Source: a virus | Length of the DNA: 31,666 bases | Strand: one strand, 5' to 3' | IMG/VR virus record: IMGVR_UViG_3300025137_000164 | Span: 1-31,666 of that record | Shown here: positions 1-31,666 of the stretch, piece by piece | Layout: every line of letters begins with the position of its first letter | Numbering within the stretch: position 1 is the stretch's first letter | Made by a program: the position numbers and the translations under genes | Notes under the pieces: generated by a model | Databases searched by the model: none | Seen by the model: the letters and a program-made list of their open reading frames with translations, nothing else | Told to the model about the DNA's origin: nothing

Positions 1-1
1 T

Positions 2-205
2 GTGCAATTTGAGGTGCTTACTCCAGAGACTATGACAACCTATTTGGGGTTGATTGACGAAAACAAAGCACCGCGCAAACCCTACTATGCGCTGACTACT
101 AAACAATACGAAAATTTAGCCATGAACATGGCTGAGATAAAAAGGTATACTAAAAACATACTGACCATTGTAAAATTTTATCGAGATTACGACAAAGAGG
201 AGTGA
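2..205 (+). CDS. Small conserved phage protein, 5' end cut by the window edge
   Basis: The frame is open from base 1; the first possible start inside the window is GTG at 2, giving 67 aa. The product is charged and soluble-looking, with the segment YYALTTKQYENLAMNMAEI and a C-terminal helix ending KFYRDYDKEE. I see no membrane segment or catalytic motif, and do not recognise a function. If the window is circular, this frame is the continuation of the membrane protein starting at 31470, giving one 133-aa protein with an N-terminal membrane helix. Otherwise it is a separate small gene with a GTG or upstream start. It sits directly before a holin-like gene and the lysozyme, so a lysis-cassette role is a guess from position. 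Confidence 0.65.
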   Translation: MQFEVLTPETMTTYLGLIDENKAPRKPYYALTTKQYENLAMNMAEIKRYTKNILTIVKFYRDYDKEE

Positions 206-210
206 TTGAT

Positions 211-393
211 ATGTTGGAATGGATAGCTGAGATTATTGGAATAGTAACCGCGATTGTTTGCGGAGCAAGTTTTCTTGCTGCGGTAACTAAAACACCAAAA
301 GACGATGAATTGTTAGGAAAGCTTTACAAGGCAATTGAATTGCTTGCGTTAAACGTAGGTAAAGCAAAGATGTTACCCCCAAACAAAGAATAA
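211..393 (+). CDS. Small membrane protein, holin candidate
   Basis: This encodes a 60-aa protein with one hydrophobic helix at about residues 4-26 (IAEIIGIVTAIVCGASFLAA) followed by a charged tail. I chose ATG 211 because AGGAG at 198-202 lies 8 nt upstream; GTG 202 would add three residues but overlaps that site. Size, single helix and position immediately before a lysozyme fit a holin or a holin-like lysis regulator. Three more small membrane proteins lie at the other end of the window (30854-31666), so which of them forms the lysis hole is open. Function is inferred from topology and position only. Confidence 0.6.
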   Translation: MLEWIAEIIGIVTAIVCGASFLAAVTKTPKDDELLGKLYKAIELLALNVGKAKMLPPNKE

Positions 394-401
394 AACTTCT
401 T

Positions 402-851
402 GTGAACATCAAGCGTTTAAAAAATGACCTAGAGCTTGACGAAGGTATTGTTTACAAAATTTACCTTGATCACCTAGGCTATAAAACTTTTGGCGTAGGT
501 CATTTGGTTCAACCAACCGACCCAGAGTATCTGCTGTCGATTGGGGAGCAAGTGTCAAAGGAAAGAGTTGATGAGTGTTTCGACAAAGACGTTAATACTT
601 GTATTGACGAATGCAAAGCACTTTATGACGATTTTGATGAGCTACCAACGGAAGCACAGTTAATTATTGCTAACATGATGTTTAACTTGGGTCGAACCAA
701 TTTGTCTAAGTTTAAAGGCATGAAACGAGGGGTTGACTCAAGAAACTGGGCATTAGCAGCAAACGAGATGGTTGATAGCCTGTGGTATAGACAAGTCACT
801 AACCGAGCCGAGCGACTAGTAAAGCGGATGAAAAATGTATCAAATACTTAA
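402..851 (+). CDS. T4-type lysozyme (endolysin, glycoside hydrolase family 24)
   Basis: This 149-aa muramidase would cleave the N-acetylmuramic acid to N-acetylglucosamine bond of peptidoglycan to lyse the host. The alignment with T4 lysozyme runs almost end to end. The catalytic triad is in place as E14 (LDEG), D23 (YLDHLGY) and T29 (KTFGVGHL). The family C-terminal half is also present: MMFNLGRTNLSKF, then SLWYRQVTNRAERLV. Length is close to T4 lysozyme (164 aa). There is no signal peptide or SAR helix, so a holin should release it. The start is GTG, with no clear Shine-Dalgarno site. The end overlaps the next gene by 17 nt. Confidence 0.93.
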   Translation: MNIKRLKNDLELDEGIVYKIYLDHLGYKTFGVGHLVQPTDPEYLLSIGEQVSKERVDECFDKDVNTCIDECKALYDDFDELPTEAQLIIANMMFNLGRTNLSKFKGMKRGVDSRNWALAANEMVDSLWYRQVTNRAERLVKRMKNVSNT

Positions 852-2727
852 ATTTAAATCAGGGGTTGTTAAGGATTTAACTGCTTACGCAGCAGGGAAA
901 GCAGGTCCGTTCTGGATTGACTCCAACCTAGTGCGCTTTAGAAATGGCTTTCCAACTAAGATTGGTGGTTGGCAGAAAAACATAATTTTTGCTCTAGACC
1001 CCTCTTCTGGCTTTACCTCTACTGAGCAGCAAATTATTGGCTCTGCTAGAAACATTGTGCTTTGGCGTTCTTTTTCAGATGAAGAAGATCGAATTGCGAT
1101 TGGAACGCACAATCATTTGTTTATGCTAGAAAATGATCACCTGTATGACATCACACCGTTACGCAAAGAAACATCTAATTTATCCAACCCATTAGCGGTG
1201 ACCGATGGCAGCACTACGATTACAGTAACTGACGCATCTCACGGGGCAACCGCAGGAGACTTTGTCAAAATAAAAAGTGGCGCAGCGACAGGTGGGATAA
1301 GCGCAGACACGATTAATGCTTACTATGGTTATGAAATACAAACGGTGGTTAATAACAATAGCTACACCATTACATCCCCAACCGCAGCAACTTCAGATGC
1401 AACAGGGGGTGGCACAACTATTGATATTGAATATTTAATTGGAAACGCAGAAGGTCTTGGCAATCAAACCGCCTCACCTGCTCTTGGTTGGGGTACTGGC
1501 GCATGGAACGGTGGAACTTGGAATACTCCAAGAGCAACTTCTGAATCAGATGTAAACCTAGAAAACTCGCAGTTTTCATTAAACTTGTGGGGCGAAGACT
1601 TACTTGCAACTGTTAGGAATGGCGCAATCTATTACTTTGATGTGTCCGAGAGCGCAACTCGTGCTGCTTTAGTCTCTGCTGAGGCTGGAGCATCCGATGT
1701 GCCAGCTATTAACCGAGTCACAACAATTAGCTTCCCTGATAGACACGCAATCGCTGCTGGCTGTACCTCGCTTGCTGGAGTTTTTGATCCGATGTTAGTG
1801 CGTTTTAGCACTCAAGAAGATTTTACAAAGTGGACACCTACCTCTGAAAACACAGCAGGCGACCAAAGACTAGAGATTGGAACAAAAATTGTTGCGATGG
1901 TTGCTTCAAAAGAAGAGACTTTAATAAGCACCGACGAAGCAATGTACGGGATGAGTTTTATCGGACCGCCGTTTACATTTTCTTTTCGCTTGTTAGGCAC
2001 AAATTGCGGTGCTGGTGGCAAGAACACTATGATTTCGGTAGATGGCAACGTGTATTGGATGGGACAAGACACTTTCTTTATTTACGACGGTACGGTGCGC
2101 GAGATACCTTGCACTGTGAAATTTTTTGTTTTTAACCGTATGCAACAAATTTACATGGATAAATGTTTTGCAGGACATAACAAAGAGTTTAACGAGGTTA
2201 CGTGGTGGTATCCTTCCACTGCAAACTCAGATGATGAGAACCCAGAACCTGACAGTTATGTGTCTTATAACTACTTTGAGGATACATGGTCTGTCGGCAG
2301 CATGACTCGAACTTGTTGGTCAGACTCTTTTGGCGCGGTAAAAAACCCTGTCGCTATTGACGAGGGTGGTTATTTGTACAACCATGAGACAGGAACGTCT
2401 GACAATGGAAGCAACATGGCAGCGAGCATCGAAAGCAGTTACATTGAGCTAGACCCTGCTGGTGACAGAAACTTTTTAATCGATAAGGTTGTTCCTGACG
2501 CGACGATGGAGACAAACACAAATTTATTTTTAACCGTAAATGCCAAGAAATACCCTAGTGCAGATGCTGTAGCAAAAGGTCCGTTTACGATTACACCAAC
2601 AACCCAAAAGACCTCGTTACGTGCAAAAGGTCGTCAGGTAAATTTTAAAATTGAAAGCACAGGCACTCAAGATTCTTGGGTGTTGGGTGATTTTAGAATT
2701 GATGCAAGGGAGGATTCGTTGCGATGA
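835..2727 (+). CDS. P22 gp10-like tail hub / packaged-DNA stabilisation protein
   Basis: This 630-aa protein begins YQILKFKSGVVKDLTAYAAG and continues FWIDSNLVRFRNGFPTKIGGW, the opening I associate with podovirus DNA-stabilisation proteins that plug the portal channel after packaging. The rest is beta-rich: repeated short strands, an Ala/Thr/Gly-rich insertion at about residues 120-200, and blocks such as EIGTKIVAMVASKEETLIST, FSFRLLGTNCGAGGKN and VYWMGQDTFFIYDG that look like propeller blades. It would sit below the portal and connect to the tail tip. There is no peptidase or pectate-lyase motif, so it is probably not a tailspike. Its start lies inside the lysozyme gene, and its stop overlaps the next start by ATGA. 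The gp10 assignment is a recall-based family match; the structural-protein call is firmer. Confidence 0.65.
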   Translation: MYQILKFKSGVVKDLTAYAAGKAGPFWIDSNLVRFRNGFPTKIGGWQKNIIFALDPSSGFTSTEQQIIGSARNIVLWRSFSDEEDRIAIGTHNHLFMLENDHLYDITPLRKETSNLSNPLAVTDGSTTITVTDASHGATAGDFVKIKSGAATGGISADTINAYYGYEIQTVVNNNSYTITSPTAATSDATGGGTTIDIEYLIGNAEGLGNQTASPALGWGTGAWNGGTWNTPRATSESDVNLENSQFSLNLWGEDLLATVRNGAIYYFDVSESATRAALVSAEAGASDVPAINRVTTISFPDRHAIAAGCTSLAGVFDPMLVRFSTQEDFTKWTPTSENTAGDQRLEIGTKIVAMVASKEETLISTDEAMYGMSFIGPPFTFSFRLLGTNCGAGGKNTMISVDGNVYWMGQDTFFIYDGTVREIPCTVKFFVFNRMQQIYMDKCFAGHNKEFNEVTWWYPSTANSDDENPEPDSYVSYNYFEDTWSVGSMTRTCWSDSFGAVKNPVAIDEGGYLYNHETGTSDNGSNMAASIESSYIELDPAGDRNFLIDKVVPDATMETNTNLFLTVNAKKYPSADAVAKGPFTITPTTQKTSLRAKGRQVNFKIESTGTQDSWVLGDFRIDAREDSLR

Positions 2728-2903
2728 GTGGTGCGCCAAGCCTATTAGCTCGCCTTCCGTCTGCTTTACCACAGTATTCTAAACCGTGGGCTGACCGATT
2801 AATAACGACTATTGAACTTGAATTAAAGAATGCAAAGTTTTCTACAGATGCGTCAAAACAAACAACTCTTGAGGACGCAGAACAAGTTGCGTGGTTTTTG
2901 TAA
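2724..2903 (+). CDS. Short hypothetical protein (59 aa)
   Basis: The ATG at 2724 overlaps the stop of the gp10-like gene (ATGA), and the frame closes with TAA at 2901-2903, itself overlapping the next ATG (TAATG). It encodes 59 aa beginning MSGAPSLLARLPSALPQY, with an amphipathic helix in the middle and ending EDAEQVAWFL. Overlaps at both ends and a frame that exactly fills the gap between two structural genes support it as real. I do not recognise the family. It may be a small virion or tail-assembly protein by position. Confidence 0.7.
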   Translation: MSGAPSLLARLPSALPQYSKPWADRLITTIELELKNAKFSTDASKQTTLEDAEQVAWFL

Positions 2904-3223
2904 TGGCTAACGTCTACAAAAACGCAAAGCTAGACCTTACTACGACAGATGTGACGACTCTTTATACTTGTCCTGCTGCTAAAACAGCGGTGTTTAAGTC
3001 TATTTTAATAAGCGAAGACAGTGGCAATGCCGATACGATTACTGCTACACTCACCTTAGCAAGTGCTGTGTTCAGTCTTTTTAAGGTCAAAGCGGTTGGT
3101 GCAAATACGACGATTGAGCTTTTGACTCAGCCATTAGTAGTAAATGAGGCTGAAATATTAAAATTTAACGCTGCTACGGCAAACAGGTTACATGTTGTAG
3201 CAAGCTACTTGGAGATTTCCTGA
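2903..3223 (+). CDS. Small beta-rich virion protein (106 aa), probable tail or capsid-decoration protein
   Basis: The ATG at 2903 sits in a TAATG overlap with the preceding gene; an alternative GTG at 2891 would add four residues, and I prefer the coupled ATG. The protein starts MANVYKNAKLDLTTTDVTTL and consists of short alternating strands (VTTLYTCPAAKTAVFKSILI, then TITATLTLASAVF), typical of a single beta-sandwich. Proteins with this 'TTLYTCPAA' opening are common in marine phage structural cassettes without a proven role. Decoration of the virion or a tail-fibre head is plausible. The stop overlaps the next start (TGATG). Confidence 0.7.
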   Translation: MANVYKNAKLDLTTTDVTTLYTCPAAKTAVFKSILISEDSGNADTITATLTLASAVFSLFKVKAVGANTTIELLTQPLVVNEAEILKFNAATANRLHVVASYLEIS

Positions 3224-4269
3224 TGGCAGAAGAAGAAAAGATTCCACTTTTTCAAATTGAATCGAATACAAATCCATTTGAAGGCAGAGATCCTTCTCTT
3301 TACGGTACTGCTGCTTTTCCATTTGCAAATTTTATTACAAAAATTCAAACAGGGGAAATTGTTTACGACCCAGAAGACACAATGCACCGAGAGGCTTTGG
3401 CTAATTATAAAGAGGTTTACGAGGCTGCTACAACGGCTGACCAAGAAAGCATGATTTCTCCAGAACAAATTGCTGGTTTTGGTGGCGCACTTGGCGGTGC
3501 TGTTGTTGGTGGGCTTGCAGATCGTTTTTTATCTCCAAAAACAGCAACAACAGCAAAGAACGCTACAGCAAACGCTATTCTTGTTAGAGACAATCGCAGA
3601 AAAGCTATATTAGCAAACAAAGACCTTAGTGATGCAGAACAAACAACACAACTTAACGCGCTTGATGCAAATTTTGCTGCTCAAAATCCTACCCCTAGCT
3701 TTAAAGATTCAATTCTTAGCACAGAAGGTATTGGGCAAAGCATAGGTGCAGGGGTTGGAACTTTTGTTGCAGACTTGGCAATTGGTAAAGACCCATTAAA
3801 AGCTTTGGGACGAGGTGCTGCTGTCGGTGTTGCAAGTCATTTTACAAAAAGTTTATTTAAAAGTTTTGGCGCAAGAGGCGGTGGCTTTGGCGCATTGGCA
3901 GCAGGTGGCTTAGTTGAAGCTGTTACTAGGGTCATTTGTAACGAATTGTTACGGCAAGGCTTGATGACCCGAAGGCAAGTGTTGCTTGATTATAAATTTA
4001 CTGACGAGCATTTGTCAGAACAGCATGTGCGTGGATATCATTTTTGGGCTATCGGGGTAGTCAAACGCATGAGAAAGGGTAAGGGAGTGGGCTTTTGGAG
4101 ACACATAGCAACTCACCGAGCTAATGAGATTGAGTATATTTACGGGAAAAGAGAAAAGCCCGATTATTTAGGAAAAGTTTATCGACGCATTTTTGAGCCG
4201 ACTTGTTGGTTGATTGGTGCATTTTGCCAACAAAAAGACCATACTGTATTATATGGTGAAAGGAGTTAA
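3223..4269 (+). CDS. Putative internal virion (ejection-type) protein
   Basis: This 348-aa protein has three parts. Residues 1-80 are charged. Residues about 85-225 are Ala/Gly-rich with hydrophobic glycine-zipper stretches (GFGGALGGAVVGGLADRF and SIGAGVGTFVADLAIG). The C-terminal 115 residues start VICNELLRQGLMTRRQVL and end PTCWLIGAFC. That C-terminal domain, with its QGLM, GYHFWAIGV and EPTCWLIG blocks, recurs at the end of virion-associated proteins in many phages and prophages; its role is unknown. Glycine-zipper regions fit a protein that inserts into the host envelope during DNA delivery. It is translationally coupled to the upstream gene by TGATG. The exact function is inference. Confidence 0.6.
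   Translation: MAEEEKIPLFQIESNTNPFEGRDPSLYGTAAFPFANFITKIQTGEIVYDPEDTMHREALANYKEVYEAATTADQESMISPEQIAGFGGALGGAVVGGLADRFLSPKTATTAKNATANAILVRDNRRKAILANKDLSDAEQTTQLNALDANFAAQNPTPSFKDSILSTEGIGQSIGAGVGTFVADLAIGKDPLKALGRGAAVGVASHFTKSLFKSFGARGGGFGALAAGGLVEAVTRVICNELLRQGLMTRRQVLLDYKFTDEHLSEQHVRGYHFWAIGVVKRMRKGKGVGFWRHIATHRANEIEYIYGKREKPDYLGKVYRRIFEPTCWLIGAFCQQKDHTVLYGERS
4224..4252 (+). promoter_or_regulatory. Candidate sigma70-like promoter at the end of the 3223-4269 gene
   Basis: TTGCCA (4224-4229) and TATTAT (4247-4252) are separated by 17 bp; each hexamer matches the consensus at five of six positions. Transcription would start near 4259, just before the strong AAAGGAG site (4259-4265) of the 4272 gene. 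An inverted repeat ACCATA-8 nt-TATGGT (4238-4257) overlaps the -10 and could be an operator or an RNA hairpin. It could drive the internal-virion genes 4272-9007. It lies inside a coding sequence, so chance is a real alternative. Confidence 0.4.
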
Positions 4270-4271
4270 TT

Positions 4272-4706
4272 ATGGCTGTTGATCCAAGAATGATGCCTCA
4301 AGGCGCACCCCCAATGACAGATCCAATGGGAGGAGGTCGAACACCACCCCCAATGCCTGACCCTATGATGGCAGGAGCAACGCCTCCTCCACCAATGGAA
4401 GGTGGTAATATCCCTCCAAGTGCAAAAGAAATGCCTCCAGAGGCTCAGGCGACGTTAATGCGCCCTTCTCAAGAGATCCAAGCGGTGCTTTTAGCAAGGC
4501 TTTCTTCTTTATCTGAAGATGAGCTAAAAATGCTAGATCAAGTCATTACACCTGAAGTGATTAATGTTGTGGTTAAGTTTTTGCCAGAGCTAGGCGAAAT
4601 TATTCAAGCGGTACAAGATATGTCACCAGATGGCACAATGCGAGGAATGAGCGAACCAGTTGCAGAAGCACCAATGCCAGAAAGTGCGATGGGTGGATTG
4701 GGATAA
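4272..4706 (+). CDS. Proline/methionine-rich hypothetical virion-cassette protein
   Basis: This encodes 144 aa. Residues 1-60 are low complexity, rich in Pro, Met and Gly (PPMTDPMGGGRTPPPMPDP), and likely disordered. Residues 65-115 form a compact helical region (SQEIQAVLLARLSSL, then VINVVVKFLPELGEII). The tail is again Met/Pro-rich. The start has a strong AAAGGAG site 6 nt upstream. The layout resembles small assembly or chaperone-like proteins coded among phage ejection proteins, but I recognise no family. It directly follows the candidate promoter at 4224 and precedes two structural proteins. Confidence 0.6.
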   Translation: MAVDPRMMPQGAPPMTDPMGGGRTPPPMPDPMMAGATPPPPMEGGNIPPSAKEMPPEAQATLMRPSQEIQAVLLARLSSLSEDELKMLDQVITPEVINVVVKFLPELGEIIQAVQDMSPDGTMRGMSEPVAEAPMPESAMGGLG

Positions 4707-4710
4707 TACG

Positions 4711-5697
4711 ATGCCTAAACTTTTTGAACAAACTTACGACACATTGCCTACTGCCGAAAGTGTAATTACTGGCACATCAATTCCAACATGGATGAGCGCA
4801 GCAGGTAAGACACTTGCAGAACAGGCGTTAGCTTTGGCAGGATCTGATTATCCGCAATACATGGGAGCAAGACGACCAACTTACGACGGAGACACTCTGA
4901 CCGCTGACGAACGAGCTGGCATGGAAATGTTGCGAGCGAATGCAGGAGATACAAGCTATCTTGATGCAGCTTATGAAGCAGCGCAAGACATGGGTTCAGA
5001 GATGTTTACAGGTCAAGATTACAGCACCCTTGTCGGTGAACCGATGACTATGGAGCAGATGCAGCCATTCCTTGATATATATCAACAAAGTGTTGACCCT
5101 GCGATTGCAGAAATCCAAAAGCAAATAGAACGTAATCAAATAGCCAATCGAGCTAACGCTGCTCGGTCAGGAGCTTTTGGTGGATCTAGGCTTGGCATCC
5201 AAGAAGGTCAAACCTATGGTGAAGGCATGGATGCAATGGCACAAACGAGAGCGCAAGCTGCTAGGGAAGGCTTAGAGTTTGGCGCAGCACAGTCCGAAAG
5301 AGACCGACAAGCGCGTTTCCAAGCGAACACAGCGGGTTTAAATGCGTATGAATCGAGAGAGGCAGCGAGGCAACGAAGGGCGCAAGAGCTTCAATCTTAT
5401 GTTCCTTTGTCTCAAGACTTAACCGAATCACAAGCAGGAAATTTAATTGGAATAGGGGAAGCCAGAAGAAACATAGACCGAGAAGGTTATGACTTAGCCT
5501 TTGCTGATTACCTTGATCAACGAAATTTTCCGTATGAGCAATTGAATTATGCGACTGGGATTCTTGAAGGTGTTCCTTACAACGCACAAAATTATAGCTA
5601 TGCCACTGGGATGCAAAATGTTCCACAATCTTCCATATTTGGGACGATGATTGGTGGTCTTGGTACGGCAGCAAGTGCCTATTTTACAGGAAAATAG
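4711..5697 (+). CDS. Putative structural protein with long helical middle (internal virion or tail protein)
   Basis: This encodes 328 aa from ATG 4711, 4 nt after the previous stop; an upstream ATG at 4660 lies in the preceding gene and is less likely. The middle (about residues 125-235) is a long Ala/Arg/Gln-rich helix with coiled-coil character (DPAIAEIQKQIERNQIANRA, then QTRAQAAREGLEFGAAQSER). The C-terminal part carries FPYEQLNYATGILEGVPY, a phrase I associate with phage virion proteins, and ends in a Gly-rich hydrophobic segment (IFGTMIGGLGTAASAYFTG) that could insert in a membrane. Together with its neighbours this suggests a DNA-ejection complex. It is not a convincing capsid protein. 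Confidence 0.6.
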   Translation: MPKLFEQTYDTLPTAESVITGTSIPTWMSAAGKTLAEQALALAGSDYPQYMGARRPTYDGDTLTADERAGMEMLRANAGDTSYLDAAYEAAQDMGSEMFTGQDYSTLVGEPMTMEQMQPFLDIYQQSVDPAIAEIQKQIERNQIANRANAARSGAFGGSRLGIQEGQTYGEGMDAMAQTRAQAAREGLEFGAAQSERDRQARFQANTAGLNAYESREAARQRRAQELQSYVPLSQDLTESQAGNLIGIGEARRNIDREGYDLAFADYLDQRNFPYEQLNYATGILEGVPYNAQNYSYATGMQNVPQSSIFGTMIGGLGTAASAYFTGK

Positions 5698-5700
5698 CTA

Positions 5701-6939
5701 ATGGTTGAGACTGCATTACAAGCGCAAGATCCTTTGATTACAAGCGATAAATCAACTGGTTTGCTTGATCTTTTAGCAAACGTAAATCTTTCTGAATACG
5801 GAACAGATCAAGCAAGTCCGTATCTTGGTTTAGATCCTGAAAATCGCCGATTATTTCAAAATTTAATTGGCAATGGTAAAGAATCTAGCACTAAAGAAGC
5901 TATAACTGGAATTGATCCCAAGCAATATTTAGAAAATGGAGTCAGCGTTAAGGATTTTTCTAGCCTTAAAATGAATGACATATCAAGTTTGCTTGGAGGC
6001 AAGCCAAAAAAACTTTCTGGTGCTGAAAAATCTTTGTTATTTTTTCTTGGGATGGCACAAAACGCATCAAAACCCGGTTCTACTCTTGGCGGGTCTCTTA
6101 CAGCAGGAACAACTGTACTTGGTACAGGGATGTTAAAAAGAGTACAAGACATAAGAAAATACGACAAAGAGCTTCCATTAAAAACGCTTCAGGTATCAAA
6201 TCTTTTAAGTAAGCAAGAATCCGAGAGAAGAAAAGAAAGGGGTACTTTTAGGAAACAATGGTTAGACTCACAAGAAACTAAAGACATGAAAAAAGCAATT
6301 TTTGATTATAGTCGGCTAAGAGAAGCTGCTGCTGTCAATCCAGACAATCCTTTGGCAAGAGGCGTTGGAGACTTGGCATTGGTGTTTAACTTTATGAAGT
6401 TGTTAGACCCCGGCTCTGTTGTCCGAGAGTCTGAGTTTAGAGCTGCTGCTGGAGCAGGTGCGCTTGGTCAACAGATTAAAAATTTTGTTGACAAACCTAT
6501 TAGTGGTGCTTTATTTACCCCAGAAGTTAGAGCAGATTTTGTACAAAAAGGAACAAACTTTTTAAAAGGCAGGGGTCAAATTTACGATGACCTTTACAAT
6601 CAAACAAAACAAATTGCATCAAGCGAAGGTTTCCGAAAAAACGAAATTGACACTGTTGTGCCGTATACAGATTGGAAAAAAAATTCGTTAATCAAATACG
6701 GTGATTACAAAGATGAACAGGAAGAATTCGAGCAGCTTGAGAAAGACGCAGCACAACAAATAAACTTTACCGCTAAAGACAAAGAACTTTATCGTTTATA
6801 TGTAGAAAATATTTCAAGCCACCCTAGGATAGATGATATAAATAAAATTTTAAAGCAAGAAAAACCTCCTAGAAATTATTACACATTAACTTTAGATGAA
6901 AAAATGGGGCTTTTAAGAGCCGTAGAGCAAGCAAGATAA
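5701..6939 (+). CDS. Putative internal virion protein (412 aa)
   Basis: A mostly helical 412-aa protein. Residues 100-145 are hydrophobic and Gly/Ser-rich (SLLFFLGMAQNASKPGSTLG), followed by basic coiled-coil-like helices (residues 155-200). A block GDLALVFNFMKLLDPGSVVR followed by ESEF (about residues 222-245) is one I associate with phage internal proteins. The C-terminal 120 residues are charged and Lys-rich. No enzyme motif is visible. It lies between two other virion-type genes with gaps of 3 and 1 nt, so they are probably one transcript. The gene is AT-rich (about one third G+C in a hand-counted stretch). Confidence 0.6.
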   Translation: MVETALQAQDPLITSDKSTGLLDLLANVNLSEYGTDQASPYLGLDPENRRLFQNLIGNGKESSTKEAITGIDPKQYLENGVSVKDFSSLKMNDISSLLGGKPKKLSGAEKSLLFFLGMAQNASKPGSTLGGSLTAGTTVLGTGMLKRVQDIRKYDKELPLKTLQVSNLLSKQESERRKERGTFRKQWLDSQETKDMKKAIFDYSRLREAAAVNPDNPLARGVGDLALVFNFMKLLDPGSVVRESEFRAAAGAGALGQQIKNFVDKPISGALFTPEVRADFVQKGTNFLKGRGQIYDDLYNQTKQIASSEGFRKNEIDTVVPYTDWKKNSLIKYGDYKDEQEEFEQLEKDAAQQINFTAKDKELYRLYVENISSHPRIDDINKILKQEKPPRNYYTLTLDEKMGLLRAVEQAR

Positions 6940-6940
6940 A

Positions 6941-9007
6941 ATGGCTATTTCAGATCAAGAAGCAAAATCCATTTATGAAAGCATTTTTAGTATTGACCCT
7001 ATTCAACAAGCAAAGTCCACTGCGACAGGTGCGCTTCAAGGTGTGTTTTTAGAGTGGGCTGATGAAACAGGGGCTTACTTAAGAAGTTCTCTTGAAAAAG
7101 GAGAAATGTCTGAACAAGCTTACGAACAAGCATTGCAAGAGCTTCGTGATTTTGATGTGCAGCAAATGCAAGCAGACCCTGTTGCTTATTTTACAGGGAA
7201 GATTATAGGAAGTACTTTTGCAAACATAATGCCTGCAAGATTTATTGCTGCTAAATTTGCAGATAAGGCATTGCGTTTATATCCTGCTTTAGCTGTTGAG
7301 GGTACTGTTCTAGGTTCTATTGTAGGGTCAGGTTCTGCGGAAGAAGGAGAGTCAAGAATTGAAAGAGCAAAATCGGGGGCGATACAAGGTGCAATTTTAA
7401 ACCCCGTTTTTTATGCTGGAATTAATTACGCTAAAAAACCTGCTGGATATTTGTTTAATAAAGCTAAAGAAATTTTTAGAAGAAATGTTCAAGGCTTGCC
7501 TGATGAACAATTATCTCTTGTTATACAAGACATGGCTAAAACAGCGCAAGTTACCCCTGATGACATTGTACAAGCGGTAATTGACGGAAGAATCCCTGCT
7601 ACGACAAACAGAGCAACTACTGAAATTGCAATGTTAGTAGGAAAGCAAGGGGAAGGTCCTAGTCAAATAATCTCTGGAGCAGCAGAAAGAAAAATTGCTG
7701 AGGGAAGAGAAGAAGTAAAAGAAACTTTGACACAAGATTTATTTCCAACTAGCGGTGGGACTAATATTTTAGAAGAGATGCAAGAACGTAAAGATTTTGC
7801 TCAAGAAAGAATTTCTAAGCTTTATGATGATGCTTTTAAAGAAGGTGAGTTGATTGATGAAGGTCCGACTTTGCTTCTTGGAGAACTTCAAGATGTTTTT
7901 AAAAGATTTCCAGATCAAGCAAGAAGCCTCAAAAAAGCAATTCTTGCCGACCAAGGCGTTGCTCCTTTTCTTAAATTTAAAAAAGTAAAAAACGAGCAAA
8001 CTGGAGAAACAGAAGAGGTTGCTGAGTGGGCTATAACCCCAACAATTGAACAAGCTGAAATCGTAAGAAGGGCATTAAAAGATTTGGCTGCCCCAATTAT
8101 GGAGGGTGGAAGCAAGTCTAGTATTATCCGAGGTGCAGCTAGAGAAAAAGAAAAAGCCTTGCGTAATATAATGGATGACACATTTCCAGAATTAAAACTT
8201 GCAAGACAAGAAGCAGCTGATGTGTTTCGAGCTTATGGCGGGACAAAAGATTTTGGTGCTTTTGATCAAGGAAGAAAAGCATTAAGCAAAGATCCAGAGC
8301 AGGTTGAAATTGAGTTTGAAAAAATTGTGGAGCGTGGTTTGCCTGATGAAATTTCTGCTTATCGAGCAGGAATAATGTCTAAATTAAAGTTTACTTTAAA
8401 CACGCCAAGGGTTGGATCTACAATTGACAATCTGGCAGATGAAACAAGCAACGCAGGAAGCATTTTAAGGGTTGTTTACCCTGAAGATAAATTTGACGAA
8501 ATATTAAGAATTTTAGAAAACACAAGAGCATCTCAACTTCTTGGAAAAAAACAATTTCAACAATCGATCACTAGTGACGTTTTAGGGGAAAGAGGCAAAC
8601 AAGTTGGAGCAAGCGATGTTTATAATATGACAGAAGCTGTCATGGGAAACCCCCTCGCTCAAGCTCAACTGGTTATGAAATTTTTAAACAATCGACTTTC
8701 GGGCAAGCTATCGCCAGAAAACATGGAAAGATTTGCAAAATTTTTAGTAGAAGAAGACCCTGAAAAAGTGCGAAGAATTTTTAATTCAATTCCTAGCGAA
8801 GAAGACCTTGCCGATAAAATAATAAAAACGATCCGACGCAATGCAACGCTATCGGGTGCAGCGACTGAATTGTTAGCAACGCCTGAAGGTAAGCTTGAAG
8901 CAATAGAACAAGCTCCAAAAATTCCTTCTGAGATAAAAAAGTTAGCAGGGACAGTAAATAAAGAAACAATATCAAAAATATTAAATGTTTCCCCTCCCAA
9001 ACTTTAA
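6941..9007 (+). CDS. Large putative internal virion / DNA ejection protein (688 aa)
   Basis: This is the largest late-region protein apart from the portal. The N-terminal part has a helical region (about 1-75) and two Gly/Ala-rich hydrophobic stretches at about 85-130 (FTGKIIGSTFANIMPARFIA and EGTVLGSIVGSGSAEEG). The remainder is long, charged and helical (DVFRAYGGTKDFGAFDQGRK, and so on). There is no recognisable lytic transglycosylase or peptidase motif. Size, position as the last gene of the virion cluster and the amphipathic architecture match ejection proteins that form the periplasmic conduit. A short AT-rich gap with an inverted repeat follows, so this probably ends the late transcript. 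Confidence 0.6.
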   Translation: MAISDQEAKSIYESIFSIDPIQQAKSTATGALQGVFLEWADETGAYLRSSLEKGEMSEQAYEQALQELRDFDVQQMQADPVAYFTGKIIGSTFANIMPARFIAAKFADKALRLYPALAVEGTVLGSIVGSGSAEEGESRIERAKSGAIQGAILNPVFYAGINYAKKPAGYLFNKAKEIFRRNVQGLPDEQLSLVIQDMAKTAQVTPDDIVQAVIDGRIPATTNRATTEIAMLVGKQGEGPSQIISGAAERKIAEGREEVKETLTQDLFPTSGGTNILEEMQERKDFAQERISKLYDDAFKEGELIDEGPTLLLGELQDVFKRFPDQARSLKKAILADQGVAPFLKFKKVKNEQTGETEEVAEWAITPTIEQAEIVRRALKDLAAPIMEGGSKSSIIRGAAREKEKALRNIMDDTFPELKLARQEAADVFRAYGGTKDFGAFDQGRKALSKDPEQVEIEFEKIVERGLPDEISAYRAGIMSKLKFTLNTPRVGSTIDNLADETSNAGSILRVVYPEDKFDEILRILENTRASQLLGKKQFQQSITSDVLGERGKQVGASDVYNMTEAVMGNPLAQAQLVMKFLNNRLSGKLSPENMERFAKFLVEEDPEKVRRIFNSIPSEEDLADKIIKTIRRNATLSGAATELLATPEGKLEAIEQAPKIPSEIKKLAGTVNKETISKILNVSPPKL

Positions 9008-9045
9008 CTCTTAATTAGACAATTTCTAAGTCCTTGTTTTATAAG

Positions 9046-9060
9046 GCACAAAATATGTGC
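9046..9060 (+). terminator. Inverted repeat after the late genes; weak terminator or operator
   Basis: GCACA (9046-9050) and TGTGC (9056-9060) form a 5-bp inverted repeat with a 5-nt loop, followed on the + strand by the T-rich stretch TTGTATTATTTTG. It lies 39 nt past the stop of the 6941 gene and directly abuts the -35 hexamer of the next promoter. It could be a weak intrinsic terminator, an operator for that promoter, or both. Confidence 0.35.
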
Positions 9061-9088
9061 TTGTATTATTTTGCCAGAGTGCTATAAT
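9061..9088 (+). promoter_or_regulatory. Sigma70-like promoter with extended -10, for the early genes 9133-11858
   Basis: TTGTAT (9061-9066), a 16-bp spacer, then TATAAT (9083-9088). TGC directly precedes the TATAAT, giving an extended -10. Transcription should start near 9095, leaving a leader of about 38 nt that ends in AGAAAGGAAA (9118-9127) and then ATG 9133. The spacing and leader closely match the promoter at 21119-21146. Confidence 0.75.
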
Positions 9089-9117
9089 ATCCCTGTTGAA
9101 AAAATTAATTAAAACTG

Positions 9118-9127
9118 AGAAAGGAAA
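9118..9127 (+). promoter_or_regulatory. Shared purine-rich ribosome binding site AGAAAGGAAA
   Basis: The decamer AGAAAGGAAA precedes five early genes: here (start 9133), 21175-21184 (start 21190), 21774-21783 (start 21789), and on the minus strand 18779-18788 (start 18774) and 20596-20605 (start 20589). It fixes the GTG start of the primase gene at 18774. Structural genes mostly lack it and rely on overlapping start and stop codons. Confidence 0.75.
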
Positions 9128-9132
9128 GTAAT

Positions 9133-9501
9133 ATGGCTTATGTAAGCAAAGAAAGAAAAGCAGCAGTTGTCCCAAACATCAAAAAGGTACTTAAAAAGTA
9201 CGGAGTTAAAGGAACTGTTAAAGTTTTACATCACGCGACACTTTGTGTGACGCTCAGAAAAATACCAGCTGGTTTGTTTCCAGAAAATCAAACCGAAAAA
9301 GAAAGCCATCGAGATGTCAATGTTTATCACATCGACACTCACTATCAAGATCGTGCAAGAGATTTCTTGAGCGAGCTTCTTGACGCTATGAAAGGCGAAG
9401 AATGGTATGACCGTTCAGATGCTCAATACGATCATTTTGACACGGCTTGGTACAACTCTATTCGCATTGGCGAATGGAACAAAGCTCCTGAGCTAGTTTG
9501 A
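9133..9501 (+). CDS. Conserved phage early protein of unknown function
   Basis: A 122-aa protein with the family pattern AYVSKERKAAVVPNIKKVLK, a short beta segment, then DVNVYHIDTHYQDRARDFL, and finally WYDRSDAQYDHFDTAWYNS. I recognise it as a widespread phage and prophage family without an established function. It is the first gene behind the promoter at 9061, with a consensus-like AGAAAGGAAA site, so high early expression is expected. First-expressed genes of this size are often host-takeover or anti-defence proteins, but nothing in the sequence proves that. Its stop overlaps the next start (TGATG). Confidence 0.8.
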   Translation: MAYVSKERKAAVVPNIKKVLKKYGVKGTVKVLHHATLCVTLRKIPAGLFPENQTEKESHRDVNVYHIDTHYQDRARDFLSELLDAMKGEEWYDRSDAQYDHFDTAWYNSIRIGEWNKAPELV

Positions 9502-9731
9502 TGTTTTACGAAGTTGAAGTTAAAGTTCGGAATGGTTTCCCTTGCACTGTGAAATTCAGTGCAGGGGTTAACCCACCCGAACCAGACGTTGGTATTTTTT
9601 CGTCGGTTGAGTACGAAGGAATATACACGATTAAAGGTGAACCAGCCGAGTGGCTTGATTTGGATGACCACGATTGGTTTTTGATCAACGACGCAATCGA
9701 CGATTATTGTTTGCAGTGGGGTATAACATAA
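9501..9731 (+). CDS. Small acidic hypothetical protein (76 aa)
   Basis: Starts at ATG 9501, which overlaps the preceding stop as TGATG; TTG 9498 would add one residue and is less likely. The N-terminal half has two or three beta strands (FYEVEVKVRNGFPCTVKFSA), and the C-terminal half is strongly acidic (EWLDLDDHDWFLINDAIDDY). The acidic surface could mimic DNA or bind a basic partner, which is speculation. The family is not recognised. The stop overlaps the helicase start (TAATG), so it is co-translated with the genes on both sides. Confidence 0.7.
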   Translation: MFYEVEVKVRNGFPCTVKFSAGVNPPEPDVGIFSSVEYEGIYTIKGEPAEWLDLDDHDWFLINDAIDDYCLQWGIT

Positions 9732-11437
9732 TGTTTGTTCGCAAGTATTCGGCAAAATATTTGGTGCTATCTGGCATTGAAAATTCAGCCGAGAATTTTA
9801 GGCAACTATCAGAGATTCTTAGTTACAAGAAATGGGAAGGTCGTGACCTAGTGTTCGACCCAACGGGTTCTGCCATCAAAGTTCTGATGCGTTACTATCC
9901 CGATGCAATCTGGGATCAACCGTCTTCTGAAGTTTTAGACAAATATTTAAAGTCGTTAGAGGATGCTAAAAAGATAAAAAACTTTTCGGATTACACCGAC
10001 GATTTTAAGTTTAAAACAAAGCCATTTGAGCATCAGAAGAAAGCTTTTTACATGAGCAGAGAACTCGACAGTTTTGCTTTATTCATGGAGCAAGGTACAG
10101 GCAAGACAAAAGTTGCAATTGATTTGGCAGCCCACGCTTATGCAAATGGCAAGATCAGTACGCTTGTTGTCATTGCGCCAAACGGGGTACATAGAAACTG
10201 GTTACAAGAAATCACATTACATATGCCAGAATATATCGAGCATCAAAAGATCCATTACTCATCGGGGATGGGAAAGAAAAGGAAAGCTGAGTTTGAGTCG
10301 GTGCTTCAAGCAAAAGACTGTTTGAAGATATTTACATTTAACGTCGAAGCTTTTGCGACGGTAGCAGGAGCAAGATGGTTGGCTCAGATTGTGTTAGTCA
10401 ACAAGACTATGATGGTGGTCGATGAATCTACTAGAATCAAAAATCACGGTGCAAAGCGCACCAAGGTCATTACCAAGTTTGGCAAAGATCCAAACGTGGT
10501 CAAGAAATTAATTCTTACTGGGACACCGATTACAAAAGGTTGCGAGGACCTGTATTCTCAGTTTAAATTTTTAGACCCAATGATCTTAGGCTACGAGTCG
10601 TTTTATTCTTTTAAGAATCGGTACTGCGTTATGGGTGGTTACGAAGGTCGGCAGGTTATCAGTTACAAGAATACGGAAGAACTTTCTGATGCAGTCGATG
10701 GCTTTAGTTTTCGAGTGCTTAAAAAAGATTGCTTGGACTTACCCGACAAAATCTATCAACGACACACTTTTGATTTGTCAGTAAAAGAACGGCAAGTTTA
10801 TCGAGAACTTAAAACTAACTTGACGGCAGAACTCGACGGGGAGGTGTTGGCTGCGCCAGAAGCAATTACCAACATGCTTAGGTTGCAACAAATATCTGGT
10901 GGTTGGTTTCCGAGCGAATCGCCTCGGAAGATTGAAGAGACCCCATCGAGAATAAAAGCACTGAAAGATGTATTACAAAACATATCATGTAAGACAATTA
11001 TCTGGGCTAGATTTCGTGCCGATATCAAAATGATACAAGAGTTACTTGGTGACAAAGCAGTCAGTTATTATGGCGCAGTGTCGAGCGACGACCGTGTAGA
11101 CAACGTCGAGCGTTTTATTAGCGACCCCAAGGTTCGATACTTCATTGGTCAGCCAGCATCTGGCGGTATTGGTTTGACCTTGAACTCAAAAATTAAAAAC
11201 GATCCTGTGGCTTACGTCATTTACTATTCTAACTCGTTTGACCTAGAGCATCGACTTCAGTCGGAGGATAGGTGTCATCGGATTGGCACAGAAACCAACG
11301 TGACGTACATTGATTTACAGGCACTAAAAACTGTAGACAATAGAATAATTACCGCGTTGCGGAAGAAAAAGTCTCTTGCAGATTTAATTACCCAAGACCC
11401 CAAGTCAATTTTTATGGAGGAAGACGACAATGAGTGA
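9731..11437 (+). CDS. Snf2-type superfamily 2 helicase/translocase
   Basis: A 568-aa ATP-dependent DNA translocase. The start is ATG 9731, coupled as TAATG. Helicase motifs from that start: HQ at 101-102, Walker A QGTGKT at 121-126, DEST (in place of DEAH) at 231-234, TGTP at 263-266, motif V around 474-483 (PASGGIGLTL) and motif VI QSEDRCHRIG at 510-519. The last resembles the QAEDRAHRIGQ signature of Snf2 proteins. Residues 1-95 form a short N-terminal extension. Phage members of this group are usually encoded beside replication and recombination genes. Here the VRR-NUC nuclease follows with an 8-nt overlap, suggesting the two act together on branched or stalled DNA. Confidence 0.92.
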   Translation: MFVRKYSAKYLVLSGIENSAENFRQLSEILSYKKWEGRDLVFDPTGSAIKVLMRYYPDAIWDQPSSEVLDKYLKSLEDAKKIKNFSDYTDDFKFKTKPFEHQKKAFYMSRELDSFALFMEQGTGKTKVAIDLAAHAYANGKISTLVVIAPNGVHRNWLQEITLHMPEYIEHQKIHYSSGMGKKRKAEFESVLQAKDCLKIFTFNVEAFATVAGARWLAQIVLVNKTMMVVDESTRIKNHGAKRTKVITKFGKDPNVVKKLILTGTPITKGCEDLYSQFKFLDPMILGYESFYSFKNRYCVMGGYEGRQVISYKNTEELSDAVDGFSFRVLKKDCLDLPDKIYQRHTFDLSVKERQVYRELKTNLTAELDGEVLAAPEAITNMLRLQQISGGWFPSESPRKIEETPSRIKALKDVLQNISCKTIIWARFRADIKMIQELLGDKAVSYYGAVSSDDRVDNVERFISDPKVRYFIGQPASGGIGLTLNSKIKNDPVAYVIYYSNSFDLEHRLQSEDRCHRIGTETNVTYIDLQALKTVDNRIITALRKKKSLADLITQDPKSIFMEEDDNE

Positions 11438-11858
11438 GCAAAATTTTTGGGTATTGCTGAGAAAGAATCTTCCGCTAAAGCTTTATCGCGTCGAAAATAA
11501 AGTTTCGAGAGGGATGCCTGACGTTCATTTTGCGTCCAAGGAAAAGCTTGGGATGTCAGGCTGGGTTGAGTTGAAGTATTTGCCAGAGTTTCCCAAACGT
11601 CAAATGACTGTGGGGTTGAAAAAACATCAAGCGATGTGGCTCAAGGAATATGCAAATTACGGTCAGTCTTGGCTCTTGGTCAGGATCGGTTCAAACTGGA
11701 CTGGTTTATTTTTTGGTAGCATTGCAGAAGAGATTTTTGCCAGACCAACCAAAGAAAAGTTCTGTAACCTAGCAACGTGGAGCAAGCGTGGCAATTTGAC
11801 AAAAGACGACTGGAAAAAGCTCTCAGAAGTCATGTGCTTGGGTTGTGAGTTTGGGTGA
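11430..11858 (+). CDS. VRR-NUC-type nuclease of the PD-(D/E)xK fold
   Basis: A 142-aa protein with the nuclease pattern spread over residues 22-67: E22 in RVENKVSRG, GMPDVHF with D31, WVELKY with E47 and K49, and Q67 in GLKKHQAMWL. Proteins with this arrangement are small endonucleases that cut branched DNA such as Holliday junctions, or act as flap nucleases. The C-terminal half has a short beta segment (SWLLVRIGSNWTGLFFG) and a helical tail. The start overlaps the helicase by 8 nt. The stop codon lies inside a perfect 7-bp inverted repeat. The specific DNA substrate is inference. Confidence 0.85.
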   Translation: MSEQNFWVLLRKNLPLKLYRVENKVSRGMPDVHFASKEKLGMSGWVELKYLPEFPKRQMTVGLKKHQAMWLKEYANYGQSWLLVRIGSNWTGLFFGSIAEEIFARPTKEKFCNLATWSKRGNLTKDDWKKLSEVMCLGCEFG

Positions 11859-11869
11859 TACAATCACCC
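11853..11869. terminator. Perfect inverted repeat between convergent operons
   Basis: GGGTGAT (11853-11859), a 3-nt loop ACA, then ATCACCC (11863-11869). The stop codon of the nuclease gene lies within the first arm. It sits where the rightward early operon meets the leftward replication operon, whose last stop is at 11906. There is no T-run on either side, so a classic intrinsic terminator is not certain; it may act as an mRNA 3'-end stabiliser. Confidence 0.5.
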
Positions 11870-11905
11870 TACCCCCTTCCAAAGAATCGCTTAGAGAGCC
11901 TCTGG

Positions 11906-14584
11906 TTAGTCCAATTTTCTAATTTTGTCGATAAAAACTCGACGATAGCCTTCTTTAAGAGAACCGCGCACTAAGAACCAATCTCCAATCCCACCTATCA
12001 TTTTCGACGGGGAGATGCTTGCTGTGATCTGTCCAGTATCATCAGCCAACACCAAGTCCAAATTGCTCTTTCCTGCTTTTTTATCAAGCAGTTTTCCAAA
12101 GAATACTCTTACCCCTTCGCTGAAATTAACAATGTCAGTTATCTCAGATTTAATTCTATACTTTTCAGGTTCTTTCCTGATATGCCCGAAACGACGTTCG
12201 CATTCAAAGATATCGTCATAAGGTGTCTTGCCCTCTGCTAAAAACTTTTCTTGCCTTGGGGACAATGCTTGGTTGTTTTTACGACGCTCGACAATCTCCT
12301 GAGCCATCTTCATTCCAACCCCTTTGATATTCATCAAGCCACCGATTAACTCGCCGTCTTGGACCGTCCAGTTCTCCATCGACTTCTCACTATCAAACTT
12401 CTTAAAAGTAAGACCTTTGCCTTTTATTTCTCTTAGTAAGGCAATTGCCTGTTCGTCATCTTTTGAATTCCGTAGGCAAGCAGCAGCAAACTCTAACGGG
12501 TATCGAGACTTCAGTACGCACGACCAATAGCTAACCATCGCATAAGCAATCGCATGGCTTCGATTAAAAGCATACGCTCCCATCGTATTCATCTGTTGCC
12601 ATATGGTCATGGCTTCGTGTTCTTGCAAACCGTTTTCCATCGCGCCTTTCTTAAACTTTTCATAGAAGCTATCAAAAAAACTTTTGCCGATAGACTTGCT
12701 CATCGCCTTTCTAAGTGCTGACACATCAGCCCATGACAGCTTTCCAATCTCTCTGCCTGCAAGCATCACCTGCTCTTGGTAGATAAAAATTCCTTTGGTG
12801 ACCCCTAGAATTTCTTCAGTCATCGGTAAGAAAGACACTTCACTTTCCCCAGTCTGGCGACGGATGTACTCTTGCGCTCCACCGCTTGACAACGGACCGG
12901 GTCTGGCGAGCGAAGTCAACGCTGACATATCCTCAAAATTAGCAACGTGCATCTGCTTACATAGCCCTTGCAACGCACCACCCTCAAACTGAAAGATGCC
13001 TGCGTATCGTTCCTCATTCAAAAGATCAAACGCTTGCTTGTCGTCGAGTGGAAACTCAGTTAGTTTTTCCCGACTCCAATCAATCTGCTCTAGCACATCG
13101 TTTAGAACTGACAAGGTTCTCAATCCCAGAGCGTCAATCTTCAATAGGTTCAGCTTCTCTGCATCACGCTTATCAATCTGCGCTGAGTCGCTGGTAACAG
13201 AGCAATACTTACTGACGTTCTCCTCGGTGATAATAATCCCCGCTGCGTGGACTCCAGAGTGTCTCGCATGGTTTTCAAACTGAGATGCAATCTCCATGTC
13301 TGGGTGTCTCATCAACAAATGTTTGCCAGATACCAACGTCTTAAAAGAGTCTTCAATGCAGTTGTTACAGCGTGGGTCTCCATCGGGTCTGTCTATTATG
13401 GAGTTCTTAAACTCTGACACCTCGTTTAATCCGATGCCCAAGCCTTTGCTGACTTCAATAATACTGGAGCGAGCCTTGTATCTAGATACTGTTCCCAAGT
13501 GTGCAACCTTCTCATCACCCCACTTTTCTCGCAAATAATCAAACACTAACTCTCGTCTGTCGTCTGGAAAATCAATATCAATATCTGGCGCGTCGTCACG
13601 GCTGACATCAATGAATCTCTCAAATAACAAGTTGTGTTTTATTGGATCAACTTCTGTGATGCCAAGGCAATAGCAAATCAGCGAGCCTGCTGAACTTCCC
13701 CTAGCAGGTCCGACCAGCATAATTGTCTTTGCGTACTTTACCATGTCAGCAATTACTAAAAAGTAATCCTCAAAACCTTTATTAGATATCTGCTCTAGCT
13801 CATGCTCAAACCTAGCGGTATATTCCTCGCTCGACAAATCAATGTTTCTTTGCTTCGCAGACTCTAAACAGATGTCCTTAAAACTTTTCTTCTTAGGAAA
13901 ACTAATCATCCTAGCCACTGGCAATGACGCATCACATTGCTCTGCAATCATCTTGATGTTCTCAAACGCTGCGTCTGTCACCCAAGCTTGCGACTTTCTA
14001 AGCTCACGTTCGTTCAACAAGTGCATTGGTGCTTGTCGTCTGACTTTATTTGATCCAACCAAAAGCTCATATGCTTGCCTGTTTTCTTCTTTTGGAAAAT
14101 AGTTATCTGAAGTAGCAACCATCTGGAACTTGGTGTCTCTTTTAAAAGACGCTGGATTTACTTCCACAAACAAAGTTTCTTTCTTCATCGCAGGAAGCAA
14201 GCCCCACTCTGGCTTAGAACCAGATAAAATAATAACGTCGTTGCTTATATCGAACAGGTCTTCGTAGGCTAATCGGTTATTTTGTTTAGCACTTTTGCTG
14301 ACCAACCCGTAAATCTCTTCAAGTCCAGAGTTGTTCTTTGCCAAGAAACTCATGTCGTTAACTTCTTGCTTCTTTTGAAAGTTAGTGTCAATGACAAAAG
14401 GTATCTCAACGCCAAAGATAGGTCTCTTGCTTGAATCCTTGCAAGCCTTAGCAAACACCGTATGACCCCAAGTCCCCGTGTCACAAATACCAAGAGTGTC
14501 TTCATCAATACAAGCAATGACATCGCTGACTTTACCAAAAGCTTTTCTAAACGAATACTCAGTTCTGCATTTGAGATTAATCAT
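11906..14584 (-). CDS. dnaE: Family C replicative DNA polymerase (DNA polymerase III alpha / DnaE-like)
   Basis: This 892-aa polymerase would synthesise the phage genome. It begins with a PHP-like domain (1 to about 215), then the palm with GPARGSSAGS (292-301), the catalytic PDIDIDF (D334, D336) and KIDALGLRTL (third Asp, D484). Next come IFQFEGGALQGL, LARPGPLSSG and FIYQEQVMLAGREIGKLS, then AFNRSHAIAYAMVSY. A helix-hairpin-helix region follows (GGLMNIKGVGMKMAQEI, about 748-764) and an OB-like domain (about 825-892). It is shorter than E. coli DnaE (1160 aa) and lacks the tau-binding tail. The PHP metal ligands look lost: the usual HxH is KCR. I see no QxxLF-type clamp motif after the fingers. 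The start overlaps the methyltransferase stop by ATGA. Confidence 0.93.
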   Translation of the reverse strand: MINLKCRTEYSFRKAFGKVSDVIACIDEDTLGICDTGTWGHTVFAKACKDSSKRPIFGVEIPFVIDTNFQKKQEVNDMSFLAKNNSGLEEIYGLVSKSAKQNNRLAYEDLFDISNDVIILSGSKPEWGLLPAMKKETLFVEVNPASFKRDTKFQMVATSDNYFPKEENRQAYELLVGSNKVRRQAPMHLLNERELRKSQAWVTDAAFENIKMIAEQCDASLPVARMISFPKKKSFKDICLESAKQRNIDLSSEEYTARFEHELEQISNKGFEDYFLVIADMVKYAKTIMLVGPARGSSAGSLICYCLGITEVDPIKHNLLFERFIDVSRDDAPDIDIDFPDDRRELVFDYLREKWGDEKVAHLGTVSRYKARSSIIEVSKGLGIGLNEVSEFKNSIIDRPDGDPRCNNCIEDSFKTLVSGKHLLMRHPDMEIASQFENHARHSGVHAAGIIITEENVSKYCSVTSDSAQIDKRDAEKLNLLKIDALGLRTLSVLNDVLEQIDWSREKLTEFPLDDKQAFDLLNEERYAGIFQFEGGALQGLCKQMHVANFEDMSALTSLARPGPLSSGGAQEYIRRQTGESEVSFLPMTEEILGVTKGIFIYQEQVMLAGREIGKLSWADVSALRKAMSKSIGKSFFDSFYEKFKKGAMENGLQEHEAMTIWQQMNTMGAYAFNRSHAIAYAMVSYWSCVLKSRYPLEFAAACLRNSKDDEQAIALLREIKGKGLTFKKFDSEKSMENWTVQDGELIGGLMNIKGVGMKMAQEIVERRKNNQALSPRQEKFLAEGKTPYDDIFECERRFGHIRKEPEKYRIKSEITDIVNFSEGVRVFFGKLLDKKAGKSNLDLVLADDTGQITASISPSKMIGGIGDWFLVRGSLKEGYRRVFIDKIRKLD

Positions 14585-15597
14585 GTAAATAAATCCATTT
14601 GCTTATCTTCTAAAGAAATGTCTTTAAAATTTAAACTTTTTCTTTTTCTAAAAATAACAATTGGCTCTGCATTCGCTCCCTCTTTTTTCCGCGAAGTCAT
14701 TTCGTAACCAATCACTCCAACCAAATTACACTCTGGTAATTCTTTTAAACAGTGTTCAATCATCGGCATACATATCCTGTTGTAAGTATGATTTGCATAA
14801 CAATCTGAAATGTTAATAGCCATAAAGCCTCCCTGCTGTAAAGACAACCAAGAATGTCCTAGCATGGGAAATAAAAAGCCATCTAACCAATCTTCAAACT
14901 TTTTAAATTTTTTGTGTGACTGTAAATCTCCCTGATATTTCTCAATCTTAAAATACGGAGGAGATGTAAAAACCAAATCAAAAAAGTTATTTTGAGGGCA
15001 GCATACCTCGCTTCCTTTGTACTCAAAAAAAGTTTCCGTGGCACTTTCATACGCTCTTTGCTGCAAAGAATAAGAACTAAAAACCATTGGGTTTACATCT
15101 CGACAATAATATAAATCGCAATTTTCCGTTGCCAAGGCTGCCGAAAGCCGATCACCCCAGCCACCGCAAGGATCATAAATCTTTCGCGCATCAAACAACT
15201 CATAGATACATTTAGCAGCGGAAGGTCTAAACTGACTAGGGATATAACCCCTCATAGTTAAAGCGGATTTATGACTGTCTTTATAATAAATAGAATTTTC
15301 TATGTTTTTCTTTAACTTTCTATCATGCCAAGCTCTTATTGGGCTTGGCGAATTTAAACTATCACATGCCATTCTTGCCTGCCAATGAAAACAATTTGAA
15401 CTTTTATTTCCTACGTTAGATTTTGAAATTACATAATCGAAACAATAAGATTCGTCAATTAAACTTCTGCTTTTCCACTTTTTCCTTATGAACAAGTCTT
15501 TAAAAGATTTTTCTTTTAGCAAGTTAAAATCAATCAATCCATCTTCTTCGCTTGGCTTGCATAAAGGAAACAACGGGTTTCTTTTCTCAAAATTCAT
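14581..15597 (-). CDS. DNA (N4-cytosine or N6-adenine) methyltransferase
   Basis: A 338-aa protein with an S-adenosylmethionine site DPCGGWGDR (142-150, motif I) preceding the catalytic TSPPYF (211-216, motif IV), which is typical of amino-methyltransferases. A later strand GGFMAINISD fits the same fold. Residues 1-115 form an N-terminal domain unlike common modification enzymes; YIPSQFRPSAAKCIYEL just before motif I is probably the motif X region. No restriction partner is visible nearby, so a solitary phage enzyme that protects its DNA from host restriction is likely. Base composition is odd: sampled stretches have about 31% G+C against about 47% in the helicase and polymerase on either side, which suggests recent acquisition. 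The target base and site are unknown. Confidence 0.82.
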   Translation of the reverse strand: MNFEKRNPLFPLCKPSEEDGLIDFNLLKEKSFKDLFIRKKWKSRSLIDESYCFDYVISKSNVGNKSSNCFHWQARMACDSLNSPSPIRAWHDRKLKKNIENSIYYKDSHKSALTMRGYIPSQFRPSAAKCIYELFDARKIYDPCGGWGDRLSAALATENCDLYYCRDVNPMVFSSYSLQQRAYESATETFFEYKGSEVCCPQNNFFDLVFTSPPYFKIEKYQGDLQSHKKFKKFEDWLDGFLFPMLGHSWLSLQQGGFMAINISDCYANHTYNRICMPMIEHCLKELPECNLVGVIGYEMTSRKKEGANAEPIVIFRKRKSLNFKDISLEDKQMDLFT

Positions 15598-15598
15598 T

Positions 15599-17062
15599 TT
15601 AAATTTGAAAACTCCGCAAACCTTTTGGTCGGACCAAGAACAAGTTCTCTTTGCAGCGTGTTAAGCCAACATACCAAACCCTGTTTTCTTCATCGCCACC
15701 CAAAGCCTCAAAAGACTTCCTACCACAATCAGTCAACAACACCACGTTGTCTGCTTCGCCACCCTTAGACTGGTGGATTGTGCTGATGGTTATTCTCGGC
15801 GATGCGCCAAAGACTTGGTTGTTTCGTAAACAGCTTCTCAGATATTCTCTTTCGTCTGGTGGGATCAACCGTAACATATCCATCCAGTCAAGCTTGAGCG
15901 CATCTTTTGGCAAGCCAAAGCTTTCGATGCCATAGTCAGCAGACTTTTTTAACCGATGGTTGATGTTCAAAAACTTCAACAAGTTCTTTGCTTCGTGCAT
16001 AGAAATACGCTCACCCTTTCTCATGTTCTCCCAAGACTCAATCGCTTTGGTTTCATTAGTCGTCGTTGAACTTTTGCCATTGTAAGTATAAGCGTAACCC
16101 TGTTGACGAACGACTTTGACCAACCGACTTAACAGGTATTTACTACGTGCCATCAATAACCAAGTGCCTTGCTTTGATAAGTCAATTTGATTTTCATCAG
16201 CAATGTAATCAACCTTGCCTTCCTCGGTCCTTGGTTTGTATGGCTTGTCGTATCTGTTTTTAATCCTGCCCAATACATCAAGCGCAAGTCGATGTACGCT
16301 TCTTGGGATTCGATAGCTTGTTGATAAGACTTGCTTCTCGTCAGCTTTCATATTTAAAAAGAATGGGAGGTCACTCCCTGCCCATTGGAATATTGACTGG
16401 TCATCATCGCCAGCTAAGTAAACTTCCTTCGCATTTTGTGATAGCTCAATCGCTACTTTGAATTGCAAGGTACTCAAGTCCTGAGCCTCGTCAAAGATTG
16501 CAACGTCTATGTCAAGCGCACCATGCCATGCTTGCAGCATGTCAGTAAAATCATACAACCCATTCTCAACCTTGTAGGCTTTAAGTGCTGCTGAGTATTG
16601 CTTGACCGCGTGAAGCGTTAAATCGTCAGTTGCAGTCATATGATACTGCTCTTCTAACGACCGCATCCCAATACGAGCCAACGCTTCAATCCGAGAACAC
16701 TTGTCTCCTAAACCTTCGCCAGTGTGAACCCCTAAGTCTTCGTCGTAAATACCCCTGAACTCAACACCCAGTGCTTTGCCAAATGCTCGGTAATGTTTGT
16801 TGGTCATTACCTCATCGCGTTTTATTTTCATCTCACGAAACGCAAGAGAGTGCAATGTCCTAAAATATGGGAACATTTCTTCTGGATAGCCAAACTTTTC
16901 AATCGCTCGGTTTCGCGCTTCAATGGTTGCTTTGCGAGTAAAACTAAAATACCCGATGCGATGTGGCTCAATACCTTTGTCTATGCAACTTTCGACGATG
17001 TCGATTAGTGTGGTTGTTTTACCAGTTCCTGGCGGTCCGAGCAACAACTTCACCTTTCTCAT
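15599..17062 (-). CDS. UvrD/Rep-like superfamily 1 DNA helicase
   Basis: A 487-aa ATP-dependent 3'-5' type helicase. Motifs: Walker A GPPGTGKTT (9-17), Ia SFTRKATIEAR (40-50), TLHSLAF (69-75), Walker B IFDEAQD (189-195), motif III LAGDDDQSIFQWAGS (216-230), a motif IV-like STSYRIP (247-253), motif V ITISTIHQSKGGEADNVVLL (424-443) and motif VI WYVGLTRCKENL (463-474). It is shorter than UvrD (about 720 aa), with reduced 1B and 2B subdomains. It is probably the replicative or repair helicase of this phage, since no DnaB-type helicase is present. Start and upstream stop overlap as ATGA, so it is co-translated with the 64-aa protein. Confidence 0.92.
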   Translation of the reverse strand: MRKVKLLLGPPGTGKTTTLIDIVESCIDKGIEPHRIGYFSFTRKATIEARNRAIEKFGYPEEMFPYFRTLHSLAFREMKIKRDEVMTNKHYRAFGKALGVEFRGIYDEDLGVHTGEGLGDKCSRIEALARIGMRSLEEQYHMTATDDLTLHAVKQYSAALKAYKVENGLYDFTDMLQAWHGALDIDVAIFDEAQDLSTLQFKVAIELSQNAKEVYLAGDDDQSIFQWAGSDLPFFLNMKADEKQVLSTSYRIPRSVHRLALDVLGRIKNRYDKPYKPRTEEGKVDYIADENQIDLSKQGTWLLMARSKYLLSRLVKVVRQQGYAYTYNGKSSTTTNETKAIESWENMRKGERISMHEAKNLLKFLNINHRLKKSADYGIESFGLPKDALKLDWMDMLRLIPPDEREYLRSCLRNNQVFGASPRITISTIHQSKGGEADNVVLLTDCGRKSFEALGGDEENRVWYVGLTRCKENLFLVRPKGLRSFQI

Positions 17063-17253
17063 TTCTTGTTAACCACCAAATAGAGAAAAGGCTTCTCACA
17101 AGTCTTAACCCCTTGGACAATGTCTAAAAAATCAGACCGCTTAAAGTCTGGGTCTGCATTCTCAAACACCCTCATCATCTGATCAAACTGCCAAACGCTA
17201 ATTTCAAACCTTTCCTCAGCAATCGCTTTCGCTAATTCTTCGTAACTTATCAT
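17059..17253 (-). CDS. Small hypothetical protein between primase and helicase (64 aa)
   Basis: This encodes 64 aa, mainly helical and acidic (ISYEELAKAIAEERFEISVW), with a C-terminal strand (KPFLYLVVNKK). The start directly abuts the primase stop (no spacer), and its own stop overlaps the helicase start (ATGA). This exact packing between two replication enzymes suggests a cofactor or adaptor, but I recognise no family. Confidence 0.7.
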   Translation of the reverse strand: MISYEELAKAIAEERFEISVWQFDQMMRVFENADPDFKRSDFLDIVQGVKTCEKPFLYLVVNKK

Positions 17254-18774
17254 TTAAAAATCCTCCGTCAAGTTTGTAGGTATCTCAAGGTCCTCGTCCT
17301 GAAAATATTCAGGAGCAGGAACTGACCAAACTTTAATTGGCTTGCCCTTGATTCTAAATGTTTTTCGGTCGCCACCCAACGTCCTAAGCCACGACCAAAC
17401 TTGATGTTGGTTGGTGTACCTGAAACGCCGAGCCTCTAAGTAGATAAACAAGTCTTCGGACCTGAAGTAAACTTTTGCTTCATCGACATCTTGAAATGGC
17501 TTCCCATTCATGATCTCGTCACGGTGTCTTGCTTGAACTTTTCCTGTTAAAAATGCGTCGAGTGCTTTCTCAAACTGACCTTCGGGAGAAGCGTCATCTG
17601 GATCAATCACCACCTCCACCGACTGTAACAAGGTATTGATTCTTTGTTCCCAAGCTTGTGCAGGCATTGCGCTCGGACACTTGTTTAGCTTCTCAACACA
17701 GATCTTTTGTAACTGCCGTTGATCTAAAAGTTGTGCGGTGGTTATCTCAATTCGCTCACCTTGTATCTCAATGTACCACCTGACCGAGCTTTTGTTCTCA
17801 GTCTCATACTTTGTGATTGCATCAATCTCAAGACTCGCACCACCACCAAATCCTCCAATGCCAAACTCACGTTTCATGCACTTGGACTTTTCGCAATAGT
17901 TACAAATCGGTGATTGCTTACAAGTGTAAGCATAATCTTTCTTGGCAACAGACTTAGCTAACGCATTGACCTCACCACTTGGTAGCGGAGAGTCTAATGA
18001 CTCGTAGTTGAACTTCATCAAGTCTTCTTGCCAATCATCGGGATTCTTTTTGCGGTAGTACACACCGACGTTAAAAAGCGAGATGTTCCTACCGCCTTCA
18101 GGAAAACCAATTGTTGAAATGTGTTGCAAACATGGCGGTCCGTCCTCAAAAGCTGAGTCCAAATCCACGGTAAAATCTTCTAGTTGTTCTGGCGTGACTC
18201 GTTTTGACTTAGCAAGGTCAACAAACTCGGCAAGGTTTAACTTGTTGCCGTGGTGGATTGCATATCTCTCGGACTTATCACCCGCCCAGTAACACAGGTT
18301 AATCCAGTTGCCTCGGTCTTTATCGTTTGCTCTCGATGTTTGCTTAGGGAATATTTCTACGCCACCATAGCCCAGCGACGCTGCAAACTCATTCAGCTTT
18401 AGCACCATATCTCTTGCACCAATCGCAGGTTCGCAGAACAAATACAGATGTGCGCCACCTGACTTACTTCGACACATTACAAGCGGAGTGTCTCGGACTT
18501 TTTTCTCCAAAGACTCAAGCGTTTCTGAAAGCTTCACCTCGCCACGGATATCAATATCAATCACACCAAAGTTACACTTATTGTCTTGCTTTAATGGAAT
18601 AATACCGAGTATGTACTCTCCACCTGACAAATGTTTGTTGAAGTGTTCTTCGGTAGCAGGTTCTGAGATCGTGACGGCACGACCAGAAACTTTACCATCC
18701 TGTTCTTCTTTCTGGACTCGAAATTGTCCGTGGGCTAATTCATAACCCGAGAATAATTCAATAAAATCTTGCAC
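17254..18774 (-). CDS. Archaeo-eukaryotic-type (AEP) primase or primase-polymerase with a four-cysteine motif
   Basis: A 506-aa protein that should make primers for the family C polymerase. AEP motifs: FGVIDIDIRG with metal ligands D73 and D75, SGGAHLYLF with H109, and VEIFPK with E140. After the catalytic domain, residues 285-299 carry C-x5-C-x2-C-x4-C (C285, C291, C294, C299) followed by REFGIG, a layout seen in phage and TOTE-type primases and expected to bind zinc or an iron-sulfur cluster. The C-terminal 190 residues have a helical region and a possible winged-helix segment (YTNQHQVWSWLRTLGG). The start is GTG, fixed by AGAAAGGAAA at 18779-18788. No helicase domain is fused; helicases are encoded separately. 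Confidence 0.87.
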   Translation of the reverse strand: MQDFIELFSGYELAHGQFRVQKEEQDGKVSGRAVTISEPATEEHFNKHLSGGEYILGIIPLKQDNKCNFGVIDIDIRGEVKLSETLESLEKKVRDTPLVMCRSKSGGAHLYLFCEPAIGARDMVLKLNEFAASLGYGGVEIFPKQTSRANDKDRGNWINLCYWAGDKSERYAIHHGNKLNLAEFVDLAKSKRVTPEQLEDFTVDLDSAFEDGPPCLQHISTIGFPEGGRNISLFNVGVYYRKKNPDDWQEDLMKFNYESLDSPLPSGEVNALAKSVAKKDYAYTCKQSPICNYCEKSKCMKREFGIGGFGGGASLEIDAITKYETENKSSVRWYIEIQGERIEITTAQLLDQRQLQKICVEKLNKCPSAMPAQAWEQRINTLLQSVEVVIDPDDASPEGQFEKALDAFLTGKVQARHRDEIMNGKPFQDVDEAKVYFRSEDLFIYLEARRFRYTNQHQVWSWLRTLGGDRKTFRIKGKPIKVWSVPAPEYFQDEDLEIPTNLTEDF

Positions 18775-18858
18775 GATATTTCCTTTCTGAAAGATGCCGA
18801 GGAACGGAGATTACACAACCTACAACCACTTATGATATCCCCGCCCCCCAGCCGTGAC

Positions 18859-19638
18859 TTACATTACGTCTTCGGAAGCTTTAGCAGCACCTTGCTTTAT
18901 ATCCTCGCGTAAAGCTTTTGCTTTCATGTAAATCTCACCACCGTTCGGCAAGTTGGCAACCACTCCACCAGAGTTTGCGTCGAACATTGGAGCAACTTTA
19001 TAAATGAAACTCGTTCCCTCATCCCACTTTTTAGGTTGAGTCGTCAGGGTATACGCATTCCAAAAACTGGCAGGATTAAATGTCTCACCTTTATTTTTTG
19101 GATGCGGAACTCTGAGCCTTGCCATCATCATGTTAAATTGTTTCGATGAAGTTAAGTTAGTCTTGCTCATACCTAACACCGCAGGATTCGCACCTGCGTC
19201 ATCGACTAACAGCCCATAATAATTGCCAGTCTCTCGGATCAAGTTGCCGTTGTCGACAGGAAACTCATACGTTTTACCAACGTGCTTGCCACCATCCACC
19301 ACAGATAAATCTGTACCGTGGTCACGCTCAAATTTCTTGCCGTCGTTTCCATACTCGACCCAAGTTCGTTCATAATACGCAGGAACAAAAGTTATGCCCT
19401 TTTCTCCATCGTAGATTGTTTGAGATGCAGACTCTAAAATCTTACCTGCCTCAGCCCCTTCGATGTAATCGTCGCCACTTTTTTGTACGGCGTTAGACAT
19501 CTGTTGTAATAAGTAGACCCGTGGTATTTGAAAACTGTCTGCGGTCATGTTCTCCGCAGCAGTGTCAGCGTCCTCAAGGAACACGCTGTTATCAAAAGCC
19601 ACAACATCTGTTTTCTCTTTTTTCGCTATTTCATTCAT
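18859..19638 (-). CDS. Conserved phage replication-associated protein, possibly ssDNA-binding
   Basis: A 259-aa protein. I chose ATG 19638 (MNEIAKKEKTDVV) because AAGGTG lies 6 nt upstream; an in-frame start farther up would overlap the previous gene. Typical blocks are QIPRVYLLQQMSNAVQKSGD, EGAEAGKILESASQTIYDGE, FVPAYYERTWVEY and SSKQFNMMMARLRVP. I know this as a family encoded by many phages next to primase or recombination genes. A single-stranded DNA-binding role fits the mixed beta content and position and would fill an otherwise missing function, but that is inference. The gap to the primase gene (84 nt) contains only the primase ribosome binding site. Confidence 0.7.
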   Translation of the reverse strand: MNEIAKKEKTDVVAFDNSVFLEDADTAAENMTADSFQIPRVYLLQQMSNAVQKSGDDYIEGAEAGKILESASQTIYDGEKGITFVPAYYERTWVEYGNDGKKFERDHGTDLSVVDGGKHVGKTYEFPVDNGNLIRETGNYYGLLVDDAGANPAVLGMSKTNLTSSKQFNMMMARLRVPHPKNKGETFNPASFWNAYTLTTQPKKWDEGTSFIYKVAPMFDANSGGVVANLPNGGEIYMKAKALREDIKQGAAKASEDVM

Positions 19639-19648
19639 ATCATTCACC

Positions 19649-20236
19649 TTATTTAATAATAGTTTTTTTGCCTTCATGTACATTTAGAAGGTCGATTGGT
19701 ACATATTTCCCATCCGCTAGGCGTTCTTTTACGAAGGCTTCAAGCGTTTTGGGATGTACATTAACAGTTCGTTTTGGATTCAAACCTGAACCTTCAAGCT
19801 CTTTGCAAAGCTCGTTGACTTCAGAGTCCTGACCCTTCCCGAACTGGATCTCGACAGCGTTCTTAATCAGCGAGTCAGCGTTTGCTTCTCTCAACCAATT
19901 TAGAGCGTCGTCTTTTTGTTGGCGAAGTATTCCCTGTCTGTCACCTTTAGCACGTTCAATCGTGCCATCAGCAGGAATATTTGCGCGAACAAAATCTTTC
20001 ACGATAAGTTGCTTGCCGTCAGATAGATCCCAAGAAGTTTGCCCAACACTCGCTAAAGCTTCAGGCAATTCTTGTTCGGACAATATCCGCAGTTCTGCTT
20101 TCTTATCTTTCAAATTCTTTTCTAACAACACAACCTCGGCTTCCAGATCTTGTAACCGATTTGCCATCTCGTTTATTTCATTCAGGTCCGTGACATCTGC
20201 ATTGGCATCAGCCAGATAATCTATGTTGGAGTTCAT
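19649..20236 (-). CDS. Conserved phage protein with N-terminal coiled coil, unknown function
   Basis: This encodes 195 aa from ATG 20236, which overlaps the preceding stop as ATGA; an upstream in-frame ATG would overlap further and is less likely. Residues about 15-60 form a coiled coil (LQDLEAEVVLLEKNLKDKKA). The rest carries the family pattern LPEALASVGQTSWDLSDG, ALNWLREANADSLIKNAVEI, VHPKTLEAFVKERL and YVPIDLLNVHEGKKTIIK. I recognise it as common in phages, usually adjacent to the gene that follows here, so the two proteins probably work together in replication or recombination. It does not carry the motifs of a nuclease or recombinase. Confidence 0.7.
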   Translation of the reverse strand: MNSNIDYLADANADVTDLNEINEMANRLQDLEAEVVLLEKNLKDKKAELRILSEQELPEALASVGQTSWDLSDGKQLIVKDFVRANIPADGTIERAKGDRQGILRQQKDDALNWLREANADSLIKNAVEIQFGKGQDSEVNELCKELEGSGLNPKRTVNVHPKTLEAFVKERLADGKYVPIDLLNVHEGKKTIIK

Positions 20237-20589
20237 GACCGCATCTCCAAAGTACATGGCATGTACCAACCTTTACGTCGGTCACGATGCGTATCAAAGT
20301 TTCTCTCCCATCGCAAGATACTTACTTTAGGGGAAACTTGTGACGCTGCCATGCAAGCAATCATCACTGCGGTTGGATCTCCACCGCCTGCCCACAGCAA
20401 ATAGTCATCTTCACTGAAGTCTTTTAATATCTTCTTCGCTTTGTGAATTGCGGGAGCTGGTGAAAACTGTGGTTGCTCGGAAGGCTCAAAGATAATCTCC
20501 AACTCACCATACTTGGCAGCATCAGATAAATCAGGAGTCCATCCAAACTTGTTTTGTGTCGGTCGTTGTACGACGTAAACGGTAGCCAT
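20233..20589 (-). CDS. Conserved small phage early protein, unknown function
   Basis: This encodes 118 aa. It starts ATVYVVQRPTQNKFGW, has a central FSPAPAIHKAKKILKDFSED, then DDYLLWAGGGDPTAVMIACM, and ends with a strand (VSILRWERNFD). This pattern (TVYVVQ at the start, DDYLL.GDP..I..A in the middle) is widespread in phage early regions; no function is established to my knowledge. AGAAAGGAAA at 20596-20605 gives it a strong start. Its stop overlaps the next gene as ATGA. It may be the first efficiently translated gene of the leftward operon. Confidence 0.75.
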   Translation of the reverse strand: MATVYVVQRPTQNKFGWTPDLSDAAKYGELEIIFEPSEQPQFSPAPAIHKAKKILKDFSEDDYLLWAGGGDPTAVMIACMAASQVSPKVSILRWERNFDTHRDRRKGWYMPCTLEMRS

Positions 20590-20654
20590 TTTATTTTTCC
20601 TTTCTAACTTTCTTGAGGTCGAACTAAAAAGTATGCGCCTCGTTCTTCAAACTG

Positions 20655-20894
20655 TCAACAAAAAAATTGTTCTGTCTCCTCGTCGTCGAACGTGCTGGAT
20701 GCAAGAGCTATACTTATTACCGCTAACATTGCCTCCATCGTTGGTGCTTCATCCCGCAAGTCTCGCAAGACAACGGCAAGTACCCCTGCATAAATTGCGC
20801 CTTTGCTTACGTCATCGTTTTCAAATAGCGCATCAAGCATCGTCTCGGTTGCTTCTTTCGCAGCTTGTAATTCAAAATCCATTTGATTAATCAT
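20655..20894 (-). CDS. First gene of the leftward operon, small acidic helical protein (79 aa)
   Basis: The predicted product is 79 aa, rich in Ala and acidic residues (LQAAKEATETMLDALFENDD) with a hydrophobic central helix (GAIYAGVLAVVLRDL). No Shine-Dalgarno site precedes either ATG 20894 or the second ATG at 20882. A TATAAT box at 20902-20907 on the minus strand would place transcription start right at the first ATG, so the message may be leaderless. The family is not recognised. Its position at the head of the replication operon suggests an early regulator, which is speculation. Confidence 0.55.
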   Translation of the reverse strand: MINQMDFELQAAKEATETMLDALFENDDVSKGAIYAGVLAVVLRDLRDEAPTMEAMLAVISIALASSTFDDEETEQFFC

Positions 20895-20901
20895 GTTTTG
20901 T

Positions 20902-20907
20902 ATTATA
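20902..20907 (-). promoter_or_regulatory. Candidate -10 box of the leftward replication operon
   Basis: On the minus strand TATAAT occupies 20907-20902, with an A/T-rich stretch but no good -35 hexamer at 16-18 bp (the position falls in a run of T). Transcription would begin near 20895. The weak -35 suggests activator dependence or help from the adjacent A-tract. Confidence 0.45.
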
Positions 20908-20956
20908 GAGGAATATATTTAAGAAAAAAAATAAATTTTTAAATCTCATAAAGTTC

Positions 20957-21067
20957 GGTTACGCGGTTACAAACACAAAAAAATAATTAAAAAAGAATGG
21001 GTTATGAATGTTACCGTTTGCCAATTCTAGCGGTAACCGTTACCAAAGTTTGGTAACATTGGGTTAC
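20957..21067. repeat. Cluster of seven GGTWAC sites; candidate replication origin or operator
   Basis: GGTTAC occurs at 20957-20962, 20965-20970 and 21062-21067. GGTAAC or its complement GTTACC occurs at 21010-21015, 21032-21037, 21039-21044 and 21052-21057. The pair at 21032-21044 forms a 13-nt perfect palindrome around one central base, and 21039-21057 is a second inverted repeat with a 7-nt spacer. An AT-rich tract (20911-20945) lies on one side. The cluster separates the divergent operons, so it could be an iteron-type origin, a binding array for an early regulator, or both. Confidence 0.6.
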
Positions 21068-21118
21068 TTTTGTTTGAGAAGCGTTGTAAGTTATTGATAA
21101 TAAAGGTAAACAAAAGAG

Positions 21119-21146
21119 TTGCATCTTTCTGTGAGATAGGTATAAT
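21119..21146 (+). promoter_or_regulatory. Sigma70-like promoter for the rightward genes from 21190
   Basis: TTGCAT (21119-21124), a 16-bp spacer, then TATAAT (21141-21146). The -10 lies 49 nt before ATG 21190, against 50 nt in the promoter at 9061-9088. The leaders share a TGTTGAA element and the stretch CTGAGAAAGGAAAGTAA. There is no extended -10 here. It may also feed the late genes downstream, since I see no clear promoter before the terminase genes. Confidence 0.75.
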
Positions 21147-21189
21147 TAATGGTGTTGAAGATATTCATTAACTGAGAAAGGAAAGTAAA

Positions 21190-21735
21190 ATGGAAAACGT
21201 AGTAAGAAAATACGCGGTAAAACTTGAAGAAGAAATTGTCAATCAAGAAGACCCTGATTATTTGCATGGTGCAACTAATTACAAAGGTTATGATTGGTTG
21301 GACACCAAGGTCATATCAACTGGTTCTGAGTTCGACACCAAGGAAGATGCAATTGCTTTCGCAAAAGATTGCATGAGCAAGGTGAAGGAAGAAGACCGAC
21401 GTAACTATGAAATTGAAGAAGTCAATTATGGTTATGCAAATTGCTACGGATATACTGATGTCAATCCGTTTGAGATAGTAAGAATTGTTTCAGACAAAAC
21501 GATTGAAGTCAGAGAGATGAAGGCTAAAGAATTACCTTGGAAGCGTGACTTTCATGCTGGCGGGTTCTTCGGTCACACTTCTAATCAAAGAGATCAAAAG
21601 TGGGAGATCACTAGCATCGAAGAAGCAACTCCTTTTAGGATTCGCAAAAGCAAATACGGTCAATGGAAATCTGCTGGGGGTAGTCGTTTCGGTTTAGCTG
21701 AAAAGCCTAGAAAGTTCTACGACTACAACTTCTAA
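21190..21735 (+). CDS. Conserved hypothetical early protein with a C-terminal phage domain
   Basis: This encodes 181 aa. The N-terminal half is charged and acidic (KLEEEIVNQEDPDYLHG) with a Tyr-rich stretch (YGYANCYGYTDVNPF). The C-terminal half (about 95-181) has a conserved-looking pattern: FEIVRIVSDKTIEVREM, then HAGGFFGHTSNQRDQKWEI, then a C-terminus ending in KFYDYNF. I recognise this half from phage and bacterial hypothetical proteins; it looks like a small beta domain, function unknown. It is the first gene behind the promoter at 21119 with a strong AGAAAGGAAA site. A GC-rich hairpin follows its stop. Confidence 0.7.
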   Translation: MENVVRKYAVKLEEEIVNQEDPDYLHGATNYKGYDWLDTKVISTGSEFDTKEDAIAFAKDCMSKVKEEDRRNYEIEEVNYGYANCYGYTDVNPFEIVRIVSDKTIEVREMKAKELPWKRDFHAGGFFGHTSNQRDQKWEITSIEEATPFRIRKSKYGQWKSAGGSRFGLAEKPRKFYDYNF

Positions 21736-21750
21736 CCTAGTATACTAAAC

Positions 21751-21766
21751 GGGGGCGCAAGCCCCC
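21751..21766 (+). other. Very stable GC hairpin with a GCAA tetraloop between two early genes
   Basis: GGGGGC (21751-21756), loop GCAA, then GCCCCC (21761-21766). A GNRA tetraloop closed by C-G makes this exceptionally stable as RNA. No T-run follows, so it is more likely an mRNA 3'-end protector, a processing site or a partial attenuator than a full terminator. It is followed 7 nt later by the ribosome binding site of the 21789 gene. Confidence 0.65.
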
Positions 21767-21788
21767 TCAATTAAGAAAGGAAAGTAAT

Positions 21789-22085
21789 ATGAAATTTGAA
21801 AAAGTTGATTGGGATCAATTCACAAACACCCAGTTCAAAGGAAAGGTAAAAGCTCGTTACGATAAGTTGCGAGAGCTTTTTGGAGACCCAAAGGTTGGGA
21901 CTTTGTGTGACTATGGCACTCAGGCTGAGTGGTGTCTGTTTTTAGGAGATGATGAAGAACCTGTTCACATCTACGATTGGTACAGTGCGAATAGCCCACC
22001 ATGCAATTACGAGTGGCATATCGGGGGATGCAGTTACAAGGCATTGGATCTGGTGAAAGAAGCGTTGGAGGACAGCCATGTATAA
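21789..22085 (+). CDS. Conserved small phage protein (98 aa), unknown function
   Basis: This 98-aa acidic protein has the pattern RYDKLRELFGDPKVGTLCDY, TQAEWCLFLGDDEEPVHIYD and, near the end, YEWHIGGCSYKALDLVKEAL. I associate this combination (FGxP, AEW, IYDW, WHIGG) with small proteins common in phage early regions and with no assigned role. The start is set by AGAAAGGAAA at 21774-21783. The end overlaps the next gene by 8 nt. Confidence 0.7.
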   Translation: MKFEKVDWDQFTNTQFKGKVKARYDKLRELFGDPKVGTLCDYGTQAEWCLFLGDDEEPVHIYDWYSANSPPCNYEWHIGGCSYKALDLVKEALEDSHV

Positions 22086-22347
22086 GCAACTCAAAGCGTG
22101 GTTGATTAGTTGCATCGAAGAACACCGTCTTGCTATGAAGAAAGAGAGAGAGAAAGCTAGGACTAGGAAATACTACCATGCGAATAAGGAGAAGTTTAAA
22201 AAGCGTACGAGTAAGTATTACCAAGACAATAAAGAAAAGTTTAAGGCTCGGAATAGACTTTACTACTTAGCGAACAGGGAGAAGCTTTTGGAGTATTCAA
22301 AAGAATATTACCTGAAGAACAAGCATCGTAAGAAAGGGGAGAAGTAA
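22078..22347 (+). CDS. Lys/Tyr-rich repeat protein before the HNH gene
   Basis: This encodes 89 aa, strongly basic, with three or four repeats of the form KYYxANKEKFKKR (RKYYHANKEKFKKR, SKYYQDNKEKFKAR, RLYYLANREKLLEY, KEYYLKNKHRKKG). Such repeats form the N-terminal arm of many phage HNH endonucleases. Here the arm is a separate reading frame ending 1 nt before the start of an HNH gene with its own repeats. It is either an independent DNA-binding protein or the remnant of a larger HNH gene split in two. GGAGG precedes the start by 6 nt. Confidence 0.65.
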   Translation: MYKQLKAWLISCIEEHRLAMKKEREKARTRKYYHANKEKFKKRTSKYYQDNKEKFKARNRLYYLANREKLLEYSKEYYLKNKHRKKGEK

Positions 22348-22348
22348 C

Positions 22349-23146
22349 GTGGGTAGAAAAAAGAAAATCTATTTAGATGAAAACGGTAATCCGTGTAAAA
22401 GACACCAAACCCCAGAATTTAAAGCAAAGCGTCAAACACCAGAGTTTAAAGCTAGAGAAAAAGCCAGAAAACAAACACCAGAAGCTAGAGCTAAACAAAA
22501 AGCCTACAGGGAAAGACCAGAAATTAAGGCTAGAGAAAAAGCCAGATACCAAACACCAGAACATAAAGCCAGAAGGAACGCTGAAGCAAAAGATTACTAC
22601 CAAAGACCAGAAGTTAAAACAAAGATAAAAGCTAGACAGCAAACACCAGAATATAAAGCTGAACGGAAAGCTTACGGGCAAACACCAGAGCGTAAAGCTA
22701 AACGGAAAGCCGAGTATCATAAAAAAATCTTTTTAGATGAAAATGGTAACCCGTGCAAAAGACACCAAACGCCAGAATATAAAGCTAAAAGGAGCGCTTA
22801 CGCAAAATCTTACTACTACGCACCAGAAGGTAAAGCGAAAGATCAAGCATATAAAGCATTGAGAAAAGCAGCAAAGCTACAAAGTAAAGTATTGTTAAAT
22901 AAAGCGCAAAGAAAAGCTATAGTTGAAATATACGCAAACCGTCCAAAAGGTTGGCACGTTGACCATATTGTTCCGTTGCAAGGAGAAACAATTACTGGCT
23001 TGCATCACCCAGATAACTTACAGTATTTACCTGCTTGGGTGAATTGCATGAAAAAGAACCGTTGGGATGATTCTTGGGCATCACACACCATGGATACACC
23101 AAGCTTGGAAGAGAAGATAAAAGCCTATAGTCTTGTGCAAGTTTGA
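22349..23146 (+). CDS. HNH endonuclease with a long repetitive N-terminal arm
   Basis: A 265-aa protein with GTG start 22349 after AAGGGGAG. Residues 20-160 consist of about ten copies of a basic repeat of the kind QTPEYKAKRKAY. The catalytic domain is at about 180-240: WHVDHIVPLQG (D205, H206), ITGLHHPDNLQYLPAWVN (H219/H220, N223) and MKKNRW, a complete beta-beta-alpha HNH metal site. It would nick or cut DNA. Its place directly before the terminase genes matches phages in which an HNH protein assists terminase cutting; a selfish homing endonuclease is the alternative. The LDENGNPCKRHQTPE module occurs twice, at residues 9 and 129. Confidence 0.85.
   Translation: MGRKKKIYLDENGNPCKRHQTPEFKAKRQTPEFKAREKARKQTPEARAKQKAYRERPEIKAREKARYQTPEHKARRNAEAKDYYQRPEVKTKIKARQQTPEYKAERKAYGQTPERKAKRKAEYHKKIFLDENGNPCKRHQTPEYKAKRSAYAKSYYYAPEGKAKDQAYKALRKAAKLQSKVLLNKAQRKAIVEIYANRPKGWHVDHIVPLQGETITGLHHPDNLQYLPAWVNCMKKNRWDDSWASHTMDTPSLEEKIKAYSLVQV
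22364..22790 (+). repeat. Internal DNA duplication and short tandem repeats in the HNH gene
   Basis: A segment of about 67 bp at 22364-22430 recurs at 22724-22790, 360 bp (120 codons) later, with scattered and mostly third-position differences. Between the copies lie units of about 30-36 bp beginning with a form of CAAACACCAGAA. The pattern indicates growth by unequal exchange within the gene. Confidence 0.8.
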
Positions 23147-23167
23147 AATGCGTGGCAAAATTCAATC

Positions 23168-23647
23168 ATGCCAAGAAAAAAACGACAAGGAAGACCTCCG
23201 TTTGAGATAAACGATAAAGTTTGTCGGCAGGCTGAGGAGTACGCAGCACAAGGGTTAACGGCTGAACAGATAGCGTTAGCACTAGGGATTGGGGAGTCTA
23301 CTTTGTATGAGAAGCAAGCAGACTTCCCAGAGTTTGCGGAGGCAATAAAAAGAGGCAGAGGTCATGGGATTGTTTCAGTAACTAATGCCTTGTACCAAAA
23401 GGCAGTGGTTGATAAAGATAACACGGCTATGATCTTCTATCTCAAGAACCGAGCAGGTTGGGTTGATAAACAAGAGACTACAACCACGGTAGAACAACGA
23501 CACATCATCGATTTGTCTAGGATAACAGATGAGCAACTCTCACAACTTGAGTCAGTATTTGAACAATCTGTCATTGCCCCAAATCAGAGCCGAAAAAATG
23601 CGGAGGTCATTGAAGGAGTTCACCATGAACTCTTGGCAAACGATTGA
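23168..23647 (+). CDS. terS: Terminase small subunit
   Basis: A 159-aa DNA-recognition subunit of the packaging motor. A helix-turn-helix lies at about residues 30-50 (GLTAEQIALALGIGESTLYE), followed by DFPEFAEAIKRGR and the oligomerisation region with NTAMIFYLKNRAGWVD (about 84-99), a pattern typical of small terminases. The C-terminal tail is acidic and Gln-rich, probably contacting the large subunit. There is no strong ribosome binding site before ATG 23168. The 3' end overlaps the large terminase start by 23 nt. It would bind the packaging site of the phage DNA. Confidence 0.88.
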   Translation: MPRKKRQGRPPFEINDKVCRQAEEYAAQGLTAEQIALALGIGESTLYEKQADFPEFAEAIKRGRGHGIVSVTNALYQKAVVDKDNTAMIFYLKNRAGWVDKQETTTTVEQRHIIDLSRITDEQLSQLESVFEQSVIAPNQSRKNAEVIEGVHHELLAND

Positions 23648-25034
23648 GGCAGGACGGCAGTTTCACGATAACTGGCACATAGACGCAGTATCAGAACATC
23701 TTCAGGCGGTTGTCGAAGGTGACATCAAACGATTGATCATTAACGTACCACCTCGGCACATGAAGTCTATTTCTGTGGCTGTGGCGTTGCCTGCTTGGAC
23801 TTGGACCATACAACCTGATAAGCGGTTCTTGTTTGCAAGTTACGCAAGCTCGCTTTCCATCAGGGATTCTGTGAAGTGCAGAAGGTTGATTGATTCCAAC
23901 TGGTATAAAGAACACTTTGGAAATTGCTTTGAGTTAACTGGCGACCAGAACCAAAAGCAACGGTTTGAGAACAATAAGACAGGGTACAGGATAGCGACCT
24001 CGGTTGATGGTGCATTGACTGGTGAAGGTGGTGACATCATTGTGATTGACGATCCGCACAACGTGAGGGAAGCCGAAAGCTCAACGGTTAGAGAAGGTGT
24101 CTTGGAATGGTGGGATCAAGCGATGCAGACTCGGCTCAACGACCCAAAGACTGGTGCTTTTATTATTATCATGCAACGAGTGCATGAACAGGACCTGACG
24201 GGACACATACTGGCGAACGACACAGGGTGGGATCATCTCTGCCTTCCAGCAAGATATGAGCCAGAACATCCAACACCAAGCCAATCTTCCCTTGGGTTTG
24301 TAGATCCAAGAACTGAGGATGGCGAACTGTTGTGGTCCAGTCGTATCGATGAGAAAACCTTGTCACAACTGGAAACAAGCCTTGGGTCATACGCTTCAGC
24401 AGGACAACTGCAACAAAGACCTATGCCAAAAGGAGGCACGATTCTCAAAAGCAAGTGGTGGCAAGAGTGGGATTCGGACCATCTTCCTGAGATTGAATAC
24501 GTTTTACAAAGTTATGACACCGCATTCTCAACTAAAGAAAAGAGCAGCTATTCTGCCAGAACAACTTGGGGCGTGTTTAAGAAGCATGGTCAGATAAACG
24601 CTATCGTGCTAGAGATGTGGTACGACAGGGTCAATTACCCAGAACTCAGACGCTTGGCTCAGGACTCTTACGACGAGTATCAACCTGACGCAGTATTGAT
24701 CGAAAAGAAAGCAAGCGGTCAATCGTTATTGCAAGATTTGCGTATGGCAGGAATCCCAGTTTTAGAGTATTCACCTGACCGAGACAAAGAAGCTCGCGCT
24801 CATGCTTCCAGTGCTTTATTGGAAGACGGACGGATCTGGTATCCCGCAGATAAACGATGGGCTAAGGATCTGATTTCTATTTGCGCTGCTTTCCCTACAG
24901 GCGATAATGACGATATAGTGGACACCTGCACCCAAGCTTGGTTAAGATTACGCAAAGGCTGGTTCATTACACACAGCGAAGATTACGATGAGGATGATGA
25001 GCCTCGTCCACAAAAGGTAGCAATGTATGGCTGA
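23625..25034 (+). CDS. terL: Terminase large subunit (packaging ATPase and nuclease)
   Basis: This encodes 469 aa from ATG 23625, chosen because AAGGAG ends 6 nt before it; other in-frame starts upstream lie in the small subunit gene without a site. ATPase: a deviant Walker A PPRHMKS (42-48) and Walker B DIIVIDDP (137-144). Nuclease: SYDTAF with D298, VLIEKKASG with E360, and DNDDIVD with D429/D430/D433, the three acidic clusters of an RNase H-like fold. This layout is the Terminase_6 type. The protein cuts concatemers and pumps DNA through the portal. The C-terminus is acidic. It overlaps the portal gene by 8 nt. Confidence 0.95.
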   Translation: MNSWQTIEAGRQFHDNWHIDAVSEHLQAVVEGDIKRLIINVPPRHMKSISVAVALPAWTWTIQPDKRFLFASYASSLSIRDSVKCRRLIDSNWYKEHFGNCFELTGDQNQKQRFENNKTGYRIATSVDGALTGEGGDIIVIDDPHNVREAESSTVREGVLEWWDQAMQTRLNDPKTGAFIIIMQRVHEQDLTGHILANDTGWDHLCLPARYEPEHPTPSQSSLGFVDPRTEDGELLWSSRIDEKTLSQLETSLGSYASAGQLQQRPMPKGGTILKSKWWQEWDSDHLPEIEYVLQSYDTAFSTKEKSSYSARTTWGVFKKHGQINAIVLEMWYDRVNYPELRRLAQDSYDEYQPDAVLIEKKASGQSLLQDLRMAGIPVLEYSPDRDKEARAHASSALLEDGRIWYPADKRWAKDLISICAAFPTGDNDDIVDTCTQAWLRLRKGWFITHSEDYDEDDEPRPQKVAMYG

Positions 25035-27519
25035 AGTCGAAGAAAATGTCGTCCCATTTGCAGACGGAAGACCTGCTGATGGTCTTCAGGTAGAACCATT
25101 TGGAGACTCAGAAGTTTTAATTGGCGACCCAGAGCTTGATGTAATGGATGAGCCAACCTCGGATTTTGACGATAACCTAGCTGAAGTTATTGACGAGAAA
25201 GAGCTTTTGCGAAAAGCCAACTCTTTGGTCTCGGCATATGAAACCGATGAATCGGCAAGAAGTGAGTGGCGCACCAGATACGAAGACGGACTCAAGACCT
25301 TAGATCCTGATGGTGGGCTTGAAGAATCTGATGATGCAAGAGCATCCAGAGGTCTATCGACTGTTGTGCATCCCTTGATAGCAGAAGCTGCGACTCAATT
25401 TAACGCTCGCGCAATCACAGAACTTTATCCCAGTGGCGGTCCAGTCAAGACAACTGTTGTTGGTGACGCTTCCGAAGAAGTCGAAGAACAAGCACGAAGA
25501 GTCCGAGAGTTTATGAATTACCAGCTTACGCAGGAAATGCCTGAGTATTTTGCTGATTTAGACCAGATGCTATTCCAACTTCCCTTAGTTGGTCATGCGT
25601 TTAAGAAGCTGTACTGGGATGTCAATCTAGGCAGACAAGTCTCAATGTTTGTAAAAGCAGAGGACTTTTGCGTAGCTCCAGAATCAAAAGACTTGCAGAC
25701 ATCGCTAAGATACACGCACGTTATTCGATTACCGAAGAACGATTACAACCGATATGTGGAAGCAGGATATTACTTACCCGTACCAACTTACACAGACGTT
25801 ACCGACCCATCAGGCACTGTAACTCAGGAAATTGAGGGAGTTGACGAATACAACAATGACGATGACGTTTTAACTTTGCTAGAGATGCACGTTTACGAAA
25901 CCTTTAACGGCGTTGATGGCATGGGCGACGAAGACAATCTTTCAGACGTTGTTGCTTTACCTTACGTCGTAACTATTGAGATGGGTTCTCAACGAGTGGT
26001 TTCTGTTCGACGCAACTGGGATGAGGACGACGAAGACAAGAGAAGGCGCAATTGGTTTGTGTCGTATCGCTTTTTACCAAGCGTAGGTTTTTATGGCTTT
26101 GGTCTTTACCATATGATTGGTGGGCTAGGCAAAGCAGCAACTGGTGCATTGAGAGCGTTACTTGATTCTGCTGCTTTTGCAAACATGCAAGGCGGGTTCA
26201 AGCTTAAAGGTCGTGTTTCTGGCGGTGAGATGGACATCAACCCCGGCGAGTTTGTGGACCTAGACGCTACGGTTGACGATGTAAACAAGGCAATTATGCC
26301 ACTTCCATTCAAAGAACCCAGTGGCGCATTGTTTAATTTATTGGGTTTGATTGTTGATGCAGGACAACGGTTTGCATCTACCGCAGATTTAAATGTTGGG
26401 GACGCAAACCCTAACGCACCAGTTGGTTCAACGGTTGCTTTGATTGAGCAAGGAAGCAAAGCGTTTAGTGCAATTCACAAAAGATTGCACAACTCACAAG
26501 GGCATGAGTTCAAGTTATTAGCAAAACTTAACTCGGAGAACTTGCCAGAACAGTTTCAGTTTTCAACAAACAGTGGCTCAGAAATTATTTACGCAAGAGA
26601 TTTTGATGATCGAATTGATGTTATTCCAGTCTCTGACCCGAATATCTTTAGCGCAACCCAGCGTATTGCTCAAGCTCAAGCGGTTCTTGAGATGGCACGT
26701 TCTGCCCCAGAGTTGCACGATATTTACGAAGCGTACAAAAGAATGTACGAAGCGGTCCGTATCCCAAACATTGATGAGGTTTTAAAAAAGCCAGAAGAAG
26801 CAGCAAGGCTAGACCCAATCGACGAAAACATGGCGGTTTTGTATGGCAAACCAATCAAAGCGTTCCCAGAACAAGACCATGAATCGCATATTGCAGTTCA
26901 CATTCAGTTCTTGCAAGACCCATCTTTAGGTGGCAATCCTCAGATAAACAAAGCAATCATGCCAATTATGATGGCACATATTGCAGAACACATTGCGTTA
27001 CTGTATCGGACTCGGATGCAAGCAGGAATCAACATGGAGCTTCCGAACTTGCCAAATCTCAGAGATCCCAAGTTCCGCTTTGAGGACATTGACCCAGAGC
27101 TTGATATGCAGATCAGTCAAAGGGCAGCGCAAGTGGTACAACAAGCACCACAGATGAAGCCAATCCCTGCGATGAACATGCAACAAAATCAACAACAGAA
27201 TCCATTGCAATACGCACAACAACTTGCACAACTAGAAGCTCAGTCTTTGCAAGCTAGGACTCAATCACAGATTAACGCAGACCAAGCTAAGGCACAGAAC
27301 AACATTCAGATTAAGCAAGCCGAAGCACAACAAGATATGCAGATCGAAGCTGCGAAAGCTAACGCAGAGCTGCAAGCTAAAATTGCAAAGTTACAAGCCG
27401 AATTGCAAATTGAAAGAGAAAAGAACCAAGCTAAGATTCAAATGGAGCAACAACAAAACCAAGCTGAACTCCAGATGGAACAACAGAAAAGCCAAATGGA
27501 GGCGATGAAAGATGAATGA
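25027..27519 (+). CDS. Portal protein, P22-like, with a long Gln-rich C-terminal helix
   Basis: An 830-aa protein that should form the dodecameric ring at the packaging vertex. Residues about 55-330 match the wing and stem region of large podovirus portals (YETDESARSEWRTRYEDGLK, STVVHPLIAEAATQFNARAI, LPLVGHAFKKLYWD). Residues 360-480 include FYGFGLYHMIGGLGKAATGA and a P/G-rich block with VGSTVALIEQGSK. The last 130 residues are a continuous Gln/Ala/Lys helix (AQLEAQSLQARTQSQINADQ, and so on) that would build a tall barrel like that of P22, whose portal is 725 aa. It follows terminase with an 8-nt overlap. The barrel would project into the capsid, but no capsid gene is recognisable. Confidence 0.85.
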   Translation: MAEVEENVVPFADGRPADGLQVEPFGDSEVLIGDPELDVMDEPTSDFDDNLAEVIDEKELLRKANSLVSAYETDESARSEWRTRYEDGLKTLDPDGGLEESDDARASRGLSTVVHPLIAEAATQFNARAITELYPSGGPVKTTVVGDASEEVEEQARRVREFMNYQLTQEMPEYFADLDQMLFQLPLVGHAFKKLYWDVNLGRQVSMFVKAEDFCVAPESKDLQTSLRYTHVIRLPKNDYNRYVEAGYYLPVPTYTDVTDPSGTVTQEIEGVDEYNNDDDVLTLLEMHVYETFNGVDGMGDEDNLSDVVALPYVVTIEMGSQRVVSVRRNWDEDDEDKRRRNWFVSYRFLPSVGFYGFGLYHMIGGLGKAATGALRALLDSAAFANMQGGFKLKGRVSGGEMDINPGEFVDLDATVDDVNKAIMPLPFKEPSGALFNLLGLIVDAGQRFASTADLNVGDANPNAPVGSTVALIEQGSKAFSAIHKRLHNSQGHEFKLLAKLNSENLPEQFQFSTNSGSEIIYARDFDDRIDVIPVSDPNIFSATQRIAQAQAVLEMARSAPELHDIYEAYKRMYEAVRIPNIDEVLKKPEEAARLDPIDENMAVLYGKPIKAFPEQDHESHIAVHIQFLQDPSLGGNPQINKAIMPIMMAHIAEHIALLYRTRMQAGINMELPNLPNLRDPKFRFEDIDPELDMQISQRAAQVVQQAPQMKPIPAMNMQQNQQQNPLQYAQQLAQLEAQSLQARTQSQINADQAKAQNNIQIKQAEAQQDMQIEAAKANAELQAKIAKLQAELQIEREKNQAKIQMEQQQNQAELQMEQQKSQMEAMKDE

Positions 27520-27991
27520 GCGAGACATGAGAATGGGCGGATTACCAGACATTGACAAATCAATGAGAGAATCCGAAAGAAGACAACTTCAAGGACTAAG
27601 AAGAGAACCCGAAAGAAGACAACTTGAAGGACTAAGAGAATCAGAAATAAGACAACTTGAAGGACTAAGAGAATCAGAAATAAGACAACTTCTTCCAGAC
27701 ATTGACAAACCAATGAGAGAATCCGAAAGAAGACAATTTGAAACTCCAAACATTGACGGAACAATGTCACTTAGCTCTATAGACCCAGAGGAACTTAGAA
27801 GAATCGATCCTGACCGTCCTTTTATCAAGAACTATGACAGGTTAGAAAATCTTGTTGAAGTGGCAGGCATTCCTCTTGATATTGCTTTGCAGTTAAACGA
27901 CGCTATGCCAGAAGACATAGATGATTTTAGCGAAGAGTACGACAACTTCATAAATATGTTTTTAGAAGCATCAATGGAGAGAGAAGATTAA
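27512..27991 (+). CDS. Repeat-containing hypothetical protein after the portal
   Basis: A 159-aa protein with GGAGG 9 nt before its ATG; it overlaps the portal stop by 8 nt. Residues 10-75 are charged repeats: LPDIDKSMRESERRQ, then three copies of a form of GLRESEIRQLE, then LPDIDKPMRESERRQ again. The C-terminal 70 residues are non-repetitive and acidic, mainly helical (NLVEVAGIPLDIALQLNDAM, then DFSEEYDNFINMFLEASM). Position after the portal is where a scaffold protein would be expected, and a helical, charged, repetitive protein could serve as one, but it is short and I recognise no family. Confidence 0.65.
   Translation: MNERDMRMGGLPDIDKSMRESERRQLQGLRREPERRQLEGLRESEIRQLEGLRESEIRQLLPDIDKPMRESERRQFETPNIDGTMSLSSIDPEELRRIDPDRPFIKNYDRLENLVEVAGIPLDIALQLNDAMPEDIDDFSEEYDNFINMFLEASMERED
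27545..27736 (+). repeat. Nested direct repeats inside the post-portal gene
   Basis: A 42-bp segment at 27545-27586 recurs at 27695-27736 with a single difference. Between them lie two identical 33-bp units (27626-27658 and 27659-27691) preceded by a diverged 36-bp unit (27590-27625). All spacings keep the reading frame, so copy number can change without breaking the gene. Exact identity of the 33-bp units suggests recent expansion. Confidence 0.9.
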
Positions 27992-28208
27992 CTTACCTCC
28001 AATAAACCCAGCAGCTTTTTCGGGTGGTATACCAACGCAGCCAATGCCAATGCCTGCACCCCAACCAAGACCCATGCCACCTAGAAGAAGCAACCCGAAT
28101 CAAGTTGCAGCGAATTACTTGTTACAGAAAATTGCTGATATTAGAAGGCGCACGACAGGAGAAGTTGGCGCATTAACCAGTATGAACTTAGGAGCTTACA
28201 ATGGCTGA
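27987..28208 (+). CDS. Proline-rich small protein with an unusual or internal start
   Basis: The frame is open from 27966 to the TGA at 28206-28208, filling the otherwise empty gap before the 28201 gene. It encodes INLPPINPAAFSGGIP, a Pro/Met-rich stretch, then a helix (NQVAANYLLQKIADIRRR). The first ATG is at 28044 (54 aa, no good ribosome site). An ATT at 27987 lies 7 nt after GGAG (27976-27979) and would give 73 aa; ATT starts are rare. A third possibility is a +1 ribosomal shift from the preceding gene, whose stop is at 27989-27991. The stop overlaps the next start by 8 nt, which supports translation of this frame. Confidence 0.5.
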   Translation: MNLPPINPAAFSGGIPTQPMPMPAPQPRPMPPRRSNPNQVAANYLLQKIADIRRRTTGEVGALTSMNLGAYNG

Positions 28209-28494
28209 GATTAACGTAGAAAACATTGAAGATTTAAACGCTTTGTTTGAAGAAAAGATGGGATTTCCTGCTGATGCAGAAGGTCTTGAGATGACCGAGG
28301 AACAGTTAGTTAACTTTATGTTGCTTTGCCATCAGGCAGAATATGGCATGATGGATGACGATTCTGAAGAAGAGTATGAAGAAATGGATGACGATGGCAT
28401 GAAAGTTAAAGTCATTAAGCTCCATGGTGGCGATGTTGGTTCTATGATGGACGAACTACTAGGACACAGTTCTTCGAGAATGATGGGAAAGTAG
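28201..28494 (+). CDS. Small acidic hypothetical protein (97 aa)
   Basis: The protein is strongly acidic and Met-rich, with EYGMMDDDSEEEYEEMDDDG in the centre and predicted helices on both sides (NIEDLNALFEEKM and VGSMMDELLGH). AGGAG lies 6 nt before ATG 28201. The pI should be very low, in contrast with the four basic proteins encoded right after it. It could act as a scaffold-like or DNA-mimicking partner of those proteins, which is speculation. The family is not recognised. Confidence 0.65.
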   Translation: MAEINVENIEDLNALFEEKMGFPADAEGLEMTEEQLVNFMLLCHQAEYGMMDDDSEEEYEEMDDDGMKVKVIKLHGGDVGSMMDELLGHSSSRMMGK

Positions 28495-28495
28495 A

Positions 28496-28621
28496 TTGCC
28501 CGTCGTCAAAGTAAAAGGCGGTTATCGTTGGGGTAAATCTGGGAAGGTCTATAAACGACGCTCAGATGCCGAGCGACAAGGTAGGGCAATACAAGCCTCT
28601 AAAAGCAAAAGGAAAAAATGA
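28496..28621 (+). CDS. Tiny basic phage protein (41 aa) starting with TTG
   Basis: Starts at TTG 28496, one base after the preceding stop, and ends with TGA 28619-28621. The product PVVKVKGGYRWGKSGKVYKR followed by a Lys/Arg/Ser-rich tail is a pattern I recognise from many phage head-region genes (KGGYRWG, GKVY, AERQGRAI), where it stands next to portal or capsid genes; its function is unknown. It is so basic that binding packaged DNA is plausible. The stop overlaps the next start (ATGA). Confidence 0.75.
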   Translation: MPVVKVKGGYRWGKSGKVYKRRSDAERQGRAIQASKSKRKK

Positions 28622-28776
28622 TGGCGAACAAATCAGTCGAAGCACCCAAAGGTTTTCATTGGATGAAGTCAGGCAAAGGCTATAAGTTAATGAAAGACCC
28701 TTCTGGTGGGTATAAAGCGCATAAAGGCGCAAGCAAGAAAGCGTCTTTTTCAGTACAAGCTGTCCATAAAAAATAA
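28618..28776 (+). CDS. Tiny basic phage protein (52 aa)
   Basis: Starts at ATG 28618 (ATGA overlap) or the next codon, ATG 28621; AAGGA lies 5 nt upstream. The product contains APKGFHWMKSGKGYKLMKDP and GYKAHKGASKKASFSVQAVH, a pattern I associate with marine phage genomes, usually beside the neighbouring 41-aa and 85-aa genes. It is basic and probably binds nucleic acid or is packed in the virion, by inference. The TAA stop overlaps the next start (TAATG). Confidence 0.75.
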   Translation: MMANKSVEAPKGFHWMKSGKGYKLMKDPSGGYKAHKGASKKASFSVQAVHKK

Positions 28777-29033
28777 TGGCTACCTACAAAGGGAAGTCAG
28801 TCAAGCTCAACAGCCCAAGACGAATCGCAAAAGGCGAGACCAGTCATGGCAAAAAGAAATCTGTTGTTTATGTTATGGATGGTGACCGAGTAAAAAGAGT
28901 GACATTCGGCGATCCAAACATGAAGATAAAAAAGAATCAAAAGGGGCGACGAAAGAATTTTAGGGCAAGACATAATTGCGACACCCCCGGTCCTAAAACC
29001 AAAGCAAGATACTGGTCTTGCAAAGCGTGGTAA
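28776..29033 (+). CDS. Small basic conserved phage protein with Cys/His residues (85 aa)
   Basis: This encodes 85 aa: GKSVKLNSPRRIAKGETSHG, VVYVMDGDRVKRVTFGDPNM, KIKKNQKGRRKNFRARHNCD and a C-terminus ending RYWSCKAW. I recognise the family as frequent in marine phages; the role is unproven. The C-terminal RHNCD and WSC residues could bind a metal, though two cysteines and one histidine are too few for a full zinc finger in one chain. It is coupled upstream by TAATG and followed by another basic gene after 3 nt. Confidence 0.8.
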   Translation: MATYKGKSVKLNSPRRIAKGETSHGKKKSVVYVMDGDRVKRVTFGDPNMKIKKNQKGRRKNFRARHNCDTPGPKTKARYWSCKAW

Positions 29034-29036
29034 CAA

Positions 29037-29228
29037 ATGGCGAAAGCAGCAGTAAAAAAAGTAGCAGCAGCAGAGATACGAGCAGCAAAAAGTTTTCTTG
29101 AAAGACGCAAGATATCAAGTAGCGAGTTAAGTCCTAGAAAGTTTGCAAAAACAGCAAAAGACTTAGATAAAAGTTTTGATGAGGTGCTTCGGTTGCTTGC
29201 AATGGAGCTTTCTGGTGGACAAGTTTAA
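29037..29228 (+). CDS. Small basic helical hypothetical protein (63 aa)
   Basis: This encodes 63 aa, with an Ala/Lys-rich N-terminus (AKAAVKKVAAAEIRAAKSFL) and a second helix (DLDKSFDEVLRLLAMEL). It starts 3 nt after the previous gene and stops right before the 29229 gene. The histone-like composition of the first helix suggests DNA contact, but I recognise no family. Confidence 0.65.
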   Translation: MAKAAVKKVAAAEIRAAKSFLERRKISSSELSPRKFAKTAKDLDKSFDEVLRLLAMELSGGQV

Positions 29229-30851
29229 ATGTTGACTGCAGGAGATTTTGGTTATCTAGGCGGTTTGACTGGTGCTGGTAAGGCAGCAGAGCTTTTTGGT
29301 TCTGGGCAACTAACAGGCGACATGGCTTCTGGTTACGAAAGAGGCTCAGGAATTAGGACTAGGTTAAACGAAACCGATTACGGTGCTTTATCTAATTATA
29401 ATTTTGCAGCAAAACGCGCAGGATATCTTGGTGAAGATTTTGAATACAACGCAGATTATGACGATTTATCTACTAATCTCATGTATCACAAAGATTACGT
29501 GCCAGATTCTGATGAGTTAAAGAACGCGAAAAACTCGTTAAGGTCAGCAGGTTTCGCAGACATTCCTTTGTTTGAGCCTTCTTCATGGGCGCAAGCAGGG
29601 GTTCAGTTCATTAGACCCAATCAATTTAATGCTAAGAATTTACCCTATAGTATTTCAGGCGCAGGCGCAGCCAACGTCGGAGCAAGAGAAGAAAATGTAT
29701 ACGACAAATTAAGAAGCCTTTACAGCGAATGGGGGCAGTACGAGTCTTCTGGTTTTGAAGGTGGCAACAAGATGGGCGGTAATAAGTCCAATTGGGGCGC
29801 ACTTAAATCTTTTGCATCAGGTGACCGACCAGAGTTTTCAAATGCAATTAACTCAGAATACGGATCAAACGAAGCACTCAAGCGATATTTAGAAACGGGT
29901 GAAATAACCTCTGATTTAAATCCAACTTATGCACTTCAAGCTTACGATTACGCTGTAAGAGAAACTGCTAGGCAACAACAAACAAAATCAGAAGGGTTTT
30001 TCTCAAGTTTTTTAAAAGGAAACATTGGCGCGATTGTTGGAGGCACGTTAGGTTTTATGGTTGGCGGTCCACCGGGTGCAGCTTTTGGCGCAGGTGCAGG
30101 CGCAACTGCTCAAGGAATTGAAGCAGGGGATTCTTTTTTTAGTATCGCATTAAGCGCAGCAGGGAGTTACTTCGCAGCAGGAAGCATTGCCAACGGTTGG
30201 ACAAATGCGTTTAGGGAAATGACAGTAGAGCAAGCCCAAGCAGCAGGATTGACGGGCGCATCAGGGGTTGGCGCAGCAGGAACTGGAGGAACGCTTGCAG
30301 CAAGCCAAGCAGCACTTGGCGTTGGGACAACAAACACTGTTATCAACGCAGGATTATCCGCAGAAGCTTATGCAAACGCAGCAAACATAATAAGGGCTGG
30401 AGGTTCGTTAACGGGAATCAATCCAACGGTTTTAAAAGGCTTGCTAAACAACACAGCTTTTATGAACTCTTTAAGCCAACCAATTTTTGCATCAACAAAT
30501 TTAAAAGCAGCCGAGTTATTAACAGAAGCAGCTACAACAACTGGAAGCAAAGTGGTCGATGCTGCAATAAAAGTCCTTGATACCACAGGAAAATACACAG
30601 GAACTGTCAACGCAGAAGGATTGGCAACTACGGGGGCAGCCACGGCAGACGCGGCAACAAAAACCATTGAAGCAAAAGAACAAGCAGAAGAGGCAGAAGT
30701 AAGGGCAGAAGAATTTGGAGAGTCTTTTGAGACCGTTTATGAAGACGCATATTCAGATGACGTTGCTTCTGAAGGCACTGTCGGTGGATTAGGCTCTGCT
30801 ATGCCAGCGTCCTCTCGATATGGTCGCCGATTTACAAGAAGGTTTGCATAG
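29229..30851 (+). CDS. Large Ala/Gly-rich virion-type protein (540 aa), probable ejection or internal protein
   Basis: Residues 1-255 are polar with aromatic patches (SALSNYNF-like and YDKLRSLYSEWGQY segments). Residues about 258-320 are a glycine-rich hydrophobic region (NIGAIVGGTLGFMVGGPPGA) that could insert into a membrane. Residues 330-500 are Ala/Thr/Gly-rich with long helices. The C-terminus is acidic then basic (SSRYGRRFTRRFA). This resembles phage ejection proteins and tail tape-like proteins rather than an HK97-fold capsid protein: there is no E-loop or beta-rich core. It occupies the position where a capsid gene might be expected. It is followed by the membrane-protein cassette. 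Confidence 0.55.
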   Translation: MLTAGDFGYLGGLTGAGKAAELFGSGQLTGDMASGYERGSGIRTRLNETDYGALSNYNFAAKRAGYLGEDFEYNADYDDLSTNLMYHKDYVPDSDELKNAKNSLRSAGFADIPLFEPSSWAQAGVQFIRPNQFNAKNLPYSISGAGAANVGAREENVYDKLRSLYSEWGQYESSGFEGGNKMGGNKSNWGALKSFASGDRPEFSNAINSEYGSNEALKRYLETGEITSDLNPTYALQAYDYAVRETARQQQTKSEGFFSSFLKGNIGAIVGGTLGFMVGGPPGAAFGAGAGATAQGIEAGDSFFSIALSAAGSYFAAGSIANGWTNAFREMTVEQAQAAGLTGASGVGAAGTGGTLAASQAALGVGTTNTVINAGLSAEAYANAANIIRAGGSLTGINPTVLKGLLNNTAFMNSLSQPIFASTNLKAAELLTEAATTTGSKVVDAAIKVLDTTGKYTGTVNAEGLATTGAATADAATKTIEAKEQAEEAEVRAEEFGESFETVYEDAYSDDVASEGTVGGLGSAMPASSRYGRRFTRRFA

Positions 30852-30853
30852 CA

Positions 30854-31189
30854 ATGACCGAAATAACCCCAGAAGTAAAACCCGAAGAACCTGTCAAAAA
30901 GAAGGTTGAGTTGGAACTAGAGGTCACGCCCAACAATATAGGGGTCAACCCATTCCAAAAGTGGGTGCATTTAGCTAAGACGGTAGATGCTTGGCGCATA
31001 TTCCCTAGGATCTTTGTCACGGTTTACATTGTATTGCTTTACGACGTAGTCACTTGGTTCATGGAATTAGAAGAACCAAACCTAGAACAAGCCGGATTGG
31101 TCAGCATTGTTGTTGGCGCGATGGCAGCGGTGTTTGGAATTTACGCAGGAACGAACAAACAAAGCAAAGCCTTCAAAGGCGGTGACTGA
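30854..31189 (+). CDS. Two-helix membrane protein, holin candidate
   Basis: This 111-aa protein has a charged N-terminal arm (1-45, Glu/Lys-rich) and two membrane segments, at about 55-70 (FVTVYIVLLYDVVTWFM) and 81-98 (GLVSIVVGAMAAVFGIYAG), then a short basic tail. The FPRIFVTVYIVLLYDVVTWF and QAGLVSIVVGA pattern is one I associate with small membrane proteins in marine phage lysis regions. Two helices and a charged tail fit a class II holin. The stop overlaps the next start (TGATG). Confidence 0.65.
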   Translation: MTEITPEVKPEEPVKKKVELELEVTPNNIGVNPFQKWVHLAKTVDAWRIFPRIFVTVYIVLLYDVVTWFMELEEPNLEQAGLVSIVVGAMAAVFGIYAGTNKQSKAFKGGD

Positions 31190-31470
31190 TGGGCGAAGTG
31201 TTTGCTCTGATTGCAGAGGTCGGTTTTCCGATAGCGATGTCGCTTATTGGTGGTTTCTTTATATTCCTAACAATCAAATACATCCTTGAGTCTGTGGTTG
31301 GTCAGGTGCAAAGCATTCATTTGATTGTACAAAATTTAGACAATAGAGTTAAAACCATGAACCACGATATGGTTCGCATGGATTGCACGATGTGTAGCGT
31401 TTTAGGCATACGCCCAGACTTAGAAAGGATATCGAGAGCCGATGGAAAAGAAGATGCAAGGCGCGACTGA
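31189..31470 (+). CDS. Single-helix membrane protein, holin-like paralogue 1
   Basis: A 93-aa protein with an N-terminal membrane helix (about 10-30, GFPIAMSLIGGFFIFLTIKY), then an amphipathic coil (IHLIVQNLDNRVKTMNHDMV) and a charged tail. Topology and size resemble UviB/BhlA-type holins. It is similar in design to the next gene: both have GFPI at the start of the helix and a following LxxR(V/I)xxx(N/D)xDx(V/I)R coil. It is coupled by TGATG at both ends. Confidence 0.65.
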   Translation: MGEVFALIAEVGFPIAMSLIGGFFIFLTIKYILESVVGQVQSIHLIVQNLDNRVKTMNHDMVRMDCTMCSVLGIRPDLERISRADGKEDARRD

Positions 31471-31666
31471 TGAATATTGCTCAAGTAATTAACGAATACG
31501 GGTTTCCGATTGTTGCGACAGTTGGCTTGCTGTACATGATTTATTTTATCTGGCAGTTTATTACTACCAAAATAAAATCCAAGCTTGGCGAAACTATGAC
31601 CACTCTGGTAGGCTTAATAGACCGCATTCGTATGTTGGATAACGATATCATACGGTTACAACAAAA
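31470..31666 (+). CDS. Single-helix membrane protein, holin-like paralogue 2, cut by the window end
   Basis: The frame opens at ATG 31470, overlapping the previous stop (TGATG), and runs to the window edge without a stop (65 codons plus two bases). The N-terminal helix is at about 10-30 (GFPIVATVGLLYMIYFIWQF), followed by LIDRIRMLDNDIIRLQQ, a coil like that of the preceding protein. If the ends of the window join, the last two bases and base 1 complete an AAT codon and the frame continues through the 2-205 segment to a stop at 205, giving 133 aa. Confidence 0.65.
   Translation, partial: MNIAQVINEYGFPIVATVGLLYMIYFIWQFITTKIKSKLGETMTTLVGLIDRIRMLDNDIIRLQQ

Follow-up and report, generated by a model that had tools for sequence, protein, structure and literature searches.

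How does a phage that copies its genome with a polymerase of the bacterial family C type keep that copying accurate when neither the polymerase nor a partner protein appears to carry an editing site? The question is raised by a 31,666-nucleotide stretch of marine phage DNA (the window), in which an open reading frame running from 14584 to 11906 with 0 internal stops encodes an 892-residue dnaE-like protein; the boundaries given for this gene in the initial annotation stand, with its strand now corrected to minus. The family C assignment made there is borne out by the match of the product to phrog_405 (DNA polymerase; E = 6.7e-234) and by the Pfam Pol III alpha domains DNA_pol3_alpha (1.1e-68), finger (1.3e-35) and PHP (4.8e-07). 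An AF2 model for which 68 homologues served as input has a pLDDT of 91.4 and a pTM of 0.87, and its best Foldseek matches in the PDB are bacterial Pol III alpha subunits (M. tuberculosis 7pu7, T. aquaticus 2hpi/3e0d/4iqj and E. coli 2hnh/5fkv). The three catalytic aspartates of the palm (13133-13585, minus strand), previously described as intact, are indeed invariant in an alignment of 68 relatives: D334 (13583-13585) and D336 (13577-13579) lie in the motif PDIDIDF, and D484 (13133-13135) in LLKIDALGLR. A helix-hairpin-helix region follows at residues 726-775 (12260-12409, minus strand), seen in the model and as a Pfam HHH_6 match (residues 725-772) slightly under the cut-off. The hallmarks of PolC were looked for and are absent: the PHP domain has no exonuclease insertion, and the OB-like domain is C-terminal, not N-terminal. 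The enzyme thus belongs to the phage DnaE family (phrog_405), already known in many phages, and we consider it probable that it serves the phage as a replicative polymerase of its own, acting as a DnaE-type alpha subunit alongside phage primase and helicases.

That a small phage should have a family C enzyme had been singled out as an oddity, a view that does not survive comparison, as homologues are present in 1,322 phage records, including podovirus genomes of 40-42 kb, and those of VA-RY-3 (40 kb) and Ss1 (42 kb) are 37-38% identical to the window protein. Nor is the window itself a whole genome: it is a 31.7 kb piece of a genome of ~53 kb, both of its ends are structural genes of CRP-901 type, and the short tail ascribed to the virus is at most tentative. 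Two contigs from one IMG sample, L208 (19.4 kb) and L209 (18.9 kb), overlap the window at ~89-100% protein identity and, joined to each other inside one gene over only 76 bases at 87%, add ~22 kb of capsid, co-chaperonin, adaptor, tail-fibre-like and accessory genes to give the ~53 kb total (CRP-901 has 53,013). We also note in L208 (13721-18150) a cassette of CsgG (8e-47), an unknown gene, FecR (4e-11) and a CHASE2/guanylate-cyclase gene (1e-22, 1e-18) beside phage structural genes.

The first place to look for editing is the polymerase itself. The PHP domain (residues 1-225; 13910-14584, minus strand; Pfam match at residues 4-122) is retained at full length in the model, but only 2 of its nine metal ligands are left, the pattern HHDHEH[C/H]DH reading KRKTEVSDY. 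The degenerate metal site described at the outset is therefore real, and the full set of ligands that marks PHP proofreading is lacking. It is not a special feature of this phage, however, as 0-2 of the nine ligands are kept in all ten cultured proteobacterial phages that we scored; E. coli keeps 4, and the outgroup phages Chill, Riggi, KidneyBean, Dauntless and MTATph1 keep all nine. Among the phages checked, the proteobacterial ones with a dead PHP site carry DnaQ, and the actinophages with an intact site (Chill, KidneyBean and Dauntless) carry none; the exceptions are Bacillus phage Riggi, which has both, and MTATph1, which has a weak DnaQ-like match. The window lineage has neither an intact PHP site nor DnaQ.

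In relatives, the second possible source of editing is readily found. A DEDDh (DnaQ/epsilon-like) gene, with a product of ~180-200 residues, lies directly upstream of dnaE in all eight of the myovirus relatives that were inspected, as it does in the podoviruses Ss1 and VA-RY-3, and the two genes often share overlapping start and stop. The podovirus genes, Ss1_30 (L007:26093-26662; RNase_T E 4e-23) and VA-RY-3_34 (L008:22509-23084), are both annotated as hypothetical, and we identify their products as DEDDh epsilon-like exonucleases. When a profile built from ten epsilon-like proteins of relatives was run over the IMG/VR relatives, an epsilon-like gene was detected beside dnaE in 76 of 80 loci; three of the remaining four (L036, L047 and L053) are truncated at contig edges, and the fourth (L050) comes from a second epsilon-less lineage. 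In a second scan that partly overlapped the first, 66 loci had the gene, and those without it were confined to the window lineage or the second lineage. A DEDDh-like pattern is matched by 152 of the 155 epsilon-like proteins detected, two of the other three being cut by contig ends.

Against this background, the window lineage stands out. No DEDDh gene lies immediately upstream of dnaE, and searches with the epsilon profile and/or PF00929 detected none in the window, in G001-G004 or in the other records of the lineage. As had been reported from the sequence at first sight, no proofreading gene is encoded: a PF00929 search relaxed to E<=10 picks up nothing DnaQ-like in the window, and PF00929 has no match in L208 or L209, which tile the remaining genome, so the check for a separate exonuclease gene was negative there too. 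We strongly infer that epsilon is absent from the whole genome of this virus, its own record being incomplete and L208 and L209 representing other individuals. It could be argued that a gene for a proofreading exonuclease lies in another part of the genome, or that its sequence has changed past recognition, given that the window is a fragment with several small open reading frames lacking a family match and that an unrelated exonuclease would escape a sequence search. We regard this as improbable: PF00929 gave no match at E<=1 in 16 window-lineage or related records, yet it detects the epsilon-like gene in ten of ten cultured relatives and hence is sensitive enough, and the remaining ~22 kb, as tiled, consists mostly of structural genes. 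Judged from sequence, the window lineage breaks with its family in lacking the exonuclease, since in relatives the gene next upstream of dnaE is epsilon-like.

The slot occupied by epsilon in relatives instead holds a DNA methyltransferase-like gene (14581-15597, minus strand), whose match to PF01555 (E 1e-05, 26.1 bits) falls just below the cut-off of 26.7. This slot, between the UvrD helicase gene and dnaE, swaps DNA-modification genes among phages that are 94-98% identical in DnaE: near dnaE lies the methyltransferase-like gene of the window, or Mom (PF25680, 1.3e-38), or Dcm (PF00145, 2.8e-46) together with a SAM methyltransferase and an asparagine-synthase-like gene, variants seen upstream of dnaE in L211 and L210 and at L003 2400-5187.

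With the epsilon partner gene lost and the polymerase's own PHP editing site dead, the phage appears to replicate without a proofreader of its own. The reading that we favor, with moderate confidence, is that this was once an alpha-epsilon phage replicase and now works without a phage proofreader. The ancestors would have had an alpha-epsilon pair with a separate DEDDh exonuclease encoded immediately upstream, which presumably did the proofreading since the PHP site was already dead. Epsilon would then have been lost from a slot that is now home to exchangeable DNA-modification genes, and the polymerase core, the palm above all, would have changed fast. In such a system phage primase, helicases and alpha would act together, processivity and any editing would be host-supplied or dispensed with, and the window enzyme would copy the phage genome with no exonucleolytic editing activity of its own, its accuracy resting on base selection and host repair. 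A literature search for proofreading-free phage polymerases, partial in coverage, gave no match.

The main rival explanation, raised in the initial annotation as the use of host subunits, is that the phage polymerase recruits host DnaQ (epsilon): editing would continue, and a phage-encoded copy would no longer have been needed. In E. coli, the site on alpha to which epsilon binds is the PHP domain (PMC12926913, PMC3919608), and in the window DnaE this domain is of full length and is not the fastest-changing part. However, with E. coli as a proxy for the host, the PHP domain of the window lineage shows no increased similarity to E. coli DnaE (25% identity, compared with 24+/-3% in epsilon-bearing relatives), and in the second lineage identity rises only slightly, to 30%; convergence of the PHP domain towards E. 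coli alpha gives no clear signal. In addition, the relatives' own epsilon has only ~180-200 residues, so there is no need to suppose that a host-type interface was retained. We consider host recruitment less likely than the loss of proofreading, albeit a serious contender.

The second epsilon-less lineage (L050/L235, L234 (=G035) and L236/L237/L240 (=G036)) provides a point of comparison. Its DnaE has ~795 residues, and the OB domain is gone along with epsilon. In a 41-row DnaE tree the window lineage and this OB-less lineage are grouped (98/95) and nested inside epsilon-bearing phages (100/99), and a further DnaE tree also joins the two (SH-aLRT 94). These trees would fit a single ancestral loss of epsilon in both lineages, or transfer of dnaE between them, rather than two losses, a matter of history and not of function. 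On the other hand, trees of primase, UvrD, SNF2 and VRR do not unite the two lineages, and this discordance implies either that the epsilon-less dnaE moved or that there were two losses combined with long-stem attraction. Attraction is possible because both DnaE stems are long, and the AU test gives p=0.032 when the window lineage is held outside and 0.245 when the other lineage is. We therefore place a shared loss or a transfer on an even footing with two separate losses.

Whatever the order of events, DnaE has evolved ~1.8-1.9 times faster in both epsilon-less lineages than in epsilon-bearing relatives, with root-to-tip distances of 0.95 (window lineage) and 0.87 (second lineage) versus 0.50+/-0.09. 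Primase is level (1.42 and 1.55 versus 1.49), and the UvrD and SNF2 helicases are faster by roughly 9-25%, so part of the excess is not specific to DnaE. The acceleration is highest in the palm (3.5-fold in the window lineage and 3.3-fold in the second) and smallest or near-smallest in the PHP domain (~1.6-1.8-fold), which rules out a relaxation localized to PHP after loss of epsilon. As a correlation drawn from sequence comparison, the palm-heavy excess is in line with a remodelled catalytic core more than with a mutator acting across the genome. The mutation spectrum, suggested in the initial annotation as a check, has no consistent signature: the Ts/Tv ratio is on average 4.0 in the window lineage (at 1.5-5% divergence) and 1.5 in the OB-less lineage, opposite deviations from the 2.8 of epsilon-bearing pairs, and the pairs are non-independent.

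A faster-evolving dnaE that has lost its partner gene might also be a dnaE in decay, with host Pol III replicating the phage. We give this very little credence, as three other contigs have the full-length frame, with 94-97% protein identity, the catalytic residues are all invariant, the fold is predicted with high confidence by AF2, and dnaE is retained within a conserved replication module. Upstream of dnaE and its neighboring slot, this module includes a UvrD-like helicase (15599-17062, minus strand; PF00580 1.5e-24, phrog_1967 2.1e-75) and an AEP-type primase (17254-18774, minus strand; PF22548 2.9e-11, phrog_21866 3.2e-100). On the other side lie two conserved partners on the plus strand: a SNF2-type helicase (9674-11437; PF00176 7.6e-23, phrog_62 1.6e-114), which adjoins dnaE in relatives, and a small VRR-Nuc-like protein (11430-11858; phrog_2165 3.3e-20), whose homologues lie beside the SNF2 helicase in relatives and whose counterpart at the same position in CRP-901, gp21, is annotated as a VRR-nuclease.

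The window as a whole is a mosaic, in which CRP-901-type virion genes (835-6939 and 23168-31470) are combined with a replication module (9133-23146) that also occurs in a different, uncultured marine phage group. The window primase has 75-80% identity to proteins of many IMG/VR contigs and <=38% to those of cultured phages. Three genes at 18859-20589, of the Pam3 gp34-, gp33- and gp32-like families of unknown function, accompany the module, and the gp34- and gp33-like genes have diverged much further in the window lineage than they have in relatives. Relatives were also sought in bacterial genome contigs as a link to the host, and none was found there.

The C-terminal part of the polymerase bears on how it might be held on DNA. 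After the helix-hairpin-helix region, a five-stranded domain in the AF2 model (residues 824-891; 11912-12115, minus strand) is interpreted as a shortened OB domain, consistent with Foldseek matches of the model to OB proteins, in addition to those to Pol III alpha, and with the alignment of relatives. As noted previously, there is no tau-binding tail: in both alignment and model the chain stops at residue 892, directly after this domain, with no CTD. The reported lack of a QxxLF clamp-binding motif likewise holds, since no pentapeptide resembling QL[S/D]LF is found between the HhH and OB regions of the window DnaE. The nearest candidate, QEKLL/QEKFL (residues 778-782), was rejected as an internal clamp motif because it lies inside a predicted helix (776-784) and is not retained in Ss1, VA-RY-3, WFH or DP1. 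No DnaN (beta clamp) gene was detected in the window at E<=0.1, in keeping with the initial annotation, but this too is unremarkable, as none of 42 related records has one, the control genomes having matched; any processivity help would thus come from the host. Because relatives also have a dead PHP, no clamp gene and a family C enzyme, these are not peculiarities of the window: what is new in its lineage is the missing phage epsilon, the other three being already known in related phages.

In the OB-less lineage, the chain ends differently. Its dnaE genes (L234:7001-9385, L236:5261-7663 and L050:2905-5307) have clamp-like peptides in their C-terminal codons: QDRFL in L050/L235, QSSLF in L234 and QSRLL in L236/L237/L240. 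The clamp consensus is QL[S/D]LF, in which positions 1, 4 and 5 weigh most (PMC3919608); QSSLF fits it, and QSRLL and QDRFL do so in part. Residues 787-795 of the L234 protein are disordered in the model (pLDDT<50), and the terminal peptides suggest that the tail of the second-lineage DnaE may dock on the host clamp; the window lineage has no such terminal motif. Taken at its fullest, and only tentatively, the picture would be of one or two dsDNA phage lineages whose family C replicase copies a ~50 kb genome without any proofreading exonuclease, its palm having changed to compensate and its C-terminus having been remade, in one lineage so as to dock directly on the host clamp. Close relatives with and without epsilon constitute a natural comparison, bearing both on whether a phage replicase can do without proofreading and on how a polymerase adapts once that function is lost.

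Among known systems, the phrog_405 enzymes of Pbunavirus, Wifcevirus, Bcepfunavirus, Carpasinavirus, Myosmarvirus and the podoviruses Ss1 and VA-RY-3 are 37-40% identical to the window DnaE and share its dead PHP, with no clamp gene found; the myoviruses among them also have a SNF2 helicase and a small VRR-nuclease-sized protein beside dnaE. Unlike the window lineage, they have a DEDDh epsilon-like gene that immediately precedes dnaE, and their OB region is longer. Closer still is an uncultured marine epsilon-bearing sister clade (for example G043, G045 and G009; contigs of 51-55 kb), with the same module order and with 75-80% identity in primase and 57-60% in DnaE, but epsilon is present in nearly all members not cut by a contig end and DnaE has ~927-937 residues. 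The OB-less lineage (L050, L234/G035, L236, L240/G036) resembles the window in its accelerated DnaE and lack of epsilon, and differs in the shorter protein and clamp-like tail described above. The Roseobacter phages CRP-901 and CRP-902 share the virion module (TerL ~76% and portal ~72% identical), whereas they replicate with a bifunctional primase-polymerase and no DnaE (PMC10149686) and the window has DnaE and a separate primase; the window thus has the virion homology of a CRP-901-type genus without its mode of replication. Bacterial DnaE1 (E. coli Pol III alpha) has the same PHP-Pol3-HhH-OB order, but the window enzyme lacks the CTD and clamp motif, is encoded beside phage primase and helicases, and falls in a phage-specific clade in a family C tree comprising E. 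coli DnaE1 and phage enzymes. Finally, DnaE3 lacks both PHP ligands and detectable proofreading (PMC3919608) and, phylogenetic placement aside, resembles the window enzyme in having no PHP site and no identified exonuclease.
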